Assembly: GCA_910589415.1 (NCBI GenBank) | Contig: OU342633.1 | Span: forward strand, 4,874,858 to 4,938,857 | Origin: Malachius bipustulatus | Lineage: Eukaryota > Arthropoda > Insecta > Coleoptera > Melyridae | DNA: 64,000 nt | Direction: 5' to 3' | In this document: positions 1-64,000 of the stretch, piece after piece | How positions within the stretch are numbered: the stretch's first letter is position 1 | Layout of the letters: every line of letters starts with the position of its first letter | Made by a program: the position numbers and the translations under genes | Notes under the pieces: generated by a model | The model's input: the letters and a program-made list of their open reading frames with translations, nothing else | Database searches by the model: none | Told to the model about the DNA's origin: nothing

Positions 1-101
1 GGGTACAACTTTGGACATGGATAAGTTCGGTTAAATCGGCATATTTTTTCCTCGGGAATCTGTGGTAGAACGTTGGTGGTACCTTTTAGAGACACCCTGT
101 A
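1..101. mobile_element. right end of a TACAGGGTGTC-type terminal-repeat element (runs off the window)
   Basis: Bases 91-101 read GACACCCTGTA, the inverse of the TACAGGGTG(T/A)C termini that bound several foldback elements later in this window. The rest of the element lies upstream of the window, so family and length cannot be checked. No coding sequence is visible in 1-222. Confidence 0.35.
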
Positions 102-222
102 TAGGGTGTTATGTAATTGAATGTCAATATTTAAGGGGGTGAATTTTGGGTCCATTTTAAGAAGAAAACTTCATGGTTTTCAGAAGAGATAGGTATGGTA
201 TACCTATATTAAGAGACGTAGT

Positions 223-1152
223 ATGAATGACCAAAGAGATTTGCAAAAGGATCTTGAGAGTATCTATAACTGGTCACAGTCTAATCAATTGAAACTAAAT
301 TGTGATAAATGTAAGACTATCTCTTTTGTTAGGAGTAGGGTAAATGAGCTTCGATTTAATTATCACATGAACGGTACTGCACTCGAATTGGTGGATAGTA
401 TTAGGGATCTTGGGGTAATCTATGAGAGTAAGTTTGAATTTAACATTCATTTGAGCACCGTAACCTCTAAGGCATTTCAAAAGTTGGGTTTTATTAAAAG
501 AATGACTAGAGAGTTCAAAAATATTGACACCATTATATATTTATATAAAACTCTTGTACGACCCATTCTAATTTACTGTTCGCCAATTTGGTCTCCTACT
601 TACGAAATACATGTAAAAAAGCTTGAATCAGTGCAACACAAGTTTTTCAAATACTTGGCCTTTAAAAAAGGTCAACCTATGAGTGTATGTGATCATGATT
701 ATTCGAGCCTAGCTAATTCAGCCAAATTGGAGTCATTAAAATCTCTACATGTTTACCATGATCTGCTTTTTGTTAAAAAAGTGAAACTTAATTTAGTCAA
801 TTGTATTGAAATCGCTGATATTTTTAAAGTTAGAGATTTGCCTTATCCTCTCAGATTGGCTAGGGAATTATCAGAGCAAAATTCGGCTCGTAATTATGTG
901 CATTATTCCACTATTCCCCGCTTAAAGCGAAAGTGGAATAAAATTGTTAGCTCGGATGGTTGCCTGGCACAGTCTGATACTCTGTCACTGTTTAAGAGGC
1001 TAACCAGACTTGCTGTAAATAGATTTATCTAGACATTTGTTATGATTACCAACTGTATTCAAACTGTGTACTCATCTATTAAACTTAAACTACACATTGT
1101 ATAAAGGGTATTTACCCGTTGACTATTATAAAAATAAATAAATAAATAAATA
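223..1152 (+). mobile_element. 5'-truncated LINE (CR1/jockey-like), C-terminal reverse transcriptase and 3' tail
   Basis: The 269-codon frame 223-1032 is the thumb and C-terminal part of a non-LTR reverse transcriptase. It shows the block after the catalytic centre (WSQSNQLKLNCDKCK), then DLGV at about residue 63, and YLYKTLVRPILIYCSPIWSP at about residues 106-125. Fingers, the YADD palm motif and endonuclease are missing, as expected for a 5'-truncated copy. After the stop comes a short 3' UTR and an (AATA)n tail at 1132-1152, which marks the + orientation. The frame is uninterrupted, so the copy is not old. Which LINE clade it belongs to is inferred from motif style only. Confidence 0.8.
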
Positions 1153-1186
1153 AGAACGTATGTCCTAAGAGTCTTAACTTTTGAGA

Positions 1187-1251
1187 TACAGGGTGGTAAA
1201 GTTTTATTAAAATAAATCATTTTTTCATAATATCTGTAATACCACTCTGTA
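1187..1251. mobile_element. very short inverted-repeat element (possible MITE remnant)
   Basis: The 65-bp stretch starts TACAGGGTGGTA and ends TACCACTCTGTA, an imperfect 12-bp terminal inverted repeat of the same general type as the TACAGGGTG elements elsewhere in the window. It sits between two LINE fragments. It is too short to assign to a family. Confidence 0.3.
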
Positions 1252-1279
1252 TATTTTAATGAAATTTAATAGACAGGTA

Positions 1280-2077
1280 TTACTCATCAAGAGGCATTCT
1301 TTCATGTACCACATTTCCTCTATCATCTACCTGATCTTTAGCTTGTGAGATAAACAACCAGATTTTTCTATCATTTTCAGATTTATGACTTCTAGACTGA
1401 AAGTTTATGTTTTGAAGGGTAGTTTGTCCCTGGCTTAGATCTGCTGACCCAACCTGCGGTCTTTTCTTGTGTTTTTTGGGCTCATCATCTGTTGTATAAT
1501 CTTCCGAGTTGATAACAGGGGGGCAATTTTTGTTAGCTAGATTAATGCATTTATTCATAATTTCTCTCTGTTTACTTTCAATTTCAGATAAGTCTGTATT
1601 ATTTTCATTTATTTTTACAGTTTTATTAGTAACAGCTGGTGAAATTTTTTTGCCAGTAATGCTGTTTTTTCCTTCATTATAATAGCTTATCTGTTTGATA
1701 GGTACATTAATTTTATCATTACCTCTTGTTTCAAGGATTTTCTCATATTTTGTTCTAGTTTCCATTAATTGAGTTTCTAGTCTACATACCTTTTCTTTAA
1801 GTAGTGAATTAGTTAAGGCTTGCTCACTAACTAAGATTTTAAGGGCTGTGAACGCTTCCATGGAGAAATTGTACCCACCATCAGCAGCAGGTTCCTCATT
1901 GTAGTAATGATTAGTTTTCACAGTACATTCCTTCGAGTTACATCTGTATAACACCTCATATGATCTTTGAGCACATGAACTGTGATACTTAGTGCCACAA
2001 ACACATTTTACACTATTTTTAACATCTTTATTACAATATTTGCAGACATCCTTGCAGACATCTTTCACTTCAGCCAT
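1280..2077 (-). CDS. LINE ORF1 protein with PHD-like zinc finger
   Basis: This 265-residue frame begins MAEVKDVCKDVCKYCNKDV. An N-terminal cysteine/histidine cluster (residues about 8-55: CxxC, CxC, HxxC, then CxxxxC) looks like the PHD-type finger found in ORF1 of CR1-like LINEs. A coiled-coil-like heptad stretch follows at about residues 85-115, then a low-complexity charged linker. The end (KIWLFISQAKDQV) resembles the ORF1 end of the LINE at 45606-46260 (KMWFYIGKVNEGV), so both are probably ORF1 of related elements. No ORF2 follows in this orientation, so the copy is partial. A cellular PHD protein is the alternative, but the position among LINE debris argues against it. Confidence 0.6.
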   Translation of the reverse strand: MAEVKDVCKDVCKYCNKDVKNSVKCVCGTKYHSSCAQRSYEVLYRCNSKECTVKTNHYYNEEPAADGGYNFSMEAFTALKILVSEQALTNSLLKEKVCRLETQLMETRTKYEKILETRGNDKINVPIKQISYYNEGKNSITGKKISPAVTNKTVKINENNTDLSEIESKQREIMNKCINLANKNCPPVINSEDYTTDDEPKKHKKRPQVGSADLSQGQTTLQNINFQSRSHKSENDRKIWLFISQAKDQVDDRGNVVHERMPLDE

Positions 2078-2329
2078 CTTGAATTTTATTATAATTACAT
2101 TTACCTAATTACTTACCCAGTTCTCTAATTTTGAGATATACTATACCACACCTGATACTTGTTTTTTAATATGAGTTGATCAGAAGTCTCCATGGGCGTA
2201 ACCCCCCCAAAAAGTCATGTTCTCGAGATGTGAACTAGACAACTCTGAAGATGGACTTTTTATCTCATGACAGTCATGCATACATATATTCTTAAATGTC
2301 GACCCCTCCTAATTGTTAAATAGATCATT

Positions 2330-3085
2330 TGCGTTAAGGTTGAGAAGCTACTTCTGTTGCAGTAGTTACATTTTAGGTCTGTTGAGTCATTGTATGTTCT
2401 ATGTATTGTTTTTCACAGTTGTTGCAAGGGATTTTGTAGATTAAATGGCTTCTTTTTTGGGTTGAGATTCTTGATTTTAATTTTGTATGGAGGTTTTGAA
2501 TTTGGTTGTGACTTTTGCGGGCTATTTTGCTATTGGATTTCTTGAATATTTTCTCTATTTTCTCTGATAGTTTTGTGATGCCTAAGGCATTGTTGTGTAG
2601 GTATGTGTTGTTTGATGTGGAATGTGTGTCGTTCGTAGTGTTGTGTCATTTGGATTCTTTTAACTGTGAGTGTGAGTTGGTTTTTTAGGTGTAGTGGGTA
2701 GTTGTTGTTAAGAAGTATTGTTTTTGCTTTTTTGATGGTTTCTGGTCTGTAATTGGATTTGTTAGTTTTATGGCTCTGTCTATTACAGCTGTTATGATTG
2801 CTCTTTTGGATTATGTGGTGTCCAGATTGAAAGTTAAGATATTTATCAGATGAAGTTTGTTTTGTGAGCCATTTGGTGAGTATTGTGTTGTATTGTCTTA
2901 TTAGTGTCATGTCTTGGAAGTTAATTTGGTTATTATTTTCTAGTTCTGTTGTAAATTGTAGTTTGGGGTGGAATGAGTTGAAGGTGTTTAGGATAAGGTT
3001 TTTCCAGGATGTGATATGGCAAATATGCAGTCATCTACATATCTTTTGTATAGGCTTCATTTTGTTGTCTAGTTTGTCCATTATT
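2330..3085 (-). pseudogene. Penelope-like element fragment (reverse transcriptase plus GIY-YIG remnant)
   Basis: On the - strand, the bases complementary to 3027-3047 encode KRYVDDC, the catalytic YVDD of a reverse transcriptase. After a frameshift, the frame 2910-2530 contains YLNFQSGHH and, further on, NNNYPLHLKNQ. These match the Penelope-family blocks for the region after the palm (YLNF.S.HP and NGYP..FI). Closer to 2400, a frame encoding IYKIPCNNCEKQYIEHT fits the start of a GIY-YIG endonuclease, with the Gly of YIG changed to Glu. Several frameshifts and stops show it is dead. The order RT then GIY-YIG is the diagnostic layout of this class. Confidence 0.7.
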
Positions 3086-3552
3086 TTTTATTTCATGCTC
3101 AGCACAATAAACATATGTCGCAGACATGCGCAAAGTGTCATAATTGCCCGCTTATTATGTCAACTGTCTGTCAAATGTCGCTCAATCTCAACAACGCATC
3201 CTGACTATTTCCAGCATGTTGTAAGAATTAACACCCAATCGTTTTGCGATGGCATTCAACATTTGATGTCAGGTGAACATGTCCGTTATAACATTATTTT
3301 TTCATGTTGAGACCAATGATTTTATTGTGTTATAGTTTTTTTTTCAAGTTATTTACATAGTTTTATAAGCAACAACATACAATAAAGAGCGAACAAGAGA
3401 CCGACCGGCCCTGAAAATCCTAAAAAAAATTTATTTGAAGCTAATTCTTCACCACGAACTCAAATCCCAAATAAAAAATGAAGAAAATTTAAAATGTAAA
3501 ATACTGTATGCTGTGAGCGTCAGAATCATAGTTGAATAGCATACCAAGCTCG
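3086..3552. other. unassigned AT-rich spacer
   Basis: I see no recognisable gene, terminal repeat or structured RNA in this stretch. A 148-codon frame runs through 2864-3310 on the + strand, but its first part is antisense to the Penelope fragment and the rest has no recognisable motif. Confidence 0.4.
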
Positions 3553-3570
3553 GAATTACTTTTAAGTATT

Positions 3571-4480
3571 AATAAATAATAATAATAATACCATTTATTC
3601 ATATATGGCTGTAAAGTTATACAGATGTGATTGTCAAAATATCAAAGGACATACAAAAATAACAAGAAAACACACAGCATGTATCACATCATACAGCAAT
3701 ACAGTAATCACATGACAGACACTAGGCACCCAGACTCAGATCAGAAAACCTTTTTAATCAAATATCTTTCCACTGAATTAAAAAAATTCCTATCATTTTC
3801 TATCAGTCTTATAACCTCAGGAAGATTATTAAAAACAGTTGCACTTACTTAGGTGACTTTTCAAATAGTGCTGTTCTATGCCTATCCACAAGACATAAGC
3901 CTCCTCTAGTGTTATAACCATGAGATGAGACACGCTCAAAAAATTTGGGATCATTTCTGGTATACTGAGCGGCGTTCAGGGCATAAATGGACACGATAGT
4001 GAGAATATTATGTCTCATGAAATAAGGCTTGCATGAATCCAGCGGGTCAAGATTGAAACTTAACCTTATGATTCTCTTCTGCAGAATCAAAACTCTTGAG
4101 ATGCTCGTTGCACCGCCCCAAGCAAGAACATTATAACTCAATACTGAGTGAACTAAAACGTAATAGACAGTCATCAGGCCTCTTTAGCCGTTTGCAAATC
4201 TTATCCAACTGCTCACCCCAACCCAAATGGCTACCTGCTCCCAAGAACTTAACGGCACCTGCCATAGTAATGCCGTCCGCTCTGAGCAGCTCGAGAAAGT
4301 CGCGAGATAGTGGTCTGCATAAATAATAAATAAACTCTGATTTATCCTCATTTAAAATCCGCATGTTTCTTTGACACCACCCTCTAAAGCTCCCATACAC
4401 TACCAAATCGCATACATACAATATAAAAATCAACGGTCCTAGAATTGATCCCTGTGGCACCCCATATCTTATCTCAAAAT
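3571..4480 (-). pseudogene. defective LINE fragment with internal RT deletion
   Basis: On the - strand, the frame ending near 4131 starts with the reverse-transcriptase block GVPQGSILGPLIFILYV. It then jumps directly to post-catalytic sequence (NEDKSEFIYY, then VKFLGAG), so the YADD motif has been deleted. A frameshift near 4150 leads to the second frame 4174-3845, which carries LVHSVLSYNVLAWGG and the C-terminal RT block ending HRTALFEKSPK. The 3' end is marked by an ATT-rich tail (3571-3590, read as its complement). The fragment stops about 20 bp before the splice acceptor of a Nup43 exon, so it sits in that intron. Confidence 0.75.
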
Positions 4481-4500
4481 CATTGTTTCATTTGTTTCAG

Positions 4501-4716
4501 AAGAAGCTGACAGTTGCTCTATAAGATGTGTTACATTCTTAACCCATAATGAATTACTGACCAGCAATCTGAGAGGCCAAATGAAAATCTGGGATCTTCG
4601 TGCTGATGCAAGTGAACCCACTAGTACATTTAGCTTGAGTGGAGGCCAAGTTACACCTACATGTTTAGAATTCCACCCAACTCAACGTCATTTGGTAGTT
4701 GCAGGTGACGAAGAAG
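4501..4716 (+). CDS. Nup43: nucleoporin Nup43, internal exon (WD40 repeats)
   Basis: Nup43 is a WD-repeat subunit of the Nup107-160 (Y) complex of the nuclear pore. This exon follows a clean acceptor (TTTGTTTCAG at 4491-4500) and ends at donor G|GTAAAT. It encodes EADSCSIRCVTFL, a strand ending in GQMKIWDLRADASEP, and a second blade start (CLEFHPTQRHLVVAGDEEG). From my knowledge of the family, these line up with the middle of animal Nup43 (NADSS..AVTFL, GQLKIWDFR, HPNQ.HVV..GGQ.G). The split codon joins perfectly to the exon at 7900. Upstream exons are not in the window: 1-4500 holds only transposon debris. Confidence 0.85.
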
Positions 4717-5015
4717 GTAAATTAAACATTGCTTTAACTAAATAGAGTACCTAACTCTGCACAGAAATTTTATTACATCACAAAATTGGAAAAATATTAT
4801 TTTTTTTTGCTCACAAATGAAGGAAGAATCAGTCTTAGCTTGGAAAATAAAAATTTTAAGACATTTTTTAATTCGTTAAAGTTATTAGATCTTGAAGCGT
4901 TTGCCCTTTTTCCAAAGCATATAATCTGACTTGGTGATGGGATGCAGTTTCAAGTGCTCACCTGTTCTTTGTCTAACAATCTAAAATTGGTTAACTAACA
5001 AAGAATGTGGGTGTA

Positions 5016-6005
5016 CTATGAGGGTTGTTTGAACAGTTTCAGGCCTTATCGACAAAAAGTACTGAGAAAATTATTTTCTTTTACTGTCCGATAGATGGTG
5101 TTGATATGTGTATCCTATAAAAAGCTAATGCCATTGGTCCAAATTTGACAAGCAAAGTTTTTTTTTCAACAATAGGTGAAATCAAGTATCGCCCGGTTCA
5201 AGGCATAAGAGATGAGTTGGATTCAGTGTCGGTGAACCTACTCCTTCATTTACAACCCTGAAACTTTAGGCGGCCGATTGCAGATGTGGTCGTACCACAA
5301 TTTTTGATAAGGAACATTCTGGACGCTCAAAAACTGTTTCACTTACTGAAGTCGATTTAGTGCATGCAAGTAGGCAACTGTGATGGAAAATCGCCGATTG
5401 ACAGTTAAGGAGATTGCTCGGTCTTGTGGGACATCAGATGAACGGGGATTTTAGAGATGACTTGGGTATGAGAAAATTATCCGCTTGTTGAAAATCGACC
5501 AAAAGTGCGAATTACTTACATGTCGCGCGAGTGTCTTGAAACTGTATAGAAAAATTAGATGAACAAGGTGAAGGTCGTTCTTTATTCGAAAAAAGTGAAA
5601 TCAACAGTTTTTTGGGACGGCCGTAGGATTATTATGATTGACTACCTTCAGAAAGATAAAACCACCAAAAGCTGCTGGATCTGTTGAAGACCAAAATCAA
5701 GAAAAACAACCACACTTGGCCAAAAAAGTAGTGCTGTTTCACCAGGACAACACTTTATTTATTTTTTATCTATTTACAAATTTAAAAAAATTCTCGGGAG
5801 GAAAAATATGGGTCAAATGCTGACGTGGAACGCTTTTTTTTTGGGTATACTCCCTGAATTTTTTTCTGCCGGTTTAAAGAGTTGGAAATGCGTTTGACCA
5901 AATGTATTAAGTAACGAAGGAGACTATGTCCAGAAATAAATTTTCTTGGCTCAAAAATCTGTATTTTTGTTGAAAAGGCCTGAACCTTTTGAAACGACCC
6001 TCGTG
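5016..6005 (+). mobile_element. decayed mariner transposon in the Nup43 intron
   Basis: The terminal inverted repeats (5016-5047 and 5975-6005) share the inner ends TTCAGGCCTT/AAGGCCTGAA and the outer GAGGGT.GTTT/AAAC.ACCCTC. The 5' side is preceded by TA. Inside, broken reading frames still show mariner landmarks: a helix-turn-helix region (ENRRLTVKEIA-like), KKVVLFHQDN around 5725-5750 (second catalytic Asp), and a C-terminal KELEMRLTKCIK near 5880-5915. Stops, frameshifts and an AT-rich insertion after the HQDN motif make it inactive. The overall length of 990 bp is below the usual 1.3 kb of a full mariner, so internal sequence is missing. Confidence 0.8.
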
Positions 6006-6825
6006 CATCCTAATGCATGTATCAGAACTTTACTTTGGTCTGTATTCTCATCTTACTTTATAGCATATTTTAATTTAACAGTAAAACAACAAAAATATGG
6101 ATCATGACGAAAAAGTGTTCCCCACCACTTTTATAATAAACTTCAAAATCACTTTCTAAAGGAAGTTCGGGAAGTGAATATTGATTCTGAGGCTACTACC
6201 TCGCATACACCAATGTAGTAGTAGAAATCCTCAAATCCTGCTCCACATTAGGGACAGACAGTCAGACCCTCACCCCCATAAGTTGTAAGTTGTCAGTGCC
6301 TGTTCAGAGTGTTATTGTTACTGGTGAGCACTCTAACTAGTAGGTCTAAGTTCCCTCCGGTTCAGTTGGCCCATGTTGGCCAGCGTGTTTCTGTCTAAAC
6401 CGGCTATGAACAACCTGGCCAGTCGACAGGCTCCGGTGCACTTGTATAATGACCTTCCAGTTCATGTAATCGATATCCTGAATGTCCAGGAATCCACACT
6501 ATCTGTATCATTTTCTTGTGACCATGTTCTTATAAATAAGATGAGAATACAGACCTTTGAGTTTTCTAAAAGTAGTAAGGAATGGACATAGATTATTTTG
6601 TTTTTTAAGTTATGGCTATGATTATTTAGAAATATAATTAGTTTCGTTTTTTTTCGTATATTTGGAAACTTTGCTGTATTCTGAGTAGGTAATAACACTA
6701 TCAAAGACACTCATAACATAGAATATTAACACTTGTTAGTGCGCTGTCAATCAAATGTGTGATATAGGGTTGATCATTCTCATAATTCATAGCCTACTAG
6801 GTCCGAATAGACTTGGAATAGACTA
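6006..6825. other. intronic stretch without recognised elements
   Basis: This part of the Nup43 intron shows no coding frame with a recognisable domain. The frame 6373-6591 on the + strand is open for 72 codons but has no motif. Degraded repeat sequence is likely but not provable by eye. Confidence 0.35.
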
Positions 6826-7177
6826 TACAGGATGTAGCACAAATTGAGGTTTTAAAGGGTGATTCCTTGTAATTTTTTTATGAAAAATGCTCATATAAAC
6901 ATAAGTGTTGTCACTTGCATAATTTTCGAGATACAGGGTGTCAAAGTTTTGATTAATTATTCGCATTTTGATGAAACTTGGAACTTTTGTTAGTTTTAAT
7001 AAGAGGCTGAAGAATAATTAATAGAAAATCATTTTTTTAATAAAAGTTTGACCCAGTATTTCGAAAGTTATGTAAGTGACGCTACATGCTTAACATTAAT
7101 AATATTTTGGCTTAAAACATAAAATGACAAGGCATTACTCCTTAAAATTCAAGTAATCACTTATGTTACATCTTGTA
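6826..7177. mobile_element. palindrome-like MITE (TACAGGATGTA / TACAAGATGTA ends)
   Basis: The left end TACAGGATGTAGCAC and the complement of the right end TACAAGATGTAACATAA are related. They continue inward as imperfect repeats (TTTAAAGGGTGATTCCTTGTAA against TTTTAAGGAGTAATGCCTTGTCA), making a hairpin-like unit of about 350 bp. There is no coding capacity. It ends directly where the next inverted-repeat element begins. Confidence 0.6.
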
Positions 7178-7822
7178 CCGGGTGTCCCAACACTAGTGTC
7201 TACCCCATAAATAGAGCTTAATTTTAAAGATAAAAAATTGAAACTTTGAGGATTTGTGTACTTGATATAGGACCACGGAATGGCATAATTAGTTTTATTA
7301 AAAAAAAATTAATAACTTTATAATAATCACCTTTTTCATTACTCCATAATAAGACACTGTCCAGTGCAGGTTCAGTGTGTCGGCTAGCCCAGCAAGAGCC
7401 GTCCTTCTATTTATTTGGGCCTTATTTACTTTGTCATAAAACTTTATTGCACCTACCGTTTTCAGATTATATTGATCACCGTATTGCACATCATAAATCT
7501 GTTTTCTATACCTGTCATTGCTATATAATTATATTTTATTTAATTAAAGCCTTATAATTCTTTTTTTCACATTTCTTTCAAGCGGTTTTGATTTTATTAA
7601 TCGATTTCTACCTATGTATTGAAGAAAAACCGAATTTTTTTGACAATTTACCACCATATTACAGTTTTTTATCGCTGGCGCCCGAACTAATTTTTTTTTT
7701 AATGAAACTGGTTATGCCATTCCGTGGTCCTATATCAAGTACACAAATCCTCAAAGTTTCAATTTTTTATCTTTAAAATTAAGCTCCATTTAGAGGGTGG
7801 ACACTAATGTTGGGACACCCGG
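7178..7822. mobile_element. DNA transposon with about 140-bp terminal inverted repeats
   Basis: The ends CCGGGTGTCCCAACA (7178) and TGTTGGGACACCCGG (to 7822) are perfect inverse copies flanked by TA on both sides. The repeat continues inward for about 140 bp with few differences, including a shared block TGAGGATTTGTGTACTTGAT and its inverse at 7735-7755. The loop (about 7320-7680) holds a short open frame on the - strand (63 codons) with no motif I recognise. The structure is that of a non-autonomous element with long terminal repeats using a TA target. It lies in the last intron of Nup43. Confidence 0.8.
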
Positions 7823-7899
7823 TACATATAATATGATTATGAGTTAATATAAATTATTCACAATAATCAAAATTTATTGATATAATTTTAAATATTTAG

Positions 7900-8261
7900 G
7901 ATCACTGACTATTTGGGATCTTCGCCACAATCTATATCCAGTTAATCTGATCGATGCTCATGAAGACAGCGTTTCAGAAATTCAGTTTCACCAAGATTTT
8001 CCCAATCAGCTATTCAGTTGTTCAGCCGCCGGTGAAATATGGCACTGGAACACAAGCAGTACAGATGGCCTTCTAGAAGAAGATAATTTATCATCCGTGT
8101 GGTTAACCACAGAAAGTGTTAAAAATAATCTAGATGTTTTCGCCCTTCTGTCAAAAATTAGCAAACCAATAACCAGTTTAGATGTTAATAAGGCAAAAGT
8201 TTTATGTAGTTGTGATAATGAAGCTCTGTATTTCATCAACAATGTTAATGTTTATTATTGA
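7900..8261 (+). CDS. Nup43: nucleoporin Nup43, terminal exon with stop codon
   Basis: The acceptor AATATTTAG (7891-7899) precedes GATCACTG. Joined to the previous exon this restores a WD motif, GSLTIWDLRHNLYPV, followed by AHEDSVSEIQFH, a second repeat ending in GEIWHWNTSS, and the family's C-terminal region containing SVWLTTE and ITSLDVN, ending FINNVNVYY and TGA. This matches the layout of the Nup43 C-terminus (SIWDVR, AHEAEMWEVHFHP, GSLWHWD, then a last strand before the stop). The frame is intact. A polyadenylation signal AATAAA lies at 8518-8523, giving a 3' UTR of about 280 bp. I infer a functional gene. Confidence 0.88.
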
Positions 8262-8517
8262 AACTCGTTTGAGTTTTGATATGTAACATTTTTACATTAA
8301 TTTTTTTTTGTAAAAATTTTCTTTCAATCTAATTTATGTTGCATCAATGTGCTCCATTGAGTTTTCAACTCTAACATTGTATTTTTTATATAAAAATATA
8401 TGATTTAAAAATGAATCCGGCAATGTTTTTTGCGGACTGGGACTTTGACAAAACAGAGAGTGAGCATGTAACTGTGTCAAAATTGAAATAATTTCCATTT
8501 CAAAAGTTGAATTGTTC

Positions 8518-8523
8518 AATAAA
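8518..8523 (+). promoter_or_regulatory. polyadenylation signal of Nup43
   Basis: AATAAA lies about 257 bp after the Nup43 stop codon in an AT-rich 3' UTR. No other consensus hexamer lies closer to the stop. Confidence 0.55.
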
Positions 8524-8835
8524 ACTAACTTTAAAGTTTGATTAGTTGTTGTAAATTTGAACATTTATTCCAAGGGAGAACACCACAGTGGATGATATAC
8601 AACTTGGTGATAAACTTGGAACAATATTCATAATAATAATTATAATTTTACATTAATAACAATGATAATAATTATTATTATAGTTTTAACTTTGCCAAGG
8701 TGTAGGGTGGGAGTAATCATTTTCATACTCATGTTTCAAACTCAGGATTACCCCCATCGTTACAACCCCTTACTCATTACTTTATAAATTGTTGTTTGAT
8801 TTCTCTATTTGTGAATTTCATGTTTCTTTCAACAT
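8524..8835. other. Nup43 downstream spacer, low complexity
   Basis: This is AT-rich sequence with an ATA/ATT simple-repeat patch at about 8625-8690. No gene or mobile element is seen. Confidence 0.4.
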
Positions 8836-9379
8836 TGTGAGTCAACAACACTCGAGTTCGAATATAAAGGGACCCTGCTGGTAGCTGGGAGAACCGCTTT
8901 TACTTTCTTTGAGGCAATGTGCGGCGTTGCCGTTTGTACTAGACGTTAGAATAGTCGTAGCTTACTTAGGCTCGTTTAGCGCTTTTGGTTTTACTCAAGA
9001 TATGCTTCATTTATTTGTAAACCAGGTTTGCAAGACCTGTTTTACCTTCATTGTTTATTCGCAGATATACTCTGAATTTGCATTGTTCGGGTGTAGCTTC
9101 TGAAGCAAGTAATATTTAATTTCCTTCCAGCCATATTCAGGTATGTTATAGTCCTCGGACTAGAAGTTTGGTTTTCTGGATTTACTCTGAACTTGTATTC
9201 TCGGGCGTAGCTTTTTTTTTTTTTTTTTTGAAAAAGGAGGGTAAATCCATTATGGATACCCATGCATTGGGTTATGTGGGAGTCCCACCCACTAAAACCC
9301 CCTCCTTTCGAGGGCCGTCTGATTCTTGGTCACCGGAAGCACCTCAGCCTCATGGGCTTATTGTGCACCCCCTTTTGCT

Positions 9380-12300
9380 TCATGACACCCATTCCATCAG
9401 TCTGGTTCCCTGAACTAACTTGTGCAGCCCCGTTACTGAATGAGTTTCATATTCTTCCGGACGCATTTTTTGTTGTCCGTATATCTCCTGTCTTCTGCGG
9501 TCCAGAGCCTCGCATTCACACAGTACATGTTTTGCTGTCTCCTGGGCCCTATTGCATTCTCGGCAACTTAGGTCTCCATTGAACAGTCCTATTTTATTTA
9601 AGTGTTCTTTTAGGGCAATATGTCCCGTTAGTAATCCCACTGTAATGCGTAACTGATTCCTGCTAAGTAATAGTAGTTCTTCAGTTGTCTTTTTTATGGG
9701 TCCTTTGATAAAGGCTTTCCCATGTTGGTGTTTGGTCCTTTTGTCCCAATATATTTTGTGTTTTTCTTTGACCCATATATTAACCTGACCCCGTGCTGTA
9801 CTTTTTGGTACTCCCAGGGCAGGTTCTGGGCCAATGTATTTAGCCGAGGATCCTCTTCTTGCTAGCTCGTCGGCTTTTTCATTGCCTGTGATTCCTCTAT
9901 GTCCTGGTACCCACATCAAGGTTACCTTATTGCGTTCTGCCAGGGTTTCGAGATTCTCACTGCATTCCCACAGTAGTCTGGACGTTATCTTGGGGCTTTC
10001 TATAGCCCTCAGAACCGCCTGACTATCTGTTAATATATTGATCCGTCTATTTTTGTAGGCCCTCTTATTGTTTATGCTCGCGCAGTGTAACATAGCGTAT
10101 ATTTCCGATTGAAATACAGTTGCCCACTGCCCGAGAGATATGGTGTGTTGAGTATTGTCCAACTCATTGTATATGCCAGCTCCAGTTCCTTGGTCGGTCT
10201 TTGACCCGTCAATGTACCAGGTTGTTCCGACCAGCCTGTTGCTGTCTGTGGGCTCATTCCATTCCTCTCGATCTTTGATGCTCACCTCAAAGCTCTTGTG
10301 GAATTTGAATTTTGGAGCCATGTGGTCTGTGTTTGCATCTAGCAGGTCCACTTCCACATAGTTTTTGATTCTATTGTGTCCAAGTTCCGCATATTTGCCC
10401 CTTGGTTCTTCTTGCAGCCTTAGTCGTGCCAGTCTTGCCTCTCCCATTATCATTAGATGAAGTGGTGGGAGGTCTAGGAGGACTTCCATTGCTGCAGTTG
10501 AAGTAGTTTTCATTGCCCCAGTTATTCCAAGGCATGCGAGTCTTTGCACCTTGCTGAGCTTGTTTATCGCGGTATTTTGTTGCATCTTTGTCCACCATAC
10601 CAGAGATGCATACAACAACATTGGTCTAATCACTCTGGTGTACGCCCAGTATACCATATGTGGTTTTAATCCCCATGTTTTCCCATAAGTTCGTCTGACC
10701 ATCATGAATGTGGTCTCCGCTCTTTTAATCCTGTCTATCTGTTGGTTCCAGGTGAGTTTTGAGTCTAAGATTACCCCAAGATATTTCACCTCTCCCGATA
10801 TTTGTACGTTCCTGCCTCGAAGTTTTAGTGGTCCTAGGCCCACCAGTTTCCTTCGATTAGTAAACGCTATGATGGTTGATTTGGAGGGACTTATGTTCAG
10901 TCCCTCTTCGTTTGTCCATTTGGTTACAACATTTAGAGCCCTTTGCATACAGGGCCTTATTGTGTCGTTAAATTTACCTTGAATTAGTATGACAAGGTCA
11001 TCAGCATATCCTATGCTCTTGATTCCCTCTTGGTCCAGACGTTTCATTAGCTCGTCCATAACAAGGTTCCATATCAAGGGAGACAGTACGCCTCCTTGTG
11101 GACATCCCCTTGCTACCTGAGCCACCACAGTCTCCCCAAATAGGGATGTGCATACCAATCTGCTTTTCAACATGAAGTCTATCCACCTGCATATTGTTGC
11201 ATTGATTCCTCTGTTCCTCAGCATTGGAGATTGATTCTAGGGAGGTGTTGTCGAACGCACCTTCTATGTCCAAGAAAGCACATAATAGTACTTCCTTGTG
11301 TTTTATTGCGTATTCTGCCTTTTCTACCAGGTGGTGTAAAGCTGATTCCGTTGATTTTCCTGTTCTATATGCACGTTGGTCTTGATGAAATGGTCTGTTT
11401 GCCAGGACATCATCCCTTATATGCCTATCGAGCAGTTTTTCTAAAGTCTTCAGCAAAAAAGACATGAGACTTATGGGTCTTAGAGATTTTGCCCCTTCCT
11501 GTCCTGTTTTCCCAGGTTTAGGTATATAAATTACTCTAATTAAGGTCCAGGCTTTGGGTATGTGCCCCAGTGCAAGACTGCCCCTGAGGATCATACTTAG
11601 CCTCTGTGTCAGAAGATGTGGTCCTTTCTGCAACATTATTGGGTAGATGCCATCTATACCCGGCGATTTATAGGGTTCAAAGGAGTTGATTGCCCATTTG
11701 ATTTTGTTCTCGTTTATCACCGATTTCGCAACCTGCCAACTGTCCCTGTTCGTCCTCTTTGGGGTTCCCAGTTCTGCATTTAGGCAGTCTTGTGGAGATA
11801 AATCGGTGACTCTAGAACCTGGAAAATGGACTCTGAGTAATTCTCTCATTGTGTCCTTTCCCGTTTCCGTATATTTGCCACTCTCTGTTTTCAGAGTGTG
11901 TATGGAGCTCTGGGGTTGCTTTGAGAGTATTTTATGGAGTCTAGCATATTCTTGAGTTCCTTCTATGTCCTCACAATGCTTTCTCCATGAATCTCTCTTT
12001 GCTTTCCTCAGTGCTTTGTTGTATTCTGTGAGAGCCTTTCTGTATATCTCCCACTTATTTGTTTCCTTCGCTTTATTGAAGTATTTCCTAACTTGTCCTC
12101 TTTGTGCAGCTAGGTTTCTGTTCCACCAGGGCACATTCCTGTTGGAGTCCCTGCTGACAAGGGGACAGTTGTTGTTATAGGCCGAAGTGATTGCATCCTG
12201 CACTTGTCCTGCTACCACTTCTAGGTCTATTGTGTTTTTTATCGTATTTCTCGTCTGTTTTAAACCGTGCTCCAGGTCTGTCTTATAAGACTCCCAGTTA

Positions 12301-12430
12301 GTTTTCCGAGGGTTGCGATAAATTTCTTGTATGGTTTTGTTTCCATTTATTGTAAAGTTTATGTGTCTGTGATCCGAGCAACTAACCTCATCAGATACAT
12401 GCCAGTTTTTGACATAGCTTCCTACGTATG
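9380..12430 (-). pseudogene. LINE ORF2, reverse transcriptase and RNase H part
   Basis: Read on the - strand, the upper part (12430-11001) has the endonuclease end (VSDEVSCSDHRH), a linker, and RT motifs SPGIDGIYPIMLQ and LRPISLMSFLLK, then LLCAFLDIEGAFDN. A one-base frameshift near 11225 moves into the second frame (11224-9380). That frame carries RGCPQGGVLSPLIWNLVMD, the catalytic GYADDLVIL, VKYLGVILD and LLYASLVWW. The RNase H domain follows, with WYIDGSKT (Asp), FQSEIYAM (Glu), LTDSQAVL (Asp) and WVPGHRGITGNEKADELA. A final zinc-finger-like CRECN..ETAKHVLCEC precedes the stop at 9380. All catalytic residues are present, so apart from the frameshift it looks young. Confidence 0.88.
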
Positions 12431-12614
12431 TGATAAATTTTGAGGGTAAAATCGGTAGAATTAATAAAAATAACCATGTCAGTTGAAAACGTCTGCATAC
12501 AACATTTTATTCGATAATAATAATAATACACGTCATATTATATCATGCGCCTACGCATGTTGACAGCTTACGATGTTGCCGCATAGTGGTTTAATTCCTT
12601 GAGATATTTCAACA
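12431..12614 (-). repeat. copia 3' LTR (184 bp)
   Basis: This matches 22649-22858 base for base except that the other copy has an extra 26-bp block (TTATCTAGTGTATTTGATAA and neighbours). The ends are TGATAAATT and TTTCAACA. The target duplication GTATG precedes it. Confidence 0.9.
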
Positions 12615-12724
12615 CCCCCACTATCTCCAGCAATTAAACTACCAACAATCTTAATTTAAACCTAACTGTTTTACAAAATAAGAATGTTTAACCTCTGGTA
12701 GACTTTTAGTCAATACATCTGCCA

Positions 12725-13115
12725 TCATTTCATCAGTCTGTTGATATTTTTAATACTTATCAAATTTTTCAAAACACAATCCCTGATAAAATGATACCTT
12801 ACATCGATGTGTTTGGTACGGTTATGGAATACTGGATTTGCTGCCAGCTTCTGAGCACTTTGACTGTCGTTAAACAAAACAACACTACCTTTAAAATCAA
12901 TTAACTCAGTCAAAATACCCTTCAGGTAAATAGCCTCTTTTGAAGCTTCACTTAGACCTATATATTCAGCTTCAGTGCTACTCATTGCTACGGTCCTTTG
13001 CTTATTACTCTGCCAAGAAATAGGACCTCCTGCTAATTTAAAAACATATCCTGTATATGATTTTCGATCTTGGTCATTCGCCCAATCAGAATCTACAAAC
13101 CCTTCTAAAACACCT
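12725..13115 (-). pseudogene. copia RNase H, C-terminal part
   Basis: The frame contains the copia RNase H block SSTEAEYIGLSEASKEAIYL, then VVLFNDSQSAQKLA, HNRTKHIDVRYHFIRD and the end of the polyprotein. Just upstream on the - strand (13115-12986) the frame gives EGFVDSDWANDQDRKSYTGY. It continues from the part at 17619-17866 on the other side of the Gag-only LTR element, after removal of that insertion and one ACCT copy. Confidence 0.85.
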
Positions 13116-14531
13116 TGTAACGTCCTTTTTTTTTAAGGAATGTTACTTTTATTTGCATTCAGACAGTTGGGAGGACAGACACATACATGAAAATAATCAC
13201 AACAATGTGCTAAAAAGAAATCAATTTATTTATTTAAATTAATAAATTAAAACATCGTGAACCGATTATATATTCTTGGTTTTCCGGCTGGCGTCGAGTT
13301 CACCTATCGCAAGGGGTGTCTAGGTCAAGGTCATCGCTCAAGCTGGTCGCCTGATGCCGTCAGATTGCTACAAAAACACACAAAAATACAAGATTAAATG
13401 CACCTACCCGTGGAGCGACTGCAGCACGGGAGCGAGAGAGATATAATAACACCTCGGTTGGTGTCTATATTCAGATAAGGGTTTTTACCAACAGAAGATT
13501 TCTCGATGCCGTGATTCTTGAATAAAAACTGGTATTTTATCAAGGCGGCAATAATTTGAAAATGAAATAAAAATGAGTTTGATTTTATTTTGTGGTAAAT
13601 TTAATATAATAATTTCTGATTGAAATAGTAACGCTCTCTGGCGTTTTAATGACTTGAAATTTATTATTTTTATTAAAAATGAAATTATTTACAAATCGAA
13701 TAAACTACATGGGAATAAAATCTCTGCTACCGCATAATTGATCAACTTTCAATTATAGGATATACAGAAGATTAAATTTACGTCTAGCCGACTAGATCTT
13801 CCATGTGCAACTTACGTAGAAGATCTCGATCGGTGACTTGGCGCTAGAGCAACATTCTAGCGTCTAGGGAAAAGAATTGACACCGCTCCGGAACAATTAA
13901 ATCAGGGCAGGGCAACATGCTACCACTGATTTGCGTTCGATAGCCCGGAGGGCGCGCTCTGGTGAGCCACCTGGAGGAAGGTCAACTTCCTAGCTCCAGC
14001 GTGAACTTGGATGAATTTCGCGCAACGTGCGAGATTCGGGATTGGATTAAAAGTACATAAGTGGAGGAGCAACTTTCCAACACTTCGTTCCTTTTGGAGG
14101 ATTCGGAGAGCTAGCAGAATATCGAAGGTCAACTTCCTAAGACGTCTGTATTCGCTCTCCTCGATTCATTCTTCGTCCGCTGCTTATATAGCCGGTTTTC
14201 GCGTAAACAACGCCGTGTTATCGGGCGCGTCCCTTTTTTGCCTGTTGCTTCTTCATGACAACAACAACATTCCTTTATTTAATTTGAAATATTACAAATT
14301 TTACCAGTGACGCTAGTTTCCGACCGTAAACAACGCCGTCTTATCTCTTCAGTTGGCTTGGCTTCGGTTTCTTATCGGTTACTACCGTCCTTTTGAATAT
14401 TAATATGAAACATTTTATAAAATATAAAAGAATCGAATTTTGTATTTAAAAATTAAAAATTAATTTATTATTTATTAAATTAATTGTATAATTCGACGTT
14501 GCGGCGTCGTGACGCTCGACGTAACGTCACA
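13116..14531 (-). repeat. 3' LTR of the Gag-only element (1416 bp)
   Basis: Near-identical to 16203-17618. It contains a TATA-like box on the - strand (complement of TATATAGCC at about 14185), with AT-rich sequence towards the inner end. Confidence 0.9.
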
Positions 14532-14669
14532 CCCCGCTGACCTTATGAAAAAAAAATTTACTGCTAGGGAGATTTTTTTCTGTGTTAAAAGTATAGGAAC
14601 CTTCTAAATATGGTGAGTGGCAAACTCACGAACAGGGTTCCACTCTTAAGGTGAATTTTTCTTACTTGA

Positions 14670-16103
14670 TTACGGTGGCTCCCAATTTCGTTTTCTTATG
14701 TCGTAATCTGGCCTATGTTTCTGGAATTCTAGTCGGGTGGCTTTCCCTTTTTCGCTGAAATCTAAGCGTAGTCCATGTTCTGTCATGAACTTTGTCCCGA
14801 GGATAGCGTCGACTGGGAGTCCCGGCAGTATTGCGAAAGTAACTTCTGCTTTTATGCCGCTTATTTCGCACGGTATATTGCATTTCTCTTTTATTTCGGA
14901 ATGCGAATTGTTAGCCATTTCCACTGTTTCGTGGCATTTGAATATTGCTTCTGGCCATTTTGCGGCCATGTCTGGGTTTATGTAGTTTTGGATACTACCT
15001 GTGTCCAGTAATGCTTCAAATGCCACGTTCTTTGTTTTGACTAGGATAAAAATGCGCTCGTCCGACCTTTGATTTTTGCTTTCTGTTGCGGTTAGTATTT
15101 GTCGAGGAGGGGTGTCTTTGGGGCCAGCTTGTCCTGGTTGTCTGTTGGGAAATCGTTCTTCTTTCGACCTTGCGATTTCTCCTTGTATGCTGTCGTAGTC
15201 TTGCATCAGTTGCCTGAGTGTGGACAGTGAATCGAAATCGCTTCGTCTAATGTAGAATTTATACTTTGGCAACATATTTTTGTATACCATTTCGACGGTT
15301 TGTATTTCGTTCAGGCGTCCCTCTCTGCGTATCAGGGTCTGAATATCGTTTATGTACGACCCTGGTGCTTTATTGAATCGTTGCTTGCGGCTTCTGATGG
15401 CTTCTTCGAGCATTTCCTCGTATTTAGATGGAAAGAAGTCCATTTTAAAAATATCTTTAAATTCTTCCCACGAACTCCATCTGGTGACATTATTTCTATG
15501 CCATGCCAATGCGTCGTTGCGTAGGCATATCGGTAGAGCTTGTCTCAGATGCTCTTGTGGGATATTGAAAGTTTCCATTAGCTCCTCCATACGTTCTATA
15601 AACGCTGGTGCTTCAGAGGGTCGTCCCCCAAAATACACATTTCCTTTTTGGATTATATTTAGGGAGTCTAATGGATACGAGTGCCTGTTTTGCGGCTGCT
15701 CCGGTGTTGGTTGGCCGGAATCGTTTGACTGTATTGGGTTGGACCTAGGGGGTTGGTTTTCCGCCGGGTCATTTATTAAGTTTTCTGTTGTTGATATTCT
15801 TTGTTGTAAAATTTTGATAGCTTCGTAGGCGTCTCTTAACTGTTGCCTCAACCTGTCGTTTTCTTGCGATTGAGGTGGTTCGTTGCTTTCTGCTGGTTTT
15901 GTTTTGGGTAGGGCTCCTTGACGGGTCCCTAACGATACCAGTGCAAAATGTCCTCGAAGTCGGGCTCTTATTTCGTCCAACTTCCCGGAACTGTCGAGAC
16001 CCAATTTGGTAGCCTCGATAACAGCTTGCTCTTTTGTGAGCTGCTGGATCCACGCACTTGTTGTGACTTTCTGTGTCTCACCCTCACTGTCTGAATTATG
16101 CAT
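14670..16103 (-). CDS. Gag-protease protein of the non-autonomous LTR element
   Basis: This uninterrupted 477-residue frame has a SAP-like N-terminus (LTKEQAVIEATKLGL, DEIRARL), a coiled-coil-like stretch at about residues 83-105, and a retrotransposon Gag core at about 150-300 (YFGGRPSEAPAFIERMEEL, LAWHRNN, WEEFKDIFKMDFFP, RREGRLNEIQTVEMVYKNML). A retropepsin domain follows with the active site ALLDTGSIQNYI at about residue 368 and the second hallmark VDAILGTKF near 440. The stop follows soon after, with no frameshift into Pol. No CCHC knuckle is visible. The intact frame suggests selection for a trans-mobilised particle protein. Confidence 0.85.
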   Translation of the reverse strand: MHNSDSEGETQKVTTSAWIQQLTKEQAVIEATKLGLDSSGKLDEIRARLRGHFALVSLGTRQGALPKTKPAESNEPPQSQENDRLRQQLRDAYEAIKILQQRISTTENLINDPAENQPPRSNPIQSNDSGQPTPEQPQNRHSYPLDSLNIIQKGNVYFGGRPSEAPAFIERMEELMETFNIPQEHLRQALPICLRNDALAWHRNNVTRWSSWEEFKDIFKMDFFPSKYEEMLEEAIRSRKQRFNKAPGSYINDIQTLIRREGRLNEIQTVEMVYKNMLPKYKFYIRRSDFDSLSTLRQLMQDYDSIQGEIARSKEERFPNRQPGQAGPKDTPPRQILTATESKNQRSDERIFILVKTKNVAFEALLDTGSIQNYINPDMAAKWPEAIFKCHETVEMANNSHSEIKEKCNIPCEISGIKAEVTFAILPGLPVDAILGTKFMTEHGLRLDFSEKGKATRLEFQKHRPDYDIRKRNWEPP

Positions 16104-16187
16104 AATTGTTTATTTAAATTCTGGTTTCTAATTCAAATATTCTTGGCTTCACTATAATATCAGTGATGCGCTATTTTAGGTTCGATA

Positions 16188-16200
16188 ACGTTGGGCGCCA
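16188..16200 (-). promoter_or_regulatory. primer-binding site of the Gag-only element (tRNA-Lys type)
   Basis: On the - strand, TGGCGCCCAACGT follows the LTR after a 2-base spacer. The first 13 bases agree with the primer sites of the gypsy element (38069-38086) and of the LTR at 55969. All fit the 3' end of tRNA-Lys(CTT) as I remember it. Confidence 0.65.
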
Positions 16201-16202
16201 AT

Positions 16203-17618
16203 TGTAACGTCCTTTTTTTTTAAGGAATGTTACTTTTATTTGCATTCAGACAGTTGGGAGGACAGACACATACATGAAAATAATCACAACAATGTGCTAA
16301 AAAGAAATCAATTTATTTATTTAAATTAATAAATTAAAACATCGTGAACCGATTATATATTCTTGGTTTTCCGGCTGGCGTCGAGTTCACCTATCGCAAG
16401 GGGTGTCTAGGTCAAGGTCATCGCTCAAGCTGGTCGCCTGATGCCGTCAGATTGCTACAAAAACACACAAAAATACAAGATTAAATGCACCTACCCGTGG
16501 AGCGACTGCAGCACGGGAGCGAGAGAGATATAATAACACCTCGGTTGGTGTCTATATTCAGATAAGGGTTTTTACCAACAGAAGATTTCTCGATGCCGTG
16601 ATTCTTGAATAAAAACTGGTATTTTATCAAGGCGGCAATAATTTGAAAATGAAATAAAAATGAGTTTGATTTTATTTTGTGGTAAATTTAATATAATAAT
16701 TTCTGATTGAAATAGTAACGCTCTCTGGCGTTTTAATGACTTGAAATTTATTATTTTTATTAAAAATGAAATTATTTACAAATCGAATAAACTACATGGG
16801 AATAAAATCTCTGCTACCGCATAATTGATCAACTTTCAATTATAGGATATACAGAAGATTAAATTTACGTCTAGCCGACTAGATCTTCCATGTGCAACTT
16901 ACGTAGAAGATCTCGATCGGTGACTTGGCGCTAGAGCAACATTCTAGCGTCTAGGGAAAAGAATTGACACCGCTCCGGAACAATTAAATCAGGGCAGGGC
17001 AACATGCTACCACTGATTTGCGTTCGATAGCCCGGAGGGCGCGCTCTGGTGAGCCACCTGGAGGAAGGTCAACTTCCTAGCTCCAGCGTGAACTTGGATG
17101 AATTTCGCGCAACGTGCGAGATTCGGGATTGGATTAAAAGTACATAAGTGGAGGAGCAACTTTCCAACACTTCATTCCTTTTGGAGGATTCGGAGAGCTA
17201 GCAGAATATCGAAGGTCAACTTCCTAAGACGTCTGTATTCGCTCTCCTCGATTCATTCTTCGTCCGCTGCTTATATAGCCGGTTTTCGCGTAAACAACGC
17301 CGTGTTATCGGGCGCGTCCCTTTTTTGCCTGTTGCTTCTTCATGACAACAACAACATTCCTTTATTTAATTTGAAATATTACAAATTTTACCAGTGACGC
17401 TAGTTTCCGACCGTAAACAACGCCGTCTTATCTCTTCAGTTGGCTTGGCTTCGGTTTCTTATCGGTTACTACCGTCCTTTTGAATATTAATATGAAACAT
17501 TTTATAAAATATAAAAGAATCGAATTTTGTATTTAAAAATTAAAAATTAATTTATTATTTATTAAATTAATTGTATAATTCGACGTTGCGGCGTCGTGAC
17601 GCTCGACGTAACGTCACA
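16203..17618 (-). repeat. 5' LTR of the Gag-only element (1416 bp)
   Basis: The promoter-bearing LTR for this orientation. The probable TATA box lies near 17272 (TATATAGCC, complement). The upstream edge carries several ACGTC/GACGT motifs (17580-17618) that resemble CRE-type sites; that role is inference. Confidence 0.85.
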
Positions 17619-17866
17619 ACCTCCATCCTTAGAATATTTCAATTTGTAATTCTTTGTACTTTTTAAATACCTGAGGACTCTCTTTGCACATTTCCAATGA
17701 TATTCTGAATGATTGTTATTATACTGACTTAAATAGCTAACAGAAAAAGCTATATCTGGTCGGGTTAACACAGCCAAGTACATTAAACTTCCAATTAACT
17801 TTTGGTAAGGTACAACTCTGTTGTCATTATTTGAATCTACTGACTTTTCTGAACAAGCTTTGCTCT
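17619..17866 (-). pseudogene. copia RT/RNase H connecting part
   Basis: On the - strand this gives SNNDNRVVPYQKLIGSLMYL, then TRPDIAFSVSYLSQ and HWKCAKRVLRYLKSTKNY. This is the standard copia block between reverse transcriptase and RNase H. It lies between the ORF1-only LINE and the Gag-only LTR element and joins the flanking copia parts on both sides. Confidence 0.85.
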
Positions 17867-17878
17867 CCATAGGAGTAT

Positions 17879-19319
17879 AGAATAGAATAGAATAGAATTT
17901 ATTGTATTTTAAACCTATCGGTTTGTTACAATGGTTGACAGGTTATAAGTTATAAATCTAAATATTGTAGTTAGGTATGTATCTCAACTATAATGCATGA
18001 AAGAAAAAACTAACTAACCAACACACAATCACACCCACTAAAGTACCCCACTCAAACAAAGTACCCACAAAATCCATATTATACAATGTACCGCATACCC
18101 ATCCCTTGATCTGACTGTAAAAACTAACAGGAAAAAACAATCATAACGAGCTACTAATCATAATATAGTTAACAATCATAATCAAGGATGTGACTCTATT
18201 TTTACAAAAGTATAGTATCAGGTCATCTTCATAGTTGTAGGCACCCTGTCAGTCTGTCAAGGACGATGTAAAGTTAGTTAAACCCTGGCAATTCCACGAC
18301 ACTACCCTAATGTTTTTCAAATTCAGTTTTTTGGAGTTTGACTGCAATTACTTTGAACTATGTTCCTCCAATTTTTCACTTTCTTCTTTTCTTGAACTAT
18401 CTTTTCCGGGGTTGCTTCAGAATCCTCTGATGACTGTGGTTTGTTACGTTTTCGGTTTCTTCCGGTAAGTAGAAGCCGTTTCTTTTTGTTCTCAATTCTG
18501 TATTTCAGTGGCAAGTCTTCATTAATAAATATGTGCGTATTCTTTAATTTGCGTCTATTATTAAAGATGTGAGTTTTTAGGCGATAATCGTGGAGACATA
18601 CCTTTACTGGTCTTTGCCGGTCATCTGCTTTCTGCCCAATTCTATAAATGGCTCTTACGCCAGATTCTGTACATTCGATATTCAGCTTCTGGCCCACAGT
18701 ATCTATGAAAAATTTCAAAATTTCTTCGTCTTCCGGAATCCCAAATACTATGAGATTGTTCTTGTTTACTTCCTTTTGCAGAAAATCTATTGTGGATTGT
18801 TGCCTTTGCACCATTATGTTCAGGTCGTTATACTTCTGTTCGTTATTTAAACAAATTTCTTTTATTTGCATTATCTCGGTATTCGTTGATTGTAGATTAC
18901 TTTTGAGATTTATTTCTACTTCATTTAGACGCTGCAAAATATGATCTAATTTCTTCTCCATGATTTTTGATTAATGATTTATTGTCTACGCAATAAATAC
19001 ACATTCACTTTATTGGTTTTATTTTAATCGTAAATTCTATACAACTCGGCAACGTCGATGTGGTGGTTTAGCTGTAGCCTGGACTTATCATACTTTGATA
19101 ACAATTTTCGTCTTTTACGCCAAATTCTGATCTGCTTATTTCCGCGTATTAGTAATGAAATTTCCAATTATTACTTACATAAATTCACTCATAAATACTT
19201 TCACTAACTATTGTGCGCGAAAACAATATTTCAAACTCTTATTTTTACAGGAATTTGGGCATAATTTCAATCATCGACCAAAAAACACATCCATACATAC
19301 CGGTGCTACGTTGCCAACC
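17879..19319 (-). mobile_element. ORF1-only LINE (half-LINE) inserted in copia
   Basis: A 12-bp target duplication CCATAGGAGTAT lies at 17867-17878 and 19320-19331, so the insert is 1441 bp. Its 3' end is a short tandem tail (TTCTA)n, seen on the + strand as AGAATAGAATAG at 17879-17895. It carries only a coiled-coil/RNA-binding ORF1 (18961-18323), about 360 bp of 5' leader and about 440 bp of 3' UTR. There is no endonuclease or reverse transcriptase and no trace of one. This parallels the HAL1 elements of mammals, which are ORF1-only L1 derivatives. Confidence 0.8.
18323..18961 (-). CDS. LINE ORF1 protein, L1-type coiled coil plus RNA-binding fold
   Basis: This intact 212-residue frame has a coiled coil at about residues 3-70 (LDHILQRLNEVEINLKSNLQ, then IMVQRQQSTIDFLQKEVNK). 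An RRM-like core follows, opening NNLIVFGIPEDEE, with AIYRIGQKADDRQRPVKVCL and a C-terminal piece (THIFINEDLPLKYR) typical of transposase-22/L1 ORF1-like proteins. The tail is basic (GRNRKRNKPQ, EKKKVKNWRN). It would bind LINE RNA as a trimer in L1-like systems; that role is inferred from the family. The open frame in an element without its own enzymes is unusual. Confidence 0.78.
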   Translation of the reverse strand: MEKKLDHILQRLNEVEINLKSNLQSTNTEIMQIKEICLNNEQKYNDLNIMVQRQQSTIDFLQKEVNKNNLIVFGIPEDEEILKFFIDTVGQKLNIECTESGVRAIYRIGQKADDRQRPVKVCLHDYRLKTHIFNNRRKLKNTHIFINEDLPLKYRIENKKKRLLLTGRNRKRNKPQSSEDSEATPEKIVQEKKKVKNWRNIVQSNCSQTPKN

Positions 19320-19331
19320 CCATAGGAGTAT

Positions 19332-20709
19332 TCACATTTTTACAATCTTGCATACCAAAATTTGTCAAAATTTGATCAATGTAATTTTCCTGATCCAAAT
19401 AAATAACCTTATTTTTATAATCTCGAGTTATCTTAACACCTAAACACTGCTTTGCTTCACCCAAGTCTTTAACATTAAATTCTGAATTCAATTTTGTCTT
19501 CAAAAATTCAACACAATTAGAATCATTTGAAAAAACAAAAAAATCATCCACATACAATGCAACAATGGTTAACAAATCGTTATTCTTCTTAATAAACAAA
19601 CATGGTTCATATTTTGACTTATTATAACCTAACTTAGTCAAAACTTCATTAACCTTTATATTCCAAGCCCTAGACGATTGTTTTAATCCATATACTGCCT
19701 TTTTTAATTGGTATACCTTATCTTCATGACCTTCAACTATAAAACCTTCTGGTTGTCTCATATAAATTGTTTCTTCCAGCACACCATTTAAAAAAGCAGT
19801 TTTTACATCAAGATGCGTTATTTTCAGATCTAACTTTACTGCTAAAGCAATTAACAATCTCAAATTGGAATGCCTTACCACTGGTGCAAAAATATCATCG
19901 TAATCCACACCTTGCTTCTGGTTATACCCTTTTGCAACTAAACGTGCACGATATTTCACATCACCTGTTTCACATGTTTTTCTCTTGAACACCCATTTAC
20001 TTGACACTATTGTTGAAGAATCCATAGGCTTATCAGTCAACACCCAGGCTTTGTTGTCATTGAAAGATTGCACTTCCTCGCACATAGCTTGCCTCCACAT
20101 ATCAGCATCGTCCCTCGACATCGCCTCCTTCACAGTGACTGGATCATCTCTAAAACTGGACTCGTTCAAACAAGCATAAGTCACATAGTCTTCAAACAAT
20201 TTTGGTTTGACTACTCTCTGCGATTTTCTGATTTCTTCATGTCTTATTGGTGGTAATTCTTGATTAATTGTGAAATCTTCATCACTGTCTAAATCTGCTG
20301 ATTCGTAGTCTGTAGTTAAATTTTCATTCGAGGTTTCTGTGCTAGATTGGGTATCTATCTGATCTGCTGTAGACTGCTCGTCTAAATCAGCCCCCACTGA
20401 ATCTGCTGATTCTTTTATTTCGCACAAAATCTCTTCTGATTTTCTAATCGTTTCTTCGACAATCACGTCTCTGCTAATCATTACCTTTCTTCCAATAGGA
20501 TCATACAGCCTATATCCTTTTATGTTATCACTGAATCCAATCAGAAACATGTTCTTGGATTTTTTATCCCATTTTTGTCTCTTTTCTTTCGAAATATGTA
20601 CCATCACTTTACTTCCAAACACTCGTATACCACTCACATCTGGTTTCTTGCCAGTCCACATTTCATAAGGAGTTTTATCAATTCCTGATGCTTCTGAGCG
20701 ATTCCTCAA
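19332..20709 (-). pseudogene. copia reverse transcriptase region
   Basis: The frame starts with the integrase end (PYEMWTGKKPDVSGIRVFGS), runs through a low-complexity acidic linker, then the RT: SSKWVFKRK, YRARLVAKGYNQKQGVDY, FAPVV, HLDVKTAFLNGVLEETIYM, QPEGF, VYQLKKAVYGLKQSSRAWN and the catalytic ALYVDDFFVFS. It ends at VNTPMG where the ORF1-only LINE interrupts it. This part has no internal stop. It is separated from the integrase frame by a one-base frameshift near 20720. Confidence 0.88.
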
Positions 20710-20723
20710 ATAGACGGCTGTAC

Positions 20724-21380
20724 CTACGGCTTCTGCCCAGAGAACTTTTCAAAATTTGCTTCATAGAGCAAACAACGAGCTTTCTCCACCACAGTTCGAT
20801 TCATTCTCTCACTCATGCCGTTCTGCTGTGGAGTATATGCATTTGTTTGTTGATGCAAAATTCCATTTTTCTTATAATAATCTCTAAACTGATTACTGTC
20901 AAATTCACCACCTTGATCACTGCGAAAAATCTTGATTTTTGCTTCTTTCTGATTTTCCACATAGCTCTTGAACTCTTTGAACTTATCAAATGCTTCATCT
21001 TTACTCCTAAGAAAATATACAAAAGTCATTCTGGAATAATCATCTTCCAATATCATAAAGTATCTGGAACCACCGAGCGATGTAACTTCCATTGGTCCAC
21101 ATAGATCTCCATGGATAACCTCCAAAACTGCACTAGATCTATTTCCTTTATGATTAAAAGGCAATCTGGTCTGCTTCCCTTCACAACAAACTTCACACAA
21201 ACTGCTTCTGTTTAGAGTTCCTTGACATTCAAAACCTTCAACCAATCCGTTTTTCATCAAATTCAAATCTTTGTAATTTAAATGAGCGAAACGTCTATGC
21301 CAGACTTCTCCCGACACTGCCAATCCTGCTACCAAGTTTAACTGTGGCTTCTCAAAGTTTAATTTATAAACATTGTCCAC
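20724..21380 (-). pseudogene. copia integrase
   Basis: The zinc-binding HHCC block is HRRFAHLNYKDL plus CEVCCEGKQTRLPF. The catalytic triad follows as EVIHGDLCGPM, FRSDQGGEFDSNQF and QQNGMSERMNRTVVEKAR (Asp, Asp, Glu). A frameshift after NFEK cuts it off from the RT frame. A second frameshift near 21485 cuts it off from the protease. Confidence 0.88.
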
Positions 21381-21494
21381 TAAATTTGCTGTAGCAATCA
21401 GCTGACATTTACTGTTATATATATTACAGCCTTTCTCATGAAAAACAACGTTATTCTTGTTTTGAATTAGTCGACTCAGACAGGAGATTTGTTG

Positions 21495-21860
21495 TCAGTT
21501 TGGCACATAAAGAACATCTTTAACTGTGACAGAATGTTTCTCACTTCCAATCTTGTTTTTAACAATCGTTAAAATATCTATATCACCTGCTCCTTCTACT
21601 GCAACTTTATTTTTATTCGCCACTGTAATTTCTTTCATTTCAACTTCTCTGCGAACATTTTTCAGCCAATCTTTCCTTGCTGTCAAATGGATACTGCAAC
21701 CAGAATCAATGTACCAATCTGATTTGTTGAAATTTCCAGTTAAAAATACTGCACTAAATGCACTCGACGAATCTTCTTTGTTTCTATTGTTTTCAGGGCA
21801 TCTATTCATATAATGTCCGGCTTTTTTGCATTTGTAACAGATGATACCACTTTAATCTGT
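21495..21860 (-). pseudogene. copia zinc knuckle and protease
   Basis: A CCHC knuckle (CYKCKKAGHYMNRC) is encoded at about 21845-21800. The protease active site WYIDSGCSIHLTARKDW follows; DSG replaces DTG, as is usual in copia. The frame ends at a one-base deletion in the stretch that should read VPNLTTNLLS, at 21485-21500. Confidence 0.85.
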
Positions 21861-21976
21861 TTTCTGATCAACTTTGGAAAAATTCTTCTGATTAGTTTTT
21901 CCTTTAAACTTCGATGTCGAAACTTTGCTGGCAAACGCGCCTACTGACGTAGTCTCAGCTCCACCAATACTCATGT

Positions 21977-22492
21977 CTAATAACTTGACTTGATAGAATC
22001 TGCTGTTATTTCTATGCCCGCATGTTCGATAGCAATAACCATGGGTTCAAATTTTTCAGTTAAACCAGCAAGCATAAAATTGCCAATTAGCTCCTGACTC
22101 AACTTAAAACCACATCTATCCAGTTTCTGACAAGTATCAATAATCTGATTTACATAATATTCCATCGATTCACAGGTTTCAAGTCTCAGTGAAATTAATT
22201 TACGAAATAAACTAATTTTTCGTGCAAAACCTGTATCCTCATAGAGCTTTTTTAATCCATCCCAAATTTCTTTTGCGGATTTAAATTCCTTCACATGGAT
22301 AAACAATGAAGGATCCAACGTTAGTATCAACTTAGCTTTGGCTTTGCTCACTAAAACTGTATCTTCCTCTGAACCATCGACACACTTCGAAAGTCCCTCT
22401 AAGATAAATACATTTTCCACTGCAAATGCCCAATCTGCGTAGTTTTCTCTACCAACCAATTTCGGAATACTATTCAAATAATTGACAGCCAT
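21977..22492 (-). pseudogene. copia Gag
   Basis: The 171-residue frame starts MAVNYLNSIPKLVGRENYAD and shows the copia Gag (UBN2-like) pattern: WAFAVENVFI, AKEIWDGLKKLYED, LFRKLISLRLETCESMEYYV and LLAGL-like blocks ending in EPMVIAIEHAG. A frameshift near 22000 separates it from the rest of the polyprotein (MSIGGAETT). Confidence 0.85.
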
Positions 22493-22634
22493 TGTTGTAG
22501 CGGTTCAAACTTCAGACAAAGAACACTTTTCACCTTTTTTATTAATTCACCACTCTAGGTACTCTGTAGAAGAAACTGCAGTACCTGCACTGAGTATACT
22601 GATTATACTACCGTTAATTACTGGTAACTGTAAA

Positions 22635-22648
22635 CTGGGTCCAGAACC
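22635..22648 (-). promoter_or_regulatory. copia primer-binding site, complementary to an internal part of tRNA-iMet
   Basis: The 14 bases next to the 5' LTR read CTGGGTCCAGAACC on the + strand. The initiator tRNA-Met of animals has CTGGGCCCATAACC at its anticodon loop, so 12 of 14 bases agree. Copia is known to prime from a cut 5' half of this tRNA rather than from the 3' CCA end. The match rests on remembered tRNA sequence. Confidence 0.6.
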
Positions 22649-22858
22649 TGATAAATTTTGAGGGTAAAATCGGTAGAATTAATAAAAATAACCATGTCAG
22701 TTGAAAACGTCTGCATACAACATTTTATTCGATAATAATAATTATCTAGTGTATTTGATAATAATAATAATACACGTCATATTATATCATGCGCCTACGC
22801 ATGTTGACAGCTTACGATGTTGCCGCATAGTGGTTTAATTCCTTGAGATATTTCAACA
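22649..22858 (-). repeat. copia 5' LTR (210 bp)
   Basis: This is the same sequence as 12431-12614 plus a 26-bp internal block near 22740-22766, probably an insertion or a local ATAATAATA slippage product. It is followed by GTATG, the target duplication. Confidence 0.9.
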
Positions 22859-23451
22859 GTATGGTGTAGCTATAGTTATGTCTATGACCTCCTTTCGTCT
22901 TGAGTTGACAAAAGTAGGTTTATTTCCTACATTTAATATGTCTAGATTGTTAGTCATTATAAATTGTAGTAGTGACTCACCTCTTTCGTTGGTGTTTGTG
23001 CTTCCCCAAGTTGTATGGTGCGCGTTGGTGTCGCACCCGATGATCAGCTGTGGTCCTTTTCCCCCGCAGTCTCTCACCAGTTTTTCTACCTCTTTGGGTG
23101 GTGGTAGTTCCAGGGCGTCATATGGAAAATATGCTGATCCGAGAATTATCTCCCTCGACATATTCCCGCTGACTGTCCTGATTTTTGCTACCGTCAAATC
23201 CCTAGAAGAAAGGTTAGTTAACGGAAGTATTTTAAGTCCTTTTTTGACTAGTATGCAGGTTCTAGGGGTTTCATGGGATTTACTGTAAATTAGTTCTCCC
23301 ACCCCCCCTAGTCCCATATTACCTTACCTTTGTTGATCCAAGGTTCTTGTATGAGGGCCACATCAAATTCCCTCATTGCCACAGTAAGGGCAGCTGATGC
23401 CGCCTTACTGTGCTGGAGGTTCGCTTGAAGGACCCTGATTTTGCCCGCCAT
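22859..23451 (-). pseudogene. LINE ORF2, endonuclease domain
   Basis: ORF2 probably starts at the ATG complementary to 23449-23451 (MAGKIRVLQANLQHSKAA), overlapping the end of ORF1 by about 45 bp in another frame. Next come LIQEPWI (metal-binding Glu), a small frameshift near 23318 in a G-run, VGELIYS, the block IILGSAYFPYD, and GCDTNAHHTTWGS with the catalytic DxNAHH. The end DITIATPY is cut by the copia insertion and continues at 12430 (VGSYVKNWHVSDE). This is an apurinic-type (EEP) endonuclease as in R1 and jockey relatives. Confidence 0.85.
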
Positions 23452-24691
23452 CGAGTCCTTTCAACACTCGGAAAGTCACCCTTCCGAGGCTGTAGTACGC
23501 TCGAAACCGGGATCTCTCGAGGGTCTTGAATGACCCCTCGTCTATTGAAAAGGCCCGGATTACTCCCTCCTTCTCTTTTTTCTTGCTGAGTTGTAGCCAG
23601 CTACCCACGTTCAGACCTGGATTCTGCCTCTCTAAACGTGTCCTTACTGGCCCATCCTCTTCTTCTGGTCCCGGGATGTAGACTAGAACTCTCGGCCTCT
23701 TTGGTAGGTCCTTGGCCTCGACTGTTGTCAGGGCCATCCCTTCCCAAAGTCCGCCCAGTGTCCCAATCACCCCCACGAGCCAGGTTTTTGTTTGTTCGTT
23801 TGCGCAGTGCATCCATAGGACTCCTCCGCTAAACGATACTTTTTCGAATTGCCCATCCTCTTCTTCTGGTCCCGGGATGTAGACTAGAACTCTCGGCCTC
23901 TTTGGTAGGTCCTTGGCCTCGACTGTTGTCAGGGCCATCCCTTCCCAAAGTCCGCCCAGTGTCCCAATCACCCCCACGAGCCAGGTTTTTGTTTGTTCGT
24001 TTGCGCAGTGCATCCATAGGACTCCTCCGCTAAACGATACTTTTTCGAATTGCAATGGACTTTTGCTCCCCGAGGGTGTGCTGTCCATTGCTTCGACTAG
24101 TTTCTTCTGGATCAGTTCTGTCTTTCCCTGATCCAGAGTAAATTCAGGATGGCGTCTGTCTATCACCGCCATCCTTAGTCCAGACACTGCCTCGCTGTAG
24201 CTCCCTTTAGGTTTCGTTTCCGTTGCCTTGCTGGGTCCCTTGCCAGACAGTGTTTGACTATTATTACCCTTCGCTCTCTTTGGGGCTTGGGGTGGAGTTT
24301 TCGAGTCGTCCCGAGATCTTTTTCCACTCTTCGGTTTCTTCTCTTTTGTTGCTTTGCTGTTGGTTGGACGTTTTTCAGTCCATGTGCCAGCAGCAATTTT
24401 TTGTTCCTTTCGGAGTTTCCTTTTCTGGGCCCCCGAAAGTCTTTTTTCTTTTATTGTTGATATCTGCAGTCCTATGTTTCCAATCCCTGCAGATATTGTA
24501 TCAGCGGTCCCTGTTGTCCCCACTGATGATTCACTGCCATGATCAGATTTGTCATCCTCCATGGCAGTTCCTGGCGTTACATTGCCCTCCCCAGAATCCG
24601 AGGGGCAGCCTGGCACTAGGCCAGGGAGGGATTCTGAACCAGTGGTTCTACCCTGCTGGGGTACTTCTTCCTTTTGTTTCCGTTCCGCCAT
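23405..24691 (-). CDS. LINE ORF1 protein with duplicated 67-residue segment
   Basis: This open frame of 428 residues has a low-complexity acidic and basic N-terminus (LSGAQKRKLRKEQK, SGKRSRDDSKTPPQAPKRAK). A folded domain starts near residue 170 (SGLRMAVIDRRHPEFTLDQG) and resembles the insect ORF1 domain described as DUF4780. Within it, 67 residues (starting QFEKVSFSGGVLWMHCANEQ and ending GPEEEDG) occur twice in tandem, from an exact 201-bp DNA duplication at 23652-23852 and 23853-24053. The normal protein would have about 361 residues. No CCHC knuckles are seen at the C-terminus. Confidence 0.75.
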   Translation of the reverse strand: MAERKQKEEVPQQGRTTGSESLPGLVPGCPSDSGEGNVTPGTAMEDDKSDHGSESSVGTTGTADTISAGIGNIGLQISTIKEKRLSGAQKRKLRKEQKIAAGTWTEKRPTNSKATKEKKPKSGKRSRDDSKTPPQAPKRAKGNNSQTLSGKGPSKATETKPKGSYSEAVSGLRMAVIDRRHPEFTLDQGKTELIQKKLVEAMDSTPSGSKSPLQFEKVSFSGGVLWMHCANEQTKTWLVGVIGTLGGLWEGMALTTVEAKDLPKRPRVLVYIPGPEEEDGQFEKVSFSGGVLWMHCANEQTKTWLVGVIGTLGGLWEGMALTTVEAKDLPKRPRVLVYIPGPEEEDGPVRTRLERQNPGLNVGSWLQLSKKKEKEGVIRAFSIDEGSFKTLERSRFRAYYSLGRVTFRVLKGLDGGQNQGPSSEPPAQ

Positions 24692-24818
24692 TCTTCTTTC
24701 TTCGTGTGTTGTTTGGTTCGCGCCGTTTCCGGTACCTTACCCTGTCGGGAAAGGCCTTCCCCTATCCACCACCTGGGGACGCGCCCGATGGGGGTAACAC
24801 ACAAGCCCCACACGGGTT

Positions 24819-24840
24819 AATGATCCTTCCGCAGGTTCAT
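24819..24840 (-). other. 22 nt of 18S rRNA 3' end fused to the LINE 5' end
   Basis: On the - strand this reads TGAACCTGCGGAAG followed by GATCATTA, the last 22 bases of mature eukaryotic 18S rRNA. It directly precedes the LINE 5' end in the sense direction. It lies between the LINE (from 24817) and the target duplication at 24850, with 9 filler bases in between. Confidence 0.8.
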
Positions 24841-25598
24841 TCATTCTTTCGGGCGTAGCTTGGTTAGCAAGTAATGTTTTATTACCTCCCGGCAAGGTTC
24901 AGGTATGTGATAGTCCTGCGACTAGAAGTTTTGATTTATTAATGAAAAATTCCCTTTTAATGGGATATTTTTCATTCTGCGATATCGAACACATCTCTCG
25001 AGTGTTTTCGACATTATTAACAGAATCATGATCACCTCTGATCGAATTACAGACCCCATTCCTTTATTATTGCTCAGACGCAATAATTAGAGTGTTGGAA
25101 AATTGGGCTAACCTACTCATTTAATCAGTATATTCGGGCGTAGCTTCTGAAGCAGATGACCAACAGCATCTTTCAACTGTATTATAGAGAATTACCTATC
25201 AAACGGAATCGGGATAATCAAATCAGTTTAGTGATTATGTTTCTCGTTAATGCGTCGTTGTTTGTGATTTGCACTTTAAGAAAAGCCTGAGCGCTGCTAG
25301 GACCACTCTATCGTTTTATTTATGTGAGTTCGAGCTTTTCGCATCAAACTTTGGTTTCCACGCAATTTTCGTGAACTTGTGGTTTGCTTTGTCGATTTGG
25401 CAACATGGTTTCGCCCATCTACCTTTCAGGACACCTTACTACTTTTACTACTTCTATTATTGGCCTGGAATGTTTATTGCGAACTCGAGTCTCGTAGCTC
25501 CGTCAGAATACAAAGCTCCTTTATGGTTTGTTTACACTACAAAACAAGACTACTCAATTCAGGCACTACTGTTACTTTTTACATCTACTTGATTTACT

Positions 25599-25617
25599 GG
25601 GGGGGGGGGGGGGGGGG
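25599..25617 (+). repeat. poly(G) tract, 19 bases
   Basis: This uninterrupted run of G is one of three G/C homopolymers of 19-20 bases in this otherwise AT-rich window. The others are 44747-44766 and 56886-56905. Confidence 0.8.
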
Positions 25618-26637
25618 CAATAGGGAACTTCTTATTTGTGATCGATCATAATTTTGCAAGAGTGCAAGTATTTAGTTCGTCGTGTTATAATTTTTCTTCA
25701 TTCATGGTGTTACACAATGGCGAGGCATTCTTCTCACTTTCCAAAGGTCGTATAATTTAAAGGGGCGGTTCGTTTTATAATATCCGGTCGATCCTACATC
25801 TGTGCTGAATAACTCGGACTCCTTGAGAAATAGAATGATTTGTTTATTGTGCTCGTGGTCAATTCCCTAACTGAATTATTTCTGATAATGGATCGTTTTA
25901 TCTATTCACAGGTTACTTATTTCCTGACCTGGGTTTAATTGCCTACTTTGCTCCTAGCTTTATCTTCTGTACAGCGAATTTGTAATTTATTTGTTGTAGT
26001 ATTTCTATTTCCTGCCTAACTTGAATCATTCCTAATCACGTGCCGCTTTAATTATTCACAGGTTATTTTACTCCTGACCTGGGTGTTGATCTTCCTACTA
26101 GCTCTATCTCGATTTCCTATACAGTGAATTTATTTATTTACCTTATTTTAACGTTGGCTTATTTGTCGTGCGTTTATTTATCGGGGGCGTCTTCCTTATC
26201 ACGGTGCCGGCGATTGAGACCGGTGTTTTGGATCGGGGCTCTTTCTTTTGTGGTCGGACATGGTTATTTGCGATAGACAGAAATTGTCCTTATGAATCAC
26301 GGATCTCTCCTTGATTCTTAGTTAAACTAAATTCGAATCTTATGAATGGAGTGAATTAGAAAACGCTTGTTGTGTCAGCGTATGACTTTCTCGCTATATG
26401 ACTGGTGCCATACTCCCAAAAGGGGTTGCCACCAGACGGATGCAGAAAACAGTCGGTGCGATACTCACGAGGAGTTGCCACCGGAAGGATAGAGGAGGAG
26501 ATAGACAGCCTGACAGCGATTGAGTTCGAAGCAAGACTGTCTAATTCTTTTCATCTGATGCGTGCTTTTATAGCCAGATTTCGACCAGGCTCTTTTGTTT
26601 TCCAGAGCGGGAACGTACTAGCAGCTGCTTTCTAACA

Positions 26638-27668
26638 CGGCCGGCTCGCGTGCTTCTTTAGTAATACAAGGCAGTGGAAACTTTCCGTTGGTGCTGATGT
26701 TTTAGTTTGCCTGTCGTGCCGCCTGTGTTAAAGAAGGCGAGTGACCTAGATTCCATTCCTATTATTCCTACTCAGGCCGACTATCCCGTGAATATGAATG
26801 AGAGAAGAAAAAAATTGTAATTATTTTACGTACCTATGGCTGGTTTATCTCAGTAAAAACACCCTTTTTCCAACGACAAATGCCGTAAAACCTCATCTTA
26901 GTATTAGACAATTTGCATTCCTTACTAAAAAGATGTTAAGATGCTTATAAAGAACACCGTATCTACCGCATGTTCGTAGTCAGAATTACCGTATCTCCAT
27001 CACTCGGTAATTCAAAATGCCGTAGGTCCAGATATACGGTGTTTTGATTAAGCATTGGCCGGTTTACCAGCCATCATAACCAAGTTTATTTTGCAGTAGG
27101 ATGTATATACGGTCTTTCTGCCATGTAAAGTGGGCTACTAAGTCAGCTTCTTTATACTATAGCAACGCAACAACCAACTTGCGTTATTTTTTGCAAGCAT
27201 TTCGACCTTGTTGAACATACAATACAGCTGCATACTTAGCACTGCCGTGCTTAGTTAAAACTATTAGATAGATTAGAAAACTAGTTATTTAGGTTTTCGT
27301 CGATGGCCGGATTTGTCTTCCTCATATAGATTGCAAAAAATGAGAAAAAATAAGGAGATGCCATTATTAAAGGACATATGTTTAATAACAGCAAAAAGGG
27401 GCAAAAAGCATTTATATTATAAAACGGATTTTGGAGGTCCTGAGGAAGAACTACACTTTCTAGCCTCAAAATATATTAGCAATGATCTTCCTTCTGGTGA
27501 GATCCTAAAATGTAACAGAGAAATTGGTTCAGAGAGGAAAAAACCATAATTACAAATTTAAAAGGACTGATGCGCTCATAAATTGGTATTTTGGTCTTCA
27601 TTAAAAGTAAACGATGACTCTCCAGACCTCATTAATAACATAGAGGACCTATAATTATTATTTTATTT
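26638..27668. other. unassigned intergenic region
   Basis: No recognisable gene or terminal repeat is seen. Several short TACGGTA/TACCGTA-like words recur between 26870 and 27130 (CCGTATCTAC, CCGTATCTCC, ATACGGTGTTTT, ATACGGTCTTTC), without a clear period. The 78-codon frame at 27313-27549 (+) has no motif I know. Confidence 0.35.
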
Positions 27669-27926
27669 TATAAGGGGTGTGAATTGCGACACCAATGTCG
27701 GTAGAGCAGGGGGCAACCGGTTATGTCGATGATTAGCGTTGACCAATTTTACCTTTATTTAAATTAGAATAAACAATAATAATAACGTTCTCGTCGTCGT
27801 AGGGTTATTCCCTTATGTTATTTTTATATTAACACAAACTATTAATTACTTGTCACTTTAGAAAACAATGGGTAACAGTACGACTGTCACTTGTCAAAGT
27901 GGCTGCATTCCGAATCTCTTGTTACA
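27669..27926 (-). repeat. gypsy 3' LTR (258 bp)
   Basis: On the + strand it runs TATAAGGGGTGTGAATTGCG ... CTCTTGTTACA; on the coding strand it begins TGTAACAAGAG. A handful of substitutions and one small indel separate it from the other LTR. Confidence 0.9.
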
Positions 27927-28569
27927 GTCTCCCCCTTTGGATTGCCCAAATGTCCTCGGGGGTAATCCAAAACACATCCAGGACAATCTTGGCAGGTAAG
28001 TTGTTGTCGGTTGCGATCTGATCTTCGGAGGGTAGTCTCTTTGTGGGGTTCATCCTCAGACAGTTCATTGTAATCGGCATTATCTTCAGGCGGAACCTCG
28101 AGTTGGCGGGGTCGGCCTCGTCTTCGGATAGGTCTAATCGGGGAGGTAGCGGTTGCTTCTACATCCATAACTTTCTTCAATGCTGAAACATGGTAAGTAC
28201 CAAGCACAGTTTCAGGGTCAAGGGGGTGCACCACTTGGTAAGTAGTTGCTGATACGATCTTCTTGATTTCGTAGGGACCACACGTCTGGGTGCAAACTTG
28301 GAAGTGAAAGCATTTGAAGCATTACTCAGCGCATGCACATCTACTAGTACCTTGTCCCCAACTGAAAGGTAAATATCTTGACGATGTCTATCGGCATAGC
28401 GTTTGGAATGGTCCTGCTGTAGCTCATGTTGTTCCCTAGCTCTTGTAAGGACACTGGTAATCATTTTCAGACGTCGCCTAATTTCTTCAACGAAGTTCTC
28501 GTTTTCAATCACATCCCGAAAGTCATTGTGAACATCAAATGGCGATCGCAGTTCATGAATGAACGTCAA
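27927..28569 (-). pseudogene. gypsy integrase C-terminal region and tail
   Basis: Two overlapping frames (28569-28177 and 28234-27887) show the end of a gypsy Pol. They contain the helix-rich piece REQHELQQDHSKRYADRHRQ, the SH3-like start YLSVGDKVLVDV, then the GPR/K-like stretch VLGTYHVSALKKVMD and a basic C-terminus (RRRGRPRQLEVP). A frameshift near 28270 separates the two. Confidence 0.75.
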
Positions 28570-28579
28570 GTAAGCTGGA

Positions 28580-30579
28580 CTAAAACCAGTAGTCAGACTT
28601 TTTTGTACTAATCATAGCAAATCGAATAGCGGGTAAGGCTTCTTTCCATTTGGTATGTTCGTTTTCTACGCACATGGAGAGCTGGGTTTTCAGCTCTCGA
28701 TTTCGGCGTTCTTCTGGTTTCTCATCGGGTCCCTTCCCCTGGAGCAGACATGCACCAATAGCGTATGAACTTGCATCAGTCTTGATGTTGTAAGGTAAGT
28801 TCGGGTCAGCTTGGCGAAGGATTGGCGCCGTTGTAAGCAAACGCTTCAATTCTTGGAATGCAGTTTCCTGGGCTTCGGTCCAGATCCACTGAGCTTGTTT
28901 TCTTTTTTTTTAGTCTACTTAGCGGCAGGGAAATTTCAGCAAAATTAGGGATAAATCTCCTGAACCAGCTGCAGCTTTGCAAAAAAGATAGAAGTTCTCG
29001 TATATTTCGCGGGGCAACACGATCAGCTATAGCACTAACTTTATCTCTGTCGACGTCGATTCCATCCTTGGTGATCACACGACCCAAATACTTAATAATG
29101 GTACATGCAAATCTACATTTGCTTCTGTTGGCACGAAGTTTGAAACCGTTAAGTTTCTCAAACACAAGACACAGGTCTTTTAAATGTTCTTCGAAAGTAC
29201 TTGACAGAATAATTAAATCATCCAAGTATATCAATAGGTTCACTTGGGACAGTCCGGCACGGAAACGATCCATGAGTCGTTGGAAAGTCGCAGGCGCGTT
29301 TCGTAGACAGAATGGCATACGGACACATCGGTATATACCGAACGGCGTGATGAACGTAGTCTTATCACGATCTTCGCGACGGACTTCCAACTGCCAGTAG
29401 CCACTCTGTAGGTCAAGTGATGACATGTATGGGGTACGTTTAGCAGAATGAAGCAAATCATCGATGCGGGGCAAAGGATATCGATCTGGTATTGTTACGG
29501 CGTTCAAACGACGATAGTCAATACAAACACGAACATCACCGTTCTTTTTAGGCACAAGTACGACTGGCGCGGCGTAAGGCGAATCACATTCTTCTATAAT
29601 GTTCTTTTCGAGCATTTCATCGATTTTGCTGCGAAGGCTTTCCTTCTTCTGAGGTGAGTATCTATATGGCGGCATAGCAATTGGTGTTTCATCGTTGAGT
29701 TTTATGATGTGTTGCGCATGCGGCGTGGCTTCTTTATTGTCTTCTAAAATGTTCATACTTCTTTGGAGAAGGTCTTCTAGCTTGGACTTCTCAGCTGCGC
29801 TCAAGTGAGCTCCTTCGTCTTGTCTGAGGTTTAAAGCTGTCACACTTCCTAAGACTTGATTGGTGGTATTCTTCTCTTCATAAAAGTTAAATTTTATGTA
29901 AGGTTTATCTGAGAAGCACCACTGCATCCTAGGAACGTCTATGATTATATCAGCGTCATTGATAAAATCTACGCCCAGTAACGTTGCATTCTCCTTATAT
30001 TCAGGGGCAGCTATCATTGTTGTCGGGATAATTCGGTCATCCAGCCCAATGTCAATCTTATAAATTCTGGTTGAAACAGTTCTTGCGTTACCATCTGCTA
30101 AAGTGATTGGTAGCGTTGATTCTTCAAACGGAGTGTTGAGTTCTTCGAACAGCTTCAGTACACGGCTGCCGGCAATACTGCACCTAGCCCCTGTATCCAA
30201 AAAAGCAAGGCCAGTAAGTTTGTCAATAATTGTAACAGGCACCAAAGGTCTCATCATTCCCACTCCAGTATTTGAAGCCAATACTTCTAGAGAATTTACA
30301 ATAACTCTAGGTTGCTCTTTCCTTTCGTTGCACGTCGGACAGGTGCTTCTAACAAAGCCAGGCGTTTTGCACCCATAACAGGCGAAATTTTGACTTCTCG
30401 GTTTCCTGTTCGAAAAGTTAGTCTGTTCTTTCACTGCATTTGGAGCAGGTAGTTTGTGATGAAACTCAGTACTTTCGTTGAAATTGTCTTCTATGGAACG
30501 AGCTTTGGTTACTAGTTCCTCAAAATTCTCAACATCATCACGCGGCATTCGGTGACGTATTTTCCTACTCAGCAATCCA
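28580..30579 (-). pseudogene. gypsy Gag end, protease, reverse transcriptase and broken RNase H
   Basis: On the - strand, the frame from 30575 opens with the end of Gag and a degenerate knuckle (CYGCKTPGFVRSTC, with Phe where His is expected). The protease follows (GLAFLDTGARCSIAG), then the RT with IEECDSPYAAPVVLVPKKNG, RVCIDYRRLN, YPLPRIDDLL, FSSLDL-like MSSLDLQSGYWQ, FGIYRCVRMPF, the catalytic LIYLDDLIILS and FKLRANRSKCRFA. A frameshift near 28905 follows. RNase H begins ([34 protein letters not shown]) and is joined by a deletion at about 28720 to the far integrase sequence [20 protein letters not shown]. Confidence 0.85.
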
Positions 30580-31356
30580 TACAGTGTGGAAAAGCCAAAT
30601 GGAATAAATTCGATAATAAATCAATGGAGATGGGTGCCAAAAAACGCTCGGACACGTCGATTAGTATTTTTAGTTGCGCATTTTTTTCAATGAAAACTTT
30701 TTATACAGGGTGTGTCGTGTAACAGTGCTCAATACCAACTTTCTTCTTTCAAATCAAACACCCTGTATATTATTACATTTTCAGATTGCCTGAAAAAATG
30801 TAATAATAATGCTGTTTATAATTCAAATTTGTAACGAGTGATTTTTGAGTTATAAACAAATGAAAATCGCAATTTTTAATTTTCAAAACAGTGTGTACAC
30901 CGATAACGACTCAAGATGTCGGAAAACGGCTTACATGTCCCTATCTTAACTTTTCATTTAGAGCCCTATTAGGTAGTTTAAATTTTTATACAGGGTCATG
31001 AAAATTACCAGATTTTTAATCACCCTGTATAAAAATTTCATCCACACAATAGGGTACTACATGAAAAATTAGGATAGGGACATGTAAGCCGTTTTCCGAC
31101 ATCTTGAGCCGTTATCGGTGTACACTGTTTTGAAAATTAAAAATTGCGATTTTCATTTGTTTATAACTCAAAAATCACTCGTTACAAATTTGAATTATAA
31201 ACAGCATTATTATTACATTTTTTCAGGCAATCTGAAAATGTAATAATATACAGGGTGTTTGATTTGAAAGAAGAAAGTTGATATTGAGCACTGTTACACG
31301 ACACACCCTGTATAAAAAGTTTTCATTGAAAAAAATGCGCAACTAAAAATACTAAT

Positions 31357-31725
31357 TGTAGATAATATACCGTAAAGTGAGCTGGAATATTTCCCTCAAA
31401 TACCTACTGATGCTGCAAGTTTTACTATACCCGATGCGGGAGGTCCAACGACGTTGCTTGCAGAAGATTTTCACCCGGACCAGTACCTACCTACCGTTCA
31501 TGAGTAGTACAGTAGCCGAGCGTCGAGCAGGATCAGTTCCCTAACGCTAACGAAGTTCACCGGGACTGTGAAATGTCATAATCGACGAGCGAAGGACAAA
31601 TCATACCTAACGAATTATGTTTTGTTCTTATTATAATTAACGTGTATCATTACAATAAATTACTATTCAAACTAACGATTAACGGTTATAAATCTAACGA
31701 CATTTATTAACGACAATTATTTATA
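31357..31725 (+). repeat. BEL/Pao 5' LTR (369 bp)
   Basis: Identical by eye to 36415-36783. It starts TGTAGATAATATACCG and ends CAATTATTTATA, so it has TG...TA rather than TG...CA ends. Confidence 0.92.
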
Positions 31726-31738
31726 TGGTGCCGAAACC
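31726..31738 (+). promoter_or_regulatory. BEL/Pao primer-binding site
   Basis: TGGTGCCGAAACC directly follows the 5' LTR, with the TGG expected opposite a tRNA CCA end. I do not assign the tRNA. Confidence 0.65.
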
Positions 31739-31804
31739 AGGGACCTTTAGATCGGTCAAAACGAAGCGAATATCGTAAACGTGAGTGAAGCGCGAGTGAC
31801 GTGA

Positions 31805-34800
31805 GTGAAATCGGGCAAAATGGATACGGCTAATATCGCGTTAAGAAAAAACTACCGAACGCAATTAACGAAATTAGTGAACAGTGTTAACGATCCCGAG
31901 TCAACTTTAAACGAAGAAGATTTAACCATCACTATCGCACGGATTAAATCATTAAATAAAAGTTTGAAAGCCCTTAATGAAAAATTGATCCCAACGTTCA
32001 CCGCGGATCAAATTGAAGCTGAGTGTCAGAAAATTATGGAATACGAAGATGTTGCAGTTGAAACAGCATCCCGCATGGAATATCGTTTGCGAAAGATGTC
32101 GACAGTTACTGCAAATACGTTCAAAGATTTGAAAATTAACGATGTAAACGACGCCGACGTCCAAATTAACGCAGAGGGAGCTGAATCGAATCTTCGCAGT
32201 CTAAACGAAGGTATCAACGCCAACAACAGCAACATTCATTATCATAATCATCGCAGCAATATAACGGTGAGATTACCTAAACTTGATCTCATAAAATTTA
32301 ACGGCAATATCGAAGAATGGACATGTTTTTGGGAACAATTCAAGACAGCAATACATGATAATAACGAATTAGATGATATCGCTAAATTTACCTACTTGAA
32401 GTCATTATTAATTGATAAAGCTTCTATCACTATTGCTGGATTAACGAACAGTCAAGCTTCCTATAAAGATGCCATTACTATGTTGAAAAATGAATATGGA
32501 GATACCGAACGAATTATCAATTCTTATATTCAAAAACTCCTAGGAATATCAACAGTTAAATATGACGTATATTCTTTACGTAAATTATACAACACCGCAG
32601 CTACCGTAACGAAATCACTATCTACGCTAGGTGTTTCTACAGAGCAATACGGTCTTATTGTCAAGTCAATTATATTTAAAGCACTACCGTACAACATGAG
32701 AGTGGAATATAATAAAATGAAACGTAACGAACTGTTTAGTAACACAAAGTCAAGCAGTTCTTCTGTATGTAGCGATATTTCTAACTCTAATGTGGAACTT
32801 GACATAGCAATCAATAATTTATTGCAGTTTATCAAAATAGAGATAGACTCATTAGAAAGTGCTCAACGTGATAACGAAAGAGATAATCGAGACAAGCCGA
32901 CAACCTCGCATAACGCACAGAGGTATTCATGTAACGTACAAAATACGTCTCGTAATCGTAATAACTCTTTTACCGCTGCTGGTCTTTTGACAACAATAGA
33001 TCAATGCATATTTTGCAAGTCTCAAAGTCACATGTCACAAAAATGTAGCAATTCTGGAATTTCTCTTGAACAGAAAAAGGACATATTGAAGAAGAATAAT
33101 TGTTGCTATCGCTGTACTAAACGAAACCATAATTCCAAAAATTGCAGAAGTCAAATAAAATGTGAAACTTGCAACTATCGTCATTCAACGTCCATGTGTG
33201 ATCCAAGTTATAAACGAACAAATAATGTGAATTCAAATCTGGCAACAACGACTAGTTTATTTACTAAGAACCCGGAGAATATCGAACAAGTGTTTTTGCA
33301 AACAGCCAAGGCCTACATATCCACAACGTCTAATAATTCAACGGATGCTTTCGTGCGATTGATCATCGACGGAGGGTCACAATTATCGTATATTAAAGAA
33401 GACGTGTCACGAAGCCTTGGGTTGAAGATTCTGGGTAAACGGAAACTAGCAGTAATGCCATTCGGATGTGCACAGAAAAAGTTACCGAAATATTACAACA
33501 AGGTTGAGTTAAAGTTGAAGTCACAGTACAATAACGAATCGGTTCTCATAACTGCGATCGAAGTTCCAGAGATTTGTTATGATGCATTTCAGAGTCCCGA
33601 TATTAGTCACCCTCTTCTCAACACTTTAAATCTGGCTGATATTTCCATAACGGGCCAGGTGCAAACGCTGGGTGGTATTTCCTTACTTATAGGAGCGGAC
33701 AGCTACTGGAGAATCGTAACTGGTGAATTTGTTCGCATTACCGACGATTTGATAGCTCAAAATACGAAGCTGGGATGGACTCTACAAGGACCGAACCCTG
33801 ACTGCATTTCAACTAATGTAAACACGACTATCGTAACGACTTTACATGCTCAATTCTCCGATGAAGACAACGACCTGAAAATTAAACAATTCTGGGACTT
33901 GGAAACTATTGGAATTAACGACGATTTGAAACGAAATAATTTTACCGAACAATTTATTAATGAACAAATATTATTTAAAGGTGATCGATATGAAGTTTCG
34001 TTGCCTTGGAAAAACGAGTGCACATTAGATGATAATTATTATGGTGCATTATCGAGAATGAAGAATTTAACGAATAAACTTCACAAAAATTCTCGCTTAA
34101 TCGAATACGACGAAGCTGTTCGTGAACTCATAAATAACGAAATCGCCGAAGTAGTGGAGTCTTCTAGAAATTCAAAATCATCGCAGAAGACCTACTATAT
34201 GCCTCATCGTCCAGTTTATCGCGAAGACAAGACGACGTCAAAAATTCGCGTAGTGTTTGACGCCTCTGCTCACGCTCCAAATTTACCGTCACTTAACGAA
34301 CTTCTTCATGCCGGTGAAAATTTGGTACAAGATCTAATGAGAATTTTATTGAACTTTCGCGTCGGAAAAATTGGACTAATCGCCGATATCGAGAAGGCAT
34401 TTTTGCAAATAAAATTGAGTGTTCGCGATCGAGACTGTCATCGTTTTCTGTGGTACAAAGAACCTATTAACGACATAAATAATTTACCGACAGTTCTGAC
34501 GGATGTTACCTTACCGAAATTAGAACTTACCGCTGCATTTTGTGCTTCTCGCTTAAAAGACTATATTCTAAAGAATGTGAAATTGAAATTTACGAACATT
34601 AATTTGTGGACTGACTCAAAAATCACTTTGTATTGGATTACTGGTGATGCCGCGAAATGGAAATCGTACGTGTATAATCGGGTAAGTGAAATCCAAAAAT
34701 TAACGAACGACTCAATTTGGAGACACTGTCCGGGTAAATCGAATCCCGCGGATTTGTTAACGAGAGGTGTCAGTGCTGCTGAACTTTGTAAAGCTGAACA

Positions 34801-36433
34801 TTGGTTGTGCGGGCGTGAATTTTTATCGCGATCGGAAAACGAGTGGTTCGCGCATGATAATAACGACGAATATTCAGACGAGACCGTGATTTGTGCAATT
34901 AACGTACATGCAAAACCGGATCACGCCATCGAACCGATTTTTTCGTTTGAAAAATACGAACGTCTAGAAAAATGCTTGCGAGTTACAGCATACGTGAAAC
35001 GAGTGTTCAAGAAAAATAAAGGTTCTTCCATAACGCTAACGACCGAAGAACTACGCGAAGCTGAAGTGTACTGGATAAGAATAACTCAGCAAATTGCATT
35101 TTCTGAAGAAATCGAAGACCTACAGAAATCTAACTCAGTTGACACAGGTTCATCAATTTACAAATTAACGCCATTTTTGGATGAATCAGGAATTCTAAGG
35201 ATTAAAAGTCGCCTACAAGAGTCCGAATTATCATACAATACTGTCAACCCTATCGTTCTACCTAAGAAGTCATCTTTTGTAGAAAAATTAATTTGGGAAA
35301 CTCATAATCGTTGCTTCCATAGTGGAGTGAATTTAACGCTTTCCGAAATTAGAAAACGATTTTGGATAATCAGTGGACGACAGAAAATCAAGTCTTTAAT
35401 AAGCAAATGTGTCATTTGTAAGAAGTTGCGATGTAAGCCCGGTCAAGAGTCATTTGCACCACTACCGAAAATTAGAAGTCTAATGTCCAATCCTTTTAAT
35501 GATACTGGTGTAGATTTTGCCGGACCCTTATATGTCTTTAACGAACATAACGAAAAACGTAAATGTTATTTAATGCTTTTAACCTGTGCATCAACTCGTG
35601 CCGTACATTTGGAGTTGGTGCTGGATTTATCGACAGAAAGCTGTGTCAGAGCTCTAAGAAGATTCGTGGCAAGGAGAGGAGTACCCAGTTCCTTCTATTC
35701 TGATAACGCCAAAACCTTCAAGAGAACATCGTTAGAACTAAGCAAGCTTTATGAATTACTAACGACCCAAGAAATAACCGACTTTACCGTTAATCGTCGA
35801 ATTACTTGGAAATTCATTGTTGAGCGCGCTGCATGGTGGGGAGGTTTTTGGGAGCGAATGATAAAAACTGTCAAAGATTGCCTAAAATTTGCTCTTGGAA
35901 AAGCATCTGTCACTGCTGATGAACTTCAAACGGTTTTTACAGAAATAGAGGCCACTGTTAACGCCCGACCTCTGACCTATATTGATAACGATAAAGATAA
36001 TTTGGTCATTCTCTCACCATCTAGTTTTTTATTAAACGATAATCGACAATGTACTTTACCCAACCCTGATTTCAAATTGCAGAGAGACACAATTTTAATG
36101 AAATGGAAAGAACGACAGCAAATATTATTAAAATTCAAGAAGAGATGGACTAACGAGTATTTGCAGCAGCTACGTAACGCACATGAAAACAGCTGGTCGT
36201 CATCAACAAAAACGTTCAAGGTCAACGACATCGTCCTACTGCATGATCAGGGTGCTTCACGTCTGATCTGGAAAATGGTTCGAATTACACGAGTATTTCC
36301 TGGCAGAGATGGTAAAATTCGTGCATGCGAAATTCAACTTCCTAATAAAACGATCTTGAGACGACCAATTCAACTACTGTATCCTTTGGAGATTCCAATC
36401 GCCGCCCCGGAGGATGTAGATAATATACCGTAA
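31805..36433 (+). CDS. BEL/Pao Gag-Pol polyprotein with in-frame RT deletion
   Basis: The start is either the first ATG (31805) or the second (MDTANIAL, 15 bases on). Domains in order: BEL Gag (residues about 5-300: LPKLDLIKFNGNIEEWTCFW), zinc knuckles near 400-470 (CIFCKSQSHMSQKC, CYRCTKRNHNSKNC), a protease with LIIDGGSQLSYI near 520, and RT fingers (KIRVVFDASAHAPNLPSLNE, LIADIEKAFLQI). At about residue 890 the frame jumps to PKLELTAAFCASRL and the RNase H-like NLWTDSKITLYWI. The YVDD palm and thumb are absent. The integrase has HNRCFHSG...CVICKK, then Asp (GVDFAGP), Asp (YSDNAKTF) and Glu (WWGGFWERMIKT), and a C-terminal BEL domain. Family Pol proteins are normally some 200-300 residues longer. 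Confidence 0.9.
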   Translation: MKSGKMDTANIALRKNYRTQLTKLVNSVNDPESTLNEEDLTITIARIKSLNKSLKALNEKLIPTFTADQIEAECQKIMEYEDVAVETASRMEYRLRKMSTVTANTFKDLKINDVNDADVQINAEGAESNLRSLNEGINANNSNIHYHNHRSNITVRLPKLDLIKFNGNIEEWTCFWEQFKTAIHDNNELDDIAKFTYLKSLLIDKASITIAGLTNSQASYKDAITMLKNEYGDTERIINSYIQKLLGISTVKYDVYSLRKLYNTAATVTKSLSTLGVSTEQYGLIVKSIIFKALPYNMRVEYNKMKRNELFSNTKSSSSSVCSDISNSNVELDIAINNLLQFIKIEIDSLESAQRDNERDNRDKPTTSHNAQRYSCNVQNTSRNRNNSFTAAGLLTTIDQCIFCKSQSHMSQKCSNSGISLEQKKDILKKNNCCYRCTKRNHNSKNCRSQIKCETCNYRHSTSMCDPSYKRTNNVNSNLATTTSLFTKNPENIEQVFLQTAKAYISTTSNNSTDAFVRLIIDGGSQLSYIKEDVSRSLGLKILGKRKLAVMPFGCAQKKLPKYYNKVELKLKSQYNNESVLITAIEVPEICYDAFQSPDISHPLLNTLNLADISITGQVQTLGGISLLIGADSYWRIVTGEFVRITDDLIAQNTKLGWTLQGPNPDCISTNVNTTIVTTLHAQFSDEDNDLKIKQFWDLETIGINDDLKRNNFTEQFINEQILFKGDRYEVSLPWKNECTLDDNYYGALSRMKNLTNKLHKNSRLIEYDEAVRELINNEIAEVVESSRNSKSSQKTYYMPHRPVYREDKTTSKIRVVFDASAHAPNLPSLNELLHAGENLVQDLMRILLNFRVGKIGLIADIEKAFLQIKLSVRDRDCHRFLWYKEPINDINNLPTVLTDVTLPKLELTAAFCASRLKDYILKNVKLKFTNINLWTDSKITLYWITGDAAKWKSYVYNRVSEIQKLTNDSIWRHCPGKSNPADLLTRGVSAAELCKAEHWLCGREFLSRSENEWFAHDNNDEYSDETVICAINVHAKPDHAIEPIFSFEKYERLEKCLRVTAYVKRVFKKNKGSSITLTTEELREAEVYWIRITQQIAFSEEIEDLQKSNSVDTGSSIYKLTPFLDESGILRIKSRLQESELSYNTVNPIVLPKKSSFVEKLIWETHNRCFHSGVNLTLSEIRKRFWIISGRQKIKSLISKCVICKKLRCKPGQESFAPLPKIRSLMSNPFNDTGVDFAGPLYVFNEHNEKRKCYLMLLTCASTRAVHLELVLDLSTESCVRALRRFVARRGVPSSFYSDNAKTFKRTSLELSKLYELLTTQEITDFTVNRRITWKFIVERAAWWGGFWERMIKTVKDCLKFALGKASVTADELQTVFTEIEATVNARPLTYIDNDKDNLVILSPSSFLLNDNRQCTLPNPDFKLQRDTILMKWKERQQILLKFKKRWTNEYLQQLRNAHENSWSSSTKTFKVNDIVLLHDQGASRLIWKMVRITRVFPGRDGKIRACEIQLPNKTILRRPIQLLYPLEIPIAAPEDVDNIP

Positions 36434-36783
36434 AGTGAGCTGGAATATTTCCCTCAAATACCTACTGATGCTGCAAGTTTTACTATACCCGATGCGGGAG
36501 GTCCAACGACGTTGCTTGCAGAAGATTTTCACCCGGACCAGTACCTACCTACCGTTCATGAGTAGTACAGTAGCCGAGCGTCGAGCAGGATCAGTTCCCT
36601 AACGCTAACGAAGTTCACCGGGACTGTGAAATGTCATAATCGACGAGCGAAGGACAAATCATACCTAACGAATTATGTTTTGTTCTTATTATAATTAACG
36701 TGTATCATTACAATAAATTACTATTCAAACTAACGATTAACGGTTATAAATCTAACGACATTTATTAACGACAATTATTTATA
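36415..36783 (+). repeat. BEL/Pao 3' LTR (369 bp)
   Basis: Partner of the 5' LTR. The polyprotein stop codon lies at 36431-36433 inside it. Confidence 0.92.
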
Positions 36784-36869
36784 CTAATCGACGTGTCCGA
36801 GCGTTTTTTCGCAACCATCTTCATTGATTTATTATCGAATTTATTCCATTTGGCTTTTCCACACTGTAT

Positions 36870-37573
36870 ATCATGTCAAGCTGATGCTGTTCTGCCAACT
36901 TAGGATTGTCAGGCAGTTTAGACAAAAGCGAACGTGCATTACTAACAAATATATCCGTAGGTTCTTTCTCACCCTGGGGTTTTGAAAATAGCTCCCTGTA
37001 TATCTTATAAGGGGGGTTTGCACTTCCAAATGATCTTTGGAGGGATTTTAAAGCCTCATCCCAAGTCGGTGTAGTGCTTTTGACGCCTTGCCACCATGTT
37101 GCTGCAAGTCCGTCTAATAGCATAGGTAAACCCTTCAATGCATTTGCATCGGAAACCTTCACACAGTCTTTGTAGATACAAACAGCGTTGATGAAAGCTT
37201 CAACATCTTCACTTCGGGAATCAGCAAAACGGGTGTTACATTTTGAAAAATTATCAGGTTCATTTGGTGGGATAGCAGCAAGTTGAGTACTCGTAGCTTG
37301 AGGTGTAAACATTTCTCTCATCCCATGGAGAAGTTCTTGGAGCTGCTCACTCGTCATTGTCACAGTCGACATCTCCGGTGAAGAGTTTTGTACTGAACTG
37401 GTGTAAAATATTTCTCCACTTTCACCAGGAGTTGGATGATCTACAAGGTTTTCGGATTCTGGTGTAAAACTCGTAAGATCTGGCGAAATTTCGGCTCTCG
37501 AACTCGATCGGAGGTTATAACCAGTCTTCTTATTATGGTTATCCAGTTTGTAGTTGAAATTCAAATCGATCAA
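36870..37573 (-). pseudogene. gypsy Gag, N-terminal part
   Basis: The frame begins MIDLNFNYKLDNHNKKTGYN and includes a Gag core: FADSRSEDVEAFINAVCIYK, MLLDGLAATWWQGV, WDEALKSLQRSFG, YKIYRELFSKPQGEKEP and TDIFVSNARSLLSKLP. It is cut after QLDMIY by the palindromic element at 30582-36866. Without that insert it continues in frame at 30579 (GLLSRKIRH). Confidence 0.85.
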
Positions 37574-38068
37574 CGAAACTAATAATTATTTATTGCTGCA
37601 GTTGTTGTTTTCATACAATAACCAGAAAGACGGATAAATAATGACGTCTGGCAACGTCGTGTAGACGCTGATTTTGGAAGATAGGTAGCGCGAACAAAAT
37701 AGCTGCTCAAATTATTGAGATTGCGAATTATTACCGTAAGCACAATCGGCGTCACATTCACAGGAAGATTCAGCAAATAACACTCGGAAGAGGTTCACTT
37801 GAGTGGAATACGACAATTGTTCGTATTTAGCTGGTACAGGCAAGATTCAGAAATGACTGTCTCTTGATATTTGCGGAAGAACAGGCACACGGGCACAGTA
37901 CTCTAAGTTTTTTACAGAGTCCTAGAACGCGAAAAGTAATTAATTATTAATTACTCCACGATAGCGAACTATATCCTTGCAGTCGAAGCAACTTTTGTTG
38001 AAAAGCACACGAGGTTGAACTTATTATTATTAGGTAGAGGTACACACACAGCACTGTATTCATCTACA

Positions 38069-38086
38069 GCCCCACGTTGGGCGCCA
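38069..38086 (-). promoter_or_regulatory. gypsy primer-binding site (tRNA-Lys type)
   Basis: On the coding strand TGGCGCCCAACGTGGGGC (18 bases) starts 2 bases after the 5' LTR. It fits the 3' end of tRNA-Lys(CTT), recalled from memory. The same 18 bases occur at 56915-56932. Confidence 0.75.
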
Positions 38087-38088
38087 AT

Positions 38089-38347
38089 TATAAGGGGTGT
38101 GAATTGCGACACCAATGTCGGTAGAGCAGGGGGAAACCGGTTCTGTCGATGATTAGCGACACTTGACCAATTTTACCTTTATTTAAATTAGCATAAACAA
38201 TAATAACGTTCTCGTCGTCGTAGGGTTATTCCCTTATGTTATTTTTATATTAACACAAACTATTAATTACTTGTCACTTTAGAAAACAATGGGTAACAGT
38301 ACGATTGTCACTTGTCAAAGTGGCTGCATTCCGCATCTCTTGTTACA
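38089..38347 (-). repeat. gypsy 5' LTR (259 bp)
   Basis: Partner of 27669-27926. Differences include GATTAGCGACACTTGACC against GATTAGCGTTGACC and small changes in the AATAATAATAACG run, so the insertion is older than the nested BEL copy. Confidence 0.9.
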
Positions 38348-38494
38348 ATTTCTTATTACGTTCCTTTATTATTATATCTCAAATTTTTGTTGGAAAATGT
38401 AGCTTTACTTTAAATTATAAGTATATCAGGCATATTGGACTTGTTTTCGAATTTCTTAGTTTGAATAGTTATATTTTGCAATATGCCTCTAATA

Positions 38495-38965
38495 TACAGC
38501 GTGATCAACTGATCAGTTAAGGGTACGGAGCGGCCATATCTCGGTAACTATTGGTCATAGAGCCTCAAATAAAAAATTTTCCAGACATAAGTGACCATGA
38601 GAAATTCAAGGAAAATATTTTCAAGATGGCCGCACTTCCGGAAATATGGAAGTTGACACCTAGTTCGTTATTTTAACGGGAACACCCTGTAAAATATTAT
38701 ATTTTTTAAATGTCTGAAGAAATCGAATACAGGTGGTTTTCACCACTGGAATTTAGATTGAGCGGTTTATGAGTTATAAATAAGTGAAAATCGAAAATTT
38801 TCAACTTCAAAGTAAAAAAACGGTTTACATGTCCCTATCCTAACTTTTCACATTGTATCCTACTATGTGGTTTAAATTTTAATACAGGGTGATGAAAAAT
38901 CGGATAATTTTCATCACCCTGTATTAAAATTTACTCCACATAGTGGGATGCAACATTAAAAATGT
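38495..38965. mobile_element. half of a palindromic TACAG-end foldback element
   Basis: The sequence starts TACAGCGTGATCAACTG and matches the left arm of the palindrome at 42749-43776 over more than 350 bp (shared blocks AAGATGGCCGCACTTCCGGA, ACAGGTGGTTTTCACCA, ACGGTTTACATGTCCCTATC). It runs through the central hairpin (ATACAGGGTGATGAAAAATC and its inverse). The second arm is missing: it breaks off at about 38965, where mariner-like sequence begins. Confidence 0.75.
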
Positions 38966-39890
38966 TCAATGTGCTCTCCACGAACCATTTAGCATTGGCC
39001 GATACGAGTTTACACACTGTGTACCGCTCAAAAATCCCAGGACTTATTTGCTCCAATTCAGCACGAATTCTATCCTGTGGTTCCTCCAAATTATTTGGTA
39101 TATTGAAATAAACTTTAGATTTCAAATAGCCCTACAGGAAAAAATCTAAGGGAGTCAAGTCTGGGGAACGCGGTGGCCACTCAATTGCTACCCCAGCCCT
39201 ATCCATCTTCCAGGAAATGTGACATCTAGATACTGAAGTACGTCTGCGCCAAAGTGAGGAGGAGCCCCGTCTTGTTGAAACCAGATGTCTTCACGAGGCA
39301 CATCTGCGTTGTTACCATTTGGAAAAATTAATGCCAGTGATGGCAGGAAATTCAGGTAACGTGCTGCGGTAAGATTTCCTTGAAAAAAGTGCGTCGTCCA
39401 GTTATTCCCATTCATACATTAACTTTGCCTCGACGTTGACTGTGAGCATCTTGTGTCCAGTGATGATTTTCCCGGGACCAATACCTTGAATTATGCCGAT
39501 TTAGTGTGCCGTTCAAACAAAAAGTGGCTTCATCTGAAAAAAGGATGTTATTCAGAAAATTGCCATCTTCATCGCATCGTAACATCAATTGTTCACAAAA
39601 CTGCAGTCGACGATCTGGATCGTCCTCGTTTAACTCGTGTACGAGTTGCACTTTATACGGGTGATACTTCTCTGTTTTGGACAATTTACTACGGAAGAAT
39701 AGTGTAGGTTGTTATTTAAGGCTAATTGCCTGGTAGAAGTGTGTGGATTTTCTTCGGCTTCTAGTACAACATTTAATTTCACTTCTTCGTTCACTCTGGG
39801 TCGACCTTGTCTGGGCAAATCATTCACGGATCCTGTTTCTACGAATTTAGCTACCACTTTACTAACTGTGTAATAATAATAGTAAATTAA
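38966..39890 (-). pseudogene. Tc1/mariner-superfamily transposase relic
   Basis: Read on the - strand: a helix-turn-helix start (VAKFVETGSVNDLPRQGRPR, ENPHTSTRQLALNNNLHYSS), then in another frame KYHPYKVQLVHELNEDDPDR and NILFSDEATFCLNGTLNRH (first catalytic Asp). The next frame has EDIWFQQDGAPPHFGADVLQ (second Asp) and FPGRWIGLG before a run of frameshifts through the WPPRSPDLTP region near 39190. At least three frameshifts make it inactive. A related transposase end lies at 50000-50409. Confidence 0.75.
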
Positions 39891-40146
39891 ATAAAAGTAT
39901 AGTAAATAAAAAGTAAATTAAAGTGCAAACAAGCATGCAGCATAAAAATAGATTTTTCATTCTCCCCTTTACGAAAGTGCAACTTTCTGTCTTGATAAGA
40001 CAACCGAAAGCGAAAGTAAAACATCCTAGGTGATAGGTTGCTAGGTGGTTGCTAGCTATGAAAAACTGGCCTGGACAAAAAAGTAGAAATGTCAGTTTGA
40101 TTAACGTTTATTTAGATGGAAAATTAAATGTAAAACAACAATAAAA
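39891..40146. other. AT-rich spacer
   Basis: Simple AT-rich sequence (AGTAAATTAAATAAAAGTA and variants) at 39870-39925; otherwise no feature recognised. Confidence 0.35.
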
Positions 40147-40215
40147 AATTCCAGTAAATCTTTCTGGAACATACAAATAATTATTATTGTATGTTCCAGA
40201 AAGATTTACTGGAAT
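40147..40215. repeat. perfect inverted repeat (about 31-bp arms)
   Basis: AATTCCAGTAAATCTTTCTG and the following GAACATACAA are exactly mirrored by TTGTATGTTCCAGAAAG and onward to GGAATT, with a short AT-rich loop. It would fold into a long, uninterrupted hairpin. No coding sequence. Confidence 0.85.
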
Positions 40216-40458
40216 TTGCAGCTTCTTGAATGAAATTCATTTTGAACTAAACTACGATCAAAGATTCCAAAATTATAGCGGTACAGAGTTTTAAACTTGA
40301 CAGTGTCATAAATTAATAATTTAAAACTATCGTTACTATGGTAATGTTAAAAACATGGCACCTTATAATAATTCCATTGTTATCACTGAATCGTATTATT
40401 TTACTCATTTCTTCTTAATCCGTGGTTCAATATGGCAAGGGGAGAATGAAAAGTTTAA

Positions 40459-40586
40459 TACATTACACGCTACGAAAGCTCTTTCAGGTGCTCGGAGTTT
40501 TAAATACCCTTGGCTACGCTACGCTTCGCCTCGGGTATTCAAATACACCTCACACCTAAAAGTGAACTTTCGTAGCTTGTAATGTA
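40459..40586. mobile_element. 128-bp imperfect palindrome (GC-rich centre)
   Basis: The ends TACATTACACGCTACGAAAG and CTTTCGTAGCTTGTAATGTA are inverse copies. The centre has GGCTACGCTACGCTTCGCC. The arms share AAATACCC/GGGTATT. It looks like a small foldback element or MITE of its own. Confidence 0.6.
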
Positions 40587-40594
40587 AATAACTA

Positions 40595-41591
40595 TACCGT
40601 GTGACAAGTTTCAAAGCAGAACATAGGCAAATAGCATGGGAAATAACATATTTGCAGTTTATTTCTCACCACTTTTATCTACAAGAACGGTAATGGTGTC
40701 TATCGAAAGAGAATTATTTTCTGAGCACGTTGATACCAAATACTTAATAATTAACAGGTTTTTTTTACCATGCCAGAAGAACTTAAACGTTTCCAAAATT
40801 AAAATTGTGAGCGGCCATGACATGCCTAATTCGAATAATTTTGTTACTGTCAAAACAAACATTTTTAATTGCCAATACGCGTTTCCCTGAAAAGATTGTC
40901 AATGAATAATAATAATGGCTATTCTAATGCGAAACGCGTTTTTATCGCCGTGGTATGGTATATTATTAACTGGCCGGCCAGATCTCCCGAGTTAGCAGTT
41001 TATCCTTGTTGTGATTTTTCTTGGGATCTTGGGGTTACCAAAAACAAAATTTACAGAGCTAGTCATTGCTGAATGTGCACTCGTTAATAGCCAACAACTC
41101 GGACAAGTCCGAAGCCCGAAGCACAATTTATAAAAGGGTGGGAATATTGATTTCAAAATGAGGGACTATGTGAATATTTGTTGTACTTAGCTATTGTTTT
41201 AGTTCAATTATTTTACGTGTTTATTTTTCATAGTCAATTTTTGGTTACACAAAATGATGGTAAATGAGGATTTTTTAATTGTTTAGTGATGTTCAATCGG
41301 AATTAAAATAAATTAAATAATTGAAAATATTTGCTTTGACAGCCAAACATTTATCCGAATTTAGCATGTCATGGCTGCTCATCTTTTAATTTTGAAAATT
41401 TTTAAGTTCTTCTGGCATGATAAAAAAACTGTTAATTATCAAGTGTTTGGTATCAGCATGCTCAGAAAACAATTCTCTTTCGATAGACACCATTACCGTT
41501 CTTGTAGATAAAAGTGGTGAGAAATAAACTGCAAATATGTGATTTCCCATGCTATTCGCCTATGTTCTGCTTTGAAACTTGTCACTCGGTA
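40595..41591. mobile_element. DNA element with about 280-bp terminal inverted repeats and a transposase scrap
   Basis: The ends TACCGTGTGACAAGTTTCAA and the inverse (TTGAAACTTGTCACTCGGTA, to 41591) are flanked by TA on both sides. The arms run inward for about 280 bp (to about 40870 and from about 41325), including CATGGGAAATAACATATTTG and its inverse. Between them, the + frame 40869-41072 contains IINWPARSPELAVYPCCDFS, a degenerate version of the WPARSPDLNPCDF motif of mariner-type transposases. It lies at the 3' side of the LINE that follows. Confidence 0.75.
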
Positions 41592-42747
41592 TAATGTGGA
41601 ACAAAATAGGTGCATTGCAGCGACACTTAATATTTCTTTAAGAGAAGACTTAAAAATATCACACTCCCTACATATTAAATTAAAATTTGCCATCATACAG
41701 TATATGGGTGATTTGAACATGATATTGGTATATGCTCGAGGGCACTGAAAGATGGCATCATATCGTGTTGAAACCCGAGGTACGCGGAAAGTGATGGAAG
41801 TCAGCAAATCCGGACTGTCAACCCCACCATTCAGAATCCTATAAAGGAAAGCCAGAGAGGCTGTAATCCTCCAAAATTCCAAGGAATAAATGTCAAACTC
41901 TTTCAAAAGTAATTTATGATCATAACCACGGGGGGGATATATTCCATGAGCAATGTAAAACAGGTATTTCAAAAATTTACGTTGCACTTTTTCAACTTCA
42001 ACCTTATAGGGTTTTATAAAATGGACTCCATACAATAGCAGCATATTCCAACCTAGACCTAACAAACGAATAATACAGCATTTTAACAGTATTTTCTGAA
42101 AATTCATGTGAAGCCCTTTGAATAAATCCGAGTATGCGGAGCGATGAATTAACAGTTTGATCAATATGCATTGAAAAGGTTAGTTCACTGTCAAAGTAAA
42201 CCCCCAGATCCTTGAAGTGGTTATCACGCGTGAGCAATGTTGAGCCAATCTTATATTGGTACGCAAGCTGTTTTTTGGATCTAGAATAGGTAACCACTTT
42301 ACATTTACCAACGTTCAAGTCAAGGCTGTTTTTGGCGCACCAAGTCTGTATAGAATCAATACACCTTTGAATTTTTACACAATCGTTCAGTGAATCAACA
42401 CATGAAAAGAGTTTCAGGACATCTGCGTACAATAGAACTTCCTCTCCAACAACGTGACAAATGTCGTTAATGAATAACAAAAAGCAAAAGTGGTCCAAGA
42501 TTGGAGCCCTGTGGAACACCAGAGGTTCCCATATAACAACCCGACCTATATCCATTATATTGAACATAATACTTCTATTAGTCAGATAAGATGATATAAG
42601 TTTGAAAAGTGAGCTACTAAAACCATATTTGAGGAGCTTAATTAGAAGAACTTGATGATCTAAACGATCAAAAGCCTTTGAGAAGTCGGTGTACACCACA
42701 TCCAACTGCCTCTGTTTATCCAATGCAGTCGAAATATAATGAGTCAT
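41592..42747 (-). pseudogene. LINE reverse transcriptase, C-terminal half
   Basis: The first frame (42747-42004) gives VVYTDFSKAFDRLDHQVLL, LFLLFINDICHVV-like blocks and LYADVLKLFS, where YADD has become YADV, then LNVGKCKVVTYSR and LGVYFDSELTFSMH. It ends in SRLEYAAIVWSPFYK. A frameshift near 42010 moves to the next frame (VEKVQRKFLKYLFY, PPRGYDHKLLLKEF, RVPRVSTRYDAIF, HSAYTNIMFKS-like blocks). The QG block upstream is degraded (HRAPILDHFCFLL). Confidence 0.8.
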
Positions 42748-42748
42748 A

Positions 42749-43776
42749 TACAGGGTATCTTGGTAAGGTTGGCCACCGGCACATATCTTGGAAACTAATG
42801 GGCCTATAAGCCCAAAATAAAAAAATTCCAGACATAAAAGATCACGAGAAATTCAATGAAAATATTTTCAAGATGGCCGCACTTCCGGAAATACCGGAAG
42901 TTGACACCTACTTCGTTATTTTAACGGAAACACCCTGTAAAATATTATATTTTTCAAATGTCTGAAGAAATCGAATACAGGTGGTTTTCACCATTGGAAT
43001 TTAGATTGAGCGGTTTATGAGTTATAAACAAGTGAAAATCGAAAATTTTCAACTTCAAAGCAGTCTAGAACTAGAACGGCTCAAGATATCTAAAAACGGT
43101 TTACATGTCCCTATCCTAACTTTTCATGTTTTATCCCACTATAGCCCGTATTCATCAATAAATATAACCCCTGGGGTTAAATTTTGGAACATGTCATTGG
43201 TTCAAAATTCGTAGCGTTCGTAGGGTTTGAGCATTAGACCAATCAGCTGTCAGAAAATTCAAAATATAACCCCAGAGTTATATTTTGAAGTTTGATGAAT
43301 ACGGACATATGTGGAGTAAATTTTAATACAGGGTGATGAAAATTATCCGATTTTTCATCACCCTGTAATAAAATTTAAGCCACATAGTAGGATACTATGT
43401 GGAAAGTAAAGATAGGGACATGTAAACCGTTTTTCGATATCTTGAGCCGTTCTAGTTCTACACTGCTTTGAAGTTGAAAATTTTCTATTTTCACTTGTTT
43501 ATAACTCCTAAACCGATCAATCTAAATTCCAATGGTGAAAACCACCTGTATTTGATTTCCTAAGACATTTAAAAAATATAATAATTTACAGGGTGTTTCC
43601 GTTAAAATAACGAAGTAGGGGTCTACTTCCGGTATTTCCGGAAGTGCGACCATCTTGAAAATATTTTCATTGAATTTCTCGTGATCACTTATGTCTAGAA
43701 ATTTTTTATTTTGAGGTTATAGGCCCATTAGTTTCCGAGATATAGCCGGTGGCCAGCCTTAAGCAGACACCCTGTA
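42749..43776. mobile_element. large palindromic foldback element inside the LINE RT
   Basis: Ends TACAGGGTATCTTGG and the inverse of GCAGACACCCTGTA; flanks end in ATA/TG. The arms of about 430 bp are inverse copies (AAGATGGCCGCACTTCCGGA at about 42870 against its inverse near 43630; CGGTTTACATGTCCCTATC at about 43095 against its inverse near 43412). It is the full-length version of the half element at 38495. It carries a 157-bp MITE in its middle. Confidence 0.85.
43147..43303. mobile_element. 157-bp MITE with CGTATTCATCA termini
   Basis: CGTATTCATCAATAAATATAAC and the inverse of TTTGATGAATACG bound a short element inside the palindrome. Subterminal CCCCTGGGGTTA / AACCCCAGAG repeats are also inverse copies. 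It interrupts the palindrome centre near ATAT, so it is the youngest insertion there. Confidence 0.65.
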
Positions 43777-44480
43777 TGTTAGATTTGTGACTGTAGAACG
43801 ACCTTCAAAAAAGCCGCGTTGACGAGGGGAAATCAAATTCCTTACCTGAGGAAAAATACTGGTGTACAACGCCATCTCAAAGATCTTCGCAAAGTTGCTC
43901 AAGGCAGACACTGGCCTGTAATTGCACATATTATCCGCAGTGTCACTTTTTAAAATAGGGCATATCCTAGCAATGCTCCAAATATCTGGGAAAGATGATG
44001 TTGACAGTGCTAGATTATATAAGAGAGTTAAAACTGGGGTAAAGACAGAACAGCAATCTTTAATCAAGAAGATCGGTATACCGTCCGGCCCAGAGATCAA
44101 ATCACAAGTCTTTTAATAGATGCTGAGATTTCCGCCTCTTGCAACCTATCAATCTGAATCAATTGCTTATCACACTCTGAGTTATGAGGGCAGGCAACGC
44201 CTGTCCGAGGAATAAACACACGGGCAAAGTAGTTAGAGAAACCATCGACTATCTGTTGGGGTGAGTCATACAGGTGTTGTCAACTAGATGAGGAGTGCCA
44301 ATTCTAGTGGTAGAGCGTTTGTTATTTATGTAAGACCAGAAACGCTTGGGATTTTGTGAGATGCCATCCTCAATGTCCCTTACATAACTGATATAAACTG
44401 CCTTTTTACCTGCATCTTAATGATGCTTCTGAGGTGTTTAAACTCCAAGTAATCAATCTCATTTTTATATTTTTTAAATT
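43777..44480 (-). pseudogene. LINE reverse transcriptase, N-terminal half
   Basis: The frame 44100-43759 contains SGPDGIPIFLIKDCC, LPDIWSIARICPILKS-like text (FPDIWSIARICPILKSD), NYRPVSALSNFAKIFE and LISPRQRGFFEGRSTVTNLT. These are RT motifs 0-2. Farther upstream, degraded frames include WSYINN-like remnants near 44300. It joins the half at 42747 after removal of the palindrome. Confidence 0.8.
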
Positions 44481-44746
44481 TCCTGTGTGCTCTTTTTTTT
44501 AGTTATACTTAATTTCATTTGTGTACCACAAAAAAAATTAGATTTTCTGTTGTGAAAAAATGGAACATGTTTCTTTAAAACTTCATTAAGTCTATCATAA
44601 AATGCATTACATCCCTCAGAAATGTTGGTAATATCTAGGATCAGGTCCAGTCCATATCAAAGAGTTCTTTGTAAAGTGCTGGGAAGTTTGCTCTTCTAAA
44701 ATTTAAAATAAGATCATCATCATCAGAACCAGCAAAAAAGGGAAAT

Positions 44747-44766
44747 CCCCCCCCCCCCCCCCCCCC
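44747..44766 (+). repeat. poly(C) tract, 20 bases
   Basis: An uninterrupted run of C inside the former LINE coding region, probably a slippage expansion. It disrupts the reading frame after the endonuclease. Confidence 0.8.
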
Positions 44767-44774
44767 AATTAGCG

Positions 44775-45431
44775 CTATCTCAACTGACAAAGCTGGATGA
44801 TGAGCGTCTTCCTGAACCATACTGTTACACAAATCAAGTCAAGAAGACGCCCATGTACATTACGGACTTGATTAACTTGGTTTAGATTACTGTGTGTAAT
44901 GAACCTTTGTAGTATATGCGATTTAGCATCCAGGTTCAGCACGTCAGAAAGGCGAGGAGAATTAAAGTCACCCAATAAGATTATTAGTTTCACTGGTAAC
45001 AGAAAGTTACTGAGAGTTTCTAAAAAGTTCTCATAACACATAGTTGTAACATTAGGATGAATATATAGTACGACAATATACAAAGGCTTAGGCAACAGTA
45101 AAACCTTACAAGCAACAACATCTATATGTGAGAAACAAGCAAAAGTTTCACCCAAATGAAGTTGAACAATAGAGAATCTGTTTGACACCGCTAATAATAC
45201 ACCTCCACCACGTCCACAGCCGGTCTGATGAGGATCTCTATCACATCTGAGCACTGAATAGGAATCAGGGAAATACTCACCACTAAAATGGCCAGGTGTC
45301 AACCAAGTTTCAGTGAGGGCAAAGATGTCATATTCGCCGAGACTAGCAAAAGAAAATACATCCTCAGCTTTTCTTCTTATGCTACGAGCATTCTGATAGT
45401 AACAGTGTAGTGCCGTAGACCCGTTGAGCAT
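44775..45431 (-). pseudogene. LINE endonuclease (EEP family)
   Basis: The frame holds YYQNARSIRRKAEDVFSF, DIFALTETWLTPG (metal-binding Glu), CGRGGGVLLAVSNRF, YIVVLYIHPN and LIILLGDFNSPRL (catalytic DFN), as in apurinic-type LINE endonucleases. Further on, the last motif (SDHxxI) is lost. Confidence 0.82.
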
Positions 45432-45605
45432 GCGAGTGGGCTGATGACCTTCATCTATGTTATCTGAGCTATCTCTTCCTTGTCTTTGTCTAAAAAATTT
45501 GTCGACAAAAATTCGCCTTTCTCCAGAACTTGCCCATGTGTTCTCTTGCCCCTCTAAAGTTATATCTTCTAACTATTATTCCAAGAGGCCAGAAGTCAGC
45601 CTTAT

Positions 45606-46260
45606 TTAGATCTTCATAGTATTTACGATCAACACCCACCTTGAATGATGGAGACCTACACCTATCGTTGGTAATTTTTCAACGATCACTTCATTGGAGT
45701 TTTCCTGTGCACATTTACCCCTTATATACTTGTACACGGTGTCTTTGCTGACTCCTTCATTAACTTTCCCTATGTAGAACCACATCTTACTAGGTCTGGC
45801 TTTAAATTCCTCCCTTTCATCGATTTTCTTAGTCCCTATAGTCACATTAGGTCTCCTCCTGTTGTGTGGCCCTGAGCTAGCTACTGCAGCAAAGGATCTT
45901 TCGTTTGGATTCTTATGCACTAGTTGAAAATCCTTATCAGTAGGTGAGATCCTCAACACAGGATCATTGAGGTTGATGATCTCTTTAATTTTTTCAAGTT
46001 GTTTGTTTTCCATGATTTGCCTATTCACTATTTTCACAGAATCTCTGGTTTGATGCACTGTAAACTTGTGTTGTTTTGGTTCACTTCCCACAGTATGTTT
46101 ATTTACCTTTTTCAAGCCCAGCTGAACTGAATCAGCTGTGATGTTATCCTGTTTATCAGCCTTCTTATCATCCAAAGTTTTTTGTTCTTTACTAACTACT
46201 TTAATATCTTCATTATTCTTGCCTGCATTTAAACATTGTGTTTTCTGTAGACTTTTTAAT
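45606..46260 (-). pseudogene. LINE ORF1 remnant
   Basis: An open frame runs from 46334 to 45606, but its first 25 or so residues are antisense to another LINE (46238-46345). The real ORF1 part begins around 46260. It is lysine-rich with no zinc finger left, and has a C-terminal RRM-like block (SKMWFYIGKVNEGVSKDTVY, GVGLHHSRWVL) as in CR1-like ORF1. The N-terminal finger seen in the related 1280-2077 protein is missing here. Confidence 0.6.
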
Positions 46261-46345
46261 CTGTCGTATAAAAAGGGAATATTTCCTTCCTGCTGGAAAT
46301 GTGCACGGATCCAACCAATTCCCAAGAAAGACAAAAAGACTTATA
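46238..46345 (+). pseudogene. fragment of a second LINE reverse transcriptase
   Basis: On the + strand this reads LFNLSYKKGIFPSCWKCARI followed by QPIPKKDKK, the block before NYRP in LINE reverse transcriptases (PxxWKxAxVxPIPKKG). It probably belongs to the LINE that continues at 47790, with about 1.4 kb inserted in between. Confidence 0.6.
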
Positions 46346-46574
46346 ACCTTCCGTTCCACCCCGAGCAATTTTCGGGGAGGTTAGGAATGCTATTTAGCAG
46401 CCAGCTGGCTCAAAATGAGAATTTAACTATTGTTATGGCAATGCACACAAATGAACAACGTCACAGGCAGAAGAAAATTCACAAGCAAATTTGAACAGTT
46501 TTTATTAAGGTAATAAATATAAATAGATAGTAAAATATAATAAATAGATCAAATATCACAAAATAGAGAAATAC
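46346..46574. other. start of an insertion separating two LINE halves
   Basis: No motif is recognised. CTTATAACCTTCCG at 46345 is loosely mirrored by CTGAAGGTTAAA near 47135, which may mark an old inverted-repeat element, but this is weak. Confidence 0.3.
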
Positions 46575-46587
46575 AATTATTGGTGAA

Positions 46588-46849
46588 GCATAATATTTCA
46601 GACACACTAGAAAATGCCCTACGTGACGACCAAGACCACATGTCCCGCCTAATTTTATTTCTAAAGGAAACCGAACTATTTGACCAACTATAGCAGTTAT
46701 ATACCTACCTATATATCATAATAACATAAATATCTTAGTTTAGCATACCTCACCATGTAAATAACTCTGTTCTCATAATTGTACAACCTGCCGCTAATGA
46801 CCTCGCTGTCGATGTGGCATTTCTTATGTAAATAAATAAAAAAAAAAAA
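46588..46849 (+). mobile_element. 5'-truncated LINE copy with target duplication and poly(A)
   Basis: The 12-bp sequence ATTATTGGTGAA occurs directly before (46576-46587) and directly after (46851-46862) the insert. The insert ends in an A-rich tail (46829-46850). Its start reads HMSRLILFLKETELFDQL and a stop, the typical C-terminus of an RNase H-bearing or jockey-type ORF2. It is a short, recent copy. Confidence 0.8.
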
Positions 46850-46862
46850 AATTATTGGTGAA

Positions 46863-47789
46863 TTACAGATGATCACAGGTAGGTATACAGTTAACAATAA
46901 AATATCAAATTCACAGAAATTATGACATGATTACAATAATGAAATAGGTATTAATTAAATGAGAAGGATTAAACGGCAAAGCACAAAAAAATTATATTGA
47001 AACCCACACGATGACGTGTGGGGGCGATATTAATAATAGAAAAAATTGCTTTATTGAATAAGATTAAACATTACGAACTGCGGAAATTATTGACATAATG
47101 GGGCCCTAGAGCTCTGAAGGTTAAATGATAGTTAAAAAAAGAACAATGATTTGAAAAATGAAAAATAGCAACCAGGCTAGGTATACCAGTGAAGAATTGA
47201 ACCACTTATCTTTGTAAAGCAGGTGATGATGGTGCCTGCTTCAAAAGTGTTCCACACGACTCCCCGAGGACGTGCCATGGATGGTGGAAATGCTGGTGGT
47301 AGTGCTGGTCGTGCCGTGGGAGTGCTCCTGGTGCTGGTGCTGGTACCGTTGCTAGCTAGCCGGTCATGATAGGCCTGTCATCGGTCCTGATGGTCTTGTG
47401 GTCGTAGAAAGGCATCCATTAAAAAGGGGCGAACTCCCTGCCGAGTGGGTGAGGGTTGCTTTTATCTGCGAGACATTATGTTTAGGTGGTTGTTTAAAAA
47501 ATGTTTTTAACAGGAATCAACCATCCATGACCGTGCTCTACCTTATATTAATTATTCCCCTCCCTGCAGGTACCACGAAATGAAGCGAAGCGCGACTCGG
47601 GAAGTACGAACGGTAGCGTCGCCACTGAGCGGTGTTAAACGCAACTTATGAAGGCAATGTACCTACAGTGTGCTCTCGAAATATACAGTCCTACCTACAG
47701 GGAAGATGAAAAAAGATTTTATTTATTTAATAACTAATGTAACGGTATCAAAAGAACCGTTACAGTCTATACCAGATAACTATATCGAC
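46863..47789. other. unassigned region with tandem GGTGCTGGT repeats
   Basis: A GGTGGTAGTGCTGGT / GGTGCTGGTGCTGGT stretch lies at 47285-47350. A short hairpin TGTAACGGT...ACCGTTACA lies at 47738-47764 at the border with the LINE. No gene recognised. It could be a degraded LTR. Confidence 0.35.
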
Positions 47790-49100
47790 CAGAGTGGCAC
47801 TGCTTTCAGTAAAATCCAAGATTATGGGGAAAGCTATTAACCAACATATTTTAAAGTACTTGGAAGGAGCTAATATAATCAGCGACCGCCAATACGGATT
47901 CCGCAAACAGAGGTCAACTGGTGTACTGGTGACCTCCTCACCTATGTCACCGAGCTGTGGAACGGCGCAATCGAGCACCATGGGGAGTCTCGAGGGGTTG
48001 TGCTTGATATTTCTAGAGCTTTCGACCGTGTCCTGGCATGATGGACTGTTGGCAGAACTGCAGGCTTATGGCATGCCTGAGAAATTCTGGTTGTGGTTTG
48101 CGAGTTATCTCGGAGATCACTCATTACAGGTGGCAGTCGATGGAGTTCTTTCTGAGACCTTTTCCATCAATGCCGGTGTGCCTCAGGGATCCATTTTATC
48201 TCCGACTCTCTTTCTAATATTTATCAACAACTTGCTTGAAACAACAAAAAATCCAATATACAGTTTTGCCGATGACAGTATACACTCATATCTTCTTATA
48301 TACCTTAGATGCGCGAACATCTGCCATCGACGCGTATACTCGCAGGGAGCAAGAAGTTGCCATACTTAACAATGACATACAAGAGATTATAGCTTGGGGC
48401 GATAGAAACCAAGTTTAATTTAATGCTGGAAAAACCCAAGAAGTCATCTTCTCCAAAAAGGCCAAAGTTTTGGAGCCAGATATGGTGATGGCGGGACACT
48501 CGCTCTTACTCCATCGACATCTCTTCGTTTACTTGGTGTGAGCCTCGAAGCGAACATGTCTTGGCATGATCATGTTGCGGGTCTGGCGAAGAGTGCTTCT
48601 CAAGAACTTGTAACACTCTTCCGCACGAAGAAATTTTATACACCACAACAACTTCTCCTCCTATACAAGGCTCAAATCCGACCATCCTTGGAGTACTGCT
48701 CACATGTTTGGAGCTCAGCTCCCAAACATACGCTGAGACTACTCGACTCTATTCAGAAAAGAGCCATCCGCTTAATTGGGGACCCAGATTTGACAAAAAA
48801 TTTAGACACTCTAGAACATCGAAGAAGAGTAGCTGACCTGAGTCTGTTTTACAGATATTTTAATGGAAAGTGTTCAAAAGACGTGGCCTGCTTAATCCCA
48901 CCTAGAACAAGACCGGGCAAAAATACACGTCGAGCCGCAGACGCTCATCCGTATCAGGTTCAGCTCGTTACACTTCGAACCACCGTATTTCAGACTACCT
49001 TTATGTATAGAACCACATCACTTTGGAATAGCATTCCAAAGGGCGTGTTTCCCGAAGTATACAACCTGCAGCGATTCAAGGCCAACGTGAATCGACATCT
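47790..49100 (+). pseudogene. LINE reverse transcriptase (degenerate, + strand)
   Basis: Frames on the + strand show KIMGKAINQHILKYLEGANI, ISDRQYGFRKQRST, then after frameshifts FWLWFASYLGDHSLQVAVDG, SINAGVPQGSILSPTLFLIF and SFADDSIHSYL (FADD catalytic motif). The last frame (48538-49146) has MSWHDHVAGLAKSASQELV, AQIRPSLEYCSHVWSSAPKH, LLDSIQKRAIRLI and FYRYFNGKCS. At least three frameshifts occur. The start is missing or lies at 46238. The end runs into a copia LTR. Confidence 0.82.
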
Positions 49101-49104
49101 TGTT

Positions 49105-49411
49105 GTAATTTATTTTGGAAGCACTTACTTAGTTGTCCAGTTTTGAAAAGAGAACTCGCTTGAAATTATAAACCATACTTTATTCTTTAATAATGAAATA
49201 ACAGAACTTAAACTCGGTAGCTACAGTAACAATTAAAATTAATTCTTCTTTAACATCATTTTTCAACACCAGCACCAGACCATCGTCCATCTTATTCTTA
49301 TATCCTAGTTCTTCTTTTTCACTGACATTAATCTGACTTGACATATTCAACTGACACTGACAGAGACATACTAAACCATAGACTAAAAATTACTTGTTGC
49401 TATCCAGCACA
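49105..49411 (-). repeat. 3' LTR of a second copia element (left limit uncertain)
   Basis: The right edge is sharp: on the - strand the polypurine tract TTGAGGGGG is followed by TGTGCTGG (49411 downwards). The left edge could be any of several TG starts between 49105 and 49145, because no second LTR is in the window. Contains an AATAAAG-like signal (complement). Confidence 0.55.
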
Positions 49412-49886
49412 CCCCCTCAACAATAATTATTCGATAACTAAAAATTAACAATTTTTATCTTTATAACATACTTAATTATTATGATTACATATTTCATTTA
49501 ATGATTATCTATCTAGATTGGAATTGGAAACAAAACCTCGTTTCTGAATTTTTCAAACAATTATTTTGCCAGAGCCTTTGTAAACATATCAGCTACGTTA
49601 CAATGTGTATTAATGTAACTAATATTTAACACTCCCTTGGCAATTTTCTCTTCAATAAAACGATACTTTATATCAACATGTTTTAATCTTCTATTACTTT
49701 CGTTGTTTTCAGCGATCTTAATAACACTTTGATTATCTTCCAAAATTTGAATTTTCACTTCAAAACCAAAATCGTACAACAACTGTTTCAACCAACATGC
49801 TTCAATAATCGCAAAGCTTAATGCGATGTATTCTGCCTCAGTAGATGACAGAGATACACTAGGTTGTTTCTTGGAAAACCACGATA
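49412..49886 (-). pseudogene. copia RNase H, C-terminal part (second element)
   Basis: The frame 49791-49561 gives VKIQILEDNQSVIKIAENNE, RRLKHVDIKYRFIEEKIAKG and NVADMFTKALAK. Upstream on the - strand (49886-49792) comes SSTEAEYIALSFAI-like sequence. These are copia RNase H blocks. It differs from the copia at 12431-22858. It is cut at 49887 by a TACAGGGTG-type transposon. Confidence 0.82.
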
Positions 49887-50470
49887 TACAGGGTGTTCTA
49901 CAAGCTCTATGACAAACTTTGACAGATGGTAGGTTGTTTGATTTTAAACATATTTTTTTTAATAAACATGTGTCCGATTCGTTTTTGTTTAGAAGTTACG
50001 AGCATTTAAAGAATCGGACCTTTCAGAGTTTATTGATGACGTGCAACTCAATATTATTCAAAATATGTGGTATCAGCATGACGGTGCACCACCACATAGA
50101 GGAAGACAAGTTACTGCTTGGCTAAATGAACATTTCCCGAATAAATGGATAGGTCAAGGAGGTCCAATATCATGGCCACCTCGTTCTCCCGATCTGAATC
50201 CTCTGGATTTTTATTTATGGGGACACATGAAGCAGCTGGTCTACCATGTTGAAATCGCTACCCATCAGCAGTTACTTGAAAGAATTCAAGATGCAGCTAA
50301 CCAAATAAGAAATGATACAAATCTCATTCTTCGAGTGACCGAATCTTTAGTTCGTCGATGTGAGGCTTGCATTCAAGCTGAGGGTGGACATTTCGAACAA
50401 TTTTTATAGTCTTAAGTTTTGTGATTATCATTTAATTTAAATTTTTATTGTTGATTGTTAATAAATATAT
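49887..50470 (+). mobile_element. mariner-like transposon remnant with TACAGGGTG terminus
   Basis: The left end TACAGGGTGTTCTACAAGC interrupts a copia sequence. The body retains only the C-terminal half of a transposase. The right terminal repeat is not found before the tubulin exon at 50811, so the right limit is approximate. It links the TACAGGGTG end type to an actual transposase gene. Confidence 0.65.
49990..50409 (+). pseudogene. transposase C-terminal half (Tc1/mariner superfamily)
   Basis: Before 50041 the frame is shifted (KESDLSEFIDDVQLN). From there it is open and encodes NMWYQHDGAPPHRGRQVTAW (second catalytic Asp), EHFPNKWIGQGG, SWPPRSPDLNPLDFYLWG (third acidic position, DxxPLDF), then SLVRRCEACIQAEGGHFEQF and a stop. 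The N-terminal DNA-binding part is missing. The WIGxGGPxxWPPRSPDL motif is shared with the relic at 39190-39410. Confidence 0.8.
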
Positions 50471-50810
50471 GTTAAGAGAGGTATATAATAAAGAGAAGTG
50501 AAAGTGACCTAATTATTATTAAGCGTAGAATACAAATTAATTATTCTTTTATTTACTTGCATTAATAATTTTTGATAACATTTTGCAAATGTAAGTATAT
50601 ACGTAAATATGTATATCACATGAGGCTTATTAAAAGAGTTGGCACAGACCTATAAGTAAATTGAAGACATTTACTGTGCATTAAAAAACATGCAACCGTC
50701 CAGGCTTCATCATCTCTAGTTCTTTTTTTTTACCTACCTAATATAGCGTTAAAAATTTAAGTAATCTTTTCTGGGACTTTCTGGAGCACATAATTTTCTA
50801 CGTTCCTTCC
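50471..50810. other. 3' flank of the alpha-tubulin gene
   Basis: AT-rich spacer between the transposase remnant and the tubulin stop codon, presumably including the tubulin 3' UTR. I do not assign a polyadenylation signal; AATAAT-like words abound. Confidence 0.35.
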
Positions 50811-51071
50811 TTAGTTGGAATCAACCTCTTGATAGTCCAACAGTAAGGCACTCAAATCTTCACGGGCTTCTTGAAATTCTCCTTCTTCCATTCCTTCTCC
50901 AACATAATGATGTACAAATGATCTTTTTTTATACATCAAATTATATTTGTGTACAATTTTTTCCCATGTTTCTTTAATTGCAGTTGTGTTCGATAACATT
51001 GTTACAGCTCTTGTAACTCTTGCCAAATCACCACCGGGGACAGTAGTTGGTGGTTGATAATTAATGCCAAC
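50811..51071 (-). CDS. divergent alpha-tubulin, last coding exon
   Basis: The acceptor (TTTATAG on the - strand) precedes [20 protein letters not shown]. The exon continues [40 protein letters not shown] and [20 protein letters not shown], ending QEVDSN and TAA. It is plainly the alpha-tubulin C-terminal helix region. Normal alpha-tubulins continue for about a dozen more residues with an acidic, tyrosine-ending tail; here the stop follows right after the last helix. Substitutions such as HHYVGEG for HWYVGEG and LLLDYQEV for LEKDYEEV are unusual for housekeeping tubulins. Earlier exons lie at 54086 and beyond. Confidence 0.93.
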
Positions 51072-51452
51072 CTATAAATATTAAACATATACAGTAGGTA
51101 CAGGCACTTTTCTTATAGCAATATCCCTAATAACGTGAGTTGAATTAGTTTATCTACACTAAGAGAGATTTTCTGTACTGATAGCCAAAGATCTATTAGC
51201 CTTAAAAAACTATTTAAATAGGGGACAGCCAAACCACTTTGCTGCCACTAAAAGGTTTGCTCTTATGAAATTAAGTTTTAACTGCTAAAAACTTACTTTT
51301 TAGTTTTTTAGGATCATCTGGCTTTTTGAAATTTTTCATTGTTATATCATGATATTAGCGTAGTTGTTTAAACTGTGAAAATTTCAATTAATTTTTTTTT
51401 AACTATGCTCATAAACGATTAGGTACGGAAATTTAGTCATTTTTACCTTTTA

Positions 51453-52522
51453 CCCAGGCAGCAAGGAATGTTCACTGAATGTTCCCTAAATGTTCACCGA
51501 ACATTAAACATTGCTCTAATGTTAAACAGACTTTCCGAATATTCAGGCAACGTTCAGATTCTAATGTTCGTTTTCAGACCTTGAATAAAAATTCACTGAA
51601 CATTAGATACTGAACATTCAAAATGCAATGTTTAATTAACATTCATACAATGTTTAAGATGAAATGTTTATTGCACTCAATTACATACAGGTACACTGAC
51701 ATCAGGTAAATAACATATACCAAAAAAAATTGGAAAATTACATGCTGAAACGAAAATATTTGGCTTAAAAATTGATAAAAACCAGAATTAAATTATGTAT
51801 TACAACGAGGTGTTGCGCGCGCAATTCTCTTGTCTATTGCATTCCCAGTATAGTATATTCTCTTGTCTTGTGTTGTGTCCAAGTCCGCTAGTCTTGGCAT
51901 TTCATCTTGTTTTTCTAAACTATGAATATACCTATGTATAGGTATAAAAGTCACAATAAATAATTATCAGCAAGCTAAGTATATTTTATGCTTGTCTGGT
52001 CGGAGAGAGAAGGTGCAGAGAGAGAGTGATGCAAACTAATCTAATTCTTCATCCCAGGTATTATAGGTAGGTAGGTATTATGATGTAGACAGGAAGAAGA
52101 AAAACAACACGGAAGAGCAAATGTGACCTTATTATAATAATAATAATAATTTATATTGTTCACTGATGGATTGATAAATGGAATACACCTACATAGTAAG
52201 TATTATTTTTTTCAGCTCCATAGTCCATATAGGTAATACAATTCTTAGTGATGATCAGTTTGATAAAAAAAACAAACATTCACTCAACATTTAAAACTAA
52301 TATTCATTGAATGTTTACGAATCTGTCGTTTTTCACATTGGCTGAATGTTCATTTTTGAATGTTCAGTAAACATTCATTTATAAATGTTCACTAAAGCTT
52401 AAATCTGAACATTCACTGAACATTTAAAACTAACCTTCATTGAATGTTCACGAATCTGTCGTTTCTAACATTGGCTGAATGTTCATTTTTAACATTCAGT
52501 GAATGTTCGATTGCTGCCTGGG
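51453..52522. mobile_element. 1.07 kb foldback element packed with TGAATGTTC repeats, in a tubulin intron
   Basis: The ends CCCAGGCAGCAA and TTGCTGCCTGGG are exact inverse copies flanked by TA. Both subterminal regions are full of variants of GAACATTCACTGAATGTTC and its parts (51480-51660 and 52270-52510), in both orientations. The central 600 bp is AT-rich without coding capacity. I do not recognise the family. Confidence 0.8.
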
Positions 52523-53548
52523 TACCTACCCCCGCCTTACTAACTGGCTTTTTAATAGAAATAATACAAATTTTACTGAATTACTTCAAATTTCAAATAA
52601 ATTTCTTCCAGTTAATGTGGTAAAAGGTTTTTTATTCTATTTTGCTTACACAGGGGTTAAAAAATAGCAATTTTTTCTAAAATTCAAAAGTCGCCATTTT
52701 GGAACGGCTCGACTGATTTTACTTAAAACGGTACCAGACCACTCCTTGTGGATATCTTACTTCCCACAAAAAAGTTCAAGTCCTTAGATTGAAAACTGCG
52801 ACCAGAAACCTCATGGACGTTTTTTTTTTGGAAATTTGAAGGGATGCGATTGGTAGAAGTAACACGACTTTAGGAAATTTTATTAACGAAAATCAAACGT
52901 CATTTCAAAGTTTCACAAGAGCAAAAAATGTCATTCACTAATCTTGAAAGCTGAAGCTACAGGAGCGTATATAAAATTTTAGAGAAATAGACATCATGTA
53001 AAAAACATGGTCTCTTCCGAGACCTAGATTTGCCGGCGGCGTCGTGCCTTCGGCCTTCATATTCCGGGCCTTCGGCCCGAAGTTTCTCCGTCAAAGTTAA
53101 ACTTTTTCTTGTTAATTTTTCATGTTTTTTTTTGTGTTAACATTTTTCTATAACGCTACACGGCCCTGTGATCATTAGATTCCGCGTCATAGTTAAAATC
53201 TATATTCGTCTCTCTTTGTGTTAATTTTTTCTATATCGCTCCTGAAGGACCAATATATGGGAACTTCCGAGACCGCGCGTAAAGGTTAGTTTCGCATATA
53301 TACTATAACGTCCCGCAAATTCCAATAACAAAACACATACCTATATATACTTAACAAAAAATAATCCGATTCTTTTTTGAGAAAACTCCTGCATAAAAAA
53401 ATTTCCTTTCGTGCCATTTCAGAGAAAAACGGCTTACATGTCCCTGTTCTAACTTTTCATATACTATCCAATGGTACGGAAACATTAGCACTTTCTTTGT
53501 TTTTTTTTTTACTTGGCGACGCGTGGAGAATTATTTAATATAATAATT
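52523..53548. other. tubulin intron stretch with foldback fragment
   Basis: Mostly unassigned. From about 53425 to 53535 it matches the middle of the palindrome at 55015-55900 (ACGGCTTACATGTCCCT, then ACTTGGCGACGCGTGGAGAA). A GC-rich hairpin CGGGCCTTCGGCCCG lies at 53065-53079. Confidence 0.5.
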
Positions 53549-54045
53549 ATACAGGATGATCAGTAACTCGCGCACTCGGAGCATGCTGCGGTAAACTTCA
53601 CTTTTTAAGAGTGAAAGGTGGCAACACCGAACATGTGAATAAGTTCGGGTTAGATGGTATTGTTATCATTTTTATTTCCATAGCAATGGAGGCATTTGAA
53701 TATTTTATATTCTAAGTTTTGAGTTTAGGCGGTTGCCAAACTCCACATTTCGTTCAGATTCAAGTATTTTATCAATTTACAACATTCTTAATTCCTCTGT
53801 AATAGAGGTTTTGTGGGAAAAAATTGATGAATTATATGGTATCCGTTCCAGACATTACAGTAACCTGAATTTTTCATTAATTTTTATCACGGTTATTGAA
53901 AAAATTACCTTTAAACTCGGATGAGGGAAACTATGTAACTTGAAAACCAGCCGTTGGATTACATAATGTTTTCAGAATATCCTTAATTTTAATGGGCTCT
54001 ATATCGCCCTGTATTCGGAGTGCGCGAGTTACTGATCACCCTGTA
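53549..54045. mobile_element. MITE copy 1 (TACAGG.TGATCAGTAACTCGCGCAC ends)
   Basis: Ends TACAGGATGATCAGTAACTC and the inverse GAGTTACTGATCACCCTGTA. It is nearly the same as 59048-59569 along its whole length, differing by substitutions and small indels. The 63-codon frame inside (53733-53924) has stops in the other copy, so it is not coding. It lies about 40 bp from the exon at 54086. Confidence 0.8.
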
Positions 54046-54085
54046 TAATATATATTAATATATAATTTGAAAATTATATACTTAC

Positions 54086-54442
54086 TTTGAAACCTGTAGG
54101 GCACCACTCAACGAAATTGATGGATCTTTTAGATTTAATGCTTGTAATGGAGTTGTTGACATCAAGAGGCGTTACATCGCCCCTGTATAATAAGCAACAA
54201 GCCATATATTTTCCATGCCTAGGATCACATTTCACCATTTGATTTGCTGGTTCAAAGCATGAGTTGGTCAACTGCGCAGTGCTCAAACTTTCATGATAGG
54301 CTTTAGTTGCGGGAACAAAGGGAGCATATGTTATCAAAGGAAAATGTATTCTTGGATATGGAACCAAGTTAGTTTGAAATTCTATTAAATCTACATTGAC
54401 GGCTCCTTCAAATCTCAATGACGCTGTTACTGCTGACACTAC
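54086..54442 (-). CDS. divergent alpha-tubulin exon (119 codons)
   Basis: This exon is bounded by an acceptor (TGTTGCAG, - strand) and a donor (GTAAGTATA). It encodes [78 protein letters not shown] and [10 protein letters not shown]. Glu254 (in LIEFQTN), needed to hydrolyse the GTP of the neighbouring beta subunit, is present. The frame is intact and splices in phase to the exons on either side. Confidence 0.93.
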
Positions 54443-54491
54443 CTGCAACAGGAGAATTGAAAAATTTTGACTTCTGAATACAGAAACTTAC

Positions 54492-54662
54492 TTGACCAAG
54501 AAGTCTATTCAAATTCGTATAGGTCGGTCTCGAAACATCCAAATTTCTGGCTAAAATATCATAAACGGCCTCATTGTCCATAATAAAACAAACGTCTTCA
54601 CTTTCAATGGAGCTATGGGTTGTAAGAACTGTATTATATGGCTCAACAACCACCGGCGAAAT
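54492..54662 (-). CDS. divergent alpha-tubulin exon (57 codons)
   Basis: Encodes ISPVVVEPYNTVLTTHSSIE, SEDVCFIMDNEAVYDILARN and LDVSRPTYTNLNRLLGQ. The intron between this and the next exon is only 49 bp (54443-54491), while the others exceed 1 kb. The acceptor is CAATTTCAG and the donor GTAAGTTTC. Confidence 0.93.
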
Positions 54663-55014
54663 CTGAAATTGGAAAAAGTTATTCACGCCCACGTTACCTT
54701 AGAATCTCATGTGACGTTATTAAGCAAGCAATCAAAAGGTAGTATTAAGCACGATACACATATACATGGTATGCCGATTGCTTTTACTATTTTGGGAACT
54801 ACTACTGCACAATGACGTCATGCGGTTGGATTTTGACTTAAAGCATTAATCGCGGTGAGGTTGTTTATAAAATAAAAGTCAAATTATTATATTGCTTCCA
54901 TACTTCTTGCTTGTGTTTTTCTTTGTGCTAGATCTATACAGGGTGGGGCGCGTTAAACGCTTCGGTCTGTGTAACCTAAATCGTGCACGATTAATTTTTT
55001 TATATATTGGGTCT

Positions 55015-55900
55015 TATACAGGATGGGCCACGGTATACGAAACGGAAGATTATGGCCGTCTCTCTGGATTTTAGGATCTTTTTATTATTGGAGTGGATAG
55101 AGACCCGTCAGAGGTACGTTTTAAAATTATATTCATAATGTACAGGGTGTCCCAGAAGCATAAAACAATCAAAGTTATGTTTTTTTAAATGGAATGCTCC
55201 TATGTTATTGCATTTTTAGATTGTCTGAAAAAAGAAAATAAGATTGACTTTTACAGTTGGTGTTTAAATTCAGAAGTTTTTGAGTTATAAACAAGTGAAA
55301 ATCGTCATTTTTCAAGTTCAAGGCCCTGTACAACGAAAACGGCTGAAGATAGAGAAAAACGGCTTACATGTCCCTATTTTAACTTTTTATGTACTATCCT
55401 ATGGTATAGAAACATTTGTGCTTTCTTTGATTTTTTTATTTGGCGACGCGTGGAGAAATCTCAGAATTTTTCAAATTTTTTATCACCCTGTATAAACATT
55501 TCATCTACATCGTAGGATAGTACATAAAAAGTTAAAATAGGGATATGTAAGCCGTTTTTCTCTATCTTTAGCCGTTTTCGTTGTACAGGGCCTTGAACTT
55601 CAAAAATGACGATTTTCACTTGTTTATAACTCAAAAACTTCTGAATTTAAACACCAACTGTAAAAGCCAATCTTATTTTCTTTTTTCAGACAATCTAAAA
55701 ATGCAATAACATAGGAGCATTCCATTTAAAAAAACATAACTTTGATATGTTTTATGCTTTTGGAACACCCTGTACATTATGAATATAATTTTGAAACGTA
55801 CCTCTGCTGGGTCTCTATCCACTCCAATAATAAAAAGATCCTAAAATCCAGAGACACGGCCATAATCTTCCGTTTCGTATACCGTGGCCCACCCTGTATA
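55015..55900. mobile_element. 886-bp palindromic foldback element in tubulin intron
   Basis: Ends TATACAGGATGGGCCACGG and CCGTGGCCCACCCTGTATA. The arms of about 400 bp are inverse copies with few differences (CGTTTCGTATACC-type ends, then TGTACAGGGTGTCCCAGAAG, CGGCTTACATGTCCCTATT). The loop contains ATTTGGCGACGCGTGGAGAA and a small hairpin near TATCACCCTGTATAAAC. Same architecture as 30582 and 42749: outer TACAGG ends, an inner TACAGGGTGT repeat, then GGCTTACATGTCCCTAT, then a central hairpin. Confidence 0.85.
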
Positions 55901-55968
55901 CTGGGTCGTAGTGCCTACAACTTAAAATTATTTTGGACAATACAGCATGTCTCATATGAGAGTGACAT

Positions 55969-56912
55969 TGTTACCACCCGGCCTTCGGCCAGGTGGCCCA
56001 TACACCCATAATACTGAAGGGGCTCTGTTGGCGATACAGGCGCAAGACGTTTCATCTTCCGTCCTGCGCCGGGATCGTCAGCATAAATGCATAGATCCGA
56101 TTGCCGTGCTCGCGCTCTTTGATTGGCTGACTGCCTTCGCCAATGAGAGAGCGTTGACCATTAACGCCAACCGAGCGTCTTTATCGCCGACCATCTAGTA
56201 TAAAACCGGCCTGCCAAGTATGGCCGCTCTCACTCTTTTCCTCAGTCCAGCGGTGGCTTAAGCCGTTCGGACTTCACATCGACTCACTCATTCTCTCGCC
56301 TGCATCGACAACTCCCATTCACGACTCTCCGTCCAGCGGTGGCTTAAACCTTTCGGACTTCACTTCGCTTATCTCAGCCGACTCCAGGCTCCGCACCTTA
56401 TATCTTTCTTCTTTCTCCCCGGCGTTCTAGCCTCTATTCTAGCCAGCTTCTTCTCGTAGCCAACTCCCAGGCTCTCCCTCATTCACTCACTCCTTCACCT
56501 ACATTCCGTCTCAACCTCTCCTCGCCTACACTATAATCCCCTCCCCACAATACTCTCTTACTCCTAAGTCCTAACCCGAACATTAATCCCATCTCAGATC
56601 TCCCTTTCCTTTCCCAAACAAAAATACAAACAGAAACAGCAAAGCGTCCTCGAACGCTGGCCCCACCCACTCGGGTCAGTTCGAGGGCAACGTCGACGAC
56701 AGCGTGCATCCGTAATGTGTACGCTCAGTGGCCACGCCCACTGCCCCGTCGGCCAATCACGGGCCTCCCTGATCGCCGGTTGTTCGTCGGAGCGAACACC
56801 CGCACCATCAACCAGTCGAGACTCAACAGTTGCCTGGGATTCCATCCGCCATTCCTACCGATCATCGACGCTTTCCGGAATCTCGCCCCCCCCCCCCCCC
56901 CCCCCGGTAACA
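55969..56912 (+). repeat. GC-rich LTR of a gypsy-type element (5' LTR, rest missing)
   Basis: Starts TGTTACCACCCGGCC and ends GGTAACA, and is followed 2 bases later by a tRNA-Lys-type primer site, so it is a 5' LTR on the + strand. A TATA box (AGTATAAAACCGGCC) lies at about 56198. A motif CCAGCGGTGGCTTAA...TTCGGACTTCAC occurs twice (about 56248 and 56332). A 20-base poly(C) lies near its end. The internal region stops after about 100 bp, with no coding sequence and no second LTR. Confidence 0.75.
56886..56905 (+). repeat. poly(C) tract, 20 bases
   Basis: This homopolymer sits 7 bases before the end of the LTR, where a polymerase could have slipped. Confidence 0.8.
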
Positions 56913-56914
56913 GA

Positions 56915-56932
56915 TGGCGCCCAACGTGGGGC
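56915..56932 (+). promoter_or_regulatory. primer-binding site (tRNA-Lys type)
   Basis: TGGCGCCCAACGTGGGGC, identical over 18 bases to the primer site of the gypsy element at 38069-38086. Confidence 0.75.
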
Positions 56933-57094
56933 TCAATAGTTCGCGGATGCGAAGGATCCACGACATTGACCATTTACCTGATCTTGGGTTCTTTCACCAT
57001 TGTGATTCTGTACTTAAATTTTCAAAAAGTTTTTTGAAAAAGTCCATCGTTTGGCCTACAGAGACCGCTTCGAATAAGCTGGGGCACCCTGTAT

Positions 57095-58560
57095 ACATAT
57101 TTAAAAGCATCGCTGTGAATGTTGTCTTTAACTTCATAATTTTGCAGTAAAGCTAGATTTTTTTCAGAAATTTCTACTTCACAGACATTTATTTCACTCG
57201 GATGATAACAAGGGTTCAACAAAACATGCAGTAGTGCAGCAGTCATGCAGAGGCCATTTCAGGCGGCTTGGACTTCTTACCGTGCCTGCTTTGTATGTCT
57301 TCTCTCTGCTCAAACTGATCCACAAAAATCAGGATAGACTTTTACCTTACCGATTCACGCATCACTACAGTACCAGGTTCAATTTGTTTAAACCTCCTAC
57401 ACACCATCTGTCGTCTTCAGAAAGGACATTCACATACGCATCTATCAAATACCTGAACCACTTCAAAATAGATCCTGCAACTGTTGGGTTCTCAGCGTAC
57501 AGTGCGTATCTCCGGAAACATCTCACGGAGTTGGAACCCTACACCACCTCTGATATACTGTCCTTCCACCCCCCATCCCTACCTGCAGTCTGATATTAAA
57601 ACACCTAAAACTCAAAGCCTTGATCCATCCATCCTTATCATAGAGATGGAACTATGCCTCGATCGAGAACTGATTTCTTTTGTGTCTCTGCGCGTCTCGA
57701 CCCTCACTGTTCCCGGCGTTATGCTGACATGCTGTGTGTTTTAAAAATTTTTACTGTTTGTCTTTATGTTTGTTTTTATAATTTCTGTAATGACGCTGTT
57801 GTACTGAGCAATGACTGTTGTAATTCAAGTACAATAAAGAAATTTGTAATTGTAATTGTAATTGTAAAAACATTTATACTTTTCTTCCTCAAACTGTGAA
57901 ATCATGAAATCACTTCATCAGTTGCGGAATGTCTTTCTAAATTTATAAACAAAGTACCTATTAGTCAAACAAATATCATCTGCATCAGTATATTCTTCAA
58001 CATTGTCTAAATCTGAAGATTGCAGTAAACAGCACTCATATGTGCATTTTCTGTGTTTCTGTTGGATGTAAACACTACAGCGGAATGTTTTGCCAGTATA
58101 TACCATCGCAAACGAAATTTGAAGTCAAGAGGATGTGGGTGATCATTTGATCCGACCATTCCACGTATGTACGAAAAAAATTCCCGAGTACGTCTTGGTT
58201 CAGCATTTTAATAAATGATTTCGTAATGGAATCTTAAAATACCGTGACTCAAAGTGCAGAGGGAGCAAATACGTGCTGAAAAATGAAAGAGTCGAATAAT
58301 ATTTACTGTGTATAATCTCATTTTATATAACCTACCATATTTCAAATTGAGCTTAATATCTCCCCTCTTGCAGGCTACTACCCACTAATTTGCAATTTCC
58401 TCATTTTTAGGAAAAAAAATGTAGTAAGATATCTGTTTGCTTTTGGTTCTTCTTGCATGATTTCCACACCCACTTATCACACAACAAACCTTTTTTGCCG
58501 TCAGACAGTCAGGCACTCCAGTAAAATAATTAAAATTACTTCTACAAACGTCGAAATAAG
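57095..58560 (-). pseudogene. P-element-like (THAP) transposase relic in tubulin intron
   Basis: Near 58500-58385 the - strand encodes KKVCCVISGCGNHARRTKSK and IFFPKNEEIAN, the start of a THAP zinc-finger domain (CxxxxCGN...FPK). Around 58190-58080 comes EFFSYIRGMVGSNDHPHPLD followed by FKFRLRWYILAKH, matching the conserved C-terminal block of P-type transposases (ENFFSxIRxxGGxNDHP..FKxRLR). A last piece (57246-57095: ISEKNLALLQNYEVKDNIHS, DAFKYV) resembles the residues before the terminal GY motif. The catalytic middle is missing. A LINE fragment is inserted at 57232-57868. Confidence 0.6.
57232..57868 (+). mobile_element. 5'-truncated LINE fragment with (TAATTG)n tail
   Basis: The frame 57234-57593 encodes the end of a LINE RT: SCRGHFRRLGLLTVPALYVF, then TRFNLFKPPTHHL and SAYLRKHLTELEPYTT. 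A 3' UTR follows, then TAATTG repeated about four times at 57845-57866. The tail sequence is another type than the AATA, ATT or poly(A) tails of other LINEs here. Confidence 0.72.
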
Positions 58561-58702
58561 TTACTGAATCGCGATTTGACGTTATTATTATTGCCATTCA
58601 CATGTAGCTAGGTATCACCACACTGACGTCACAGGCTGCGCGCTGACATACCTTGTTTATTTGTATCATGGTATATAAAGTAAACCTGCAGAATTTTAAA
58701 AC

Positions 58703-59004
58703 CTTAGGTGCAGGATAAACAGCAAAGTCCAATTTACTTTTTCTTCCATAGTCCATGCAAAGTCTCTCCAAAAAAAGTGCAGTAAATCCAGATCCTGTAC
58801 CTCCACCCAGTGCTCTGAATACGATAAAACCTTGAACTGAATTGCACTCGTCTGCTACTTTTCTAGTTCTATCTAAAGCTAAATCCACCATTTCACTGCC
58901 TATGCTGTAGTAGCCTCTTGCGTAATTATTTGCAGCATCTTCTTTTCCTGTTATTAACTGTTCTGGGTGAAACAAATGTCTATATGTACCTGTCCTTATT
59001 TCGT
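58703..59004 (-). CDS. divergent alpha-tubulin exon (GTP-binding loop)
   Basis: This exon completes the split Asp codon ([20 protein letters not shown]) and continues [20 protein letters not shown], then [20 protein letters not shown] with the tubulin signature GGGTGSG that binds the phosphates. It ends FAVYPAPK. In ordinary alpha-tubulins the residues before the signature are FHSFGGG. Acceptor TTTCATTGCAG, donor GTTTTA (GT present, weak consensus). Confidence 0.92.
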
Positions 59005-59047
59005 CTGCAATGAAAAAAAAAATGAAGTGCCATAGAATGATGGTGTA

Positions 59048-59569
59048 TACAGCGTGATCAGTAAATCACGCACTCATAGCATGCTACGGTAAACTTCACT
59101 TTTTAAAAATGGTAATTTTTTGTAAAAAAAAGGTGGCAACACTGCACTGAACATGTGAATAAGTTCGGGTTAGATGGTATTTTTATTATTTTTATTTCCA
59201 TAGCAACGAAGGCATTTGAATATTTTATATTCTAAGTTGAGTTTATGCGCTTGCCAAACTTCAAATTTCGTTCAGATTTAGGTATTGTATCAATTTCCAA
59301 TATTTTCAATTCCTCTGTAAAGAGGTTTTGTGGAAAAAAAAATGGATGAATTTTATGGTATTCATTCCGGACATTACAGTAACCTGAATTTTCATTAATT
59401 TTTATCACGGTTATTGAAAAAACTACCTTTAATAACTCGGATGAGGGAAACTCGGTAACTTATTGAAAACCAACCGTCGGATTCAATTTTTTTTTGCAGA
59501 ATATCCTTAATTTTAATGGGCTCTATGTCGCCTTGTATTCGGAGGGCGCGAGTTACTGATCACCCTGTA
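59048..59569. mobile_element. MITE copy 2, same family as 53549-54045
   Basis: Ends TACAGCGTGATCAGTAAATC and the inverse GAGTTACTGATCACCCTGTA. Shared internal blocks include GAACATGTGAATAAGTTCGG and GACATTACAGTAACCTGAAT. It lies in the same orientation as copy 1 in another intron of the tubulin gene. Confidence 0.8.
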
Positions 59570-59615
59570 TATTAAAAAATGTTAAAAAGATAGAGTTGAG
59601 GAATAAAAAGGTATA

Positions 59616-60045
59616 AAGTCTACTTTAGTACAAAGTACAACTACTTTATTTATGCTATAAAACTGCTATCAAATGACATAAAATGTCTGAAATGTCTTTA
59701 TATACACTTGCCCATGTAATAATATTTAGAGATTTTTTGAGGGTTAGATCGACTCTAGCCGAATTTTGTTCAGTTCATAAGACGATCTGACTGAAAAGGC
59801 GAGTGAGAGAGTTTTTTATTTTTACCTGGATATTCTTATGAGACAGTGAGAGACACACCTTCTTTGTAAGGGTTCATGCGAACTTTGAGATTCTTCCACC
59901 AGCTTAAGTCTAAAGTCTAAAAATCTCTAATCAGCTCTATAATCAGCTAAATCTCTAAGTCCCTGAAGATGGCATTTATTTAGCCGAAGCCGGTAGGGCA
60001 AAGTTTTATAGCATAAATATAGTAGTCCTACTAAAGCAGACTTTA
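59616..60045. mobile_element. short inverted-repeat element in tubulin intron
   Basis: AAGTCTACTTTAGTACAAAG ... TTATGCTATAAAACT (59626-59675) is mirrored by AGTTTTATAGCATAAATATA ... CTAAAGCAGACTT (60001-60044). The arms are about 45 bp, the unit about 420 bp. It contains CTGAAGATGGC...GCCGAAGCCGG, a small hairpin. Confidence 0.6.
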
Positions 60046-60227
60046 CATTTTCTTTCAACTATACCTTTTAATCAATATGGTCGGCTAAGTGGGGGACAGC
60101 TTTCACCAATTCTTAAAAAATGTTTACCAAGATTTTAGCATTTTATAGCTGCGCTCGATGAGCAATGCACTTCTTAAACAGACTCATTCGAGGTTTTTTA
60201 ATATTACAATAAACTGTATCCACAAAC

Positions 60228-60450
60228 CTATGACCGTTGGCTCTAGATCTATCATAACAACTCGTGGAACTGCTTTTCCGGCGGCTGATATTGAAAAGAA
60301 TGCATTGTAACTATCGTCGCTGTGGTGCTTATGGTAAGGTCCATGAAGGACTCCATCAGGTTGAATTGCATGTTCCAAACAGTATAATTCCCAGCAAGCA
60401 TTTGCAACTTGCACCCCCGCTTGTCCAATGTGTACTTGAATAACTTCTCT
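60228..60450 (-). CDS. divergent alpha-tubulin, second exon (N-terminus after Met)
   Basis: The acceptor CTAATTTTAG precedes [20 protein letters not shown]. The exon continues [40 protein letters not shown] and [14 protein letters not shown], ending with the first base of Asp. Alpha-tubulin genes commonly have an intron right after ATG, which fits: exon 1 with the start codon should lie between 60460 and about 63000 but cannot be pinned down. The usual MREC start motif reads (M)REV. The Lys40 loop is rewritten (HGPYHKHHS in place of MPSDKTIGGG), so position 40 is Tyr. Confidence 0.9.
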
Positions 60451-62114
60451 CTAAAATTAGTTTTTATTGGAATAAAAATACAAGGGACACTGAAAATATT
60501 CACATTTGTTGGCATCCTATATATTTTATATTTAGTTCATTTTGTTATAGAAGAATGGGAATAATCGCCCACTAAAATTTTGAATTGCTTATCGAAATTG
60601 AAACTGAGTATTTAAGAGAAAAATTTTGACACCTTTCAAATAATCACAATAGACTTACACCAAATACGTTAAAATATTTCAAGGTATTTGCTTACACTAC
60701 TTATAAGCTCTTGCGCATATGATGTGCGTCACCTGGCTGAAGTGACGTCACCAGATTAACGCAAAGAGGTGGTTTGCTATTTATTCTTGGTAGTTTTTAT
60801 AAGTTGAAGTGAAAATTTTGCCTAGGTATTTGCCTAATTACTCGTATACAATCCATTAATAAAATATACGAATATTGATAAAATGAGAGCTGGGAGCTGG
60901 TAGTCTGTGTCTCATAATAATACTTTTTATAAAGATTTATTTAAAAATACTAAATAACAGACAATCATTAAAAGCTAAGAGGTGAACTAATTGAAAACTT
61001 CTTTAAAAACTTATTAAAAGCTAAAATGTGAACTTATTATGTTGATAAGAAACTGACCCTTGAAGAAAAGTGCCATGAAAACGTATTCTGTAACATCGCT
61101 AGCTGTGCCGGTTCTATCGCAAAAACGCGTATATTTTCTTATGGAGCTCAAAGTTCGCCAAATTTTACCAAAAGTCTCTACTGAGCATGCGTGAACTTTA
61201 ATAAATTTGTGACGAGGAGTCTATACTGGAATGATTTACTGCGCAGATGTCAATGATTGTGTGTCTACACTGCTATCATCGATACAACTGCAAGGTTTGC
61301 AAGCTCTTCTGGACGATGTATTTAAGCAGTGTTTATAATATCCTTCGTAAATGATATTTAGGGTTATTATGGAAAATATTGTTGAAGCTCCTAGGATGCT
61401 ACGCATTATCAGTTATTTATACAGGTGTCCGGAAATTATGAGCATAAATTAAGGGGGTGATTCTACTTGATGAAATATTGCTAAAAGTATCTATAATTTT
61501 TTTTTCGGAAACTCACAAATAAGAAAGTTATGAGCCTTCAAAGTTCATTTTTTTAAAACAATATTTTTTATAACTTTTTTTCTAGTGTACGGATTTCCTT
61601 AAAATTTGACACAGTTGCCACTGATATGTTGCTTTACATCCTTGGTCCAAATTAGACTTGAATCCCTCGAAATCAAGAGGCCTTAAGTGCCTTTGACCTT
61701 CAAAAAAGGCCTATAACTTTTTTCGTAATATTTTTTTCTGAGTTTTGAAGACGCACAATTGAGGTTGTCCAGTAAATCTGTAAGACAAAAAAAAAAGAAA
61801 AGGACGATTAGCGAATTGGAACTAAAGAAAACAAACAAATTTACTTACGTAGAACTATATTTTTGCCATTGGACGATTTAAGCACTCATTTCTACACCAA
61901 GGGACAACTGCAAAACTGTAGAACTGTAAACAAATACGCGGTTCTTGAAGATCAGTCAGAAAATATGCTCCTCGCTTCCCGAGCGATCCTATTTAACAGC
62001 TCGGTTCCACCACCCATGGATGGTCGGTTTTACGCCTTGTGGCGACCACTTGCTCCCACAGAGAGAGAAACAACAACAACTCATATAGCCGATCTGATCA
62101 AAGCAATGGTAAGT
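60451..62114. other. upstream region of the alpha-tubulin gene, exon 1 not located
   Basis: This should hold tubulin exon 1 and promoter. TGACGTCA (60740) is a CRE-like site. 61427-61800 resembles degraded TACAG-type repeat sequence (TATACAGGTGTCCGGAAATT). A 96-codon frame at 61863-62153 (+) has no recognised motif and ends in a GTAAGT-like sequence next to the tRNA-like gene. Confidence 0.35.
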
Positions 62115-62188
62115 GACCTGGGTGGTGTAGTGGAAAGCACACCTGACGCGTAATCAGGAGGTCCGGGGTTCGATTCCCCGCTGGGTCA
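62115..62188 (+). tRNA. tRNA-Thr(CGT)-like sequence, probable SINE head or pseudogene
   Basis: GACCTGG pairs with CTGGGTC as an acceptor stem with two wobbles. The anticodon stem CCTGA/TCAGG holds the loop CGCGTAA, and the T arm CGGGG-TTCGATT-CCCCG is perfect. The A box (TGGTGTAGTGG) and the B box (GGTTCGATTCC) fit the polymerase III consensus. The anticodon would be CGT (Thr). However, position 33 is G instead of the near-universal T, position 8 is G instead of T, and the D stem has only 3 good pairs. These faults point to a tRNA-derived SINE or a tRNA pseudogene. Confidence 0.6.
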
Positions 62189-63215
62189 CGAAACACGTTT
62201 GTTTGGTCAGATCCACTTAAACGCTATAGCCTGCCAGCAGGTCATCGCAGGGTTGAAAACCTGACAGCTCAAACTATCTCTACCTCTCTCCTTATGACAG
62301 ATTTGACGTCTCATCACGCCCGAACGCAACCCGCACTATTGGAGGGAAGTCAGGGCTCGCAAAGGCAACGATATCACGTTGTCCATTCAACATATCAGAC
62401 GGAAACCTACTTGCGTATATGACTGCCTTGTCTTCTCCAGATTCTAACTTCCATTTGCACATTCGCGCAACCACCTACATTCCTTGAAGAGACATAAAGC
62501 TGTCGATTTAATGGTGATTTACAATCTTTTATCGTTTTCCAGCTCTTCGTTTCCATTTTCCTCTCTATTAATTAAATATTTCATGTTTTATTCTAATAAT
62601 AAATTGAAAATATAAAGAAATGGTTTGAGTTGCATACCACACCAGATGCGGAAAATTATTCCACATAAGATGATATAATTTTCAACTACAAAAAACTCGA
62701 AATGGAAGAGAAAATTGATAAAATGTCCTATTACGTTTTATATTAAATTCACCAGACAGCGGAAGTGTTAATTGCTGTCAGGTGTGTACACGCAGTTTTT
62801 GCTTTGTACTCTCGTTTACACCAAGAAAAATGTACAGTTAAGCACGACATTTCTGAACTTTTAATTATTCTGAATAAGAATCCTGTCGTAGCGAGCATGG
62901 CACGCTGCAATCCTTCGGGAATATCGTACGTTATCCCCAATCAAAACCAGGCAATATTTTGGGGTGCGACGACACTTTCGTTTTTGCGGAGTGTAGTTAA
63001 GTAACGGGGTGTAGTCGATTGAAATCTAATTTATACTAATATTACTACTGATAAAAAAACTGTCTTCCACAATTCCCTTCTACACTATCAGTCGACTAGT
63101 TTTATGATTATAAAACTTAAGGGTGACAAAATCCCAATTGATTACAAAATTATCTTTCATATAATTTTATTAGTCTGATATTTTATACATTTTTCATTAA
63201 ATTTGTAATTTTTAT
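62189..63215. other. spacer downstream of the tRNA-like sequence
   Basis: No gene is recognised. If the tRNA-like part is a SINE head, its body would occupy the first 100-300 bp here, but I see no tail or target duplication. Confidence 0.35.
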
Positions 63216-63457
63216 TCAAACATTATCGCTAATGATTTCTAATTCGACCTTTTGTGTATTCTTCTCAGTTTGTTTACACTTATTGTTGATAATCGCTTGT
63301 GATTGTAATTTATGTTTGTCAATTTTCAAAGCGCTGGTATATTTTCGTATGGTTTGAAATGCTTCCTGCATGTTCTTAATTTCTAATTCACAATCATCTA
63401 ATGCTGATTTGTATTTCTCAATTATATTTACAAAACCATTTTGTAAATTTGTTAAGT
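63216..63457 (-). CDS. coiled-coil protein, last exon
   Basis: The acceptor (TTTAG, - strand) precedes ACTTAAC. Joined to the donor at 63516 it gives DLTNLQNGFVNIIEKYKSAL, DDCELEIKNMQEAFQTIRKY, TSALKIDKHKLQSQAIINNK and a stop after IISDNV. The split codon G|AC is consistent. AATAAA overlaps the stop region (TGAATAAAA), so the 3' UTR may be very short. No domain beyond a charged, helical composition. I do not recognise the protein. Confidence 0.7.
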
Positions 63458-63515
63458 CTAAACTTTTGAAAGAAGTTGTGATTAGTTACTAAATAATTCA
63501 TAACCTGAGACTTAC

Positions 63516-64000
63516 CTTGGTTTTCGTTGATGAACATTATTTGTTGTTCAAGTTGATATACTTGATTTTCATGACTTACTAGTTCTTGATCGTAGCATTG
63601 CACCAGTGATTTTAAATTTTCTGACCGTTCATTCATTTCAGCCAAATAAATATTCTTTTGATCTCTAAGGAGATTTACTTCTTGTTTTAGAATTTCATTT
63701 TCAATTTGCGAAGCGTTTAGTTTATTTTCAAATTCCTTAATGGATTCGTTTAAAGTTATCAATGTTAGCATCATTTCTCGAATTTTATTTATCTTATTCT
63801 CAATTGTTTTCTCGAGCTCAGCTTTATGTTGTTCGTATTGTTTTAAAAATTGTTGCAATTTCTTTTTCAAAGATTCATTTTCTATTTCAAAAAAATTAAT
63901 TTTATTTTCATTTTGTTCAATCAGATTTTTATACATAATTTCCCAATCCTTTATTTTGTTTATAACTTCGCTAATTTTCCAGCAATCCTTATTGAAAAGG
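63516..64000 (-). CDS. coiled-coil protein, partial exon (runs off the window)
   Basis: The frame is open from the window end to the donor GTAAGTCTC at 63515 on the - strand. It contains DCWKISEVINKIKDWEIMYK and long heptad-like stretches (FFEIENESLKKKLQQFLKQY, EQHKAELEKTIENKINKIRE, ESIKEFENKLNASQIENEIL) and ends MFINENQ. Because the frame continues upstream of the first Met (63936), this is an internal exon. The composition suggests a structural coiled-coil protein, but function cannot be given. Confidence 0.75.

Follow-up and report, generated by a model that had tools for sequence, protein, structure and literature searches.

A LINE insertion in a beetle genome headed by the 3' end of 18S rRNA, a probable trace of a template jump

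LINE-1 insertions joined to non-coding RNAs, among them U6, U3, 5S, tRNA and 28S rRNA, have been described as chimeras (PMC13174262). Bipartite and tripartite chimeric retrogenes are likewise known from Magnaporthe and mammals; ribosomal RNAs are among the transcripts involved, and template switching, double switches included, has been proposed for their origin (PMC2104539). The R2 reverse transcriptase (RT) jumps to the 3' ends of RNAs after one or two added bases; according to the same report, the added bases are required for the jump, which proceeds best when one or two of them match the acceptor 3' end (PMC8857657). In the 64,000-nucleotide stretch of Malachius bipustulatus DNA analysed here (the window), the 5' end of a LINE is joined to the last bases of 18S rRNA. 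This is very probably a single LINE insertion whose rRNA head was made by an RT template jump.

The insertion and its 5' junction

The window copy belongs to a young, dispersed LINE family. It is 5'-complete and lies in a local repeat, and its target site duplication (TSD) encloses the filler, the 18S end, a single A and the LINE (Table 1). On the minus strand, reading from 24861, the parts follow in exactly this order up to the LINE, which starts at 24816; the 18S stretch therefore has the orientation of the LINE and sits at its 5' end inside the TSD. A first-pass annotation of this DNA had described the last 22 bases of 18S rRNA as directly preceding the LINE, with 9 filler bases and a 13-bp target duplication around the unit. 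The 22 bases, the filler and both copies of the duplication were located, and the direct adjacency has to be amended, because one A intervenes.

Table 1. Features of the LINE insertion, in window coordinates
Feature	Position	Strand	Basis or remark
TSD, 5' copy, AAGCTACGCCCGA, 13 bp	24849..24861	-	sequence; empty-site alignment; sibling TSDs
Filler, AAGAATGAA, 9 bases	24840..24848	-	inside a 12-nt exact host ITS1 match, 24839-24850
18S rRNA 3' end, last 22 nt of the mature form, TGAACCTGCGGAAGGATCATTA	24818..24839	-	exact
Single A between LINE 5' end and 18S end	24817	-	host ITS1 base 1, or added base
LINE 5' part: 5' end CCCGTGTGGGG, leader, ORF1, ORF2 start	22859..24816	-	
ORF1 with DUF4780	23405-24691	-	in LINE 5' part
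ORF2 start, endonuclease homology	to 23317	-	in LINE 5' part
Perfect 201-bp tandem duplication inside ORF1	23650..24051	-	
Copia-type LTR element with further nested insertions	12431..22858	-	interrupts LINE at 22858/22859
LINE 3' part: RT (split over two frames), RNase H, 3' UTR, poly(A)	9214..12425	-	
TSD, 3' copy, AAGCTACGCCCGA	9201..9213	-	directly after the poly(A) run

The 22-mer is the sole match to the 18S end in the window at up to three mismatches, and none of 100 shuffles matched. The reading of these 22 bases as the exact 3' end of mature 18S rRNA is borne out by the host rDNA, where the end of the Rfam SSU model falls on the last A of the 22-mer in all ten loci. In the six contaminant rDNA loci, the eukaryotic SSU model ends (1831/1831) on the same A in four (L003-L006); the SSU match stops 545 bases before the 22-mer in L001, and L002 has no SSU match. 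The host ITS1 starts with ACGTTTTTCG, and the agreement between the window and the host rDNA extends over 23 nt, through 24817. Across the 544-Mb host genome (52 contigs), the 22-mer occurs exactly at 11 places, ten rDNA loci and the window LINE, as does a 16-mer of the 18S end; no exact piece of the 18S 3' end of at least 16 nt was found in the host genome outside the rDNA and the window, and no 18S was found in viral contigs. The assembly contains only ten 18S 3' ends (L075, L077-L085), eight of them between 1.19 and 1.77 Mb of contig C7, where both orientations occur, and one each on C3 and C6. An assembly or sequencing artefact might be considered here, since the junction was judged from the assembly. 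Against it, the TSD encloses the 18S stretch, the order of the parts is that of a real insertion, and exact copies of a given 22-mer are expected by chance in the window at only 7e-9; we regard such an artefact as extremely improbable.

The two TSD copies lie 15 kb apart because the Copia element with its nested insertions interrupts the LINE. The Copia insertion duplicated 5 bp, CATAC, at 22859-22863 and 12426-12430, and its LTRs are identical except for one 26-bp indel. The LINE tail consists of 18 A, and its final two bases may also be assigned to the 3' copy of the TSD. The 13-mer recurs at 25134-25146, and an overlapping 13-mer in a one-mismatch form lies at 9086-9098. The target is itself repetitive, and the 13-mer alone is therefore weaker proof of a TSD than usual. 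The joined empty site, however, can be aligned with the adjoining repeat unit straight through the junction, with a score of 129 against 109 when the filler and the 18S stretch are retained; this alignment and the 12-14-bp TSDs usual in the family support the 13-mer as the TSD. The target comprises a local degenerate repeat, 9086-9213 and 24848-25146, with 80% identity over 90 bp between both flanks, and this repeat bears the 13-mer AGCTACGCCCGAA or a near form of it several times. Considered as a diverged piece of TSD, the filler shows a similarity to the 3' flank that is not above chance, as 42% of random 9-mers equal it.

An endonuclease, an RT, a poly(A) tail and short TSDs, all features of APE-type LINEs, are present, as is an RNase H domain; by these features, the element is of APE type. 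The ORF1 relatives named in the protein search are from beetles (Diabrotica, Aromia and Callosobruchus), and viral and prokaryote contigs contained no DNA of relatives. Five relatives (P0002, P0009, P0010, P0169 and P0170) have in common a read-through peptide (F/P-HTRG) immediately before the ORF1 start, a hint that part of the leader is conserved. The pieces of the window copy are about 98-99.8% identical to 20 sibling copies, which makes the insertion young and decay an unlikely source of the filler. For 18 of these 20 siblings, the alignment splits at the boundary of the 201-bp duplication, as expected if they carry a single copy.

Further elements are seen in the window. An LTR retrotransposon with AGGT on both sides (13115-17621) is nested in the Copia element; its 1,420-bp LTRs (13115-14534 and 16202-17621) are 99.86% identical, and it has a gag/protease ORF. 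Another insertion in the Copia element (about 17880-19330) is flanked on each side by the repeat ATACTCCTATGG and has a simple tail of ATTCT type, and is therefore probably a truncated LINE; its 212-aa ORF (18323-18961) has no Pfam match. A Pao-type LTR element (31357-36783; DUF1759, Peptidase_A17 and DUF5641) has identical end repeats of 369 bp (31357-31725 and 36415-36783) and adjoins a 697-bp palindrome-like stretch (30660-31356). The only tRNA match in the window above the Rfam gathering score is at 62116-62187.

The 18S end among sibling copies

The first-pass annotation had offered two readings, a one-off jump or a family that inserts at the 18S/ITS border and carries the 18S end as its own 5' end, and had proposed a comparison of sibling 5' flanks. 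In that comparison, the 18S end was unique to the window copy among the 40 copies scored (the window and 39 others, from 899 first-look LINE candidates). The alignments of the 39 others all start between query positions 100 and 112 (24821-24809), most of them (31) at 104-105, and at most four bases of the 18S stretch, which occupies query positions 82-103, are aligned in any of them. The 22 bases are therefore absent from the 5' end of every other scored copy, and cannot be a constant part of full-length copies.

The 5' end of the siblings is exactly CCCGTGTGGGG in 35 of the 39 (L016-L054); one base of it is altered in L020 and L041, and L048 and L049, which have a common flank, differ over the first bases of the LINE. 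The base preceding the LINE is T in 17 siblings, C in nine, A in eight and G in five. The junction GGATCATTA-N0-4-CCCGTGTGGGG occurs once in the 544 Mb, in the window, with a pattern that would miss copies with altered first bases (4/39). The 300-base upstream flanks of the 39 siblings are mutually unrelated, except for L048/L049 and a partial match between L027 and L047. In a short-word BLAST against the host 18S (last 1522 bases), ITS1 and 5.8S, these flanks yielded nothing beyond words of 10-14 nt, the best of them in L031 (E 0.003), whereas the window copy matched over 23 nt (E=1e-8). No Rfam family was found at the gathering score in the 39 sibling stretches; this search is blind to short heads, as the window's own 22 nt are also invisible to it. 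Similarly, no translated 18S was seen at the N-termini of 204 proteins (84 ORF1 and 120/173 ORF2 relatives), a check that is uninformative because only two Aromia gene models (P0009 and P0199) extend far upstream of ORF1.

Twenty siblings taken with 6.6 kb each (L055-L074) were searched for TSDs, and 14 have one of 12-14 bp, for which the 13 bp of the window copy are typical. In ten of these 14, the TSD is flush with the LINE (CCCG), and the other four have 1, 2, 5 and 8 extra bases; the 32 extra bases of the window copy make it an outlier in the family. No TSD could be convincingly assigned to the remaining six siblings: L058 and L069, whose LINE 3' ends were located, show only chance matches of 8-10 bases, and in L061, L067, L070 and L073 the LINE 3' end was not found. 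The 8 extra bases of L074, CCTGTTTT, resemble part of its own TSD (CCTGTAATTT) and possibly reflect slippage on the target. In L031, a G/C-rich stretch before the LINE start resembles the LINE's own 5' end inverted (ccacacggggcg), perhaps the result of a fold-back event.

A family-wide 18S head, a promoter or a ribozyme left-over of an element targeting 18S/ITS1 would have precedents. R2 RNAs cleave within 28S, as far as 36 nt upstream, leaving rRNA at 5' junctions (PMC3774820), and can retain 9-36 nt of 28S; R8 of hydra targets 18S (PMC5035012). Against such a trait stand the 39 scored siblings, whose flanks are unrelated apart from the two pairs and contain no rRNA, the single occurrence of the junction, and the ten host 18S/ITS1 borders, none of which has a LINE at that point. 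A fixed rDNA insertion site is therefore not a feature of this LINE, and a family trait can hardly be entertained. No HDV-like fold with perfect stems was present in 241 nt (2/60 shuffles gave one; the scan had no positive control), nor was there an Rfam match to an HDV-like ribozyme, and a left-over of this kind is thus unsupported. The siblings lack the 18S end and mostly have flush TSDs, so the 18S head is a one-off rather than a family feature or a sign of rDNA targeting. For the copies examined (40 of 899 candidates scored), family-wide heading and rDNA targeting are ruled out, and the one-off jump that the first-pass annotation had offered is supported.

Possible course of the event

The proposed mechanism starts with target-primed reverse transcription. 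On reaching the 5' end of its own RNA, the LINE RT would perhaps add one nucleotide and then switch to the 3' terminus of an 18S rRNA molecule. It would continue for about 22 nt of 18S, to just beyond the two dimethylated adenosines of helix 45, and drop off. Joining of the cDNA end to the target would bring in 9 more bases, which either had no template or were taken from ITS1 in a second jump. A switch between the two RNAs at these ends explains the orientation of the 18S stretch, its exact terminus and the single A, although this A may be an added base or, equally, ITS1 base 1. Counted against the jump are the single event, the two possible origins of the extra A, the recurrence of the TSD 13-mer in the target repeat, and the scoring of 40 of 899 candidates.

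The dimethylated adenosines (m6,2A) are A1850/A1851 in human and A1781/A1782 in yeast (PMC10464549, PMC6380343), and the pair causes RT drop-off (PMC10464549). Primer extension in bacteria and archaea agrees on this stop, and Haloferax showed some read-through (PMC7897474). The AA of TGAACC occupies positions 1781-1782 in the 18S of L004, which is 1800 nt long. Since the modification is conserved, the host 18S presumably carries it. The 18S stretch ends 2 nt past the conserved pair, which counts in favour of the jump. A complete block at the pair would leave 18 nt, and the match extends 4 nt more; consequently, one has to suppose either that the RT read through or that TGAA matches by chance (about 0.006 by composition).

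The filler lies within GAAAGAATGAAT (24839-24850), a 12-nt exact sense match to the host ITS1 (L077, 2240-2251). With the 16-base region tested, a match of this length was reached by one of 400 shuffled ITS1 sequences; it was noticed post hoc, and its BLAST E-value is only 0.04. The same A/G-rich stretch of ITS1 also has a 13-nt match with the unrelated sibling flank L038. A second jump into ITS1 is a possible source of the filler. In an extended form, the RT would have jumped twice, with a ribosomal precursor as acceptor: first from the 5' end of the LINE RNA to the 3' terminus of 18S (possibly with ITS1 base 1) and, after a halt just past the m6,2A pair, into ITS1, with closure by a 2-nt GA microhomology to the target. 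This course is rather unlikely; if true, the genome would record an RNA modification as a reverse-transcription stop. Quite speculatively, the choice of acceptor could then reflect a 40S subunit on the LINE RNA leader, which would keep the 18S terminus close to the start of that RNA.

Two other routes to the junction were weighed. In an RNA-level fusion, a ligase would link 18S by its 3' end to the start of the LINE RNA and the RT would stop near the m6,2A pair, yielding the same product as a jump. NOB1 is expected to leave a 3'-OH on 18S, and the LINE RNA to carry a cap at its 5' end. These ends would be a poor pair for RtcB, and a fusion of this kind is very unlikely here, although ligation by RtcB is one proposed route to same-orientation LINE-1 chimeras (PMC13174262). 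Alternatively, a short 18S cDNA from a separate reaction, or one copied from an 18S 3' fragment, may have been captured at the 5' junction during end joining: filler is also present at sibling 5' junctions (4/14), and 22 nt could be an entire small rRNA fragment. Such a capture, however, has little probability, as it requires a separate priming event and leaves it to coincidence that the 18S 3' terminus and the LINE 5' end are both exact where they meet. We infer a jump rather than RNA ligation or the capture of ready-made cDNA.

That the 18S-headed insertion was a one-off event is well supported, and its link to RNA modification is testable. It offers natural evidence that an insect LINE RT can reach the 5' end of its RNA and continue from the 3' end of another RNA, the same reaction that is described in vitro for the R2 RT. 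The nearby 18S modification raises a question for a survey, namely whether the dimethylated adenosines mark the end of LINE/18S joins in genomes generally. The answer would tell whether mature, modified rRNA serves as the acceptor, and it would separate a jump from the capture of RNA fragments.

Comparison with known chimeras

A search of open-licence papers yielded no published 18S/LINE chimera that we recognised. As in the LINE-1 chimeras with non-coding RNAs, an unrelated RNA is found at the LINE 5' end, one event is involved and a TSD surrounds the whole, and the orientation is that of most 28S cases among them (PMC13174262). In contrast to these chimeras, the LINE here is an insect element of another lineage and is not 5'-truncated, only the last 22 nt of the RNA are present, at its exact 3' terminus, and the RNA is 18S, which has 0 occurrences in the main text of that source (PMC13174262). 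Similarly to the chimeric retrogenes of Magnaporthe and mammals, the parts are joined directly in the same orientation, with one A between them, and short direct repeats lie outside; the arrangement described there, a full-length cellular RNA as 5' part and a 5'-truncated LINE as 3' part, is reversed here, where only 22-23 nt of 18S precede a LINE with the same 5' end as its siblings (PMC2104539).

The jump of the Bombyx R2 RT onto the 3' terminus of an acceptor RNA, after one or two added bases, corresponds to the course proposed here, although the R2 reaction was observed in vitro with a LINE of another clade, whereas here the trace is genomic (PMC8857657). R2 5' junctions that carry rRNA also resemble this one, with about 13-36 nt of rRNA at the LINE 5' end; the rRNA of R2, however, comes from its own cotranscript at the rDNA target, and here it is foreign to both the site and the family (PMC3774820). 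In the broad definition of LINE/non-coding RNA chimeras, joint integration and TSDs around the whole chimera are the marks, and both are found here, with a target that is repetitive (PMC13174262). The window insertion fits the LINE/RNA chimeras in this broad sense, and is not an rDNA-specific element.
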